A stretch of DNA of 64,000 nt from Malus domestica (Eukaryota; Streptophyta; Magnoliopsida; Rosales; Rosaceae): the NCBI RefSeq assembly GCF_042453785.1, contig NC_091664.1, positions 1 to 64,000 of the forward strand, given 5' to 3'. The notes below the pieces were generated by a model, which was not told where the DNA came from, did no database searches, and saw only the letters and a list, made by a program, of their open reading frames with translations. The position numbers and the translations under genes were made by a program. Shown piece by piece: positions 1 to 64,000 of this stretch. The number at the start of each line of letters is the position of its first letter. The first letter of the stretch is position 1.

Positions 1-290
1 ACTGACCCACTCATTTTGTTTTGCGCCCCTCCAGGTTCTAGTTAGCAGTTGGTGACTCTCGAGGTCCTTTTCGGCATTCTGACAGACGTACTGCATGTAG
101 GACTCACCTGCGGGTGTTGTACTTTAAATTATGGTCCTACTTGACTACACTTAAACCTATGCTCTGAATTTATGTATTTGTATTAACTCGTCTTGTGTAT
201 GTTATTATTTCGCTTCCGTGTCGCACTTATGGTTACGTCACGCTCACGTGACGGCCAGCACACCTGGATCCTCCGGATCGGGGTGTGTCA
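1..290 (+). mobile_element. 3' end of an LTR (cut by window edge)
   Basis: The segment ends in GATCGGGGTGTGTCA at base 290. This is the inverted counterpart of the TGACACACCCC terminus of the LTR-like elements at 28556 and 33753, so it is read as the 3' end of a related LTR in plus orientation. The rest of the element lies to the left of the window, so neither target duplication nor element type can be confirmed. Confidence 0.5.
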
Positions 291-1378
291 ACTTGTATTC
301 TGGTCACAATGAAAATTTCTCTATAAACAGCTAGCAAACAGAAAAACTAAAACTGATAGGATGCTTGTCCTTTGACAGACTTAAGGGTTAACCCACTTGT
401 TTAACAAGAATCGTACGAATCACGCTAAATTGTAATTGGTTTGACAGTTGTACCAAGTTTCATAAGTAGTTTATTTATCAGAGCATGGTGTTTACAAGTT
501 TAGAAAAAAGTAAAAAACATCATTGTCAACATTATTAGCCCTGATAAGCATGGATGCTTAACAAGATATTTTAATTTATAATTCTTTTTTTATATTTCTG
601 CAGGGTGTTTATTTTCTATCTCGTGGGTAATATATGACCTTCTAAAATTGTTGCATTTATCTTTCCACCCTTCATTATAAACTACTAAATTAGCCAAACA
701 TAACTGTTAGACCTACTTCAATTCTTACAATAAAACTCAAATTTTAGGTTTTAAACTTATCTCAACTTACTTCAACCTTGGGGCAAATATGAGTTTTAAC
801 CCAAAACTCATTTCTGGGACAAATTTAGCCTAAGATTTCCCTAAGTTAGTGGGGGTTGGCCCATCATATATGGCATATTTTTTATTTTGTATTTATAAAT
901 TCATTATATTCAACGGCTAAGATCTGATATGATCAAATCTAACAGTAAAAAAGAAGATCTAACGGTCCAAATTTAAATCTAAATGCCATAGTAATTAAAA
1001 AAATTATTTTAAGTGTTTCATATTCTTTCATAGTGTTCCACAAGTTTCATAATGTCGATTTAATAATATTTCAATATTTATTCAAATCTAAATATTTTTA
1101 AGTTATAATATTCATAAAATAAAATTAGGATAGTCTACAATTTTTTTTCCTTTCAAAGGGTTACTTTAAGAAAAAAATTATCCTAAATTCATTCTTTTAA
1201 TAGTCTTGGACTAAAAATTTAACCTAGAAAGGTTGGAGGAGAAAAATTGTTTCTGGGTCAAACCTAAATTTTATGAGTTAAAAATTTTAGGTTTTAACCC
1301 AAGGGTTGGAGATGATCTAATATCCCAATGTTCATGTTTGCCTTTTTTTATATTTATGTTGTGACAAAAAATGTATGG

Positions 1379-1550
1379 GTAATGCTAACGAGACTAAATG
1401 TGTAGATTAAATTTTGTAAACTAAATGATATAGAAGTTGATGATTGGATTATTACTTACGTGTTGATTAATGTGTTTATTTCTTATTGTTGACACATCGT
1501 TTAGTTTGCAAATTTACTCTACAAATTTAGTCTACCTAGCAATACTTAAA
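1379..1550. mobile_element. Miniature element, GGTAATGCTA family
   Basis: The sequence runs from GGTAATGCTAACGAGACTAA to TAGTCTACCTAGCAATAC. Its ends are inverted relative to each other and the interior has no coding content. Related copies lie at 25963-26131 and 26262-26424, with the same GTTGATGATTGGATT core. A non-autonomous DNA transposon is inferred; the superfamily is not determined. Confidence 0.5.
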
Positions 1551-1563
1551 ATATATTATTTAT

Positions 1564-1734
1564 GAGAAATACTAAGGAGACTCTCTCAAAAGTGAGACTT
1601 TCCATAGACTTTTTGTCACCTTATGTTTTTGGTATAATATATTATAATGTTGACACAAAAGTTAACGTTAAATTGTGAGTGACAAAAAATCCATGAATAG
1701 TCCCTTCTTGAGAAAGTTTCCTTGGCATTTCTCA
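1564..1734. mobile_element. Foldback miniature element
   Basis: Left arm GAGAAATACTAAGGAGACT and TTTTTTGTCA-type subterminal sequence are mirrored by TGACAAAAAATCCATG and a right arm ending CTTGGCATTTCTC. The two halves form a long imperfect palindrome of about 170 bp without coding potential. Confidence 0.5.
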
Positions 1735-3769
1735 TTATTTATAAGAATAAGTTTACTTCATAATTTTATGGTCTAAAATTATTAATATTGTAACCATTTA
1801 GTACATGATGTATGATGTGGTTTAATAATAAAATGCTTCGGTAACTTCTCACGTGTAAAGAACATATTATTTTGTAATATTTCCAATATAATACTCTATC
1901 TCCAATGCTTATAATCAGACCACACACACACACAAAAATGTCCTACTCATATGATTTAATGTATATCTTCAGAGCCCCGCTTTGGGGTCACGGCTTCGAC
2001 AAAAAATAATATGGCCAAAATGCCTTTTAGCCAATAAAAAATCAAAAGCAGCAAAAAAGAATGCATAAAATAATACAAGGGTAATTTTGTAATTTTAATG
2101 GATTTTTTTTTTGGTGCAGCTTTGTTTTGTTTTGTTTTTTAATTAGTACCTCAAAATATGTTAGTAATAATATGATTCAATTTCTTTATTTTTAAACACG
2201 TTCGAAACATCTTAAGAGACGTGTAATGCTGGTTATAAAAAAGTATTTCACACACGGATAATAATGTGATTAAATTAATTGTCAAATTATTATTATTATT
2301 TTTTAAACAAAAGATATTATCTATACTAAAGGGGAGAGGGTAGACTTAGTCTCATAATGGGCTAACAATAATGTGATTCAATCAATTGTTTATTAAATAA
2401 TATATTCTCTATTCTTAATGTAAATTATATAGAGACTGATTTTATTATGTGAATTCAGCTGATTTAATTAGTTTATGAGGGATTTCTTTTAGCATGATCT
2501 AAAATTATTCATTTACTTCAAATATTTGACTTTTCTTTTATTAATGCATGCATATAAATATATTTAAAATGTACAAATCACGCGTAGCATGCCATGATTC
2601 AAAAAATATCTTTTACACGTGCGTGAACACGTGCATAAAGGCTAGTGACTCATAAAATGACACATCTATTGGGATAACAGATACAAACCTTGCAAAAATA
2701 ATTATATGTATAAACCTTTGCATACTTTCTCTCTCTGCGCAAACACCTCCAGAACCCTCTAGGCCACAAAGCAACGTTTCCTTATAGATTCCAGACAGAG
2801 GGGATGGTTTCCCCCCTGGAATCATACTTCTGTCTGCGGAATACATTTGGCTTCTTTTTTCTATCTCGTCACTTGTATTAAGACATTTGATGTACCAGAT
2901 CGTGTTTTCTACACACTAAAATTTTTTTTCTACCTGCATAATAAATTTGGGCATCTCTCCTATATCCAACTACTTGTAGTATGATATTTGGTATATTAGA
3001 CCATGTTATTTGCAAACTGAAAAATCTCTTCTAGTTTTGTGCTATTTATCTCACGTTGCATCTCTTGCAAGGATTTGGATCTCCCTTGTTTTTTAGGAGT
3101 GACTTTTTAGGGGTTACTATAATTCAATAGAGATGAGATGTTTATGCAAAAGCCTCGACGCAATTAGAAGTGGAATAATTTGATATAAGTTGTGATTTGT
3201 TTTATAAGACCGCTAACATGAAACTTTACTTTATTTAACATGCTCCCTCATGTCGGACCACTTTAGAGTGGGCCTGACGTGGAATTGCATCAGTCATGTT
3301 TGGGAGTGAACCCAATAATTTGGGCCCAAATCTGAAAATCCGCTTGAAACTACGTTTGAAATAGACTGCAGTCCATCACTAATGGTATCAATACTTTCTC
3401 CCACTTAATCACTTCAATCAGTGGAAAACTTTTATGTAAAAAACATCGATGCAATTAAAAATGAAACCATTTAAAATAAATTGTGATTTATTTTGTAAGA
3501 TGACGAATGTGCTCGGTTTTTACTTTATTCAATAATTATTGCCTGATCTGATGTAGATTTGTCTCTTTACGCTGGCGATGTTGTGCATCTCGGCTTTGAG
3601 AGGCTGATTCCTTCAGTTCTTGCTTGCCAAGAAGTCAAATCGGTCGAGATTGATCTGTAGTATATTGGTTTATTTTTTTTTGACCGAGTCTCGGATGGCT
3701 TTCATCGTTTCATTTTTAAGTGTTGCTGGAACCCTCCTCTTTGGGGTGTTGTTATATTTCAAGTATTGT

Positions 3770-4290
3770 AATTTGGCCATTTTTGTTAATCAAATTGACT
3801 ATGGTTTTAGGAAAAAAAAAATTGTCCAAAAATTTATTGTTCTCTCTTTTTCTACCCCATGTAAAATTGTGCGTAACTGATATTTTATCCCTTTAATGTA
3901 AGTTTCCACTTTAATTTTACTTTAATTTTTTTTTACCAAAATGTGATACACACCTTGTAAACTAGCGAAACGGAAAAATACATTCATGTCCAAAAATTAA
4001 TTGATTTCCCTCTCTCCATGTAATTTCTAGCATATAACGAATATCACCCTGTAACACAAGTTACAACCTAACACCTATTTTAAAATTGTTGACCAAACCT
4101 GATACACACGTTGTAAGCTAGCAACATGAGTAAATATTTTCACTCCAACAATTCATTTGTTTCTCTTTTTCTCTCCCATGTGATTTTTAACGTAACGGAT
4201 ATCATAATTTAACGTAAACTTTCACCTGATACCCACTTTAAAGTTGTTGACTAAAACGTGATATTGACGAAACAAAAAAAATTCTTATCC
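3770..4290. repeat. Degenerate tandem repeat, about 3 units of 145-170 bp
   Basis: Three diverged units each carry a TTTCTCTCT/CCCATGTAA segment, a GTAACxGATAT segment, a TGATACxCACxTTGTAA segment and an ACTAGCGAAAC-type end. The units start near 3825, 3990 and 4146. The array stops about 250 bp before the putative TATA box of the J20-like gene. Confidence 0.5.
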
Positions 4291-4352
4291 ATAGATATTT
4301 ATTTTTACTATCAACCGTCTCATCACAAAAGTTCTCTGAATAAGAAAAACGT

Positions 4353-4412
4353 ATCTATCTCTTGTATTTCTTTTATTAGGACATCTATCTCTTGTATTTC
4401 TTTTATTAGGAC
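4353..4412. repeat. Perfect 30-bp direct duplication
   Basis: The segment containing ATCTATCTCTTGTATTTC followed by TTTTATTAGGAC occurs twice back to back. It lies about 130 bp upstream of the putative TATA box of the J20-like gene. Confidence 0.75.
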
Positions 4413-4540
4413 GTTAGAGCACCGAAATGTCACATCCCAAAAACAAAACTACCAAATTACCCATTGAAACAACAGCCCATGGTATGTATATACACACACA
4501 TTACATTAGTCCAATATAATGTCCAATCCACTCCACAAAT

Positions 4541-4550
4541 ATTATATATT
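4541..4550 (+). promoter_or_regulatory. Putative TATA box of the J20-like gene
   Basis: ATTATATATT lies about 120 bp upstream of the ATG at 4668, with CCAAT motifs shortly upstream (about 4511 and 4524). The region between it and the ATG is a C/T- and GA-rich leader. The paralogous remnant at 24180 has ATATATATAAG at the matching place, which supports a real core promoter. Confidence 0.45.
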
Positions 4551-4667
4551 TCCCTTCAACTTTTTTCTGAACATTCTTTATTCTGATCTTCTCCAAAATC
4601 CAAGATAAATACACAAAAGATAGAAAGCAAAAGACATTGCTGAGGAGAGAGAGGAGAGAGAGGACAG

Positions 4668-5903
4668 ATGCAGAGCTATGGATTAGCAATCTCAGGAACG
4701 GGAAGCGATTCCTGCTTCCACATCCCAACATCCCACACAACCATCCCTACCAACATACCCATACCCGACCCCAAACCCAGCTTCCTCTTCCCCAAATCGG
4801 TTTCCTCCTTCCGGAACCTGTCCGGGCCCCTCAGGCTCAAAGCGAAGGCCGCCATCAACGATGGGTGGGTGGCGGAGTACAAGGAGCTCACCTTCTACGA
4901 GCTTCTGGGCATACCCGAATCCGGATCCGTGACCGAAATCAAGCAGGCGTATAAGCAGCTGGCCCGGAAGTACCATCCGGACGTGTCGCCTCCGGGTCTG
5001 GTGGAGGAGTATACGGAGAAGTTTATCCGGGTTCAGGAGGCTTACGAGACCTTGTCTGATTCGAGAAGGAGAGCTTTATATGATCAAGACATGGCCAGGG
5101 GTCTTCACCTTGCCTTCTCTGCAAGACGATGCCAATACGATGAGGTTTTTTTTTTTTTAAATCTTCTGATGATTTTGGTGTTAATTTAATTCGATCTTTC
5201 TCCAAATTATTGATATGGGTTTTATGAAAATCTCTGAATCTTAATTGGGGTTTTTTCAATTTCTAATCTTGGTGCTGTATTTGTTTTTTTTTGAGCTTTG
5301 ATTCGGTGGGTTTTACCGGCCTCTGTAATTGCAAGTATTTGCTGGAATTAGTTCTGGTTTCAGAAGCCATGGTTTTATATCCTTAGCTTTCTGTTTTATA
5401 TCAAATCTCCGGTGTCTAGGGGTGTATTCAATTGGGATTTTGAGGGATTTTAATTCGTCTTGTGCTTTGGCAGCCTCGTTCATTTCATAACAGTTGTTTT
5501 TCGATGACAGTTTTGGTTTCAGTTGTCTGAACCTTCCATACACGTTAATCTTCATGCCTCGATGATTAAAGTATTTCGAAGGTTCAGACAACCGAGAAAT
5601 CCAGAAATATATCGAGGCATGAAGATTAACATATATGGTAGTATAATATCAAAGGGAAATGGCCAAGATTAGCTCTTTATTAGCCAATTGTTTTCCTATT
5701 CCGGAATGGCATTAAATTTCAATTTCGATTGTTTACAATTTCAGGGAGAGGAGGATGTCGGCAGCTGGAGGAATCGATGGCAAAGTCAGCTTTCTGAGTT
5801 GAAGAGAAGAAGCATGAACAAGGATGCTGCTACAAGAGAAGCACATATGTCATGGGGAGCTCGAATGCGCCGGCAAAGAGAAGGATCGTCCGATCAACTA
5901 TAA
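4668..5903 (+). CDS. J20: J-domain protein, J20/DJC26-like, chloroplastic
   Basis: Exons are 4668-5144 and 5745-5903, joined in phase 0 at GATGAG/GTTTTT and TTTCAG/GGAGAG, giving 211 residues. Residues 1-60 are Ser/Thr/Pro-rich with few acidic residues, like a plastid transit peptide. Residues 76-139 are a J domain (FYELLGI, then KYHPDV with HPD at 103-105, then FIRVQEAYETLSD and RRALYDQD). The second exon encodes the basic tail NRWQSQLSELKRRSMNKDA and MSWGARMRRQR that follows the J domain in this family. It has no G/F or zinc-finger region, so it is a type III J protein. Arabidopsis J20 delivers misfolded DXS (first MEP-pathway enzyme) to plastid Hsp70; the same role is inferred here. The ATG at 4668 is the first in the leader and gives the transit peptide. 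The 600-bp intron holds an odd interleaved inverted repeat. Confidence 0.9.
5522..5638. repeat. Interleaved perfect inverted repeats (A-B-A'-B')
   Basis: Arm A (5522-5536, GTTGTCTGAACCTTC) is perfectly complementary to A' (5578-5592). Arm B (5544-5563, GTTAATCTTCATGCCTCGAT) is perfectly complementary to B' (5611-5630), and B extends to about 28 bp with two mismatches. The order is A, B, A', B', so the two stems cross instead of nesting. The structure lies in the single intron of the J20-like gene and would be in its pre-mRNA. Confidence 0.8.
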
Positions 5904-6712
5904 AATAGCTCCTCCGGTGTTCTATGTATGCCTGCAGATGTATCTTCCCTAATTTCTTAGTCATGGTTGACATTGACAGAGGGAACTCAAGCTTCCATTT
6001 AGTTACCATATTTACCCTAGCCAAGCAAGGAAAGTATTTCAATATGCTAAACAGATGGAAGGTTAAAACAGAAATTTGCAAAGATGTAATCCCTGTCCGT
6101 GACAATCGTAATTAGAGGCAAGATATAATGTACATAAGGTTTTGTTAGACTTTGTTGCTTGATTAAACATTATTGCCAACTCTGACTCAGTACCATGTGA
6201 GCTTGAATTATTCCCAATTGAAATTGTATTCAATGAGGTGGAGGACAAGTCTTCTCATCGGATACAAGATGAGAACATTGGAGGAATCGACCTTCAATTT
6301 TAGTTAGAGTTTTGGTCTCTCAAAAAAATAATCGTGGGTATTCGTACCTGGACTTGTAATAATGTGGCGGCAGAACTTCAATTCACTTTTCGTTTCTTTA
6401 AACTCTTTACTTTGGATGGAAGTTCTAACTGAGTTAGCGAAAATGACTATTCTTTCACGTTATAACAAATTTAAGGAATACTTATGAACTTTTAATTAAG
6501 GGGAATGCTAGAAAAACCAAATTTTATAAATTTAATGATGTGGATGTTGTAAATTTGGTTTAAAAATTTTGTCTCCCATTATCTTTTAGTTCAAGAACTA
6601 AAGGTTCTATTGGACCAAAGTTTGGGCATCATTGCTCTAAGTTTCAATAACCAAGTAGGCATATGTATATGAACAGTACTTGCTGGTAACTCTTCGTGGC
6701 CGAGATGATCTC

Positions 6713-6872
6713 TTAAAAGGAAAACTAATGAAAAATGCTTGAAAACTTTTTGTTTAACTATAAGGACAAAATAAAGGGTAAAGTGAATAGTATCATGTTT
6801 GATTTTTTAGTGAAAATGTGATTTTTCGTTAAAGTGAACAATACCACAGACTTTTCGTTAACTCCCTTTTTA
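6713..6872. mobile_element. MULE-type miniature element, GGAAAACTAATG family
   Basis: It starts AAAAGGAAAACTAATGAAAA and ends CGTTAACTCCCTTTTTAAAA, with the core GGTAAAGTGAATAGTA shared with the copy at 38354-38509, where the insertion has a clean 9-bp target duplication. There is no coding content. It lies in the spacer 3' of the J20-like gene. Confidence 0.55.
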
Positions 6873-7084
6873 AAACTCTTGATTTTTGTATAAATAATCT
6901 GTACTGTATAAAAAATTAGTTTTAATTATAAACACGAAATTATTGTGAATTGCCACATAGAGTTGTTGAGTAGAAAGTAGGCAAGTACTATTCCGTATGG
7001 ATAAACCTTAAAGCTGCAACTTGCCAATTTGATTAACTTTACAACTGGCCAATTTGCTTTACAACTTGCGAAATAAAATAGAGA

Positions 7085-7200
7085 ATTTTAACGAAATCAC
7101 TTTAACAAAAAATTATATTTTTACACTAAAAAATCAATACTGGTACTATTTACTTTACCATTTATTTTATCATTATTGTTAAAACTCGAAGTACATGTAC
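7085..7200 (-). mobile_element. Second, inverted copy of the GGAAAACTAATG family
   Basis: Reading the minus strand gives GAGTTTTAACAATAATGATA, then AAATGGTAAAGTAAATAGTA and GATTTTTTAGTGTAAAAATA, the same core as at 6713 and 38354. The ends are eroded. Confidence 0.45.
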
Positions 7201-7308
7201 AAACAAAATGGACCAACCAAGCAAAACCCAACCAACAGCATGGGCCCAAAACAGAAAAACCTAAAGCAAGCCGAGAAAGGCCCAAAGGAAGGAAGCCCAG
7301 CCGAAGCT

Positions 7309-8500
7309 AGGGTCGGCGGCCCCCGATCTGCACAGAATTGAAATTAAACCCTCAGATAAAACTGAGAAAAACCCTCAAGCAGAGAGAAAGGCTCTCACAA
7401 GGGAGAGAATCTAACCTGGGTTTAATTAGTGGGCGTTTTTTTCTCTCTATCTCTCTACATGTGCAACGGGTATCACCCTTTAACGCACCCTTTAACAAAC
7501 AAACAAAATACTAATTTGTTTTTTATTTTCAATTTTCACTTTTTATTCTTAATATATGAGATAAATTATAAAGAAGAAAGGAAAGGCGAAGAAATGTGCT
7601 GGAAAGAAGGAAAGAAATATACAAGAATAAAAGCGAAAATTTTAAAGTCAAAACAAACTTGAGATAGTTTTTTATTTTTTTAAATTTAGTTTTCTCTTTG
7701 TGCATCATTCTTGCACCATGTAATTTCTCCATATTTCAAGCACAAAACTAAAAACTAAATGCTTATCAAACATATGCTCATAACATATTTAGTGTCCTCT
7801 TTGTATTTATTTTTTGATTTTAAGAATGATAATAGATTAAGTGAGTCAAGCTACACATAAGGTTTGGTCTACCAAATTAGTCTTACTCTCTAAACTTGCA
7901 CAAGATGAGAGACCCCAGAAAATAAGTCATCAACTGCAAAGTATGATATACTTCTTTCCCACTCAAAGCGATTAGAAAATGGCTAACTCTCCGGTAAACT
8001 GACCCCCTATCCCCAGGACAACACAGTGACGATGGGATCCACGGTCATCCTAGATGGAAATCAGAATGCCCTCTGACCTCAAATTTTCAAAAACAAGTAG
8101 TGGATAGACTAGAGCAGTGACTCGTTAATTGTATTCATCCAAATCTCCATTGAGAGAGAGTCTTTTGTTTCAAGCTGATTTCCAACTCGTCCAGAATAAT
8201 AAAAAGAACAATCTAGCTAATTTATTTCTTCGTATATTTAGGGCTTATTTGGCCATGCAGGTTGCTATCCTCCTCATCACTGTCAGTGAGTGACCTTGGT
8301 TTTAGACCTTTCGAACCCAACCGCAAAATGACCTCTCTCATAACTCAGAAAATGATAGAAATTGAATTATTTAAAGGGTGTACCGAGGTGGGTATATATT
8401 CGATCGCATATTTTAATGTTTTTTTTTTTTGTTTGGTTGATTGATGGAAGCATGTTTTCTGTCTCTTTTATTTATATTAATACCACCATCAACATATAAG
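7309..8500. repeat. Duplicated block B, copy 1
   Basis: This non-coding segment recurs nearly colinearly at 28771-29995, and parts recur at 36575-37025 and 38755-39215. Diagnostic shared stretches include GGGTCGGC..CCCCCGATCTGCA, TTTAATTAGTGGGCGTTTTT, CTTGCACCATGTAATTTCTC and CGATGGGATCCAC. No gene is seen; small open frames here are low-complexity. Confidence 0.75.
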
Positions 8501-8509
8501 CCATCAGAA

Positions 8510-8690
8510 TTTGAACTAAGAACCCAGACCCTCTCCATTTGAACCCAGAACCTAGATCCCTCTCCGGATCCCTAAAAACTGAGCCTAAGGATCAAATAAT
8601 CCGAGCCGTAGAAATTTGATCAAACGGCTACAAATAGGAGGCTCCTCTAAAAGTTACAATAATTGTAGCCGTTGGATCAAATTTCAACAA
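8510..8690. mobile_element. Foldback miniature element, GGATCAAAT family (partial)
   Basis: AACTGAGCCTAAGGATCAAA, then GAAATTTGATCAAACGGCTA, TCTAAAAGTTACAATAATTG and GTAGCCGTTGGATCAAATTT form an imperfect palindrome. The right outer arm is missing compared with the full copy at 24605-24815. Confidence 0.6.
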
Positions 8691-9290
8691 TCCGTTAGGT
8701 GTGAGGTTTTATCACAAAAAACCTCGGTATTAGTTGGAGTGGAGTTAGGATATTTGAACTCTTCTTTTCTTAGTGATATGGACGATGTGGGATATTTCAA
8801 CATATCACTACTTAGTTTAGTTTGTTTTTGGTTTACGGTTGTAAAGTAGAGAAAGGGCTCTAGTTAATTGGATTTGAAAGCGAGTTTAATCAATTTCAGT
8901 TTTACGTACTTTTTAAAATAAAATTTAGGTGATTCATGTAATGTAGATAATATGAATGGACCATATAGTTGTCACACTGCTTATGGTTCAATCAATTTAT
9001 TCATCTTAAAATTACAATGAAGAGAGGTGTGTTACGTGTAAAAAAAGTGTGCATAAATTATTCCTCAAACTATATCTTAGGACCATCACACATATCAATC
9101 TCATCGTGTACCCATTTTATAAATTCAAACTTGCTAGGTCAACAGGAAATTCATCACTGTTGTAGAGACGTCGACAGAGAATAGTGCTGCTCATCTCTAG
9201 CTGCTTTTGCTTATGCTGAAGAGTGTGTGTCTTCTTTTCATTCTATTTATTTATTAGGAGGGTCCTCTAGGGCTCAGGAATTGTAATTTG
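8690..9290. repeat. Duplicated block C, copy 1
   Basis: The segment from CCTCGGTATTAGTTGGAGTG to TGCTTATGCTGAAGAGTGTG recurs at 37955-38640 and 39395-39900. No coding content is evident. Bases 9290-9480 are specific to this copy and hold a possible SINE remnant (listed separately). Confidence 0.75.
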
Positions 9291-9361
9291 AAGGTGTGGT
9301 TGTGTCTAGGTTTTCGATTGGTAAAGTTGTACAGTTGATGATCACAAAGCATAAAATTAAC

Positions 9362-9480
9362 AAAGTACTTTTAGGCAAGTGATCATTTACCACAATGGTG
9401 GAATTGAGCTCTTGCATGACAGTGTAAGTTCGACCCTCGTCAGTGGCTAATCTAAAAAGACTCTTGAGATACTTCAGAAG
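9362..9480 (+). mobile_element. Possible SINE-like remnant
   Basis: GTAAGTTCGACCCTC resembles a tRNA-type B box and follows GGTGGAATTGAGCTCTTG. The segment is absent from the two paralogous positions at 38.67 and 39.92 kb, so it is either an insertion here or a deletion there. No target duplication was found. Confidence 0.25.
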
Positions 9481-9908
9481 GTAGGTAGGACATAATTAAT
9501 TTTCATGTCACATTATTCCTCAGTTATAATTTAATGATGGTCTCAAAGCTTTAATAAAAAGTAATACGTGAGAGATTATCATCTCGAAATAGTTATTACG
9601 TTGTACATTATATTATAAGTAAATGACATGATTGATATTTTTCACTTATAAAATATATTAATAAAAAATAAAAACACACGTTACAATATAAGTGAGATGA
9701 CAACACAATGCCACAGTGTTCGGAATAAAAAAAATTGCCCAAATAAAGATTTATTGAAAATAAACAACGGGAGCCCTAGAGCTCAATTATTTTTCTTACA
9801 TATTTTCTCAACTTTTTTAGCGGTTGCCTACTCTGATTCAAACCCTATGGCAAGCCCTAGAGTTCAATCATTTTCACACCAAACCCTAACTACCACCCAT
9901 GCCCTAAC

Positions 9909-12900
9909 TCATTCAAGCTCATTACCAAACAGCAGATCATTTTTCCTCAACTCAGATTTGACCCCAAACACTTCTTTCTCTGGCAGAATAACAGTCACCA
10001 CTCTTCCTCCATCACCCAACTCTTTAGCCCCAGCAGGCAGCAACAAAACAGCTCCTTCATCACCAACACCTTGTATGTTATAATGCACGCAAACCGGCTT
10101 ATGTCCCTTCACTTCCAACCCATAAAAATCGACATCTTCCCAGTTCACAAACGTCAAGTTGGCTCCATACACAACAAAATCAGCTACTCCATTCTCTTTC
10201 TCTATGGCCTCTTCGATTCGTGTTTTCTCGTTCTGGCCGGCTTGCTTGGCTAGCAAGTTTGCTAGTTCTTTCAGATCCATATCCGAAACCCTAAAATCTG
10301 CCTCGACTGTGCTTATAGTCTGACTGTTACCTTCTGTTCTATTATTTGTGTCATTTTTGCAAATTGTCACCAATTTTGGTTGTGGCCCTTCTCTAACTGT
10401 GGCTACGCATTTCCAAATTAGGGCACAAATAAGTTCAAAAATTGGAATTTGGTCACTTTGAATTGGACCTAATATCTTGACTTGCAAGTTGTTTAGCTGC
10501 GTGGCAGTTACAGTGAACGAGAATGTTTCCATCTTGCATTTATTGGGACTTATCCAATAGTCACCAACCGAGTCCACGTGTCTGATGGAGAGTGGTGGGG
10601 GTGATGGATTTTTTGCAAGTTTTTGTTGAACATTTGTGTTCGGTTTTGCATAATTTGGTAGCCTGCTGGGCTCCAGACCAGACATGACTTGCCCTAAGCC
10701 GTTGATGAAATCTGATGCTGCAAATGCATCTCCGAGGACATGAGACCAGCTGAGGCCTAGTGACATTCCCCCACATTTGAAATAAGTAACCTGCAGAAAA
10801 TAAAGCATTAATTATACCTAAAAATATTGTTTTAAAAATTTCCACCCAGCGCCGCTTAAACTCTAGAAGGTTGGTTATTGTCCCGATTAATCCCTAAGCG
10901 TTTGAATATCAAGAAAAGACGGCTAGACTTGCTTAGGTGTCCGCCTAGCCTGCCTAAGCACTTGCCTAGACTGCTTAAACCCGCTTAGGCATCTACTTAG
11001 ATCGCAACTCTCACCTAGACAGAAAATCGACAACTTTCATTTTGCATTTTATTTTTTTAATAAAATATAAGAGACTTGTTGAATCACTGATCATACACTC
11101 ATTATAGTTTGTTCCTCGTATTTTTAATATGTTCTAATACTTTATAATCTATATATTATTTTATTGTAATTTATGTATCTCAGTACAATTATGTATTTTT
11201 TTAATATAAAAAATACTTATTTATACTATATATGATAAAACTGACTTGCCTAGATCCCGTCTAACTAGCGTCCTTTCAAACCTTGCGTAGAAATACCAAA
11301 AGGTTGGTTTGTCCTTTAGCTTTTAAAAGTGTTGCATGTTAAGTCATCCTAAGCCAATCAATCAAATTTAATGCCCAATCTTAATGACTATTAGATTGGG
11401 AACATCAGCGTCTTTAGCTTTTAAGAGTGTTGTATGCCAAGTCATCTTAAGCCAATCAATCAAATTTAATGCCCAATATTAATGACCATTAGATTGGGAA
11501 TATCTGCGTCTTTTAGAACATGCCTAAAAATACCAAAAGTTAGGTGGTCCTTTAGCTATTCAGAGTATGCATATTATCACTTAGTACTATAGCATAGTAG
11601 TATTATTCTTTATTCATAAATGAGATATTTTAGGTTTGAATATCATGAGTATAGTAGTATTATTCTTTATTCAGAAATGAGAGATTTTAGATTCGAATAT
11701 CGTGAATGATGAATTCGATACTAAATTAAATTGTTCATTGTGTGAGTTAAAAATTAAAAAAAAAATTTAAAAAAAGTATGCATATTGTATGGCAAGTCAT
11801 CTTAAACGAATCAATCAAATTTAATGCCCAATATTAATGACTATTAGATTGGGAACATGACCAGTTCGCCCAGCGTGTCTTTTGGTTTTTTACTTGGTTA
11901 GAAGAGATTTTAGATTTTATCATGCAAGATTAATATAAATTGAGTATTGTTATTCATACCAAGTTTTTATACCATATTTTCATATTATGTGACATTTGAT
12001 GTGGACAGCCACATCATTTGAATTAATTAGATTTTTAAATTTAGTTCATTATTTAATAAACTAATAATTAGGAAAAACTAGTTAATTAAATGATGATTGT
12101 GGTATACGAGGAATCATTCTCCTTCATTTCCTTGGGTTTTGCAAATTTTTCAAATGATGTGGCTGTCCACATCAGATGCCACCTAAGGTTGTACAAAAAT
12201 GTGGTATAAAAATATAGTATGAATTGCATTACTCATATAAATTTGTAATGTTAAGATATAACTCATTATGTCTTGTCCTTCATGTTAAACGGCCGAAATT
12301 TTTTTCTTTTATTTTTCTCAAAATTTGTAACGAGTTTGATGTTAAGCTAAAAATAGCACGAATAATAAAACTAATCTGCTCTCAAATACTTCAATCACAA
12401 TAATCATATAGAAAAAAGGAAGTATCTTTTTTTCTCAACTTGTAACAAATTACTGCCAACTTTTTAAGGTCTGGATATTCTTTGATTTAAAAAATAAATA
12501 AAAAATTTACCTGGAAGAGAACAACTGGAGAGAAGAATAGTTCAGGGCCAATGATTTGGTTAGAAGCAAGCAGCTTCTGAAGAGAGCAGTCCATCCCTAG
12601 CCATTCATCGATGGTTTTATCACACTGCGCTTCAAGATACCTCGCACCGCAATCGTTACACTTCAGATAGGGCCGGCCGGATTCGGATCTCCGAAACCGG
12701 CCGCATGTCTGGTAGCTGACACATAACCATGTGAACATAGCTTCCTTTATGCGGTTAGTGGTCAGGCCTTGAGCCGCCTGGCTATCAAAGAAGTAAACTC
12801 CTCTAAGGTAGTGAAGCTTCATAGCCAAGTCCATGCCACTCGGGTTATGAACCACGTCCGAACCGGTAACCCTGGCTGGCCCGACCGATGAAAGCTTGAT

Positions 12901-12936
12901 GCCATAGACCAAGTTTTCTTGACTGGCTAAGACCAT
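9909..12936 (-). CDS. CER26: CER26-like protein (CER2 clade, BAHD fold), copy 1
   Basis: Exons 12511-12936 and 9909-10790 (minus) join in phase 0 at CTTCCAG/GTAAAT and TTCTGCAG/GTTACT, giving 435 residues, close to the usual CER26 length. Exon 1 carries MDLAMKLHYLRGVYFF; exon 2 opens with VTYFKCGGMSLGLSWSHVLG and has HXXXD as HVLGD at 159-163. The C-terminal DFGWG of catalytic BAHD enzymes is not seen; NWEDVDFYGLEVKGHKPV stands in that region, as is typical of the CER2 clade. Known members act in the endoplasmic reticulum with the condensing enzyme CER6 to push very-long-chain fatty acyl chains beyond C28-C30 for cuticular wax, apparently without transferase activity. That role is inferred. 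A TATA-like motif lies about 70 bp upstream. The 1,720-bp intron holds two repeat systems. Confidence 0.9.
10830..11300. repeat. CCTAGAC/CGCTTAGGC-rich interspersed repeat in intron
   Basis: GACTTGCTTAGGTGTCCGCC, CTGCCTAAGCACTTGCC and related motifs begin a segment that ends in a second CCTAGATCCCGTCTAACTAG. It is also in the paralogous intron (42070-42550), and a related end occurs near 27640-27710 (GGTGCCTAAGCGAGATCTAG). It probably is an old transposon that entered before the gene duplicated. Confidence 0.4.
11310..11870. repeat. Dispersed direct repeats in CER26-like 1 intron
   Basis: A segment of about 95 bp (AGCTTTTAAxAGTGTTG, then AAGCCAATCAATCAAATTTA and ATGACTATTAGATTGGGAA) occurs at about 11318-11410 and 11414-11510, with a partial third at 11770-11860. 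The second CER26-like intron holds only one copy (about 42590-42685). This explains much of the intron length difference. Confidence 0.7.
11944..12236. mobile_element. Miniature inverted-repeat element in CER26-like 1 intron
   Basis: The left arm (GTATTGTTATTCATACCAAG ... GATGTGGACAGCCACATCAT) is mirrored by the right arm (ATGATGTGGCTGTCCACATC ... AGTATGAATTGCATTACTC). Terminal arms are about 80 bp and imperfect. The other CER26-like intron keeps only a rearranged part at about 42706-42925. Confidence 0.65.
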
Positions 12937-13003
12937 GGTGGTAGAGAAATGAGAGGGTGTTTGAGTGTTTAGGTTGGTGCCTAAGATTATGGTGTAGTTT
13001 GTA

Positions 13004-13012
13004 AATATATAT
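13004..13012 (-). promoter_or_regulatory. Putative TATA box of CER26-like 1
   Basis: On the minus strand CATATATATTTAC lies about 70 bp before the ATG at 12936. The same motif is at the matching distance in the second copy, so the core promoter is shared. Confidence 0.45.
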
Positions 13013-13455
13013 GTGAAGGTGAGTAGTTGAGAAAGTTAAATGAGCAGTTGAGAAAGTTAATTGACCTCTATTGCAGATGAAATGTCAATTGGTTGGTTCA
13101 GAAGAAGAGAAAATTTTTAGTTGTGAGGAGAACACGGATGATACACCACATGTTTTTATGCAAGTGGTGAAAATTTTTAATTTTTAAGTTATTAGCCTTT
13201 TAACACACATAACTCACCATTTATATAGGGACACGTGATGTACCACTTCGTGTGACGGGAACACTAAAAATTCTCTACAGAAGAACAGTTAAGCGGCCTT
13301 CATTAAATTTCATCGGCCCAAACCTAGAAATAGAGCAAAAATAGTTGCCTTTTCGTGTAATAAAAATGCTATATTTAAAGGGTAATGCTTCTTATTCCAT
13401 TATCAAGTCCTTGTTCTAAGTTATGATCGCAAACCTCTAATATCACAGTACAAAA

Positions 13456-13624
13456 AGAACACTACTTGGCTGCCACAAGTTCAGCAAGTAGTGGCTCTTG
13501 CTTCTATCCAATTGTAGATAAACACGTATCCAGTCTGTGTTTACAATTTCAATTATTTTAGACACGTGTTCATTTGTAATTGAGTAGAAGCAGGAGCTAC
13601 TATTGAATAGCCAAGTAGTGTTCT
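13456..13624. mobile_element. Miniature element, AGAACACTACTTGGCT termini (copy 1)
   Basis: The termini AGAACACTACTTGGCT and AGCCAAGTAGTGTTCT are perfect 16-bp inverted repeats around a 137-bp AT-rich middle. AAAA flanks both sides, so the target duplication is uncertain. It lies about 500 bp upstream of CER26-like 1 and is also present in copy 2, so it predates the duplication. Confidence 0.75.
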
Positions 13625-15807
13625 AAAATGAACTTGTTCCATTTTGAATATTTTCTTAATAAGAAAAAAAGATCAGTATTATTTAATTCACACGTTGTTA
13701 GCGTAATGCAATCACGTTAAAGTCTACTATCTTACATTTGTAGTATAATATGATGTTTACAAGGTAAAATCCAAATTTTTTTTTAATGAAAAATGGTTTT
13801 TTATCCAAAATGGTCTTTAAGATTGACATAAGTCCTCACTTTAGTCTCTGACAGTGAAAATCGATAGACGTCGTCCCTAAGTTTGTCCATTATATGAAAA
13901 TTCTAACAATATCCTTGTTAAGTAGAGGGGTTGCTTTGATAAAACTACTCTTGAAAAGGTTGTCCCATAGTTGTTAACATGACAATTTGACGAGAATATT
14001 GATAATTTTTTTGCAGAATGATCAAAATGATTTACAATACAACAAACATAGGAACTACTTCTATCAGTTTTCATTGCCAATGACTAAAATGGTGAGTTAT
14101 ATTAATCTCAATGAATATTTTAGATAAAAGAAAAAAATAAATAAAAACTAGGAGCATGTTTAATAATTATTTAGTGTTTTTTTTAGGCTTATTGTTTGGA
14201 ATGCCTCATGAACTAATTTACAACCGTTACTTTACATTCTGAAACTCTATATTCTTTTTAGACTAGAATTTTCTTCCCTCCTCCTTTCATTCCCTTCCAT
14301 CCTCTGCTCTCACATTCTTTATTTTGTCTGTCTCTTTCTATAAAAAAAAAATTAATATAAGATGTTGACGTGGCTTAACCATGACCGTTCAAATAGAAAG
14401 AGAGAAAATTTAAAGGAAAAAAAAAGGGGAAAAAAATCCTATTCCATTCTTTTTACCTCACTAACGCCTAAACCTGCAACCATTTCTACTTGTCCTCCCT
14501 TCCATAACTCTTAATGAGGGACAAAATGACTTGTTTACTCTTAGAAGTTTTTCACATAGACAACACCTGACTAAGATGGAAGAAAGTTTGATGGACAATT
14601 CGAAAATCTAACAGCATGAGAAACTTAGCCAACTATATAAGTTCAGTGAGGTATTAGATAAAATATAAATATACTGCCAATGCCTTGCAAGTTCTAAGGA
14701 AAATTGACGAATATTACGTCTAATAAAAAAAATAAAAAAATCAGTTGAATAGGAAACAAGCATATGCATGATTGGTCATGTTATTTTTATCACCTAAATA
14801 TACAATAATTTGTACCATATGATATGGCTCATGATCTGACTCGTCTTCAATTAAAAAAAAATCCTTAATAAAAAAAAATTTGAAATTAATCCGACCCTGA
14901 TTTTTTTTGTCCTTATGTTTCTCCCATTCCTGCCTCCTCCTCCCTCTTCCGTCGCAGTAATGAGTCATGGCACCTAATTGCTTCTCACCGCTCCACTGAT
15001 TTTTCGGGGAATTTAAGGAAATTAATTAGGGTCACTTTATTCAAGTGCACCTTTTTTGAATTTATTTATTTGTGAAATGAAAGCATTGTATTCTGGTGGC
15101 CAATTCATTATGGGTGCGTTTGTTGCGCCGGACTGTCTCGGACTGGACTAGCTGCCGGGACTAAGCTGGACTGGCTTAGACTGGACTAAGCTGGACTAAC
15201 TTAGTGAAGCGTTTGGTGCAGTCTCGGACTAAGAAGCAGGATAAGAAAAACAGTACTGTTCACCAGATTTGTGTTTGCTTAGATTAGGACTACAAATTTT
15301 TGCCATTGTGTAATAGAGTAATGCTACAAATCTCATGATATGGGTTAATTGGAGCATATTTTTACCATGTATATTATGAATCTTAAAAAAAATTGACAAT
15401 TGTTTTGTTTCTATTACCTGCTAATAGAATTGGGTTTAATTTGCAAATGTAGCTTGATTTAAACTCTATCACCCAACAGAAGAAAAATAATAGTGGCCAA
15501 TACATGCAACTTCAACAAATACAAGTACATAAGATCTCCATAATTTAGAAAATCCTAGTTAACATTAGTTAACATTAGCCAAAATAGATCTCCATAATTT
15601 ACAAAATGGCTAGTTAACATAAGCCAAAATACTAGTGCAAAGCTAAGTTATAAGTCATAACATAAGATTGTATGATTAATAAAATACATCCATGTTAACG
15701 TTAATAAAATACATCCATGTTAACAATAGCCAAAATCCTCATCCGCTTGCGTTGTCGCTTAAAAGCCTTTGGACGAACACTTTCTTGAGTTCCGGTTTGA
15801 TTGCCCT

Positions 15808-17362
15808 GCACACACACACACACTGCATACATACATACACACACACTGCACACACACACACACAACATACATACATACACACACACTGCACACACACACA
15901 CACTGCATACATACTCATACTTATACACACACTGCATACATACATACTCATACTCATACACACACTGCACACACACACACTGCATACATACACTGCACAC
16001 ACACACTGCATACATACTCATACACACACTGCACACACACACACACTGCACACACACACACACACTGCATACATACCGCATACATACACACACACACACA
16101 CACTGCATACACACTCACACACACACTGCATACACACACACACTGCACACACACTGCACACTGCATACATACACACACTGCATACATACTGCATACATAC
16201 ACACACACACTGCACACACACACACACTGCATACACACACACACTGCACACACACTCACACTCACACACATTCACACTCACACTTACACTCACACTCACA
16301 CACTGCACACAGTCACACACACACACACACACACACGGGGACAGAGTGCAACACACTCTTACCCTCACACACACACTCTGTTTTTATACTCACACACACA
16401 CACACACACACACACTGCATACATACTCACACACACACACACTGCACACACACATACACACTGCACACACACACACTGCATACACACACACACTGCACAC
16501 ACACTCACACTCACACACACTCACACTCACACTTACACTCACACTCACACACACTCACACTCACACTTACACTCACACTCACACACTGCACACAGTCACA
16601 CACACACACACACGGGGACAGAGTGCAACACACTCTTACCCTCACACACACACTCTGTTTTTATACTCACACACACACACACACACTGCATACATACTCA
16701 CACACACATTGCACACACACACACACTGCACACACACACACTGCCTACATACACACACTGCATACATACTGCATACATACACACACACACACACACACTG
16801 CATACATACTTACACACACACTGCACACACACACACTGCATACATACACACACTGCATACATACTGCATACACGCACACACACACACACACACTGCACAC
16901 ACACACACACACTGCACACACACACACTGCATACATACACACACACACACACACTGCATACATACACACACACACACACTGCATACACACTCACACACAC
17001 ACTGCACACACACACACACTGCACACACACTGCACACTGCACACACACTGCACACTGCATACATACACACACTGCATACATACTGCATACATACATACAC
17101 ACACACACTGCATACACACACACACTGCACACACACACACACTGCACACACACTGCACACTGCACACACACACACACTGCACACTGCACACTGCACACAC
17201 ACACACACACACTGCATACATACACACACACACACACACTGCACACACACACACACACTGCATACATACACACACACTGCACACACACACACACACACAC
17301 TGCACACACACACACACACTGCATACATACACACACACTGCACACACACACACACACTGCAT

Positions 17363-17393
<31 letters not shown>

Positions 17394-17891
17394 GCATACA
17401 CACACACACACACACACACTGCACACACACACACACTGCATACATACTGCATACACACACACACACACACACACTGCATACACACACACACACACACACA
17501 CACTGCATACATACATACACACACACACACTGCACACACACACACTGCATACACACACACTGCATACACACACTACATACATACACACACACACACACTG
17601 CATACATACACACACACACATTGCATACACACACACACACATTGCACACACACACACACACTACATACATACACACACACACACACTGCATACATACACA
17701 CACACACACATTGCATACACACACACACATTGCACACACACACACACTACATACATACACACACACACACTGCATACAAACACACACACACACACACATT
17801 GCATACACACACACACACACTGCATACACACACACACACACACATTGCATACACACACACACACATTGCATACACACACACACACACACAC

Positions 17892-17936
<45 letters not shown>

Positions 17937-17982
17937 TACATACATACACACACACACTGCATACATACACACACACACACAT
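15808..17982. repeat. 2.2-kb (CA)n / TGCATACATACA compound array
   Basis: The segment is almost pure CA on the plus strand, interrupted at irregular spacing by TGCA and TGCATACATACA. Because the repeat period is even and stop codons are absent from most CA frames, very long open frames (over 700 codons of Thr-His-type repeats) appear on both strands; these are artefacts. Within it, two longer copies of a non-CA block are listed separately. Confidence 0.95.
16255..16690. repeat. Two copies of a compound block inside the CA array
   Basis: A block containing CACTTACACTCACACTCAC, CACGGGGACAGAGTGCAACA and CTCTGTTTTTATACTCACA occurs at about 16255-16410 and again at about 16502-16690. These unique-sequence islands show that the array grew partly by duplicating units of about 250 bp, not only by strand slippage. 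Confidence 0.75.
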
Positions 17983-18654
17983 TACTGTAAATTCAAAAGA
18001 ACCAGAGTAAGAGTGAGAGACAGAGAGAGAGAGGGTTACTTTGACTGGGATCGAACAGGGGAGGAGGAGGGGCGATTTGGTTGGAGTGTTCCTGAGAGGT
18101 CGCCTGAGAAGAAGGTGGAGGAGCAGGGCGAGCAGGATCTGCAATTTGACCCTAAAAATCAAAACTCTAATTTGTTCAACTACAGAGGTATATTATTGAA
18201 AATTTCTCAAACCCAAAACAATTAAATCAAATAAAGCTTAGTAATATCACGATCTGCAAAACAAATTGAAGAAATAAATCAAAGATTCGAAGTTTACCAG
18301 GCAAGAGGAGCAGATAAGGGCGAGCAAGATGCAGATGAAGGCAAGCAAGACGCAGAGATGAGGGTGAAGAGGACGAGGATGAGGGAGCAAGGCAAGCAGG
18401 GAGCGATGGCGACAACTCTCTCTCTCGCAGGATGAGCGAGGTTTTCTCTCGCGGAAGGTCTTGCGAGTCCGGCCGAATTTGGGGTTCTCGGCTAAGAACT
18501 CCTAGCGAACCCATTAATCCGAGCGAGTCCCATTTAATCCCATTAAACCTAATCCTGGTGCAGAACAAACAAGGGACTACAATCTAGTCCAATCCAGTCC
18601 CCCCTAATCCGGTCAAACAAACGGGTCCTATGTGACTTATTAATCCAAGTCTCC

Positions 18655-18850
18655 ACCCTCGGAAAGGGATCCTCTCTGGATCCCTTCCATCTGAGCCTCA
18701 TGACCCATAAATCCAGGCTATTGAAATTTGATCAAATGACTACAAATAGGAAGCCCCATTAAAAGTTATAATAATTTTAGCCGTTGGATCAAATTTCAAG
18801 AGTCTAGAGTGTGTGGTCATGAGGCTCAGGTGGAGGATCCCTTCCCTCCA
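18655..18850. mobile_element. Foldback miniature element, GGATCAAAT family
   Basis: CGGAAAGGGATCCTCTCTGG and GAGCCTCATGACC on the left are mirrored by GGTCATGAGGCTCAGG and GGAGGATCCCTTCC on the right, around the core AAATTTGATCAAATG / TTGGATCAAATTTC. The same insertion is in block A copy 2 (45670-45882), so it entered before that duplication. Confidence 0.7.
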
Positions 18851-19460
18851 CCCTCCACCAAAAACATGAAACCAATACAAATATGGAAACACTGAATGGG
18901 GAAGAACAATAATGAGAGGCCAAACGAATTATGCAACTACTTTCCCCTTTCCTCCTATCTTAATTTATGTAAATAGGAGCTGCTCTATGTTACAAATCAA
19001 AATTGAGGTGGAGTTCCAAATATACCACATCTAGTTTTCTCAAATGCTCAATTAGGATGAGCTTCTTAACTCCTAACCAAATGACAACAAAAAATGCACA
19101 AGCCTTATATATCTCTCCCTCCCTTTTGTACGCAAACCATTTCACTTGGTCGCGTTTATGAAACTTTCCGTTTTGAATGAATTAGCCGTTGGGGAAAACC
19201 ACCCGTTGAATCCAAATAGCGAGCCCGTCCCCGAGTATGCCATTACGTGTTGAGTGTGTCCCCGTGACGTGTGACGACATTCGTGTTTGGGACGTGTTGA
19301 GTCATGATCACTGCAACAGTGCTGATCACATGAATGCAGCTTAAAAACTCAAAAACTGTCGAAGGTGCCCGGACGCCTTTGTAGCTTTTGCTCTAGTGTG
19401 GTCCTATCAAGGGTTTGCCCACACCACAGTTACGAGGTGAAGTGTGCCCATTTGAGTTGT

Positions 19461-19919
19461 TCAATATGGAATGACATACGGCAGGGCATGAACGTCAGCG
19501 GACTCTATCCACAGAACCTCTGACCATACCTCAGGTGTCTACTCAAATCCTGAAGATTCCACCTTGGGTTTCTTTGATTGGGCATCACTGCACCCAAACA
19601 ACCAATCTTGATCGTCATGATCAGGCAGTCCAACTTCGGAACCAAATAAACATGACTTAGATATCTGGAATCCGGATGGGGTGGTCTCATGCATGCTTCA
19701 GCAACAGGAACAACCTGTGTTGCTGTAGATGTTGGCTTTGCAGTGGAGACAGCCAATGACGGAGCTTCAACAATGCCATTTATCTTTCGGGTCCCTATCT
19801 TTCTCCTTATCCTTCTTCTTGTCTTTCTTTTCCCGATGCTTTCCTTCACTTTTATCTTTACTCTCTCTCTTCTCTTTGTCCTTCTTTTCCTTTTTATGCT
19901 TCTTTTCTCTGTGCTTCTC
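19461..19919 (-). pseudogene. Truncated copy of the lysine-rich protein gene
   Basis: Bases 19461-19785 match the 3' part of exon 3 of the intact gene at 54541. Compared with that gene, 5 bases are missing after 19627 (CTTCG in GGCACTTCGTCC), which shifts the frame. At 19785 the sequence jumps from CATTTATCTT straight to the start of exon 2, deleting the equivalent of about 54871-56211 (1.34 kb). Bases 19786-19919 keep the Lys/Glu-rich start of exon 2 and its TACAG acceptor. The start-codon exon is absent. It cannot make the family protein. Confidence 0.85.
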
Positions 19920-20631
19920 CTGTAATTATTGACAAGTTATAAAAGAATAACTGGTAAGGATATATAATCAAGGTAAACATATCTACTGATTTAATAGATA
20001 TAAATAAATAAAGAGGCTTCAGGGAATCCATACTGATTAAAGAGATAATAAGGACTGACTTGCGAGAAATGCCACAGAAAACAACCAAATCTAAACCTGA
20101 GTGAATTCTTTCAGTCTTTGGACAATATACTACTGATGTCTACTGATATGTCCACCGTCCAAACGTACCCCATACTGATAAATATCCTTGCTTTCCTTTT
20201 CAAAAGATCCCAAAAACCAGAAAAGAACAAAGGATAACAAATGTTCACTGTTTTCAAATAGTTTTGGCACTTAAACTATCAAATACATAGTTTTTGAAGA
20301 AATAATACATTCTGTGAATAGTACACGAAAAGTGAAATAAACCTACCATCACTCGCTTGAAAAAAACAAAAACCAACCTTATTTTATACATAACCGGAAG
20401 GGGAAAGTTAAAAAAAAACATCTTTTAGGTAATAGAAATTACAATTAAATGACATGTACAAAGCAGTGTCACTACTGCATCGGAAGCGCAAAATTGTACT
20501 ATGCCAACAACCACCACCCACCAAGTCATTGCAACGTGAGAAACCACCATAAGATTGTTTCCTCACAAATAAAATTTCAGAACTTAAGTAGGAGAAGAGA
20601 ATACTAGCAAGACAGACAGTCAAGTACAAAG

Positions 20632-20634
20632 TAA
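20632..20634. repeat. Left target-site duplication TAA of CACTA element
   Basis: TAA here and at 23589-23591 flank the element. The unoccupied paralogous site at 57236-57238 has a single TAA in CAAAGTAAGAACTTC. Confidence 0.9.
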
Positions 20635-23588
20635 CACTACTAGAAAATAACATTTTGCCGACAAATATAAAGCCGACAAAACAAATTTTTGTCGGCACAA
20701 AAATTTTCCCCCGACGAATATTTTAATTTGTAGGCTCCAAACTTCTAGACCTACGCCTACCAAAATGTTGTTGGCAGAGAACATTCAAGCCGACGAATAA
20801 ACTAAAGGTCGGCGAAAACATGCCGGTTCGTCAAGGGCGCAAATTATTAATTCCTTCCCGCCCCTTTATGTTTTGTCTTTTCGATTACCCCGCTTAATTT
20901 TTTCTTCAAAAGAATTTTCCCCTTAAATTTGGATACAATGTTTAACAAACCCTATTATTTGTGGATAACCGTCCCCTCTTCTCTCTCTCTCTCACAAGGC
21001 GCCGCTCTTGGCTTTCCGTCGACATTGTTTTTTTTTCTCGCCGTCGCCGTGGCTTTATCTACTCTCCGTTGCTGCTGCCGTTGCTGTTGAAGGGACCCTT
21101 CTATTCTAGCTTCGAAATCTCCAATACAGAGTGTTTCTCTGCATTTCGTTTATCTTAAACATTTGGGTAATGTTTTCAAGCCTATCTATTCTATTTTTTC
21201 CCCTCAGCTCTCTATTTAATCTCAATTTTATGGCTCCTTCCTTAGATTGCTTTTCCACTGTAATTTTGAGGGGTTTTAGGCAATGATTTGATTGAGGATC
21301 CTTAGTTAGGGTTTGTAGTTTCTCTTTCTGGGTTTCCTGGGATTGAGGATGCTTAATCCATGTTCTGGAAATTGCTTTTAACTTCAATTTCTGGGAAACT
21401 TCAATCAATCTACAGTAATAGTTTTATAGTTAAAATTGATTGTGAGTCTTTGCAATATAATATTCAATTCCTCTGTTTAATCAATTGAAATTCGGTCATG
21501 GTACTTGACTACTTGTGAGATTGTCATTTTCTGTATATTTTACTATTTCAATATAATAAACAGTTATTTATTTATTTATTTTTAATTCCAAGCTTGACAT
21601 TGAAACTGAATTCTCAAGAAAAATGGTCCCAAAATGTTAAGAGCAATGAAATTGCATTGATGGGGGTGGTGTGAGTAATGACAACCATATACTTGATAAC
21701 AACAACAACTTCTTACATTTACAAGTGCCTTGTGATGGTTAATTCTTATTTTAAAGTATGTTGTAGTTTGTGTTCTTGTTTGGGCTGGCCATTTGATTTA
21801 AAACTGGGAATGCTCCCTTTCTGGTTTTTGAATTCTTAACCAATTTGAGCAGGCTGTAATGTCATGCCTATTCAAAAGTGAACAAAGGTAAGGTTGTGAT
21901 TTTATTATCAATTTAAAAATTGTGGTTTAGTATTGTTTTGGCATTTTGGTGAAATGGGTTTGTTTGTACCTAATTGCAAACCTTTTGTTTGCTCGTGATT
22001 TAATAGATGACTGAGTATCCATGCTTATACATACTTTAATCATTTTTTTTTTTGTAACGTGTGTTCATGTGGCTGAAATTCTGTGATTAGTTTTCTTCCT
22101 TGAAACTTTTGATTAGTTTAATTCTATTCGAATATGAATTATTTCTTTATGCAACATAGATACCTTTTGGTTTGTTGGTGAGGCATTATTTACTAAAGGT
22201 GGTTTTGTAGGAACTGCTTATGAAGAGAATGAAGTAGCAAATTTTTCATACAATTGTCAATACTAAAGTTCCAGAATGAATCTAAGGATGTAAGTTTCCT
22301 TACAAACTTAGTTAGACTTGAAAGTGTTTCTTTGAAAGTTTGCAAGTTTTATTTCTCTTCATTGACAAAAATTCATAGATTGGCAGCTTGTGACATACTC
22401 ACTTGTAGTAGTAGAGGGAAAGGCATGTTATCATGGACAAAGAATGCATTCACCAATCAAGGTTAATTTCAAATCCCTGAACCCTTAAATGCTATTGCAC
22501 AATTGTATGTGTCGGTTTGGATCATGTTGTAAGAACTACTATGTGCTGAAAGCCTTTATTCACCATGTAGTCATTCAATAAATTTATCTTTATTTAACTT
22601 CATCACGAATAGCTAAGCCATATACATTTTGAATTTTAAATAGAGTGGATGGTTCACATTTAGGATTGTCAATATGAGTTACAGCTGCATGAAAGGATTT
22701 ATAAGGTTTTGATGGAATAAGTGAAGATTCATCTGGGTAATTGATGACTAGTAACTTGAAATGATCTTCAAATTATACACTTCAAAGATATTATTAATTG
22801 TAGACATTACTTTTCTAAGTATATTGGCAATGTGTTTGTTGGCTAGGAAGTTGTGTCATATGTGATATAGGTATTAATCTTCCCTATTGGGTATATTGTT
22901 ACATGTTCTTTGCTCTCAAGTATGCTGCAGGTGCAAGATGGTTGTGATTGTGCAGGTGCTAGTGCTAGATGGTTTTGAGTATATAGGGGCAAGATGCAAG
23001 ATGTGTTGTGATGCTACATGGCAGCCAATTTTGAGGAATGACAGTAGGATAATTTTATTATGTGACATGCTTTTGTATAAGTACTCTAGATGTACGTTCC
23101 AAATTTATCAATCAATAAAGTATTATTTCTTAACAATTTTTGTGTACTGTATTTTGATTTTTGTGTATTGTATTTTGATGTGCATATGTAGTTGCTAAGC
23201 ATTAAAGCATTTATTATTATTTTTTTATAAATTAATTGTCTTCCTGACGAAACTAATTTTGTCGGGAGATAGAAGACTTTGCCGACGAAATATCCATGGC
23301 GACAAACACATTTTGTTGGCTGAAAAGTATTATTTGTTGGCTTAAAAGGCCTCTATCGATGAAAATATTTGTCGGGGAAGATGTAAATGCCGACAAAAAG
23401 GAGTTTGTCGGGAAAAGTTGAACCTTAGCCGACGAAATACCAAAATTCGTCAGGAAAGTTCTTGCACGACATGCTTTGCGTGACAAAATGGCCGACGAAA
23501 ATTTTCGTCGGAAAAGACCCTTTGCCGACAAATTTTGACTTTTGCCGACAAACAAATTTTGTCGGTAAAGCCGAAATTTCTAGTAGTG
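20635..23588. mobile_element. CACTA (En/Spm-type) transposon, non-autonomous, 2,954 bp
   Basis: The termini are CACTACTAGAAA and TTTCTAGTAGTG, a perfect 12-bp inverted repeat starting with CACTA, flanked by the 3-bp duplication TAA. Subterminal regions are packed with GCCGACAAA/TTTGTCGGC motifs in both orientations (20655-20820 and 23240-23575), as expected for transposase-binding repeats of this superfamily. Interior open frames are short and none resembles a transposase, so the element depends on another copy. It sits in what was intron 2 of the lysine-rich pseudogene. The paralogous empty site is at 57236-57238. Confidence 0.93.
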
Positions 23589-24164
23589 TAAGAACTTCAG
23601 GCTTATAAGATGGTGCAGAAATAAGATATGCAAAGGCAATCCGAAACCAAAGTTCAAGACAAGCAAAACAGGAAAAACAACCAAAAAAGAAAATTAGAAC
23701 ATTTTAAATACAAACCAACAATAAAAGACTGATCATCAAATAGCCGTTATCACCAAGATAAACGAGAAGCAATACAAGGAAACTTCTTTGGTTCATAGCT
23801 AACTTCCTACGCGGTGTCCAAAACAGAATACAGATGACAATTATCCATACCCTCCAGTCTCCCAGTTATCAATCATATCCTACCATATAAAAAAAAAAAA
23901 TTAGCAATCCAAACTTCAGGGGACAAAGAAAGGAGGATGAAGAGATCAAGACAAGCAAATAGGGAATGAGAAAACGGAAAAGAAAGGAAGATTGTACATG
24001 ATAAAAGCCCAAATCACAAAGAAAAAAAGAAAAAACGACAAAAGACATTCCCCCCGAAAATCCAGGAAATTTGAGCCTGTTGATTCCCAAAACAAATTCT
24101 ATTCCAGAATCTCTCTGTTTCCTCACCCTAGATGTTTCTTTTTAAAGGGTATCACCCTTTAACG

Positions 24165-24525
24165 CACACTCCAATCCGCTCCACAAATATATATAAGCTT
24201 CATTCCTGCCTCTGACCTTCTCATTTCATTTTCTTTCTATATTTTTTTCCTGAAACATTCTTGATTCTGATTTTCTCCAAAATCCAAAATAAAAACAAGA
24301 AAAAAAAAAAAAGCAAACACCTTGCTGACCAGATGGATGATTAAAATAGAAATTGCAAAGATGTATCCCTGTCCGTGACAATCATAGTTCCAGGCAAGAT
24401 ATATATAATGTACATAACTCGCAACGTTTTGTTAGATTATATATTTATTTCTTCTTAGACTCTGTTACTCAAATGAACATGTTTGCCAATCTGACTCAGT
24501 AACATGTGAGTTGTGACAAATATTA
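24165..24525 (+). pseudogene. J20-like remnant: leader fused to trailer, CDS deleted
   Basis: Bases 24165-24335 match the leader of the J20-like gene (ACTCCAATCCGCTCCACAAA, TTCTCCAAAATCCAAAATAA, CACCTTGCTGA). From CAGATG at 24330-24335 the sequence continues as the trailer (GAAATTGCAAAGATGT, CCCTGTCCGTGACAATC, GACTCAGTAACATGTGAG), matching about 6053-6200. CAGATG occurs at both ends of the missing interval in the intact gene (4666-4671, which includes the start codon, and about 6053), so the join looks like a microhomology deletion of both exons and the intron. Confidence 0.8.
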
Positions 24526-24604
24526 GAAACATAAAATAAAATTGTTTTAATCATTGTTCTGAAATGCAGGGGAAACCCAAGTGTTGCCTAATTAACATAA
24601 TGTT

Positions 24605-24815
24605 TAAAGACTTTGAACCCAGATCCTTTCCGAATCCCCAAAAACTGAGCCTAAGGATCAAATGATATGGGCCATTGAAATTTGATCAAACGGCTTCAAA
24701 TAGGGAGTCCCTCTAAAAGTTATAATAATTGTAGTCATTAGATCAAATTTCAACGGCCCGGATCATTTGATCCTTAGGCTCAGTTTTTTGTGATCCGTAG
24801 AGGATCTGGGTTGTC
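24605..24815. mobile_element. Foldback miniature element, GGATCAAAT family (full)
   Basis: AACCCAGATCCTTTCCGAAT, AACTGAGCCTAAGGATCAAA and TGAAATTTGATCAAACGGC are mirrored by TAGATCAAATTTCAACGGCC, TTTGATCCTTAGGCTCAGTT and GAGGATCTGGGTT. It is a nearly complete palindrome of about 210 bp. Confidence 0.75.
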
Positions 24816-25962
24816 ATAATTTAATGTTATTGACCAAAATGTATTATAGTTTGTAAGGTTGTTTAGATATAGACCCTTGTAACTAATATTGTCTAGACAA
24901 AAACCCACCTCATATTAAACATCCAAATAAAATTCAAAATTCAAATAGTCTGCCATGTTGGCAAATAAATGACATATCCTTATAAAATATTTACAACATA
25001 TGCCACAATGACCTAAATATGTCAATAAATATTATTATTACTCACCTTCAATTATACTATCAATGAGCAATTGAGCTTCTGTTTTAAAACCACGTATTAC
25101 AAACTATTTACCTATATTTTAAAAATTCACTAATTGACCTACATTCTTTTGATACAAACTATTTACCTATATTTAAAAAAAAATCACTAATTTACATACA
25201 TTCTTTTGTTACAAGCTAATTTATTTGCATTTTTTTAGTACATACTAATTTACCAATCTACTTATTAATTTACCTATACAAATAATACTGTCATATTATT
25301 ACTTATAATATCCAAAGTAATCATATACATTTTTTCTTTACAATATCACATCTATGGGGCAGGTAAATTATTTTTACAGAATTTCTATTCTAAGTGGGTA
25401 CTAACATATAGATAGGTAAATTATTTTCTATGGAAAGAAAAAAAATACAACCATTATTTTGTTTAATTTTTTGGACAGAAATTATTTTTGTCCATGTCTC
25501 AACGTAAAACACCATAATATTTTTTTTTTATATTATACATTGCATGCTAATAAGGTAAGCTAGTTTCATGATAAAACAATTTTTGGTAAAAAAAATTGAG
25601 AAAAAAGGCCCAATCAAATAATAGGTTAATTGACATTTAATTGCATTGAAAATAATAAAATAAAAAATTTATTATTAATTATAAGTCAAACCTAACCCAT
25701 GTTACACTCTATGAGGGTATTTTAGGAACACGAGAATTATAAAAACTGACATACCAAGCTTGTAAGGAAATTTGCTTAGTTGGACTCTAGTAAATGGGGT
25801 TTATGTCTGAAAAAAATAAAGAGTATGGGTTTTAAGTGAGAGAAAATAAGTTTTAAGGGGGAAACTCTCATTTTCAGTAGTTTATATCGCATATATTTAT
25901 TTTTATTTAATTATTGAATAGCTATTCATTCATTAAGGTAGCTCTCACGACTACAATATGAT

Positions 25963-26131
25963 AATGCTAGGAAGACTAACTTCTTAAACTAAATTTTGTA
26001 AACTACAGAACATGGTTGTTGATGATTGAATTAGAATTTAAATGTTGATTAACATGTTTATTCTTTATTGGTGACACATCATATAATTTGTAAATTTGGT
26101 CTAAAAAGTTGGTCAACCTAGCATTACTCAT
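25963..26131. mobile_element. Miniature element, GGTAATGCTA family, copy 2
   Basis: ATAATGCTAGGAAGACTAAC on the left and GGTCAACCTAGCATTACTC on the right are inverted. The core TTGTTGATGATTGAATTAG is shared with 1379 and 26262. Confidence 0.6.
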
Positions 26132-26164
26132 AACGATATATATGAATTTGAACTCTCTTTGTAA

Positions 26165-26255
26165 GCATGCAAGTTGCTTGTAGCTTAGTTGGTTAAGAGC
26201 ATTTGCCCTTGCATTCGAGATCCCATGTTTGAATCCCCATTTTCCATAGTTTAAT
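26165..26255 (+). mobile_element. Possible tRNA-derived SINE head
   Basis: GCTTGTAGCTTAGTTGGTTA resembles an A box, and CATGTTTGAATCCCC about 40 bp later resembles a B box. The segment does not fold into a full tRNA by eye and no A-rich tail or target duplication was found. Confidence 0.35.
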
Positions 26256-26261
26256 ATAAGG

Positions 26262-26424
26262 GAAATCTAAGGAGACCAAAATTTTAAACTAAATTTTGTA
26301 AACCAAATGGTGTGGTTGTTGATGATTGGATTAATTATTACTTATCTATTGTAACGTGCTTATTTTCTATTGGTAAGACATCATTTGGTTTGCAAATTTG
26401 GTCTATCTAGCATTACCCTTAATG
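26262..26424. mobile_element. Miniature element, GGTAATGCTA family, copy 3
   Basis: GGGAAATCTAAGGAGACC on the left and GGTCTATCTAGCATTACCC on the right enclose the shared core GTTGTTGATGATTGGATTAA. Confidence 0.55.
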
Positions 26425-27039
26425 TAAAGTTACCTATCATTTGTCCAAAAAAAAAAAAAACTCTCTTTATAAGGTATTGCTAGGGTGATCAAATTTATAA
26501 ACCAAATGATGTGGATGGTTATATCATCTTTGTGTGGCTATTCTTTGCAAACAATTTTACTCTATTTCGACACCATGTCGTAGTTATAACTCATTTTATA
26601 TAAGTTTCTCTTTCATAATGTCAAACACAGGACACGTGAGCGAATAGAGATAGTGTAACTTTAATAATATTAAGCTAGAAGTCTATTGTCACAACTAAAA
26701 CGATTTTATTTTTGAAGTTGAAGTTTGACACAGATGGTGTTTCATTGTAGTATCGGAAAACAATGATTCCTATGCACCTTGGTACTTCTTATGCACCTTG
26801 GTGCATATCATTTGTCACCGATCTCCCTCCTACCTAATTATTAATAATTTAACTTACTAACGCTATCGTTTGTTAAAACAAAAATTTTAGTTTGACATTA
26901 ATTTGTTTATTGGAATTCTGAATTTCCATTCAATTAGAACGAGCAAATGAGATATAAACAAGCAGAAGGAAATTAGAAAGGTAAGGAAGTGAGGGCCCTC
27001 CTTCAACTGTATGCATGCAGTCATTAACGTTTTGAAGTC

Positions 27040-27145
27040 AGATCCGTTTGCTTTTTTTTTTTCTTTTTTTTTTTGGACAATGTTTGCTTTTTTTTTTTTT
27101 GGACAGAAGACTTTCATTAAAGAAACGAAGAAGAACAACCATAAC
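27040..27145 (-). mobile_element. Possible LINE 3' tail
   Basis: Runs of T precede TTGGACAGAAGACTTTCATT. On the minus strand this is a 3' trailer followed by poly(A), as in plant LINEs. Only about 100 bp is present and no reverse-transcriptase sequence is seen. Confidence 0.3.
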
Positions 27146-28555
27146 AAGGAGAAAAGGCTAGATATCTAAGACCATCCTCAAATGAGATATCAAATTTTAA
27201 GTGGAATGTCATGTAATTAAATTTGAAGGTAAGAGCAAGTTCCAACCGATATGTCAATCTTATGTGGATTGACATAAGTTTTTATATGCCAAATTTGACA
27301 TATGAGAAAATGTGATGTCAAATAATTTTTAATTATTTTATTGTGTGAGTCTCATTAATGCACTAATTATAGATCTTGAATATTTATTTTAATTAATTTT
27401 TTTAAAAGGGTCCTACAAACAGTGGCGAAGCCAGGATTTGCCGAGGTGAGGGGCGAAGTTCAAAAGAGTGCAAGGTTCAATCGAAGCGGTTACTTTCACA
27501 TTGGATAGTGCAAAGTTTTGACTCAATATTCATAGCAGAAAATAATCTGTCCACCCAAGCGGTTGTAAGCAATAATATCTAAGCCAATGCAAGAAACTTA
27601 AATTGGCTAGGATTAGATCCTAAAAAATGTTAGGTACTAATCAAACAGCGGACTGAGACCTAGCAGCTAGGTGCCTAAGCGAGATCTAGGTGGGAGCCTA
27701 GATAGATTTAAATTATCATAAAATAAGCATGAAACAATATTGACATTGTTTTTAAAAGTAATACAATATTTATAAATAATGTGAGACTTTAAGATAAATA
27801 CGGTGGGAGTCTTAAAAGAGAAAATAAAAATACATACAAGAATAAAAAATAAAACCACAAATACTTGTTATCTTGTTAAGCAAACACCCAACTTTAAAAC
27901 ACCTGTCATTTAAAACTCTTCCCGAATGCTTGTTATCTTGTTAACCAAACACCCAACTTTATCTTCAACCCACATCACATCCAAACACCCATCTTCTTCC
28001 TTGCTTTTTTCCTAGACCCGGCACCCCTAACCGCTTTTCGTCAATCTCATCCCCACACCTCCTCCATCAACCTCTCCTTCGTCCATCACAACCGCATCTC
28101 ATTCCCCGTCGATCCCACTCCCACCCCCTCATTCGTCGTCCCCACCGTAATCCTTCTTCGACTCTCTTCCGGACCTCTATTAATCTCCACTGCCATTCCT
28201 CTACAAATTCGACCAAGATAGTGCACCGGCCAAAACCAATTTTTACAGGTGCCATGAATTCCGACGAGAGTGGAGCGGCCGAACCAGCGCTCCTAGGCGT
28301 GTTTTCCTGCGAGGGGAGGGGTGGCCGCCACTCCTCGCCCTCACGTAGCTTAGCCAATGCCTACAAATATCATTTATAACAAAAAAACATATCGGTTAGA
28401 AAAAGAGAAAATCTGACATTGCCACATCATCCATCAAATTAACATTTGACATTTATCTTTTGACGTCTCCTTTAGAGATTATCACCCTGGAACAGGGTTT
28501 TCTATGCGTTGGCAATTGGAGAGATTTTTTTTTATGGAAAAAACAATAAGATTAA

Positions 28556-28764
28556 TGACACACCCCGACCCGAAATGTCTATAAATTTAAACAAAAAAGT
28601 GTAGTGATGTGGAAAATGTGAATAAATTTAAACCAAAAAGTGCCTAATTATAAGAAAGTGCTAGTGAGCGGGAATGAACCCAATTCACACGTGATGTCAG
28701 AGCATAAGTAAAGTACAATAAGGTAGGACGAGAATTATATCATCGAAGGTAATCTCCATTACCT
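28556..28764 (-). mobile_element. LTR fragment related to 33753-36123
   Basis: It begins TGACACACCCCGACCC and shares GTAGTGATGTG, AAAAAGTGCCTA, GTGAGCGGGA and GAGCATAAG in order with the left part of the element at 33753. It breaks off where block B copy 2 starts. Confidence 0.7.
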
Positions 28765-28770
28765 GAAGCT

Positions 28771-29995
28771 AGGGTCGGCACCCCCCGATCTGCACATAAT
28801 TGAAATTAAACCCTTAGATAAAATTGAGAAAAACCCTCAAGCAGAGAGAAAGCCTCTCACAAGGGAGAGAATCTAACCTAGGTTTAATTAGTGGGCGTTT
28901 TTTTTCTCTCTATCTCTCTACATGTGCAACGGGTATCACCTTTTAACACACCCTTTAACAAACAAACGAACTTAATACTAATTTGTTTTTTATTTTCAAT
29001 TTTCACTTTTTATTCTTAATATATGAGATAAATTTATAAAGAAGAAAGGAAAGGCGAAGAAAGGTGCTGGAAAGAAGGAAAGAAATATACAAGAATAAAA
29101 ACGAAAATTTTAAAGTCAAAACAAACTTGAGATAGTTTTTTATTTTTTTAAATTTAGTTTTCTCTTTGTGCATCGTTCTTGCACCATGTAATTTCTCCAT
29201 ATTTCAAGCACAAAATTAAAAACTAAATGCTTATCAAGCATATGCTCATAACATATTTAGTGTCCTCGTATAACTTGTATTTATTTTTTATTTTTTTATT
29301 TTAAGAATGATAATAGATTAAGTGAATCAAGCTACACATAAGGTTTGGTCTACCAAATTAGTCTTACTCTCTAAAGCTGCACAAGATGATGAGAAAGAAC
29401 CAAGACCCCGGAAAATAAGTCATCAACTACAAAGTATGATACTTCTTTCCCAATCAAAGCAATTAGAAAATAGCTAACTCTCCGGTAAACCGACCCCTAT
29501 CCCCAGGACAAGACAGTGATGATGGGATCCACTGTCATCCTAGTTGGAAATCAGAATGCCCTCTCACCTCAAATTTTCAAAAATAAGTAGTGGATAGATT
29601 AGAGCAGTGACTCGTTAATTGTATTCGTCCAAGTCTCCATTGAGAGAGTCTTTAGTTTCAAGCTGATTTCCAACTCGTCCAGAATAATAAAAAGAACAAT
29701 CTAGCTAATTTATTTCTTCGTATATTTAGGGCTTATTTGGCCATGCAGATTGCTATCCTCCTCATCACTGTCAGTGAGTCACCTTGGTTATAGACCTTTC
29801 GAACCCGACCGCAAAATGACCACTCTCATAACTCAGAAAATGATAGAAATTGAATTATTTGAAGGGTGTACCGAGGTGGGTATATATTCGATCGCATATT
29901 TTAAATTTTTTTTTTTTTTGGTTGATTGATGGAAGCATTTTTTTTCCGTCTCTTTTATTTATATTAATACATATAACACATCAGAATTTGAACTT
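28771..29995. repeat. Duplicated block B, copy 2
   Basis: It is colinear with 7309-8500. There is no gene in either copy. Homology stops at GAATTTGAACTTAGAG, just before the element at 30004. Confidence 0.75.
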
Positions 29996-30003
29996 AGAGA
30001 TTA

Positions 30004-30576
30004 GGCCCCACAATCTAATAAATATTGCCATGTGGATTAAAAAAATTTAAAAAATTATTTTACACAATTAAAAAAAAAAGACTGTTCATCTTCTTCTTCC
30101 CCTCCTACCCAGCGACTCACCATTAACGGATCGAACTGGAGGTCTCTGGAGGCTCGCATCGAGCTTCCTCATAAGCTTCAGCACCGCTTCCCAAAACCCA
30201 ACTTCCGATGCCGCTTCCCAAAACCCAACTTCCGATGCCGCTTCTCCTTCTTCGGCTTCAAAGAAACCCAAGCGGAAGAAGAAGAAGAAAAACCTTTTCG
30301 AGGTAGCCCAATTTCTTCCCAACTGGGGATTGGGGTACCGAATGGCTAAGACCCACTGGGTTGGCATCTCTTACCAGATTACCAAAATCAATATTTACAA
30401 GGTATTGATTGCTATCAAATTTTCCCAGATTTTGCTGGGGTTTTTGGGTAGGAGGGGAAGAAGCTTCTTCATTATTTTTCCTTTTGTTTTTGTTTTTAAT
30501 TGTATAAAATAATTTTTTATTTTCTATTTAAATATTTTTAATCCACATGGCAATATTTAATTACATTGTGGGACCC
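30004..30576 (+). mobile_element. Gene-carrying TIR element (Pack-type)
   Basis: The ends GGCCCCACAATCTAATAAAT and (reverse complement of the right end) GGGTCCCACAATGTAATTAA continue into a shared ATATTGCCATGTGGATTAAA; the inverted repeats are about 80 bp. Between them is a GC-richer segment with a host-like exon (30180-30401). A matching target duplication was not found, so the exact boundaries and superfamily (MULE-like is likeliest from the long repeats) are uncertain. Confidence 0.6.
30180..30401 (+). pseudogene. Captured exon resembling mitochondrial ribosomal mS34
   Basis: One plus frame reads SSASKKPKRKKKKNLFEVAQ, then FLPNWGLGYRMAKTHWVG and ISYQITKINIYK, ending at a good splice donor (AAG/GTATTG at 30401). 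This resembles the N-terminal half of the plant MRPS34-like protein as I remember it. No start codon is evident upstream and no second exon follows inside the element. A 27-bp segment (CCGCTTCCCAAAACCC...) is tandemly duplicated at about 30186-30240. Confidence 0.5.
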
Positions 30577-31814
30577 ACTTGTGTGCCATATCATCACATA
30601 ACGGAATTTTTGACCGAATTGTGATGGAAGGACCACATTGATTTGCAACACCCAAATTCAGGGACGACATTGATCAATTTTCAATTTTAGGGATCATTTT
30701 GATGAGGTGGGTCAATTTTAGGAGAAAAACTTGTGCGGGGCTTGACATGCCACTGGATGATATTGAGTGGCACTACACGCCACTCATAACTTGCCATGTG
30801 TTAAACTTAAATATGATTTCTTATTTTTAGTTTTATATGAAAATAAAATTAAAAACTTAAATCATTATTTCTTAAAAAAAAACCTAAAATGGTAAAAACA
30901 AAATTCACAATCCCAGTTAAATCTACCTCCATCTGCGAACCCGCCTCTTTTCTCTCGCCGGCACCGGTGTCTGCAATGCCGTCGATTCTTGCTTACTCTT
31001 CAGGCTCTCCCTTTCTTAAGTCTCTCATCTCTCATCTCCCATCTCTCAACTCTCTCTAATGATTACTTATAACTCATTCAATTTTACATCAATAGTCTAT
31101 TAATATTTGAAAATTGGAAACTACAAACTACAAGTGAGCGAAGTTGGCTTTGAGAATTGGGTTCTTCCCCAGAATTTATATTCCCTTCCTTAATAATTAT
31201 TTGATAATACGTTGAAATAATGAGAGATTTTTTTTTTTTATTATTATTGAATTGAAATACTGAGGTTAGTCAGAAACCTAATCCATCTTTGATGTATTAA
31301 TAAAGGGATACTTTGAATGCGGTCCCTAGCTATCAATATTCTTTGATTGAAACCTTGTTAGTTTTTAGTTTTTGATTGAGGTTCCTGACATTAATGTAAT
31401 AATGTAAGTTACTATATTTTTTAAATTAAAAATTAAAAATTGAAATTTGTAATTGTTTATATTAATGAGATTTTAAACAAAACCCATAATTTATGGGATT
31501 AAAAATAATAAAATATAAATTATACTCTCTATTATATTGTGTGTGTGTGTGTGTATACATATATGTATGGGTACATTAACCAAAATTAACAAAAAAAGTT
31601 ATTGTACCAAAACATGGATACATTCTCAAATCAATGAAAAAGAATGTACCCATATAAGTTTAAACATGGATTAAAAAATTTGAATGGATTTTATATTAAA
31701 AAAAGGTACATTTTACATATAACAAATTGATATATATGAGAATGGGTACATTGATGATTAAAAAAATTGAAAAATTATATGAATGGGTACATTTAAGATT
31801 AAAAAATTGAGAAT

Positions 31815-31816
<2 letters not shown>

Positions 31817-31845
<29 letters not shown>

Positions 31846-31846
31846 A
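31817..31846. repeat. (TA)n microsatellite
   Basis: About 14 TA units, lying within the 30712-32755 element. Confidence 0.9.
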
Positions 31847-32511
31847 CTAATAGGTACAAACTTAATTTAATTTAATTTTTTATTATTTTGAAAATGTTTG
31901 AATTGAAAATTAATTAGAAGTTTAATAGAGGTGTGAGTATTAAACCCTAAATTAATTACTAATATTTATATTAAAAAATTATATAATAAACATGTAAATT
32001 CATTATCACATTAATGCTAGGGACTTGAATCAAAATTTGAGAACTAATAAGGTCTTAGTCAATGAACAGTAAGAACTAGGGACCGGATACTAATTTTTCC
32101 ATTAATAAACCTTTGAACCAGTAATTACACAAAATCTGCACAATTTCCCAGCAGCCATGCAAGGCCGTGAGAGAGAGACAAGCTTGTGATTATTTTTTGT
32201 GCGAATCATGAGAAAGCTAATGTTTGTTTGCAATGAGTCACATACATAAACACATTCGATTATTCAAAATTTGAATACATTTGTTTCGATTCCATCATTC
32301 CTGGAAGAGTTGAAACTGCTTCAGTTTTCCAAGGCAGGTGCTGCAAAAGGAGGTGGTCTTGAAATTGTGGCTGAACTTCCACCGCCCCTTGCAATTCCAC
32401 CGTCGCCCATTCCCGGCAATCCTCTCCGCAGCTGCACTTCACCCGGATATGCATTCCTCTCTTACCTTGTGATTGTGGCGTCCTTGAAGTTCAGGCCTTC
32501 TAACAATTTAC

Positions 32512-32516
<5 letters not shown>

Positions 32517-32554
<38 letters not shown>
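32517..32554. repeat. (TA)n microsatellite
   Basis: About 19 TA units, followed shortly by a second run at 32570-32586. Confidence 0.9.
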
Positions 32555-32555
<1 letters not shown>

Positions 32556-33162
32556 CAACTAAAAAAAAATATATATATATATATATTTTTTTTTTATTAA
32601 TTAAATTTTGAATTATGATATAAAATAAAAATAAGAAATTGTACTAATGCAACAATATTTAACACATGGCAAGTTATGAATGGTATGGAACTGTCACTCA
32701 GCATTGTCCAGTGGCATGTCAAGCCCTAAACAAGTTTTTCTCCAATTTTAGGGAGCATTTATGATAAAAACCCAATTTTTTTTTTATACTCTATTATTTT
32801 TGGTAGAGATTTGCTTGACAATTGTTTGCTGTTCTTTTAGCATAGGAATATGGTCAGTCAGGCAATGAATATGAGGAATATGAGGACGATGAGGATGGTG
32901 AAGAGTATGATTCCAAAGTGTTTCACCGCCACTACATTTGCATGTTACAAATTTTCAGTTTGATTGAAATCCTCCATCTCATCACTCCCTTTTTCAGTAT
33001 CTAACTGGGCAATTTTCAAACTTTTTGTAATAATTTTTCAGTTCTAACAGGTAATTCTCCACTTAATTGTTTAATCTTTTAATTGCTACAAGCCTACAAG
33101 TATATTGTCTTTTGAACATTCTAATGTTTCTTATGACCATAGCCCCTAATTATTGTTAAAGG

Positions 33163-33360
33163 AAAGGGATCCTCTCCTGATTCCTTCTACCTAATTCTCC
33201 TCATCAAACAATCTGGGTCCTTAAAATTTGATCCAACGGCTAAAGTTATTATAACTTTTAGAGTGGGCCCCTGTTTTTAGCCGTTGGATCAAATTTCAAG
33301 AGCCTGGATTTTTTTATGAGGAGGATTAGGTGGAAGGAATTCGGAGAGGATCCCTTTCCA
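33163..33360. mobile_element. Foldback miniature element, GGATCAAAT family
   Basis: GGAAAGGGATCCTCTCCTGA, TTAAAATTTGATCCAACGGC and TAAAGTTATTATAACTTTTA are mirrored by TAGCCGTTGGATCAAATTTC and GGAGAGGATCCCTTTCC, making a nearly complete palindrome of about 200 bp. Confidence 0.75.
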
Positions 33361-33654
33361 TTGTTAAAAAAGTATTGTAGAGTCGTAGTTTTTCTATGAC
33401 TCCGGCTGAAATGAAGATGCTCCACAGTGGTCAAGATGGTAAAGGTTTACAAATATCTAATTTTATTCATATGTGTATTCTTTCTCATTTGCTTTTCTAC
33501 TCATACGAACTTAAACTTTAAACTAAACCAATTTTAAGGCTTTACAACATTTCAAGCACACTCTGGGAATTCTCCCTCAGTCTCTCATCCTTTCTTTTGA
33601 ATGTTTGATTTGTATTTTACTGTTATTAGGTTTTCCATTTTGGTTTTTGCCTCA

Positions 33655-33658
<4 letters not shown>

Positions 33659-33692
<34 letters not shown>
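33659..33692. repeat. (GA)n microsatellite
   Basis: An uninterrupted GA run of about 17 units. It creates false open frames on both strands. Confidence 0.95.
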
Positions 33693-33695
<3 letters not shown>

Positions 33696-33752
33696 TTCTT
33701 GCAAACAATCAATTGGTATGCAATTTGTGTGGGAATTTGCTTCATTCTTTCT

Positions 33753-36123
33753 TGACACACCCCAACCTGGGAAGGTCGAAGCATGTTGGCCATCACTGTG
33801 AGGTGACATAACCATAAATGTAGTGATGTGATAAAGTGGGTATATTTAAACCTAAAAGTGCCTATAACAAAAGAGTGCGCAGGTGAGCGGGATTGCAACC
33901 ATTTCACACATGATAGTAGAGCATAAGAATAGTATAATAATTAGGGTGAGGGTTATACCACTAAGGTATCCATCTACTAAGATCTTGCCAGAGTCCTCGT
34001 TTACACGCAAGCACAGCTACTAAACCTGGAAGGTGAGTGGGTCAGCAAAACAATGCTTATACAAAAACCTTTATTTTCGAATATACTAACCCCTCGCCGT
34101 AAAACAAGTATAGTTTCCTTAAAACATACTACATAAGTATGTAAACAATAATACAACAACATTAAAACCAGAAATATGCCAAGTCATGATATATCAAATG
34201 CCATAGTAATATAATCATGAATAATCAATTGCTCATCAATCTATGCTAACACACGAGTCAGAATTGCTTAAAGCAATTCTACTCGACAAGACTGGGTGTA
34301 ATCAATATACTCTAGTACTATGATCACGTGAAGACTGGTGCAAAAGCACATCACATACAAGTCGGATTGTCTAATGCAATCTACCCAACAGGACTGGCAG
34401 CTAACTTGGATCCAAGGTGAGCGAACGGTGCGATGTGAACATATAAGTGAAGGACTCGCCCTAACCCTGGGGCGAGTACTAACACCGGGGTGCAACAAGA
34501 TGAGCATGTATACAGGTAAATATGAATGTCATGACATTAATATCTCAACCATATAACAACATTTATCACAATTCATGTCACAATAATGATACTAGGCAGT
34601 ATAGGCGTAAAATGAAGTAAATACGCATTTATGGAAACTATAATATGTATAGGTATAAAAACAAATTGCCCACTCACAAATACATAGTCGAAACGAAGCC
34701 TCATAGCCTGGCTTAACTCCGTACGTCCCCGGAATATGTTCCTTATACGTGAAATTACTAATTAACTTAGTTTAATAGCAAATAAATGGAAACTTAAATA
34801 AAACCTTTGTAAATTACTCAAACATAGGTTTTAAATATACGAAATCGATCTACTTGATGTCACGGACCTAAACAAATTTTCAGAATAATTTTTTGTTTAC
34901 TCACGCGGCTCCCTCACGCGCACCCACGCGCCTTCTTCACGAAACCTGCGATTTTTGCAGTTTGCAGGCCTTACTTTCAGAGCTCCAAATGAGCTCATTT
35001 CTCAACCAAAATCAATGATTCAAAAACCAAAATAAATTTAGGAATGCAGGGAATAGATCTATGTCCATTTGGGGTCGTTTCATGGACAAATATTACCGGA
35101 AAAATGGCCTGAAAGTGGCCAAATGGTCACGGGTCTGAGTTTCCAGAAATCTGGGAAATTTTATCCCAAATTTGAAGGCAAATTTGTAGTTCGCTACCTA
35201 ACCATTTTCAGTGTTCTACTTATATATTTGAAGCTCGTAATGAGGGGAACAAGATCATACCATCATGATGTCAAAATATTGTCGGAACAGGCCGGAAAAG
35301 GGATATAAAAGTGACTCGATGGTCACGGTTCCGTCCATCCAAAAATCTGGGGGGAAATTCCATTTCATCCTTTTAGTCACCAACCCTACCAAGATAAGTT
35401 TAAAACCCTAAAATCATTTACAAACAACGAAGAAGAATGAAGAGAGGGTGCTCCTAAGGCTAACCTTGGTTATGAACTGGAGAAACACATCGGAGTAAGT
35501 CGAACTCGAAGTAGTTCTTTCTTGTGCACCCGAAGAGCTCCGTTCTCGAACGAGTGCTGGTAGTTAGGATAGTAATAGTGGTTCAGTGGCCTGAGGGATC
35601 GCTGGAGGGGTGAGGTGGTGACTGGTGTTGGTGCATGGCCTTTCGGCCTCTCTACTTGTGCAGAGAAAAGAGTAAGGTTTTGAGAGGGAGTGAAGAGGGA
35701 AATAGAGAGAATGAAGTCAGTTTTTTAACTTTTTTTTTATTTTTATTGGTGCCAAGGTTGAGGGAAAGGAGATGCCCCTTCCCATATCCTCCCCATGTCC
35801 TTCTTTTTGTACAATTTTTAATGTAAAAGATCTACTTCTTTACAGTGTTTCCGACACTGTTAATTTGTACGTGCATGTACAAAAGTACTCGTGATTATGT
35901 ACTTTAACGAAACATAACTTTTTCGTTATAGATCCATTTAGGGTCTAACTCGTGTCCATGCATTCGTAGCGACGACTACTAATTTAGTACGAAACCAATA
36001 AAATGAAATTGAAAGCCGAAAACCATGCCCACGTCACATTCCACTTTTGTCCAAAAGGGTATGACCGTCAAATTACACCAACAAAAAGAAAATTATAGTG
36101 AAAAGTAGGGACGGGTCGTCACA
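33753..36123 (-). mobile_element. Solo-LTR-like element, 2,371 bp
   Basis: The element starts TGACACACCCCAACC and ends ACGGGTCGTCACA; read on the minus strand it begins TGTGACGACCCGTCCC and ends GGGGTGTGTCA, with canonical TG...CA termini. Perfect 5-bp target duplications TTTCT lie at 33748-33752 and 36124-36128. No gag or pol sequence and no pair of internal direct repeats was seen, so it is read as a solo LTR. Related ends are at 290 and 28556. Confidence 0.8.
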
Positions 36124-36574
36124 TTTCTTTTGGTTAGTTTACGTTTTTGGTAATTAAACTTTTTGTTTTACTCTTTATCTTTTTCTTTTTTTTTTGTTAT
36201 GTACCTCTAATCCAAGCATTCGGCCTATTAATATTTTTGTAAATTTTAATTATGTTTATATGTGTTGGAAAGTGGATGCTACTTGCTATTGTTCATGGAC
36301 TTTAGGTAGGAACTTGTATTCAAAATGCCATGTTGTTTGACAATTGCATGAATAACATTTAAATCATTACTTCACGCAAAGTGAAAACGAAAAACATGAC
36401 AACTTTTTAGGACGTGCATGATAAATAAAAAGTTCCTCTTTGCACAATACATTTAAAATATATCTTGACAATTACAATGAAAAAAAAAACTAACACAATA
36501 CACATTTAGGGACGTGTAGCTTTTGTGATGCAAAAATGCCTCTCGCACGCACATTAGCGCGGAGAGGCTAGTAA

Positions 36575-37025
36575 ATTATAAAAGGCGAAGAAAGGTGTTG
36601 GAAAGAAAGAAAGAAATATCGAAGAATAAAAGCGAAAATTTTGAAGTCAAAACAAACTTGAGATAGTTTTTTATTATTTAAAATCTAGTTTTCTCTTTGT
36701 GCATCATTCTTGCACCATATAATTTCTCTGTATTCTAAGCACAAAACTGAGTTAAATTAGAAAAGAAAAAATAAGGACAGGCGAAGAAAGGTATTGGAAG
36801 GAGGGAAAGAAATATAGAGGAATCAATAAAAGCGATATTTAAAGTCAAAACAAACTTGAGATAGTTTTTTATTTTTTTAAATTTAGTTTTCTCTTTGTGC
36901 ATCATTCTTGCACCATGTAATTTCTCCATATTTCAAGCACAAAACTAAAATCTAAATGCTTACATGCTCATAACGTATTTAGTGTCCTCATATAACTTGT
37001 ATTTATTTTTTATTTTTATTTTAAG
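36575..37025. repeat. Two truncated tandem copies of part of block B
   Basis: GCGAAGAAAGGTGTTGGAAA to TGCACCATATAATTTCTC (36585-36728) and GCGAAGAAAGGTATTGGAAG to TTCTCCATATTTCAAGC (36781-36940) are repeats of the same block B segment in the same orientation, separated by about 50 bp. The second continues to 37025. Confidence 0.7.
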
Positions 37026-37027
37026 AA

Positions 37028-37939
37028 TGTGTTTGGACCCGAATTTACATTTTCGGCCTGTGCAATCGAGGCCATTGAGTAAGTATAGCTTCATGCCGTC
37101 GAATGAGAAATAGATGTAATTCATTTTGTTATTATTAAAGGATAATGTTATGATGTTTTATCATAATTATCTTTTAATAATAGTTTTTTTATGAATGAAG
37201 AGATATGTATTTCTAATTGGAAACATGTCAGCACAGTTCAAGTTGATATCCGGATGTGGGTATGCGGCACAGTTCAAAATGGATTTTAAAATTTATTTAG
37301 TTGGGATCAGGATACATGATGATGGCCTTGGGTGATGGATAAGACAAGGAGTCTAGGTAAGCTAGGCTATGATGATAAGAAGACTTTTATTTGGATAGGC
37401 TTTTATGGGGTTTAAAAAGTCACGAAAGCTGGAGGATATGCTTTGGCATTACACACGGATCAATTTCACAGAGTCGGAGTTGCAGTTGGACTTTACACAG
37501 TTATCCAGCCGTGCCAAGCAAGTACAAAATGCTATAAATACAAGATGCTCTGCGACAGAGAAGACCAGTCTCCAATTCAACACACAACTGCCCTGCGCAA
37601 ATTCTCTCAACAACGTTGAGATTTTTTCTTTTCTCTTTTCGCCGACACACCTCAGTTTGGATAAACAAGACTGTGAAGGCAACCGGTGATATCTTCAGTT
37701 GTCATAAACAGCACTGTCGCCGTAGAATCAGTCGAACTCGCAGCATCTTCAATTGGCATAAACAGCAAATCAGCCGAACTCGCAGCATCTTCAATTGGCA
37801 TAAACAGCACTGCGTCGAGGGCGACTGGTTATCTATCCAAGTCTCGGTTGAGAAGGATTTCCGAATCCTTATTGGTCGAGGTCATTTTATCAGCCTTCTC
37901 GGCGAAGTGAGGTGTTACAGTTTATTGGGGCTCAACACA
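37028..37939 (+). mobile_element. Probable LTR fragment with promoter-like core
   Basis: It starts TGTTTGGACCCGAATTT and ends GGGGCTCAACACA, giving short imperfect inverted termini. CTATAAATACAAG at about 37533 looks like a TATA box and is followed by a C/T-rich leader. It interrupts block B at AAGAATG and is followed by block C. No target duplication was found, and a 42-bp motif (GAACTCGCAGCATCTTCAAT...) is repeated at 37735-37810. Confidence 0.45.
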
Positions 37940-37954
37940 TTGCACACCGAAAAT

Positions 37955-38755
37955 CTCGGTATTAGTTGGAGTGGAGTTAGGATATTTAAACTCTTCTATT
38001 CTTAGTGATGTGGACGATGTGGGATATTTCAACAGATCACTACTTAGTTTAGTTTGTTTTTGGTTTACGGTTGTAAAGTAGGGAAAGGGCTTTAGTTAAT
38101 TGGATTTGAAAGCGAGTTTAATCAATTTCAGTTTTACGTACTTTTTAAAATATAATTTAGGTGATTCCTATAATGTAGATAATATGAATGGACCATATAG
38201 TTGTCACATTGCTTATGCTTCAATCAATTTACTCATCTTAAGATTACAACGAAGAGAGGTGTGGTACGCATAAAAAAAGTGTGCATTAATTATTCCTCAA
38301 ACTATATCTTAGGTCCATCACATATCAATCTCATTGTGTACCCATTTTATAAAAGGAAAACTAATGAAAATGGCTTAAAATTTTTGAGTTTTAACAAAAA
38401 AGACAAAACAAATGGTAAAGTGAATAGTACCAGGATTGACTTTTTAGTGTAAAAATATGATTTTTTTTGTTAAAGTAAACAGTTCCGGAAGCTTTTTGTT
38501 AAAATTCCCTTTTATAAATTCAAACTTGATAGGTCAACAGGAAATTCACCACTGTTGTAGAGACATCGACAGAGAATAGTGCTGCTCATCTCTAGCTGCT
38601 TTTGCTTATGCTGAAGAGTGTGTGTCTTTTTTCATTCTATTTATTTATTTATTTATTTATTAGGAGGGTGGGTAGGACATAATTTCATGTCACATTATTC
38701 CTCAGTTATAATTTAATGATGGTCTCAAAGCTTTAATAAAAAGTAATACGTGACG
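37955..38755. repeat. Block C copy 2 plus start of block D
   Basis: Block C sequence (CTCGGTATTAGTTGGAGTGG onward) is followed by the start of block D to GTAATACGTGA at 38755. The sequence then switches abruptly to block B (CGATGGGATCCACTATC). It holds the miniature element 38354-38509. Confidence 0.8.
38354..38509. mobile_element. MULE-type miniature element with 9-bp target duplication
   Basis: The paralogous empty sites at about 9115 and 39787 read CATTTTATAAATTCAAAC. Here TTTTATAAA occurs at 38345-38353 and again at 38510-38518, around a 156-bp insertion starting AGGAAAACTAATG and ending GTTAAAATTCCC. A 9-bp duplication and GGAAAA-type termini fit the Mutator-like superfamily. There is no coding content. 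Confidence 0.88.
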
Positions 38756-39215
38756 ATGGGATCCACTATCATCCTAGTTGGAAATCAAAATGCCCTCTCA
38801 CCTCAAATTTTCAAAAACAAGTAGTGGATAGACTAGAGCAGTGACTCGTTAATTGTATTCGTCCAAATCTTCATTGAGAGTCTTTTGTTTCAAGCTGATT
38901 TCTAACTCGTCCAGAATAATAAAAAGAACAATCTAGCTAATTTATTTCTTCGTATATTTAGGGCTTATTTAGTGCAGGTTATAATCCTCCTCATCACTGT
39001 CAGTGAGTCACCTTGGTTTTAAAACCCAACTGCAAATTGACCTCTCTCATAACTCAGAAAACGATAGAAATTGAATTATTTGCAGGGTGTACCAAGGTGG
39101 GTATATATTCGATCGCATATTTTATTTATTTATTTTTTGGTTGATTGATGGAAGCATTTTTTTTCCGTCTCTTTTATTTATATTAATACCACCATACATA
39201 TAACACATCAGAATT
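38755..39215. repeat. Block B partial copy (tandem duplication)
   Basis: It matches 8028-8500 and 29518-29990 from CGATGGGATCCAC to the GAATTTGAACCCAGAAC before the foldback element. Together with the following block C copy it makes a second tandem B-C unit. Confidence 0.75.
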
Positions 39216-39221
39216 TGAACC

Positions 39222-39365
39222 CAGAACTCAATCCTCTTCAGATCTCTAAAAACTGAGTTTAAGGATCAAATGATCTGGACTGTTGAAATTTGATCCAACG
39301 GCTACAAACAGATGCCCCTCTAAAAGTTATAATAATTGTAGTCGTTGAATCAAATTTCAACAATT
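39222..39365. mobile_element. Foldback miniature element, GGATCAAAT family (partial)
   Basis: AACTGAGTTTAAGGATCAAA, TGAAATTTGATCCAACGGC and GTAGTCGTTGAATCAAATTT correspond to the copy at 8510-8690, with the same missing right arm. It was copied with blocks B and C, not inserted anew. Confidence 0.6.
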
Positions 39366-39929
39366 CGTCAGGTGTGAGGTTTTATCACCAAAAACCTCGG
39401 TATTAGTTGGAGTGGAGTTAGGATATTTAAACTCTTCTTTTCTTAGTGATATGGACGATGTGAGATATTTCAACAAATCACTACTTAATTTAGTTTGTTT
39501 TTGGCTTACGGTTGTAAAGTAGGGATAGGGATTTAGTTAATTGGATTTGAAAGCGAGTTTAATCAATTTCAGATTTATGTACTTTTTAAAATAAAATTTA
39601 GGTGATTCCTATAATGTAGATAATATGAATGGACCATATAATTGTCACACTGCCTATGGTTCAATCAATTTACTCATTTTAAAATTACAACGAAGAGAGG
39701 TGTGGTACGTGTAAAAAAAGTGTGCATTAATTATTCCTCCAACTATATCTTAGGTCCATCACATATCAATCTTATCGTGTACCCCATTTTATAAATTCAA
39801 ACTTGTTAGGTCAACAGGAAATTCATCACTAATGTAGAGACGTCAACAGAGAATAGTACTGCTCATCTCTAGCTGCTTTTGCTTATGCTGAAGAGTGTGT
39901 TATTTATTTATTAGGAGCGTAGGTAGGAC
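39366..39929. repeat. Duplicated block C, copy 3
   Basis: It matches 8690-9270 and 37955-38660 and lacks the 156-bp miniature element at 38354. It ends at the left target duplication of the hAT-like element. Confidence 0.75.
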
Positions 39930-40785
39930 CAGGGGCGGAGCCACAGTGGGGTCAATGGGGTCGCACGACCCCTTGGAAGCCATGGAAATAACCTTAGAGG
40001 TCCCTTGGAGCTGCTGGTGCGACCCCTTGGAGCTGATGGTGCGACCTCTTGGAGCTGCACACCACGTGTTCAATGAAATGTCTGAAAGAAGAAAAAGACT
40101 TCGGTTGCAGGTTGAAAAAGAAGGAAGGGCGCGCGCGCGAGAAGAAAAAGACTTCGGTTACAGGTTCTGTGTAGAGTTTCGTTGTGTGCACCTCGTTAGT
40201 TTCATTACGAAGCTTTTACTCCTTTTTTTTCATGTCCATCTGAGCCTTTTGTTCTTCTGAGTTGAGGGTTTTAATCAAAGTGTAAATCTTCATCAGATTT
40301 GATCTTAATTTTCTTTTTATTTTACCATTGTGGAGCTTTTAAGTAGTGGTATGAGAAATTAGGAGGTTGGGTTTACAGGATTGGAAGGTTCATCAACATG
40401 GTTTACTGTAGGTGGGAAAGACGATGAAGAAAGGAAGACGACCTGCGTTTTTTTTTTTTTTATCTTCCTTCATTTTTTTTTTGTTGGTGCACGCATTATT
40501 CTTTTTTTTTAAAATTCTTTTTTAGTATTCTCCTTTTTTTTCATTTTAACACCAATTATTTTGTTAAAAATTATTAAAAAAATTTATTATTGTTCCATGC
40601 ATAGATTAATCCGACACTGCACCAAACGCCCGACTAATTTAGTCAGTACTATCCGACGACTATTTATCCTATCCGACTGAAATAGTCAGTACAGTCCGAA
40701 GTACCAAACGAGGCTAAAAAAAATTTCACGCTGCGCACGCTATCCTTATTGACCCCCCAAACATTATTTCCTGGATCCGCCACTG
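39930..40785. mobile_element. hAT-like element, 856 bp, 8-bp target duplication
   Basis: The ends CAGGGGCGGAGCCAC and GGATCCGCCACTG are inverted repeats (CAGxGGCGGAxCC). GGTAGGAC lies at 39922-39929 and 40786-40793, an exact 8-bp duplication, while the paralogous site at about 9480 is uninterrupted. Both traits fit the hAT superfamily. No transposase is present. Bases 40610-40715 (CCAAACGCCCGACTAATTTA ... CCGAAGTACCAAACGAGGCT) look like the end of another, PIF/Harbinger-type element nested or captured inside. Confidence 0.88.
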
Positions 40786-41129
40786 GGTAGGACATTATTT
40801 TCATGTCACATTATTCCTCAGTTATAATTTAATGATGGTCTCAAAGCTTTAATAAAAAGTATTACGTGAGAGATTATCATGGTTGATATTTTTCACTTTT
40901 AAAATATATTAATAAAAAATAAAAACACACGTACAATGTAAGCGAGATGAAAACACAATGCCACCCCTCGAGCTCAATTATTATTCTTACATATTTTCTC
41001 AACTTTTTAAGCAGTTGCCTACTCTGATTCAAACCCTCAAACATATGGCAAGCCCTAGAGTTCAATCATTTGCACACCAAACCCTAACTACCGCCCATGC
41101 CAAACCCTAACTACCACCCATGCCCTAAC

Positions 41130-43637
41130 TCATTCAAGCTCATTACCAAACAGCAGATCATTTTTCCTCAACTCAGATTTGACCCCAAACACTTCTTTCT
41201 CTGGCAGAATAACACTCACCACTCTTCCTCCATCACCAAACTCTTTAGCCCCAGCAGGCAGCAACAAAACAGCTCCTTCATCACCAACACCTTGTATGTT
41301 ATAATGCACGCAAACCGGCTTATGTCCCTTCACTTCCAACCCATAAAAATCAACATCTTCCCAGTTCACAAACGTCAAGTTGGCTCCATACACAACAAAA
41401 TCAGCTACTCCATTCTCATTCTCTATGGCCTCTTCGATTCGTGTTTTCTCGTTCTGGCCGGCTTGCTTGGCTAGCAAGTTTGCTAGTTCTTTTGGATCCA
41501 TATCCGAAACCCTAAAATCTGCCTCAACTGTGCTTATAGTCTGACTGTTGCTGCATTCACCTTCTGTTCTCCTATTTGTATCATTTTTGCAAATTGTCAC
41601 CAATTTTGGTTGTGGCCCTTCTCTAACTGTGGCTATGCATTTCCAAATTAGGGCACAAATAAGTTCAAAAATTGGAATTTGGTCACTTTGAATTGGACCT
41701 AATATCTTGACTTGCAAGTTGTTTAGCTGCGTGGCAGTTACAGGGAACGAGAATGTTTCCATCTTGCAATTATTGGGACTTATCCAATAGTCACCAACCG
41801 AGTCCACGTGTCTGATGGAGAGTGGTGGTGGTGATGGATTTTTTGCAAGTTTTTGTTGAACATTTGTGTTCGGATTTGCATAATTTGGTAGCTTGCTGAT
41901 CTCCAGACCAGACATGACTTGCCCTAAGCCGTTGATGAAATCTGATGCTGCAAATGCATCTCCGAGGACATGAGACCAGCTGAGGCCTAGTGATATTCCT
42001 CCACATTTGAAATAAGTAACCTGCAGAAAATAAAGCATTATACCTAAAAATATTGTTTTAAAAATTTCCACTTAGCGCCATTTAGACTCTAGACGGATGG
42101 TTATCGTCCTGATTAATCCCTAAACGTTTGAATATTAAGAAAAGACGGCTAGACTTGCTTAGGCGTCCGCCTAGCCTGCCTAAGCACTTGCCTAGACTGC
42201 TTAGACCCGCTTAGGCACCCACTTAGATCACAACTCTCACCTAAACAGAAAATCGACAACTTTCATTTTGCATTTTATTTTTTTCAATAAAATATAAGAG
42301 ACTTGTCGAATAACTGATCATACACTCATTATAGCTTGTTCCTCGTATTTTTAATATGTTCTAATACTTTATAATCTATATATTATTTTATTGTAATTTA
42401 TGTATCCCAATACAATTATGTATTTTTTAAATATAAAAAATACTTATATGATATATGATAAAACATACTTGCCTAGATCCCGTCTAATTGCCTAGATGCT
42501 AGATCCCTAAATACTAGATCCAACCTCCCGCTCGACTAGCGTCCTTTCAAACCTTGTCTAAAAATACCAAAAGGTTGGTTTGTCCCTTAGCTTTTAAGAG
42601 TGTTGCATGCTAAGTCATCATAAGCCAATCAATCAAATTTAATGCCCAATATTAATGACTATTAGATTGGGAACATCAGCGTCTCTTAGAACTTGCCTAA
42701 AAATATCATTTGAATTAATTATATTTTTAAATTTAGTTCATTATTTAATACACTAATTAATTAAATGATGGTTGTGGTATATGAGGAGTCTTTCTCCTTT
42801 CTTTTCTTGGGTTTTGCAAACTATTCAAATGATGTGGGGTTTTGCAAATTTTTCAAATGATGTGGCTGTCCACATCAGATGTCACCTAAGGTGGTATAAA
42901 AATATTGTATGAATTGCATTACTTATATAAATTTGTAATGTTAAGTTATAACTCATTATGTCTTGTCCTTCAGGTTAAACGGCCGAATTTTTTTTTCTTT
43001 TATTTTTCGCAACATTTTTTCGCAAAATTTGTAACGAGTTTGATGTTAAGCTAAAAATAGCACGAATGATAAAACTAATCTGCTCTCAAATACTTCAATC
43101 ACAATAATCATATAGAAAAAGGGAAGTAACTTTTTTTCTCAACTTGTAACAAATTACTGCCAACTTTTTAAGGTCTGGATATTCTTTGATTTAAAAAATA
43201 AAAAAAATTACCTGGAAGAGAACAACTGGAGAGAAGAATAGTTCAGGGCCAATGATTTGGTTAGAAGCAAGCAGCTTCTGAAGAGAGCAGTCCAACCCTA
43301 GCCATTCATCGAGGGTTTTATCACACTGCGCTTCAAGATACCTCACACCGCAATCGTTACACTTCAGATAGGGCCGGCCGGATTCGGATCTCCGAAACCG
43401 GCCGCATGTCCGGTAGCTGACACATAACCATGTGAACATAGCTTCCTTTATGCGGTTAGTGGTCATGCCTTGGGCCGCCTGGCTATCAAAGAAGTAGACT
43501 CCTCTAAGGTAGTGAAGCTTCATAGCCAAGTCCATGCCACTCGGGTTATGAACCACGTCCGAACCGGTAACCCTGGCTGGCCCGACCGATGAAAGCTTAA
43601 TGCCATAGACCAAATTTTCTTGACTGGCTAAGACCAT
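41130..43637 (-). CDS. CER26: CER26-like protein (CER2 clade, BAHD fold), copy 2
   Basis: Exons 43212-43637 and 41130-42020 (minus) join in phase 0 at the same place as copy 1 (CTTCCAG/GTAATT; TTCTGCAG/GTTACT), giving 438 residues. HVLGD (HXXXD, 159-163) is kept and the DFGWG region is again replaced by NWEDVDFYGLEVKGHKPV. Copy 2 has three extra residues (ECS in RTEGECSNSQ) and about 15 substitutions, for example R/Q near 95, EISKLPNYANPN for EPSRLPNYAKPN, and AKEFGDGGRVVSV for AKELGDGGRVVTV. No stop, frameshift or splice-site loss is seen, so both copies look functional. The intron is 1,191 bp against 1,720 in copy 1. The inferred role is the same (very-long-chain acyl elongation for wax). 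Which copy is expressed in the epidermis cannot be told from sequence. Confidence 0.9.
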
Positions 43638-43705
43638 GGTGGTAGAGAAATGAGAGGGTGTTTGAGTGTTTAGGTTGGTGCCTAAGATTATGGTGTAGTT
43701 TGTAA

Positions 43706-43713
43706 ATATATAT
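43706..43713 (-). promoter_or_regulatory. Putative TATA box of CER26-like 2
   Basis: ATATATAT lies about 70 bp upstream of the ATG at 43637, in the same position as in copy 1. The upstream region differs by a deletion of about 240 bp relative to 13070-13270. Confidence 0.45.
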
Positions 43714-43974
43714 GTGCAGGTGAGTAGTTGAGAAAGTTAAATGAGTGGTTGAGACAGTTATGACCCCTATTGCAGATGAACTGTCAATTGGTTGGTTCAG
43801 AAGAACAGTTAAGCGGCCTTCATTAAATTTCATCGGCCCAAACCTAGAAATAGAGCAAAAATAGTTGTATTTTCGTGTAATAAAATGCCATATTTAAAGG
43901 GTAATGCTTCTTATTCCATTATCAAGTCCTTGTTCTAAATTATGATCGCAAACCTCTAATATCACTGTACAAAA

Positions 43975-44143
43975 AGAACACTACTTGGCTGCTACAAGTT
44001 CTGCAAGTAGTGGCTCTTGCTTCTATCCAATTATAGATAAACACGTATCCAGTTTGTGTTTACAATTTCAATTATTTTAGACACATGTTCATTTGTGATT
44101 GAGTAGAAGCAGGAGCTATTGTTGAATAGCCAAGTAGTGTTCT
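43975..44143. mobile_element. Miniature element, AGAACACTACTTGGCT termini (copy 2)
   Basis: This is the same element, at the same position relative to the CER26-like gene, as 13456-13624, carried along by the duplication. Termini are intact 16-bp inverted repeats. Confidence 0.75.
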
Positions 44144-45669
44144 AAAATGAACTTGTTCCATTTTGAATATTTTCTTAATAAGAAAAAAAGGATCAGTATT
44201 ATTTAATTTAAACGTTGTTAGCGTAATGCAATCACGTTAAGGTCTAATATCTTACATTTGCAATATAATATGATGTTTACAAGGTAAAATCCATTTTTTT
44301 TAATGAAAAATGTCTTTTTATCCAAAATGGTGTTTAAGATTGGCATAAGTCCTCACTTTGGTCCCTGACAGTGAAAATCGATAGACGTCGTCCTTGAGTT
44401 TGTCCATTATATGAAAAATCTGACAATATCCACGTTAAGTAGAGGGGTTGGTTTGACAAAACTACTCTTGAAAAGATTGTCACATAGTTGTTCACGTGAC
44501 AATTTGACGAGAATATTGATAATTTCTTTGCATAATGATCAAAATGATTTACAGTGGACAAATATAGGAGCTACTTCTATCAATTTTCATTGTCAGTGAC
44601 TAAAATGGTGAGTTATATTAATCTCAATGACCCTTTTAGATAAAAGAAAAAATAAATTAAAACTAGGAGCATGTTTAATAATTATTTAGTGTTTTTTTTT
44701 AGGCTTATTGTTTGGAATGCCTCATGAATTAATTTACAACCGTTACTTTACATTTTGATACTCTATATTCTTTTTGGACTAGAATTTTCTTCCCTCCTCT
44801 TTCCATTCCCTTCCATCCTCTCATCTCACATTCTCTATTTTGTCTTTCTCTTTCTATAAAAAAAATTCATATAAAATGTTGACGTGGTTTAACCATGACA
44901 GTTCAAATAGGAAGAGAGAGAATGAAAAGGGAAAAAAAAGGGGAGATAATCCTATTCCATTCTTTTTACCTGACTAACGCCTAAACCTGCAACCATTTCT
45001 ACTTTTCCTCCCTTCCATAACTTTAATGAGGGACAAAATGACTTGTTTACTCTTAGAAGTTTTTCACATAGACAACACTTGACTAAGATGGAAGAAAGTT
45101 TGATGGACAATTCGAAAATCTAACAGCATGAGAAACTTAGCCAACTATATAAGTTCAGTGAGTTATTAGATAAAATATAAATATTGCCAATGCCTTGCAA
45201 GTTCTAAGGAAAATTGGCGAATATTACCTCTAATAAAAAAATTAAAAAAATTAAAAAATCAGTTGGATAGGAAACAAGCATATGCATGATTGGTCATGTT
45301 ATTTTTATCACCTAAATATACAATAATTTGTACCATATGATATGGCTCATGATCTAACTCGCCACGTCAATTAAAAATAAATCCTTAATAAAAAAAAAAC
45401 TTTGAAATTAATCCGACCCTGATTTTTTTTTCTTATGTTTCTCCCATTCCTGCCTCCTCCTCCCTCTTCCGTCGCAGTCATGAGTCATGGCACCTAATTG
45501 CTTCTCACCGCTCCACTGATTTTTCAGGGAAGTTAAGGAAATTAATTAGGATCACTTTATTCAAGTGTATCTTTTTTGAAATTATTTATTTATTTATTTA
45601 TTTGTGAAATAAAAGTGTTATATTCAGGTGGCCTATTCATTATGTGACTTATTAATCCAAATCTCCACC

Positions 45670-45882
45670 CTCGGAAAGGGATCCTCTTTGGATCCCTTCC
45701 ATCTGAGTCTCATGACCCATAAATTCAAGCTGTTAAAATTTGATCTAACGGCTACAAACAGGAGGCTCTATTAAAAGTTATAATAACTTTAGCCATTTGA
45801 TCAAATTTCAAGAGTCCAGATTGTGTGATCATGAGGCTCAGGTGGAAGGGATCCATACAGGATCCTTTTCCTCCACCCACCA
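45670..45882. mobile_element. Foldback miniature element, GGATCAAAT family
   Basis: It corresponds position by position to 18655-18850 (GGAAAGGGATCCTC ... GGATCCTTTTCC) and was duplicated with block A. Confidence 0.65.
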
Positions 45883-46491
45883 CCAAAATCATGAAACCAT
45901 ACAAATATGGAAACACTGAATGGGGAAGAACAATAATGAGAGGCCAAACGAATTATGCAACTACTTTCCCCTTTCCTCCTTTTATCTTAAAATTTATGTA
46001 AATAGGAGCTGCTCTATGTTACAAATCAAAATTGAGGTGGAGTTCCAAATATACCACATCTAGTTTTCTCAAATGCTTAATTAGGTGAGCTTCTCAGCTC
46101 CTAACCAAATGACAACAAAAAATGCACAAGCCTTGTATATATCTCTCTCCCTGTTGTACGCAAACAATTTCACTTGGTCGCGTTTATGAAACTTTCCGTT
46201 TTGAATGAATTAGCCGTTGGGGAAAACCACCTGTTGAATCCAAATAGCGAGCCCGTCGCCGAGCATGCGATTACGTGTTGAGTGTGTCCCCGTGACGTGT
46301 GACGACATTTGTGTTTGAGACGTGTTGAGTCATGATCACTGCAACAGTGCTTGATCACATGAACGCAGCTAGAAATCTCAAAAACCGTCGAAGGTGCCCA
46401 GAGTACGCCTTTGTAGCTTTTGCTCTAGTGTGGTCCTATCAAGGGTTGACCACACCACAGTTACGAGGTGAAGTGTACCCATTTGAGTTGT

Positions 46492-46821
46492 TCAATATGG
46501 AATGACATACGGCAGGGCATGAACATCAGCGGACTCTATCCGCAGAACCTCTGACCATCCCTCAGGTGTCTCCTCAAATCCTGAAGATTCCACCTTGGGT
46601 TTCTTTGATTGGGCATCACTGCACCCAAACAACCAATCTTGATCGTCATGATCAGGCACTTCGTCCAACTTCGGAACCAAATAAACATGGCTTAGATATC
46701 TGGAATCCGGATAGGGTGGTCTCATGCATGCTTCAGCAACAGGAACAACCTGTGTAGCTGTAGATGTCGGCTTTGCGGTGGAGACAGCCGATGACGGAGC
46801 TTCAACAATGCCATTTATCTT
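46492..46821 (-). pseudogene. 3' end of a lysine-rich protein gene copy
   Basis: It encodes, in frame and with the normal stop, the C-terminal part of the protein at 54541 (PDSRYLSHVYLVPKLDEVPD, then HDDQDWLFG and ALPYVIPY). At 46821 it is cut off; the sequence beyond (GAACCATACCGAAATTCC) is unrelated to the gene. There is no start exon or exon 2. It has no frame lesion, unlike the copy at 19461. Confidence 0.85.
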
Positions 46822-46956
46822 GAACCATACCGAAATTCCGAAAAAAATTCGGAAATTCCGAAATTTGGGAATAACGAAATTTCGGTTTTGGTTTCTGAAA
46901 CCGTGTCCTAAAAAGAAATCGGTTTGGAATTTGGGATTCCATGGCGAACCAGCCCT
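46822..46956. mobile_element. Fragment of a CCGAAATTCCG-rich element
   Basis: GAAATTCCG/CGGAAATTCC repeats are followed by CGGTTTTGGTTTCTGAAACC and end at GGCGAACCAGCCCTAG. Ends of the form CTAGGGCTGGTTCG occur on plant hAT-type elements as I remember them. It lies at the join between truncated block A and block D copy 3. Confidence 0.35.
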
Positions 46957-47698
46957 AGTTGTTCACGTGACAATTTGACGAGAATATTGATAATGTTTTT
47001 GCATAATGATCAAAATGATTTACAGTGGACAAACATATGGGCTACTTCTATCAATTTCTATTGTCAGTGGTGGTGAGTTATAACAATCTCAATGACCATT
47101 TTGGATTAAAAAAAATTAATTAAAAGTACGAGCATGTTTGATAATTATTTAGTTTTTATTTTTTGAGGCTTATTGTTTGGAATGCCTCGTGAACTAATTT
47201 ACAATCGTTACTTTACACTCTAAAACTCGATATTCTTTTTACCTCATTAACACCTAAACCTGCAACCATTTCTACTTTTCCTCCCTTCCATAACTCTTAT
47301 GGCACGTTTACGTAACTATAATCAACTATGGAGGAATTAGATTAAGGAGGAATTGAATTAAGGAGGAATTGGATTGAGCAGAATCAAAATCCAGATTTCC
47401 ATAAAAGCTGTTTACTAAAGTATTCTGGAATCATAATAGAAACAGTATTGAATACATAAAACTGTTTACTAATTCAACAGAATTGAAATATAAATCATCA
47501 GAATTACTAAAATACCCTTGCCACAATTCCTTTTATATGCTTATTTTCTTTTACTACAATTTGATATTATATAATAGTAAAAATTAAAAAATAAATAAAA
47601 ACTCATTTATCTTATTTTGCTCAACACTCTACAGTCGCATCTTCTTCCTTTTGATTTTTCTCCCCATTTTTTTCTCTCCTCCTCCCTCTCTTTTTTCT

Positions 47699-48261
47699 GG
47701 GAAATTTGGAAAAATAACCAAATTTTAGATCTCATATAGAATTATAACCACTATTTTAATTTTATGATAATTATAACCAAAACTTGATGTAAAAGTATTA
47801 ATATACCCTTAATACTAGGGTTTCTTATAACAACCACAACACAACCTTTAAACTACCTTAAAATGTTGAGGATTACTGCAGATTGAGGCCACTGAATTAG
47901 ATTTCTCTTTAATTAGCAGGACAAGCTACTAATTCCATGGCTAATTATTATTTTTTTAATTAGATACTTGGATTTAGTGTTTCATTGACTAAATTGCATA
48001 CATTCAGATATATTTTTCTAGTGGATGAAGAAGAATATGAAATTGCATATGCAAAGTGAATAGTGAAAGCAAAAAAGTGATGAAGATTAATTTCTCATTT
48101 TAAGATAGTTTAAAGGTTTGTTTTGGTTGTTGTGAGAAACCCTAATATTAAGGGTATATTAGTACTTTTACATCAAGTTTTGGTTATAATTATCATAAAG
48201 TTAAAATAGTGGCTATAATTCTATATGGGATCTAAAATTTGATTATTTTTCCAAATTTCCC
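47699..48261. mobile_element. Long-inverted-repeat element, 563 bp
   Basis: The left arm (GGGAAATTTGGAAAAATAAC, GATCTCATATAGAATTATAA, AAACTTGATGTAAAAGTA) is mirrored by the right arm (TACTTTTACATCAAGTTTTG, TTATAATTCTATATGGGATC, TTTTTCCAAATTTCCC), with arms of at least 150 bp. The flanks (CTTTTTTCT / TTGTTATCT) match only partly as a 9-bp duplication. A MULE-like miniature element is the best guess. Confidence 0.7.
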
Positions 48262-48265
48262 TTGT

Positions 48266-48385
48266 TATCTACCCGGAAATATCATTCTATGAAATGGGGC
48301 AAAAAGATTATTCTTCTCCTCCTTCCTCTCTATGTTACCTACCCGGAAATATCATTTTATGAAATGGGTTAGAAAAGTATTCCTC
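48266..48385. repeat. Tandem duplication of about 72 bp
   Basis: TTACCTACCCGGAAATATC, ATGAAATGGG and CTCCTCCTTCCT occur twice in the same order (from about 48266 and 48338) inside the PIF/Harbinger-like element. Confidence 0.65.
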
Positions 48386-48874
48386 TCCTCCTTCCTTTGT
48401 TTTTATTTCCTTTTCTTTCCTCTCTTCCTTTGTTTTTCCCATTTTTCCTTTGCTCCTTCCTCTCTTTGTTACCTACTCCGCCGTCAGTACAGGTTAGATT
48501 TCAAAGGAATGGATCTTCAGATCCGAGAATTCACGTGCGCGCGACTAAGCTTCTGACGGCTACTTCGATCCTCACTTCGGTACCGTGCATGCTAAGATGG
48601 CGGTGCAGGATGCTGAAGCAGTAAGGGAGTCGGCGAGAGAAAGAAATAGATGAAGGGGAGGGTTGGGTGCTAAAGCGTTTTAAGGGCATTTTGGGAACGA
48701 AAGTATGATTCCAGATGGAGGCTTTCACCCGAAGTGGGATTACCACCTCCATCTAAGTAATCCAATTCCTCCTAAATTTGGAATTGAATTCCTATTTTTG
48801 AGTGGACCCCACCATGTTCCCATTCCCATAAAGATTAGTAAACACTAGAATCCTTTCAATTGGGGAATGATTCA

Positions 48875-49210
48875 TGTTGATGCACAAAACCGGAGGTCTT
48901 GGAACAACGTAAATCCGACCGTAAATCTGCAAGTAATGTAAATAACACAAAGGTTATCGTGGTTCACCCCAAGGTTTAGGCTACGTCCACACTGATATTG
49001 TATTTCTGAGGGGGAGAGAGAGAGAGCTTGAGGGGGTGAGGAGCCTTAGGAATTTGCATCCCTTAATTGTGAAGGTGAAGAGTCCTTTTATAGAATAAGG
49101 GCTCCTTACTTATTACATATTTGTCCCTTCCTTTATTACATAATTATATTTGAGTCCCCCGAGTATTTATAAGAGATCTAAATACGGAAGCCCTAAGTAT
49201 GGTATAAACA
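48875..49210 (-). repeat. 3' LTR of the non-autonomous element
   Basis: 336 bp, closely similar to 52113-52449. It has a GAGAGAGAG run near 49015 and the CTTTTATAGAATAAGGGCTC motif that also recurs in the internal array. Confidence 0.85.
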
Positions 49211-49429
49211 GTAGTCCCCCAAGTCTTCAGTCAAGAGAGTATTTTGGCTTGAGATTTGAAATTTAGTCCATGTGTGGGCCGAAGTAACTAGATGTTGCCT
49301 TGAACTGGTACTTTATATGAGGCGGTGCTCAAAGTGAAATGATGCTCAACTATAAGTAGCACATGTTGCGAGGCTGCTCGGTTTATGGCTTATGTTGCCT
49401 TGGTTGGCTCGGTTTGTGGCGCTTGAAGG

Positions 49430-49790
49430 TGAGGGGGTCCCTTTTATAGAATAAGGGTTCACTCCTCAATACATAAATGATGGGCTAGAGTTGATGCTCG
49501 CGGTGAGGCGGTTGCTCAGTAGGCGGCGATGCTCTCTAATGGTGGTGAGGGAGTCTCTTTTATAGAATAAGGGCTCGCTCCTTAATACATAAGTGATGGG
49601 TTAGGAGTGATGCTCGCGGCGAGGTGGTTGCTCAGCTGGCAGCGTTGCTCTCTAATGAAGGTGAGGGAGTCCCTTTTATAAAATAAGGGCTCGCTCCTCA
49701 GTACATGAATAACGGGTGCTCTCTAATGAAAGTGAGGGAGTCCCTTTTATAGAATAAGGGTTCGCTCCTTAATACATAAATAATGGGCTA
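49430..49790. repeat. Internal array 1 (about 100-bp units, about 4 copies)
   Basis: Units share GTGAGGGAGTCCCTTTTATA, GAATAAGGGCTCGCTCCT and ATGCTCGCGGxGAGGxGGTT. Part of the motif also occurs in the LTR, so the array may have grown from an LTR-derived seed. Confidence 0.7.
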
Positions 49791-49962
49791 AGTCCCCCAA
49801 GTATTTTTCATGAGGCCCAGTTAAGGCTCAATATATGGTACATAATGTAGTCCCCCAAGTCTTTGGTCAATAGAGTCTGTTGGCTGGAGACTTCAAATTG
49901 AATCCATGTATGGGCCGAAGTAGCGGTTGTTCGAAGGCGGTATTCGTATACCCTGCACTGAA

Positions 49963-50135
49963 GCTTTCTAGGTGAAGCTTTGCAAGTGAAGCTTTGCAAG
50001 TGAAGCTTTTGAAGCTGGAGCTTTTGTAAATGATGCTTTGAAAGCTGGAGCTCTGTAAATGAAGCTTTTGAAGCTAGAGCTCTGTAAATCAAACTTTCGA
50101 AGTTGGAGCTCTGTAAATGAAGCTTTTGAAGCTGA
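49963..50135. repeat. Internal array 2 (about 30-bp units)
   Basis: GAAGCTTTTGAAGCTGGAGC and TCTGTAAATGAAGCTTT recur 5-6 times with variations. Arm-like GAAGCTT/AAGCTTC symmetry is present. Confidence 0.75.
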
Positions 50136-50290
50136 TTGACATGAGTGGTGTTCATGAATGTTTATATTGATTGACATGAGTGATGCTCATGGATGTTGAC
50201 ATGAGTGATGCTCATGAATGTTTATGTATGATTGATATGAGTAATGCTCATGAATGTTTATGTATGATTGTCATGAGTAATGCTCATGTA
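50136..50290. repeat. Internal array 3 (about 33-36-bp units)
   Basis: TGACATGAGTGATGCTCATG followed by AATGTTTATxT is repeated about four to five times. Confidence 0.75.
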
Positions 50291-50296
50291 TAATTT

Positions 50297-50745
50297 AGAG
50301 TACTGGGCGTACTTTTGATCACCTAGTTGGTGGCATGAAGGAGAGTACGGGTTGTACATTTCATCACCTGGTTGGTGGCATGAATGGCTAGTTGCCAAAT
50401 GATATTAAAGTATGGGTTGTACTTTTATCACCTGGTTTGTGGTAATAGCGGCAGGTTGCCGAATAATTTTAGAGTATTGGGCGTACTTTTGGTCACCTGG
50501 TTGGTGGCATGAAGGAGAGTACGGGTTGTACATTTCATCACCTAGTTGGTGGCATGAATGGCTAGTTGCCAAATGATATTAGAGTACGGGTTGTACTTTT
50601 GATCACCTGGTTTGTGGTAATAGCGGCAGATTGCTGAATAATTTTGGAGTACTGGGCGTACTTTTGGTCACCTGGTTGGTGGCATGAAGGAGAGTATGGG
50701 TTGTACATTTCATCACCTGGTTGGTGGCATGAATAGCTAGTTAGG
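50297..50745. repeat. Internal array 4 (about 180-bp units)
   Basis: Units contain GTACTGGGCGTACTTTTG, ATCACCTGGTTGGTGGCATG and GAGAGTACGGGTTGTACATT in fixed order, with about 2.5 copies at starts near 50302, 50474 and 50650. Confidence 0.75.
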
Positions 50746-51249
50746 GCCTGGCTCTTTTGGGCATATGGGCCTTCGCCTTCCACATGACATTGCAGCCCAT
50801 TTATTTTAGGCTTTGCCGTTTTTTTTTTCTTTTTACCCTCTGATGGGGTTTATACAGATATCTCCGAAAGATACGAAAAATAAATTACATCATTAAAAAA
50901 TAAGGAAAGTAAACCACATCACTCTGGTGGGGTGTTTATTCCTAGCTTTTGCAGTGTGGGTGTTTATTCATTGCTTTTGCTTGTGTTTTTCTGCTGCACT
51001 CTCTCTGTCTCTTCATCTGGCAGACAGAAGGAATCATAATAATACGAAGATCTTTTGTTTTTCTTCTTTTCTCTCCACTGCGTCTCTGTCTTTTGTTTTT
51101 GTGCCGCAGCTCACTTGATTGTTTTCCTTTCTGCTTTCTTCTTTTGCTTTTCTCTTTTCTGTTGCACGCTATCTGTCTCTTTCCACCTTCATTTATGCTT
51201 TAATTATTATGTTGTTGCTCCTTTAGCACTCATTTCCTTTTACTCTTCC

Positions 51250-51381
51250 CTCAATAAAGCTAGCAATAGCACTAGTGTCCAATCCATTTGGATCTGTCGA
51301 GGCAGAAAGTGCTTCGAAAATCATTGCATTGCACACTGGGGCAGGTATTACATTAGATGAGCCTGTCGAGGAATTATCCGC
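51250..51381 (-). pseudogene. Fragment resembling TRB (single-Myb-histone) GH1 domain
   Basis: Forty-four codons read on the minus strand end in NAMIFEALSASTDPNGLD then TSAIASFIE. This resembles the start of the GH1/H5 linker-histone domain of plant telomere-repeat-binding factors (pattern: aliphatic, FEAL, PNG, AI, FIE). The Myb and coiled-coil parts are absent. It lies in the sense direction of the LTR element, last in the series of captured pieces. Confidence 0.6.
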
Positions 51382-51416
51382 AACTGGAGTTGTATCGCGT
51401 CTGACCGAAGTTTCTG

Positions 51417-51620
51417 TTAATGCTTACGGAGGAGAATTTCGACCTGCTGTTGTTGCTGAGCCATTTGCATGGAGGACACTGTGCCTTCATACGCCAATGT
51501 CGACATGCCCTGTCTTTGCTTATGCTTGGGGTTGGCTGTGCAAATCACGAAAACAAGCCCGCGACGCTTAACTGTCTTACAAAACTCACACATCTTCTTC
51601 ACAGATGAACGCACCTTCAT
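51417..51620 (-). pseudogene. Captured copy of mitochondrial ribosomal protein bL36
   Basis: From ATG at 51620 the minus strand reads [20 protein letters not shown], then [20 protein letters not shown] and LAYEG, ending at TAA in 51417-51419. This is the bL36 signature with its Cys/His zinc ligands (C11, C14, C27, H32). The later part ([16 protein letters not shown]) also looks family-like. The frame is open. It has no promoter of its own here and would have to be read from the LTR. It lacks the introns expected of a plant copy over this interval, but the donor gene's structure is not known to me. Confidence 0.75.
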
Positions 51621-51627
51621 GGCTACC

Positions 51628-51780
51628 CTCGCGGAGGGCATCAGCATCTGGGTAGAAGAAGAGGCGGTGAACGGCCCAGTTAAGAGTGTCTTTGAGGGCT
51701 CGCCTGTAGAGGATCTGAACCTTCTCCTTCTGAGCTGCTTGACGAGCTACGTACACTACTGTTGAAACTCCGCTCATCAA
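51628..51780 (-). pseudogene. Captured N-terminus of complex I subunit NDUFB9 (B22)
   Basis: The minus strand reads [20 protein letters not shown], then [19 protein letters not shown] and [12 protein letters not shown]. This is the LYR-motif N-terminus of the plant B22 subunit (LYRRALK). The rest of the protein is missing; the reading passes directly into the bL36 piece in another frame. Confidence 0.75.
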
Positions 51781-51818
51781 TCAAGGCAGAGAGACAAGAC
51801 AAAGAGATGAGAGATTTG

Positions 51819-51980
51819 ATTCCCTGAATCTGCCTTGCTAGATTTGCCAGAACCAGTGCCTTTCTTGCCGGAGATGGAGTCGTCGAAAGAGATCAGGCGG
51901 TGCTTGTAGATGCGGTTGGTGGGTTCCGGGATCCATACCCGAGAGAGATTGGATCGGAGCAGGTCCATGGGGTCGAGCAT
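51819..51980 (-). pseudogene. Captured N-terminus resembling UBP14
   Basis: After MLDP the minus strand reads MDLLRSNLSRVWIPEPTNRI then YKH, which matches the N-terminus of the plant ubiquitin-specific protease UBP14 as I remember it. After YKH the sequence (RLISFDDSISGKKGTGSGKS) departs from that family and may come from yet another gene or an untranslated region. The catalytic domains are absent. Confidence 0.65.
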
Positions 51981-52092
51981 CGCTCTCTGTGTCTTTGTGG
52001 GTTTTTACAGATTTTGCGAATTTTGCAGATTTTGCATATTCACGGCGGAGGTGAAAAAATGAAAAAAAAACCGACACAACTTTTAGTATCGA

Positions 52093-52112
52093 TTCCCACA
52101 AACGACGCCAAA
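52093..52112 (-). promoter_or_regulatory. Primer-binding region of the LTR element
   Basis: TTTGGCGTCGTTTGTGGGAA directly follows the LTR on the minus strand. It resembles the TGGCGCCGTxTGTGGG sequence next to the 5' LTR of many plant Ty3-type elements and fixes the element's orientation. Confidence 0.6.
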
Positions 52113-52449
52113 TGTTAATGCACAAAACCGAAGGTCTTGGAACAACATAAATCCGACCGTGAATCTGCAAGTAATGTAAATAACACAAGGGTTATCATGG
52201 TTCACCCCAAGGTTTGGGCTACGTCCACACTGATATTGTATTTCTAAGGGGGGGGAGAGAGAGAGCTTGAGGGGGTGAGGAGCCTTAGGAATTGGCCTCC
52301 CCTAATTGTGAGGGTGAGGAGTCCTTTTATAGAATAAGGGTTCCTCACTTATTACATAGTTGCCCCTTCCTTTATTACATAATTATATTTGAGTCCTCCG
52401 AGTATTTATACGATATCTAAATACGGAGGCCCTAAGTATGGTATAAACA
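52113..52449 (-). repeat. 5' LTR of the non-autonomous element
   Basis: 337 bp, differing from 48875-49210 by scattered substitutions and small indels. It would drive transcription leftward through the captured gene pieces. Confidence 0.85.
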
Positions 52450-53045
52450 ATTCCCTTTCATTTCATCTCATACCCGATGCGTAAACACGCCATTAGTGAG
52501 GGACAAAATGACTTGTTTACCTTCAAAAGTTTTTCACATAGACAACACTTGACTAAGATGGAAGAATGTTTGATGGACAATTCGAAATTCTAAAAGTATG
52601 ATAAACTTAGCTAACTATATAAGTTCAGTGGATAATTGACTAAAATAAAAATAAATTGCCAATGCCTTGCAAGTTCTGAAAAAAAATTGACGAATATTAC
52701 CTCTAATATAAAAAAAATCAGTTGGATAGGAAACAAGCATATGCATGATTGGTCATGTTATTTTTATCACCTAAATATACAAAAATTTGTACCATATGAT
52801 ATGGCAGATTATCTGACTCGCCACGTCAATTAAAAACAATTCCTTAATAAATAAAAATTTTGAAATTAATCCGACCCTGATTTTAGGTTCTTTTGTTTCT
52901 CCCATTCCTGCCTCCTCCTCCCTCTTCCGTCGCCGTTATTGGCACCTAATTGCTTCTCACTGCTCCACTGATTTTTCAGGGAATCTAAGGAAATTAATTA
53001 GGGCCACTTATTTTATTCACGTGCACCTTGTTTGAAATTAATTAA

Positions 53046-53560
53046 TTTTTTTTTTCAAGGGAAAGCGTTGTATTGATTCTAATCAACTCATAAAGAGCTA
53101 TATATGTCTGGGAGGAGAACATCCTGAATGAGAGTAGGAGGCTTCTCAATCCAAATTAAATTATTGTTACTAGTCAAAGCAAACTTTGCAAGACGATGGG
53201 CAACCACGTCATATAAACGAGAACATGAATAAAATTCAAAATAGAGAAGGAGGATGCAACCTGCAAAACATCATCCGCAATCAAACCTATTGCTGACGAG
53301 TCTGAATAGGTCCTATTACGTGTTTGTAGTGGCCTTCATGAACTCACTCTCCACCACAACCTGATCAAGACCCTGCTGATGGATTAGTTGGATGCCGTGA
53401 CTCACAGCAAACAGCTTCAGGAGCGGCACAGATGAGATGCCTGGATATTGCCACACCCCAGCCGCCAAAAAACCCCCCACCAATCCCATATCACAGCTCC
53501 AACACCACCCAGCTTGGTATTGACTTGTGTAGCTCTTCATGAGTTTCTCCAATATTTAAC
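53046..53560 (-). mobile_element. LINE 3' fragment with RNase H-like segment
   Basis: On the minus strand, 53316-53552 reads GWCWSCDMGLVGGFLAAGVW, then QYPGISSVPLLKLFAVSHGI and QLIHQQGLDQVVVESEFM. The last part matches the pattern (A.. HG.. LGLxxVxVESD) of the RNase H-type domain at the C-terminus of plant LINEs. The strand ends in a run of A (TTTTTTTTT at 53049-53057 on plus). The fragment separates block D copy 3 from block A copy 3. Confidence 0.6.
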
Positions 53561-53891
53561 ATATGTGTTAGAAATGTCAACGATATATATCGATTTAGTC
53601 TAAATTTGAGAGTTTCTCCGATATGAGTTGAAGTTTAGACTTCACTCTCCATTTCCATATCTTTATCTGGTTCTTTGGATATTTCCAAGGACATATAGAC
53701 CGTGTCGAAGAAATTTTAAACACTAGTACCAGACCGTTTTCCTGCCACACTGAAAAGTGTGTGAAAGACTCAAACGACTATAGCAAACTTCTCAGACACT
53801 GATCACAATCAGTCATTTTTAACTCTTGCAAGTATAAGGTCTTAATTCATTTTCCTTAGACAATGAGTACAATTGTAATTTATAGCCAACC
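53561..53891. other. Unassigned 330-bp spacer
   Basis: It contains GATATATATCGAT and two GAGAGTTTCTCCxATAT segments (about 53539 and 53610). No gene or clear transposon end is visible. It is absent between the blocks at 15.1 and 45.6 kb. Confidence 0.4.
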
Positions 53892-54540
53892 CGTTATGTG
53901 ACTTATTAATCCGAGTCTCCACCCTCCACCAAAAACATGAAACCAATACAAATATGAAATATGGAAACACTGAATGGGGAAGAACAATAATGAGAGGCCA
54001 ATCGAATTATGCAACTACTTTCCCCCTTCCTTCTACTATCTTACAATTTATGAAAATAGGAGCTGTTCTATGTTACAAATCAAAATTGAGGTGGGGTTGC
54101 AAATATACCACATCTAGTTTTCTCAAATGCTCAATTAGGATGAGCTTCTCAGCTCCTAACCAAATGACAACAAAAAATGCACAAGCCTTATATATATCTA
54201 TCTCCCTTTCTACGCAAACCATTTCACTTGGTCGCGTTTATGAAACTTTCCGTTTCGAATGAATTAGCCGTTGGGGAAAACCACCCGTTGAATCCAAATA
54301 GCGAGCCCGGTCCCCAAGCATGCCATTACGTGTTGAGTGTGTCCCCGTGACGTGTGACGACATTTGTGTTTGAGACGTCTTTCTAGCTTTTGCTCTAGTG
54401 CTTGATCACATGAATGCAGCTAGAAAACTCAAAAACTGTCTAAGGTGCCCGGAAGCCTTTGTAGCTTTTGCTCTAGTGTGGTCCTATCAAGGGTTTGCCC
54501 ACACCAGAGTCACGAGGTGAAGTGTGCCCATTTGAGTTGT

Positions 54541-57500
54541 TCAATATGGAATGACATACGGCAGGGCATGAATATCAGCCGACTCTATCCGCAGAACCTC
54601 TGACCATACCTCAGGTGTCTCCTCAAACCCTGAAGATTCCGCCTTGGGTTTCTTTGATTGGGCATCACTGCACCCAAACAACCAATCTTGATCGTCATGA
54701 TCCGGCACTTCGTCCAACTTCGGAACCAAATAAACATGGCTTAGATATCTGGAATCCGGATGGGGTGGTCTCATGCATGCTTCAGCAACAGGAACAACCT
54801 GTGTAGCTGTAGATGTCGGCTTTGCAGTGGAGACAGCCAATGACGGAGCTTCAACAATGCCATTTATCTTGCAGTCCTTAATGTCCACCTTAACGTTATT
54901 TGCAGCACCCAGCGTATCTGAAACATATGGGATGGAAGTTTGGCAAGATTCCAGTGTTCTCCCATTTACAGGCAATGAATGAGAGGAAGAGGAAGGTCTC
55001 AACAGTTTACTGGGCCTAATATCATTGGCTGTAAGATCAGAAAAGGAAGCATCATTAGTCAGCTAAGAATAAAAATTACCAAAGCTTGAACCTGCTTGAC
55101 AAAATTGATTCAAGAGCACTGCCAATTGACTGATACCAAACTGGAAAACAACAATATTCGGAATCAAAGGAAGCAGAGGATAGCAGAATCCAGCTTTAGT
55201 TCCAAAAAGTGCACCTACAACCTTCCTCAGTTGTGCAAAAAGAGCCCAACTTGTGCTAGACAACTACATAGCATGATTGGGATCCAACGATGATACTTAG
55301 CGTCATAAAAAAGAACTCACCATGCACAATTCCATTCGTCTGTATGTCCTTTCTTTTCTTCAGATTTCCATCAGCACCAGCACTTTTGTTGCTGTCCTTC
55401 GAAAGTTGGGAGGTTTTGACACTATGGGAATCTATGTGATCCTCTTTATCGCTCTTTCTTAATTTATCAGGCTTTGCATTCTTAGTTTCATTTTTCTCCT
55501 TTGCTTTCTCTTCCTTTTTCTCCTCTTTGTCTGGCTCTCCATTCTTGGATTCATTTTTCTCCTTTGCTTTCGCTTCCTTTTTCTTCTCTTTAACTTTGTC
55601 CTTGTCTCTCCCTTGTTTTTTCTTCTCTCTATCTTTTTCCTTGCGTTTTTCTCCTCGTTTATCATCACCTTCCTTCTCTTTGGCCTTTTCTTTTCCATCA
55701 ATATCTCTATCCATGTTGCTTGCCAATGGTCTGGAAAGTCCTTCAACTTTAGGTTCAACGACACCAACAAGGTTCTGAACCATCGTGTTCCCACTAATCT
55801 GTGCTGCACCCCTGACTCCTTGCCCATATGTCCTTCTGTCATCAACTCTCCTGTCCTTGTTCTTTTCCTTAACTTCGGCCAAAATGTCAGTACCCTCGGC
55901 CAGCAATCTGACCATCCCCTCATCCTTCTTTCGGTCTGATTCAGTAATCTTCCCAACCAGATGGTTACTGATTGCCCTGGCCTCATCTTTACTCCTCCTA
56001 CCCAACTCCACCAATACAGAATTCTGGTTTTGCTCAGCCGGATGACAGTACTGACTGAGTTTCTCTGCCTGATGACCTCCAATTTGCCCCGTATATCTCT
56101 TGTCAATACAGTTGCCCTTGTACTCTTTCTGAATGTATCTCTCTTCACCATGACCCTCGGTCTTTCCTGGAACTCTCTTCTCGTCTGAAGTACTTGTTTT
56201 GTCTTTAACCAGGTCCCTATCTTTCTCCTTATCCTTCTTTTTGTCTTTCTTTTTTTCCTTCTTGTCTTTCTTTTCCCGATGCTTTCCTTCACTTTTATCT
56301 TTACTCTCTCTCTTCTCTTTGTCCTTCTTTTCCTTTTTATGCTTCTTTTCTCTGTGTTTCTCCTGTAATTATTGAAAAGTTATAAAAGAATAACTGGTAA
56401 GGATATATAATCAAGGTAATCATATCTACTGCTGTAATAGATACAAATAAATAAAGAGGCTTCAGGGAATCCATACTGATTAAATAGATAATAAGGACTG
56501 ACTTGCGAGAAATACCACAGAAAACAACCAAATCTAAACCTGAGTGAATTCTTTCAGTCTTTGGACAATATACTATTGATGTCTACTGATATGTCCACCG
56601 TCCAAACGTACCCCATACCAGTAAAGATCCTTGCTTTCCTTTTCAAAAGATCCCAAAAACCAGAAAAGAACAAAGGATAACAAATGCTCACAGTTTTCAA
56701 ATAGTTTTGGCACTTAAACTATCAAATACATAGTTTTTGAAGAAATAAAACATTCTGTGAATGGTAGTTTTTGAAGAAATAAAACATTCTGTGAATGGTA
56801 CACGAAAAGTGAAATAAACCTACCATCACTCGCTTGAAAATTAAAAAAAAAACTTTGTTTTATACATGGGAAGTGTTATTGGCACTCCAAAAATCTCATT
56901 CTACACTCCTCACAAGTGTATTTTTCTTTCTAAAAAGTTTGGAGTGTAGAATGAGAAATTTGGAGTGCCAATAACAATTCCCTTGTACATAACCGGAAGG
57001 GGAAAGAAAAAAAAATTAAAAAATATTTTTTAGGTAATAGAAATTACAATTAAATGACATGTACAAAGCAGTGTCACTAGTGCATCGGAAGCGCAAAATT
57101 GTACTATGCCAACAACCACCACCCACCAAATCATTGCAACATAAGAACCACCATAAAATTGTTTCCTCACAAATAAAATTTCAGAACTTAAATAGGAGAA
57201 GAGAATACTAGCAAGACAGACAGTCAAGTACAAAGTAAGAACTTCAGGCTTATAAGATGGTGCAGAAATAAGATATACAAAGGCAATCTGAAACCAAAGT
57301 TCAAGACAAGTAAAACAGGAAAAACAACCAAAAAAGAAAATTAGAACATTTTGAATACAAACCAACAATAAAGACTGATCATCAAAAAGCCGTTATCACC
57401 AAGTTAAAGGAGAAGCAATACAAGGAAACTTCTTTGGTTCATAGCCAACTTCCTACGCGGTGTCCAAAACAGAATACAGTTAACAATTATCCATACTCTC

Positions 57501-59636
57501 CAGTCTTCATCAATCATATCCTACCATATAAAAAAAATTAGCAATCCAAACTTCAGGGGACAAAGAGCTCATTTGGATGTGCTTTTAAAATGATTGAAAG
57601 CGCTTTTGGTAAAAATGTTTTAGAACCAATCCTTAGAAAAAATGCAAGTAAATCCTGAAAAATCACTTAAAGTGCTCCTTGGAAGAAGCACATAATTGGT
57701 GCTTCTTGCAAAAAGCATTTTTAAGTGCTTTTGGAACCCAAAAATATTTTCTCAAAAAGCGTTTTTCAGTCATTTTAAAAGCACATCCAAACGAGCCCAA
57801 AGAAAGGAGGATAAAGAGATCAAGACAAGCAAATAGGGAATGAGAAAACAGAAAAGAAAGGAAGATTGTACAACATGATAAAAGCCCAAATCACAAAGTA
57901 AAAGAGAAAAAATGACAAAAGACATTTCCCCCTAAAATCCAGGAAATTTGAGCCTGTTGATTCCCAAAACAAATTCTATCCCAGAATCTCTCCATTTCCT
58001 CACCCTAAATGTTTCTTTTTCGGAGAAAAGAAATAATTTTATTGCAACAAAGACTATAAAACAATAAAATAAAATGCAGTCAAGAGGACCACTAAAGGAA
58101 AATAGAAACGCATGAGGGAAACAAACCCCTCCTAAAATCTGAAAAAAATAGCAGGCCCACAACATCATGGACTCCCTGCCAAATTAGTAGAGAAAGGAAT
58201 AAGTTTAAATTCATTAGAAGACAGAAGCCTAGAGAACAGACCAAAACTGGACCTTATCCCATAGCTCCTCAGCCCCCACACCAACATAGCCTTTAAAAGC
58301 TCTTTATTTCTTTCCGTCCAGACCACACAAATCACAGCAAGAACTAAACACCCCCATATAACTCTTGCCTTCTTGCCCCTACTAAAACTCAATAAAAGAC
58401 AGCAAGGAGAGAAATTCCTCCATTTCACCTTCGTTCAGATTCGTACCCCTAATATTTTCAGAACCCTATTACTTCTCAAAAACACGTGCACAATTTAGAT
58501 ATCACCAAATACACACTAGCTCCAAACAGTTTGTGTGCCAAGCTTTAATGAAAGCATACAACGAGGAATAGATAATCTATACTTCCAGGTTCTTTTTGCA
58601 CATGATGCATCAATGCTGGGCTAGACTAGGCATCCCTTGAATAATATCACAAGTATTGGCTCCACTTTGAGAAATAATCCAGGCCTATAAGATGAAATTG
58701 GGGACTGGACGAATATGACATGACAGTATGTTTAACTAGCTGGTGATTTGTATTGGAATCCTTAAACTATGCGAGACCCATTGCTCAGTATAAGCTCAGT
58801 TTATGCATCAGAACATATCATCAAGATATAATTGGAATCTGATAGTCCTAGCACTAGAAAAGAAAAAGGCCTCGGAGTACTGATCCAACTTAGAGAGTAA
58901 CATAAACTATTGCTGATTCAACATGGCCCCACTGAACATGAATAGAATATGTTCTCCTGGTCACCAGGTGACCAAGGAATGCATGGCCACTAACCCTTAG
59001 ATTTGATATCGAAGCTTGAGAATTAAACATGAAAAGCAGCACCAATTATTCTCTGCCCCTGATATCAAATCCAAAGGTGGGTAACCATAAATCCTTAGTA
59101 AGAGCGGGATTCGAACATGAATTGGGTCACACAAAAATCAACCTAATAGTCGCTAACTGGCAAAATGACGATGATTATTTTTACTGGACTTCAACACGCA
59201 GGCAAGAAAAGCATTCAACAAATGTAATTGATTAGAAATCAGGACAAAATGACCAGTTATGCCCAGCAATTACTGGACTCTAACTGGCACCTGTATCTTT
59301 ACTTGCTCCATATTTTCTAATTATATTTGTTCGAAACTATAGCATTACTGAAATAGACAATCTTCAGTCATGACAATACTTATTTTGTTTGCGTATCGAT
59401 GAGTAAGCCATACTAGTTAATTGCTGGAACTCACTTGTATGTGCCTAACAAATGATTATTTCATTTTACCATTTTATCTTTTTGATAAATCATGTCCGTA
59501 ATGAATGTCATACGAAATAAAAGATATTAATGAAACAATAAAAGGAAAGAATTTTAACCTTTTTCAGCAAGTCAACATCATCTGTCCTAGTCTTTTTTTC
59601 ATATCCAGGTGGAGGAAATGGAAAGCAGCGCGACAT
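54541..59636 (-). CDS. Lysine-rich charged protein, plant family, function unknown
   Basis: Coding exons 59559-59636, 55321-56362 and 55028-54541 (minus) join cleanly (AAAAAG/GTTAAA, TTACAG/GAGAAA; GCATG/GTGAGT, TTACAG/CCAATG) to give 535 residues. The short first exon encodes MSRCFPFPPPGYEKK then TRTDDVDLLKK, the conserved start of this plant family. Residues 27-370 are very rich in Lys, Glu, Asp and Arg (EKKHKKEKKDKEK; KEKKKEAKAKEKNE), probably disordered with coiled-coil tendency and many nuclear-localisation-like runs. A conserved C-terminal block lies at 463-492 (HPDSRYLSHVYLVPKLDE, DHDDQDWLFG). Automated pipelines call such proteins myb-like protein X or DNA ligase 1-like from low-complexity matches; no Myb or ligase domain is visible. 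The 3,196-bp intron after codon 26 holds miniature elements and a LINE fragment. Two broken copies lie at 19461 and 46492. Confidence 0.88.
56868..56982. mobile_element. Miniature element, GGGAAGTGTTATTGGCACTC family
   Basis: The ends GGGAAGTGTTATTGGCACTC and GAGTGCCAATAACAATTCCC are inverted repeats of about 20 bp with one mismatch. TTATACAT and TTGTACAT flank it (7 of 8), and copy 1 of block A (about 20388) has one uninterrupted TTATACATAACC. It lies in intron 2 of the lysine-rich gene. An 8-9-bp duplication suggests a MULE or hAT miniature element. Confidence 0.85.
57565..57798. mobile_element. Miniature element, GAGCTCATTTGGATGTGC family
   Basis: Left arm GAGCTCATTTGGATGTGCTT then TTAAAATGA; right arm TCATTTTAAAAGCACATCC then AAACGAGCCC. 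Block A copy 1 (about 23925) reads GGACAAAGAAAGG without it, so AAA is the apparent 3-bp duplication. Internal arms (GTGCTTCTTGCAAAAAGC) add further symmetry. I know close relatives as very common elements in apple and pear genomes. Confidence 0.82.
58015..58440 (-). mobile_element. LINE 3' fragment in intron 2 of the lysine-rich gene
   Basis: Bases 58165-58428 on the minus strand read ARVIWGCLVLAVICVVWTER then NKELLKAMLVW, the pattern (W..C..A..W.IWxERN) at the C-terminal, zinc-binding end of plant LINE reverse-transcriptase polyproteins. The fragment is 5'-truncated, as is usual for LINEs, and is absent from block A copy 1, whose homology ends at its left edge. Confidence 0.65.
58930..59130 (-). 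mobile_element. Possible SINE-like remnant in intron 2
   Basis: The minus strand has GTTCGAATCCCGCTCTTAC, a good tRNA-type B box, followed by CCACCTTTGGATTTGATATC and, after about 60 bp, a second AGATTTGATATC-like arm (58990-59015 on plus). No A box or target duplication was confirmed. Confidence 0.3.
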
Positions 59637-60830
59637 TGCATAAAGCCTGACAGTACCAAAAACCAGTATCTTCCAATGAACAAAAAATTAGTTTCCAGTA
59701 GCACTGTTCCAGAAAGGGAACGAACCAGCAACTATGCTCCTGTCCATGCACCATGTCCCCGCATTCATTCCCAGTATCAAAAATCCGCCATTAGCTTCTC
59801 AGTCACTTCAACCAGTCCTTTAATCCTTTTCACACAGATGTGCCGGCACGTCAATGAGATATCACACCAAATTCACTTGAAAAATCAAGGCTCAGCACAA
59901 GCACGACCTCAATGTAAACAACTGCAACACAAATCCGAACTAACTACTCCAAAAGCTTTTCTGCCAAGAATGTTGTTCAAACTAAGTTAACCAGAATGGT
60001 TTTTTGAGAAACAAAAAACAGTCCACCACAACCTAATCGTCTGTGTTGCCTTATGGGCCAATACAATATATCCAATATATCAGCTACCCCTTATTACCAA
60101 ATACCAAAACGAAATTGATTCCCAGCTGAAGATCAAGCATGTAAAAGCAGCAAAAACCCAGAAGCCCTTTGCTCCAAAATAACGATTCGGCAAGTCTCTG
60201 ATCACTCCTGTACCCAATTCAATATGTGCAATCTTCTTCCATGCTTAGAAAAACAACACTTTCCATAATTCTATGCAATCTCAGAGTTTATGTACTCACC
60301 CAGCACTGCCAAATCCACAATTCCATTCCCCGAAAGATCGGAGCTTATGCTCATTCGATGCAGGGCCGCGATGATCCCAATACTACTCAGTTCCTTGCAC
60401 TGATCAAACCCTAATTGGTCCAAAACTGCAGAATTGGAGCAGTACCCAGTTGCGATCCAACAAAAGCCTAAAAAACCCACCAAGAAAGGAAACACCCACT
60501 ACCAAAAACCCTAATCCCACTCCTCAAACAAAAAATTAAGGGCAAAAATTCAAAACTTGAAGAAAAAGAAAAAAGAAAAGAGAATCGACCCACTTTACAA
60601 TTTCAATTTTTATTTCGTGGATATCGATCAAAAGGGTAAAAGAGAGTGGATTCAAAGCGTCAATGAGAAAATCTGCGAAATCTGAATTATGGGTATTTGA
60701 TAAATAACTGGTGAGATTACCTCGTCCACTACAAAGTGGGCAATGCAGAATGAAAGAGGAGATCTCTCTCTGTCTTTCTCTGATAGAACCCAAATCTTAA
60801 CCCTAGCTCAACCTTAACTCTTACACATGG
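59637..60830 (-). other. 5' UTR of the lysine-rich gene with one intron
   Basis: A donor at GGACGAG/GTAATC (exon end 60721) and an acceptor at ACTGTCAG/GCTTTATGCA (exon start 59646) would place a 1.07-kb intron inside the 5' UTR, ten bases before the ATG at 59636. The upstream exon (60721 to about 60830) is C/T-rich on the minus strand with CCCTAGCT-type leader sequence. Long 5' UTR introns next to the start codon often raise expression in plants; that is only a possibility here. Confidence 0.55.
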
Positions 60831-61002
60831 AAGAGAGGGAAGGAAGGAAGAAGGAGGCAGAGCTCCAATATATTTTTGTATTGATTTCTACTCTGTAAAT
60901 TTGATATGTTCTGTTTTCTGGGAGCTGCCCTCCTTTTATGACTCCGCACCTTAAAATGCCAGCTGGCATTTTTGACAGTGGGAGCATTTTTACTCGGCAT
61001 TA

Positions 61003-61094
61003 TAAACTATAGTTTATGCTCATCATACACCTAATTAAATAACACGTATGTGTCATCTGATTAGGTGTATGGTGAGCATTCATCATAGTTTATG
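61003..61094. mobile_element. Short foldback element upstream of the lysine-rich gene
   Basis: ATAAACTATAGTTTATGCTC and ATCATACACCTAAT are mirrored by ATTAGGTGTATGGTGAGCAT and CATCATAGTTTAT, a palindrome of about 90 bp. It lies about 200 bp upstream of the putative transcription start. Confidence 0.65.
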
Positions 61095-61099
61095 GTAGG

Positions 61100-64000
61100 G
61101 TTGGGCATTTAAAAAAAAAAAACCTACTTAACCATCCAAACCGCACCGACCTTAATTGATTCCCAAAATTCTTAGGGTACGGTTAACCGAACCGACCCTC
61201 ATATATTTAATTTTATTTTTTAATCATAATTAATACGTGTAGTAATATAAATTGTTACTTATTTATGAGTTATCGTATTTCCACCACATGAAAACAAAAC
61301 CTATTTAGTTTAAGAGTCCCTTTGGAGAAGAACAATGGGCACCATTTGGAGAATGAGCAGATGTTGCTTTGGTGCTCTCCTTGGGCTGCTTCATTTGTGC
61401 TTTCCTTTAAGCAATCACTCGTATTGGTGTTACGTTCCGTAGCTTCTGGAAGATAAATTTATTATGTATTTTCGTATTCACGCAAATCGAGAACCAACTC
61501 AAACCAACCCCCCCACTTTCGGTTCTTTTGTTGTAGGATTAATTTCAAATGCAGAAAAGAATAGAGAAAAGACAGAGTGCAACACGGCATTAAACAAAGG
61601 AAGGGAGTGGACTATCAAGAAATTGAATAATAAAAGAGGAAGGGGAGAGACTTGCGGACTGTGCGGAGAAAGAAGAATAAGAAAATAAATAAGTGGGAGA
61701 CATGGAATGATGGAAAAAAAAACAAAAAAACATAAAGAAAGGAATGGTGGAGGAAAGAAAGGAGAAGCTAATGGACGGAAAAGAAGCAACAAAGCTGCCA
61801 GCGAAAAAGGAATAAAAAAAGGAAAGAAGAAGAAGAGAAAGGCACGAGGAGAAAAAGAGCTGCCTTGCGCAGCGTGAAGCCTGGGCACAGAGAAAAACAA
61901 AAGGCACCAAGCTGCCTTAGGCAGCGAGAAAGAAAGGAGAGGAATTCAAAAGCTGCCTTGCAGCGTGTATCCAATCAGAGGAGGCGTGAGCCTCGGGGGA
62001 GATTAGCAGTGCGCACAGAAAACAGAGGGCGCTGGGCAGACAGAGCACTGAAGCACTCTCCTCTTTCGGTTAAATCTTTCCAAACTTATATTTTATTTCT
62101 GTTTTAATAATGTGTAACTAAATGTATTTTGGCTAGAGGTTAATTCAAAGCCATGAATATATTTGTAATATGAATTGATTACCTTCAGTTGTGATTTCTG
62201 AGTTGTGATTTAATTTGTTTAACTGCTTGATTGATAACTTATTTTTGTATGTCGATTAAGAATGCATACTTAATTTACATGCATGAATTTGATGCTAGAA
62301 TATAAGTGAATTTCACCTAATCGTTATGAACTTATGAGTAGTGAAGGTTGTTATCCACAATCGTGTTAAGTGAATTCTTGGCAAGAGTATCATGCTTTTC
62401 ATAGTTACGAATGACTCGTCAATGCTTATAGTTTTCACAAAGTTTAATGATCTTTGATTGTATCTCTATTGTGCTTTTCACGTAGGGGACTTTTGAAGAA
62501 TGTTTTGAATTGTTGTATGCGTTTTTCCGTCCAATTCAATAACTTAATGAAAACTTGAAGATTAAAAAAGTGTTGTTCACGGTTAATCTGAAGTATTGAG
62601 ATTTACAATTTATTGAAAGAACAACTGAAAATCAATTTAGGTTGCATATGTGTCATGTGTGGAGAAGAACCCTCTAGCTAGTCCATCACCTATCCTTTCA
62701 CCTTAATTTCATGCTTTTGTCAATTCTGTAATTTATTTAAGTTTAATTTACTTCTCGTCAAAACCAAACCCCCCCATTATTAAATTATATTATTTAGTTA
62801 GTTTTCATTGTTGTTAGTCTTTTAATTCAATTTCCGTCCATTTCAGTTCCTAGTGTCTAATTTGATTGTTTTCATTATTTTGAGTCATTCTAAGTGTGTT
62901 TCGAGTTATTAGAGTTTTTAGCCTAGTTTTGTGTCCTTGAGTCTTGTTTAATATTTTTAAATTAATTTAGAATAGATTAGCAATCCCTCCTAATCCCCGG
63001 CCTAGAACGATACCCTACTTACATCTATACTACAATTGTCAAAAAGAAGGTTAAATTTGTGTGCTTATATATTTCGCATCAATTAACAGAGATAATAACC
63101 CAATTCACCAAAAATTTCAAAAAGTTCAAGAAGTTGGGAAAAATCGCCCAACTAATTTGTTCAACTGGGTTCAAATTTTCAACATACCTAACTCAAGATC
63201 TTTGCAATTCTTGCAAAAACCCAACCAAATTGATTTATTTTCAAATGATTCGACCCATACCAGGCAAACAAACCAGGTGGGTAGTGTTCTTCTGGCAGGG
63301 GAGATGGGCGCACAAGCAAAAAAAAATATATATATACAGATCAATTTTTTTTTTTGAGATCTGAAAATTGCACAAAAATAGGAGGAGGGTAGAACGGAGA
63401 GAGAAGAAGAAGAAAAATAGAAGGAAGAGGGCGAAACAGAAGGGAGGATGAGAACATGGGTTCAGATGAGAGAGCAAGCAACGCAAGAGAGGCGGAGAGA
63501 GCGAGAGAGGCTGTGTCTTCTACCCGACTAAATAATACCGTCCTTTTGGAAAGTATAACCAAGCGGGTATCAGCAGTACTAATTAGGTTGGGCCAGATTA
63601 TATAATCCGGTGCCTATTTAATCCAAACGGGCACCAAACACCGTACTCCGTATTATTAGTACTATCTAGTACCTTATACGGTGTGCCAAACAGGGCCTTA
63701 TAAACCTAACCCGTTAACTTAACGGGTCAGGTTTAACTCGACCCAAACCCAATAAACTTAACCCGTTTACAGGTCTACTTAATATATTAACTTTCCACTT
63801 TTATCTAGCAATATAAAAAACTTGTGTATTACTTGCCATAAAGTCATGCGTACATTTTGACAACAACAAGAAAGCCAAACGTGTATTTGTCTCTCCACTT
63901 ATCGCCACAACTTCCACATCCGCCTTAGGACTTCATAGAGACTTTAGTATACTGATAACATTCTAGACTTTCTTCACTCTATTTTAGTAATAAAAAATTA
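61100..64000. other. Transposon-derived region, no gene recognised
   Basis: Bases 61110-61200 (CCGAACCGACCCT) look like the end of a DNA element. Bases 61860-61975 repeat AGCTGCCTTxxGCAGCG three times. The stretch 62100-63080 resembles, from memory, the 3' part of a plant Ty3-type LTR, ending TTAAATTTGTGTGCTTATAT then TTCGCATCA. Bases 63500-63700 end in GTGCCAAACAGGGCC followed by TTA, like a PIF/Harbinger right end; the left end was not found. GA-rich open frames at 61500-61900 and 63240-63560 are not convincing. Confidence 0.45.

Follow-up and report, generated by a model that had tools for sequence, protein, structure and literature searches.

Probable host cDNA mosaics between shared ends in an LTR element family of apple

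The stretch of Malus domestica DNA analysed here, 64,000 nucleotides in length and referred to as the window, harbours on its minus strand (positions 48875-52449) a 3575 bp LTR element with an internal part of 2.9 kb. It belongs to a large family whose copies share LTR, primer-binding-like site, leader and tandem-repeat tail and in whose middle host cDNA is probably assembled as a mosaic. Capture of exons from several genes by LTR elements is already known from Bs1 and from soybean TRIMs; what is new is the occurrence, within one family, of fixed ends together with an ever-changing, largely host-derived core. Most accounts so far have treated the uptake of host genes by LTR elements as scattered events. 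Since capture is widespread in this single family, the capture mechanism becomes directly testable, each copy recording the RNAs which were packaged, the points at which the enzyme switched and their order. The family may steadily give rise to chimeric genes and to small RNAs directed against the donors, and may lead to false gene models in genomes of the apple type.

Architecture and cargo of the window element

The features of the window element are given below in element order together with their donor places on the genome contigs (C1 to C17), whose pairing as homeologs is our assumption.

52450..52454, no strand: target-site duplication, upstream copy (ATTCC), four of five bases matching 48870-48874
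52113..52449, minus: 5' LTR, 337 bp, from comparison of the LTR pair
52091..52110, minus: primer-binding-like site TGGCGTCGTTTGTGGGAATC, a similar motif being present at the same place in 21 relatives
51992..52112, minus: family leader, from 5' LTR to cargo (40 scored places from 1563 first-look candidates)
51901..51991, minus: UBP14 exon-1 fragment, ATG at 51980; donor C11:32649637-32649754, presumed homeolog on C3
51824..51869, minus: short piece with a match at C17:24243686-24243731 and another on C9; collinear with positions 45-90 (query) of sister copy L011
51794..51823, minus: small piece of 30 bp matching C1:10581665-10581694, of which only the first 21 bases are placed exactly
51646..51778, minus: NDUFB9 exon 1 from its ATG (51777); donor C10:8244271-8244404, presumed homeolog on C5
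51627..51645, minus: first 19 nt of NDUFB9 exon 2, joined to exon 1 without intron (sequence-level reading)
51468..51626, minus: bL36 coding exon, 159 bp, ATG at 51620; 99.4% identical to donor C2:2385624-2385782, presumed homeolog on C15 94%
51422..51471, minus: piece matching C16:25209746-25209799, overlapping bL36 by the 4 nt CATG
51335..51421, minus: TRB, 3' part of the exon preceding the GH1 exon; donor C2:6253437-6253526
51250..51334, minus: GH1 exon of TRB, joined by splicing to the exon before it; donor C2:6252483-6252568
50958..51249, minus: final part of the TRB-linked block, with a purine-rich linker, from sequence comparison
49211..50957, minus: 3' tail of the family, bearing tandem repeats with units of 13-175 bp, also found in relatives
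48875..49210, minus: 3' LTR, 336 bp, from comparison of the LTR pair
48870..48874, no strand: target-site duplication, downstream copy (ATTCA), four of five bases matching ATTCC

The termini of the window LTRs read TGTTTATACC...CA and the two LTRs diverge by a K2P distance of 0.069 (17 transitions, 5 transversions and 1 indel over 336 aligned bases). As in LTR retrotransposons, TG...CA LTRs are thus combined with a 5-bp target-site duplication, which is imperfect in the window yet perfect in all three relatives checked (L064, L065 and L067). The original prediction of an element with LTRs of 336/337 bp and devoid of gag and pol holds: the longest stop-to-stop frame comprises 117 aa, and six ORFs searched against Pfam gave no match to either. 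We consider the window element non-autonomous for this reason. Gag and pol are likewise missing from the two lists of 10 and 25 sense families obtained with 38 sampled stretches (one of 26 is unlisted), so that the family cannot be assigned to a lineage. The primer-binding-like site is present as predicted, although at a position slightly shifted from the proposed 52093-52112; it reads TGGCGCCGTCTGTGGGAA in 9 of the 21 relatives and deviates by one to three bases in the remaining ones.

The cargo contains, all in sense order and oriented with the element, the four predicted pieces of UBP14, NDUFB9, bL36 and TRB, for each of which the donor gene was found. Three smaller pieces accompany them, those from C17 and C1 lying between UBP14 and NDUFB9 and that from C16 between bL36 and TRB. 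The C1 piece perhaps stems from another family copy since its genomic match adjoins leader-like sequence. The names UBP14, TRB, HUA2, PYL, ISD11 and AATP, as far as they go beyond a Pfam or PDB family, are provisional labels, in part read by eye from translations. The NDUFB9 piece matches plant complex I NDUFB9 (5e-20), and the bL36 piece spans positions 1-38 of the 38 of PF00444 (6.4e-21). The bL36 gene, predicted to be almost complete here, by eye continues beyond the captured exon. The GH1 match of TRB is weak within the element (PF00538, 0.0026, under the curated cut-off), the donor on C2 being, as read by eye, a TRB gene with Myb and GH1 parts. Taken alone, the UBP14 piece matches no PDB or Pfam entry; joining two exons of its donor gene on C11 yields a match to USP5 (2.2e-21). 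Chance protein matches as origin of the pieces are ruled out by donor places of 90-99% DNA identity. Neither outcome named beforehand as contrary to the prediction, a failure to match these families or an ordinary host gene cluster, occurred.

The window copy encodes no long chimeric protein, its reading frames being split into three ORFs of 67, 63 and 67 aa. Its bL36 exon carries one change in 159 bp compared to about 5.5 expected from the LTR divergence (P 0.027); as bL36 is one of several pieces, we derive no claim of selection from this. Most likely, the cargo represents filler and is not a selected gene.

Missing introns, trimming and shuffling of blocks

All five introns read at sequence level are absent exactly at their GT/AG borders, namely those of TRB, NDUFB9, the bL36 5'UTR (in L011), AATP (L016) and a PWWP gene (L070). 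Two further introns, of a LYR gene in L068 and of a C2 place in L100, are absent by coordinates. A partial exception is NDUFB9 in L011, which extends 8 nt into the second intron. For the introns read, the question whether the cargo had kept those of its donors is answered in the negative, and these joins support a derivation of the host cargo from transcripts, mostly spliced RNA, as had been suggested.

It had further been proposed that natural start codons reflect the way of capture. Indeed, the pieces of UBP14, NDUFB9 and bL36 begin 11 nt, 1 nt and 6 nt before the ATG, respectively, while TRB in the window copy as well as AATP and PYL in L016 are internal fragments. We reject a start-codon capture rule, however, given the upstream sequence in front of both UBP14 and bL36 in L011. 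In this sister copy the alignment still covers about 150 nt on the upstream side of the UBP14 ATG, and the bL36 5'UTR is present in spliced form; both are gone from the window copy. The loss involves a stretch between two CACAGA repeats (by eye) and 177 bp which, where present in L011, begin with GT and end with AG. Such ends have a chance of about 0.008 in a random loss with a one-base slide; given this one-base ambiguity, plain deletion is a possible source. From the comparison of the two copies, the natural start codons arise partly from later trimming and do not reflect a rule of capture.

Blocks of cargo are shared among dispersed copies. Those linked to UBP14 are common to the window copy and to L011, L013, L014, L017, L019, L025 and L030, and the TRB block to the window copy and to L015, L016, L018 and L020. 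Among the window copy and these 11 relatives, both occur together in the window copy only, which appears to be a recombinant of a UBP14/NDUFB9/bL36 block as in L011 and a TRB block as in L015 and L016. Tracing of recombination within the LTR segments gave no resolution.

Diversity and orientation of cargo in the family

Our sample of the family consists of 39 further copies, chosen by their LTR or leader and never by cargo. Left out before counting were L062 (nested LTRs, no cargo in range), L080 in the ORF scan (a 99.9% copy of L079) and a duplicate row of the L016 element. In 39 of the 40 sampled copies the slot holds non-family sequence, both borders being seen in 18 and one border in 21. 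The family turned out to be large and the cargo of its sampled members to differ: by the stretches held, the 39 copies form 34 cargo groups. These rest on partial stretches (at most 1.5 kb after the leader for the 28 leader-picked copies, 1.7 kb before the tail for L066, L068 and L071), so unseen sharing is possible.

At E<=1e-4, a Pfam host family could be tied to a single copy in at least 17 of the 39 copies and in 22 none could. Counted at the same threshold, 25 distinct families lie in sense and one in antisense orientation (sign test 8e-7). This count includes L063, which was re-oriented, only after its antisense hits had been seen, because its stretch represents cargo of an element in inverted orientation; otherwise the figures are 24 and 3 (4.9e-5). 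RING-type families were counted as one gene, their location in the same ORF as DUF1117 being confirmed. The clear antisense fragment is HMG-CoA reductase in L089; weaker antisense matches concern WHIM1 (0.001), OSCP (0.0014) and Pep_M12B_propep (0.0038). To tie hits to single copies, 30 ORFs were scanned. Weak matches were RSN1_TM (0.0051, L078) and LRRNT_2 (0.0008, L081), and 14 ORFs gave nothing at E 0.01 (L065, L066, two in L067, L073, L084, L085, L091, L093, L095, L098 and L101-L103). Some of the latter read by eye as host proteins.

The closely mapped cargos draw on three (L016), five (L070) and about nine (L011) donor places. The mapped pieces are short; most of them adjoin each other or overlap by 0-6 nt, and gaps of 4-52 nt without assignment occur in places. 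In L016 a single frame of 289 aa runs through three genes (AATP-PYL-TRB).

Origin of the cargo and comparison with known elements

In our judgement the cargo is probably best explained by a reverse transcriptase that repeatedly switched template between element RNA and host RNAs, mostly spliced, packaged alongside it, followed by recombination and amplification. Both RNAs would be packaged in the particles of a presumed autonomous partner. During minus-strand synthesis the enzyme would change template, frequently where a few nt are shared, copy parts of one host RNA or of several and return to the element RNA; the junctions, the sense bias and the missing introns point to such switching and copying. 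The new copy would integrate with a 5-bp target-site duplication and be amplified; relatives show such target-site duplications and duplicate cargos. Later rounds would recombine and trim the cargo, as the shared blocks show.

Several fragment 3' ends, however, coincide with or lie within 1 nt of an actual or possible splice-donor GT, which counts against random switching because random switching does not predict them. They are found at or next to GT for UBP14 in L030 and L032, for PWWP exon 2 and, at possible donors, for the C12 and C16 pieces, and within 1 nt of it for bL36 and TRB. These ends are accounted for if host exons were spliced to an acceptor in an element lying in or downstream of a host gene, the resulting chimeric RNA ending in the 3' LTR and being reverse transcribed together with intact element RNA. 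Capture would then be chiefly a matter of splicing, with only one switch near the leader. Sense orientation, clean exon joins, frequent 5' gene ends and the GT...AG borders of the 177 bp lost relative to L011 would follow likewise. Yet the ends of UBP14 in the window copy, of NDUFB9, MADS, the C5 piece, AATP and PYL as well as of the C4 and C12 pieces of L011 fall within exons or introns, and the exon-end pattern was noticed post hoc, so we regard this route as rather unlikely. Far less probable still is capture of genomic segments at the DNA level, as by Pack-type transposons or Helitrons. The many unrelated genes per element recall Pack-MULEs, but for the cargos read we reject this origin in view of the introns missing at exact splice borders, and the strong sense bias and the LTRs with 5-bp target-site duplications in place of terminal inverted repeats also speak against it. 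Hardly more credible is an ordinary gene cluster, which we reject, or a set of independent LINE-type retrocopies between two LTRs: retrogenes are intron-less too, but the occupied slot in almost every sampled copy, the short, mostly abutting pieces and the blocks common to dispersed copies do not fit.

Returning to template switching, sampled relatives carry different gene strings in the same slot, which makes the family look like a sampler and joiner of host messages. Tentatively, and with less confidence than in template switching as such, we propose an open-cargo retroelement of which the ends alone are inherited, while the interior is continually rewritten from the host transcriptome, in part via template switching and in part via splicing of host exons to each other. 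If this holds, the family would be an RNA-level counterpart of Pack-MULEs and Helitrons and could generate chimeric cDNAs by the hundreds, spliced, in sense orientation and drawn from several genes, among them some whose chimeric frame is intact, such as that of L016.

Multi-gene capture and shuffling are features of Pack-MULE and Pack-TYPE elements, and the likeness drawn by the original prediction fits this outcome but not the mechanism, as Pack-type elements copy DNA with introns and the present family copies RNA. The terminal inverted repeats and intron-bearing cargo of the former contrast with the direct LTRs and intron-free pieces found here. Pack-type elements are described as DNA elements bearing both exons and introns (PMC4717578). 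Bs1 of maize is reported as an LTR element in which parts of three host genes make up a chimeric gene (PMC13317346), its capture being exon-only (PMC4717578). The present element resembles it in carrying exon-only pieces of at least two unrelated host genes between LTRs, apart from the 8 nt of NDUFB9 intron 2 in L011. Unlike the fixed three-gene set of Bs1, the sampled copies carry different sets and shuffled blocks. Gene-bearing TRIMs such as GmaRetroS15 of soybean are described as small non-coding LTR elements holding exon fragments of up to three genes without introns, with 5-bp target-site duplications and later amplification (Gao et al. 2016, PMC4717578). The same account counts 30 such elements, which belong to 7 of 289 subfamilies and measure 1.2-1.4 kb, two of them with more than two genes (PMC4717578). 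By comparison, capture is widespread in the sampled family, cargos draw on up to about nine donor places, and the window element, at 3.6 kb with LTRs of 337/336 bp, exceeds the size of these gene-bearing TRIMs.

Host gene fragments are also reported in LTR elements of maize, rice and sorghum (PMC2774510, PMC3726574). For maize, the survey gives 425 elements from at least 189 captures and, under the conditions it used, no element in which two or more standard nuclear genes are represented (PMC2774510); in contrast, the three closely mapped cargos here (window/L011, L016 and L070) are all multi-gene. LARDs are characterised by a large conserved non-coding core, usually more than 4 kb, in place of gag-pol (PMC4668562), whereas our element has a 2.9 kb internal part and a family with unconserved cargo between shared ends and tail. 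Retand (Ty3), of which non-autonomous members are known, is described with tandem repeats between coding part and 3' LTR (PMC11963269); the tandem-repeat tail is the one Retand-like feature here, the cargo occupying the position of gag-pol.

Structure of the window element and donors of its cargo

The genome searched comprises 651 Mb in 19 contigs, and contig C4 begins with the window. Read on the minus strand, the element extends from 52449 to 48875 and is built up as follows.

Window element, parts in element order
52449 to 48875, minus strand: complete LTR element
5' LTR, minus strand: 337 bp
PBS-like site, minus strand: follows the 5' LTR, putative, by position
Leader, minus strand: 121 bp
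Cargo, minus strand: about 770 bp
Purine-rich linker, minus strand: follows the cargo
Tandem-repeat tail, minus strand: 1.75 kb
3' LTR, minus strand: 336 bp

Four of the five bases of the target site duplication (TSD) are identical, and the LTRs diverge by a K2P distance of 0.069. The longest stop-to-stop frame comprises 117 aa; this copy contains three ORFs (67, 63 and 67 aa) that are separate from each other. Window 3770-8889 and 42000-60119, compared with C4:1703208-1728327, contain stretches repeated letter for letter, the element included. Exact matches near C4:1.70-1.73 Mb were obtained with 12 of 20 120-bp probes from the window, ten of them at one offset; that copy lacks about 31 kb of window sequence. 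This repeat is probably due to duplication, in the assembly or in the very recent past; the element was counted once. Beside the element, a 153-bp inverted repeat (window 47699-47851 / 48109-48261, 92% complementary) may be a MITE or a fold-back element.

A genome search with the window cargo (45 rows), complemented by local alignments, located the donors of all four host-gene pieces which the original prediction had recognised by resemblance. UBP14 exon 1 matches a locus on C11 (91%; homeolog on C3, 88%), NDUFB9 exons 1 and 2 a locus on C10, the bL36 coding exon a locus on C2 (99.4% across 159 bp; homeolog on C15, 94%) and the two exons of the TRB piece a further locus on C2. The assignments are confirmed by a PDB match for NDUFB9, a Pfam match for bL36 and a USP5 match obtained with the UBP14 donor; in the upstream exon of the TRB donor a Myb domain was read by eye. 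The donor places fall on the paired contigs 3/11, 5/10, 2/15 and 9/17; these pairs and the number of large contigs, 17, resemble apple.

The UBP14-NDUFB9-bL36 block recurs in a sister copy on C5 (L011). Searching the genome with the L011 cargo (33 rows) yielded further matches at C17:24243686, C1:10581665, C16:25209746, C4:18997215, C12:6234786 and C17:89509; the first three of these pieces are present in the window copy as well. Since leader-like sequence adjoins C1:10581665, this place may be another family copy.

Spliced templates and the start codons

At five introns the donor borders were read directly. In each case (TRB, NDUFB9 exon 1/2, AATP in family copy L016, a PWWP gene in L070 and the bL36 5'UTR in L011) the donor contains a GT...AG intron which is exactly missing from the element. 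Judged by alignment coordinates, two further introns are gone, namely in the LYR gene of L068 and at a C2 place matched by L100, a stretch selected precisely for its lack of a recognisable protein. As a partial exception, NDUFB9 of L011 retains 8 nt of intron 2, so that splicing of some templates was incomplete.

Three pieces of the window copy indeed begin 1-11 nt before their natural start codons, much as had been claimed, but capture at these starts is not supported in view of L011. Ahead of the UBP14 ATG, this copy still aligns to the donor over roughly 150 nt, and it keeps the spliced bL36 5'UTR. By eye, the window copy has lost the upstream part of UBP14 between two CACAGA repeats. Between NDUFB9 and bL36 it lacks 177 bp with GT...AG ends, expected of a random loss about once in 130. 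NDUFB9, as seen by eye, meets the preceding piece at a common GATGA. The row of start codons thus goes back to three separate events, later or incidental, and is not a rule of capture.

Variety and orientation of the cargo

Forty of 4216 first-look candidates were scored with the LTR query and 40 of 1563 with the leader query. From these a sample of 40 copies was formed, consisting of 12 of the LTR-query rows 3-15 (row 9 belongs to L016) and 28 non-window leader-query loci. In a single copy, L062, the range inspected contains no cargo. Non-family sequence fills the slot in the remaining 39, with the borders to leader and tail both visible in 18 and one border in 21. All-against-all comparison of the stretches held reveals at least 500 bp in common in five pairs, so that the 39 copies form 34 cargo groups by this measure; additional pairs have shorter stretches in common.

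Pfam was scanned with ORFs from 11 stretches picked by LTR (minimum 55 aa; 81 ORFs in one orientation and 82 in the other) and from 27 stretches picked by leader (minimum 72 aa; 106 sense and 57 antisense ORFs). Host families could be tied to single copies in at least 17 of the 39; 14 of the 30 ORFs scanned for this assignment gave no family at E 0.01.

Sampled copies with a tied host family
L063, L064, L068, L069, L070, L071, L072, L077, L079 (same place as L037), L082, L086, L087, L089, L090, L092, L094, L097
Two different families each: L063, L068, L069, L070, L089

Relatives picked by cargo add TLC transporter (6.7e-60), L12, NAPRTase, LRR and DEAD. By eye, a Copia polymerase piece was read in the cargo of L085 (2035-2532), for which Pfam gave no family, and a LINE reverse transcriptase piece in that of L071 (2216-2731); transcripts of other transposons may thus have been captured too.

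At E<=1e-4, with each gene counted once, 25 distinct families lie in sense and one in antisense orientation (sign test 8e-7).

Families in sense orientation
YTH, pectin methylesterase inhibitor, auxin canalisation, MADS (SRF-TF), triosephosphate isomerase, LYR, proton pyrophosphatase, L22e, PWWP
Mitochondrial carrier, protein kinase, thaumatin, GH17, RbcS, RING/DUF1117, GAPDH, pectinesterase
ARPC3, PEX11, tubulin, DUF1666, FMN reductase, TRAP-beta, FtsJ, JAB

The single clear exception to the sense rule is HMG-CoA reductase (L089:2218-2843); the same cargo also carries a sense JAB-family piece. At L063 (C16:24130800-24135500) two family members adjoin in opposite orientation, and the stretch fetched is the cargo of the inverted member, which bears the thaumatin and protein-kinase pieces. 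Thaumatin also occurs in L082 on C13, which has about 890 bp of cargo in common with this inverted member. With L063 as first labelled, the count becomes 24 sense to 3 antisense (4.9e-5).

Mosaic cargoes and the proposed route of capture

Several donors contribute to one cargo in other copies, too. L070 matches five donor places within 1 kb, and a second copy of this whole stretch is found on C7 (92%). In L016, pieces from AATP (C17), PYL (C4) and TRB (C2) share a single 289-aa open frame; running uninterrupted over L016:832-1698, across the ATP/ADP translocase, the PYL-like and the TRB piece, it is a candidate chimeric gene. Overlaps at the joints measure 0-6 nt, apart from a single 22-nt overlap in L011, and gaps without assigned source comprise 4, 16 and 52 nt. 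Blocks also recur among copies: UBP14-linked pieces occur in L011, L013, L014, L017, L019, L025, L030, L032 and L033, the TRB block in L015, L016, L018 and L020. Among these relatives and the window copy, only the latter unites both; where its blocks join, L011 reads ...CGCAAGC and L016 reads GGCATCAACAG. Since it holds both blocks and their joint, the window copy appears to have arisen by recombination between two lineages of cargo.

The combination of sense bias, spliced templates, short overlaps, block reuse and TSDs points to reverse transcription by copy choice, involving host RNAs that would be co-packaged with element RNA; the packaging itself, a partner element and the individual enzyme steps are inferred. 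A splice-mediated route of capture is a possible alternative in that several fragment 3' ends lie at or beside possible splice donors, although this pattern was noticed only after the fact.

Titles and the openings of abstracts, mostly of open-access papers, revealed neither this family nor such a family in apple. Bs1 (review PMC13317346) and the soybean TRIM GmaRetroS15 (PMC4717578) are among the closest known systems. TRIM and LARD families appear in the LTR survey of pear (PMC4668562), where the terms "gene fragment" and "captured" do not occur. The maize survey PMC2774510 is likewise close but found no element that combined more than one standard nuclear gene, whereas the three cargoes mapped closely here (window/L011, L016, L070) all have several donors. 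The predominance of sense cargo agrees with PMC7264820, which describes transduced sequences as usually sense.

In L068, the LYR-gene piece is 93% identical to its donor and is without match in C8:3947317, C15:40537188 and C8:5832446, while the rest of the cargo is common at 83-85%. It appears as if the newest capture had been added on the 5' side.
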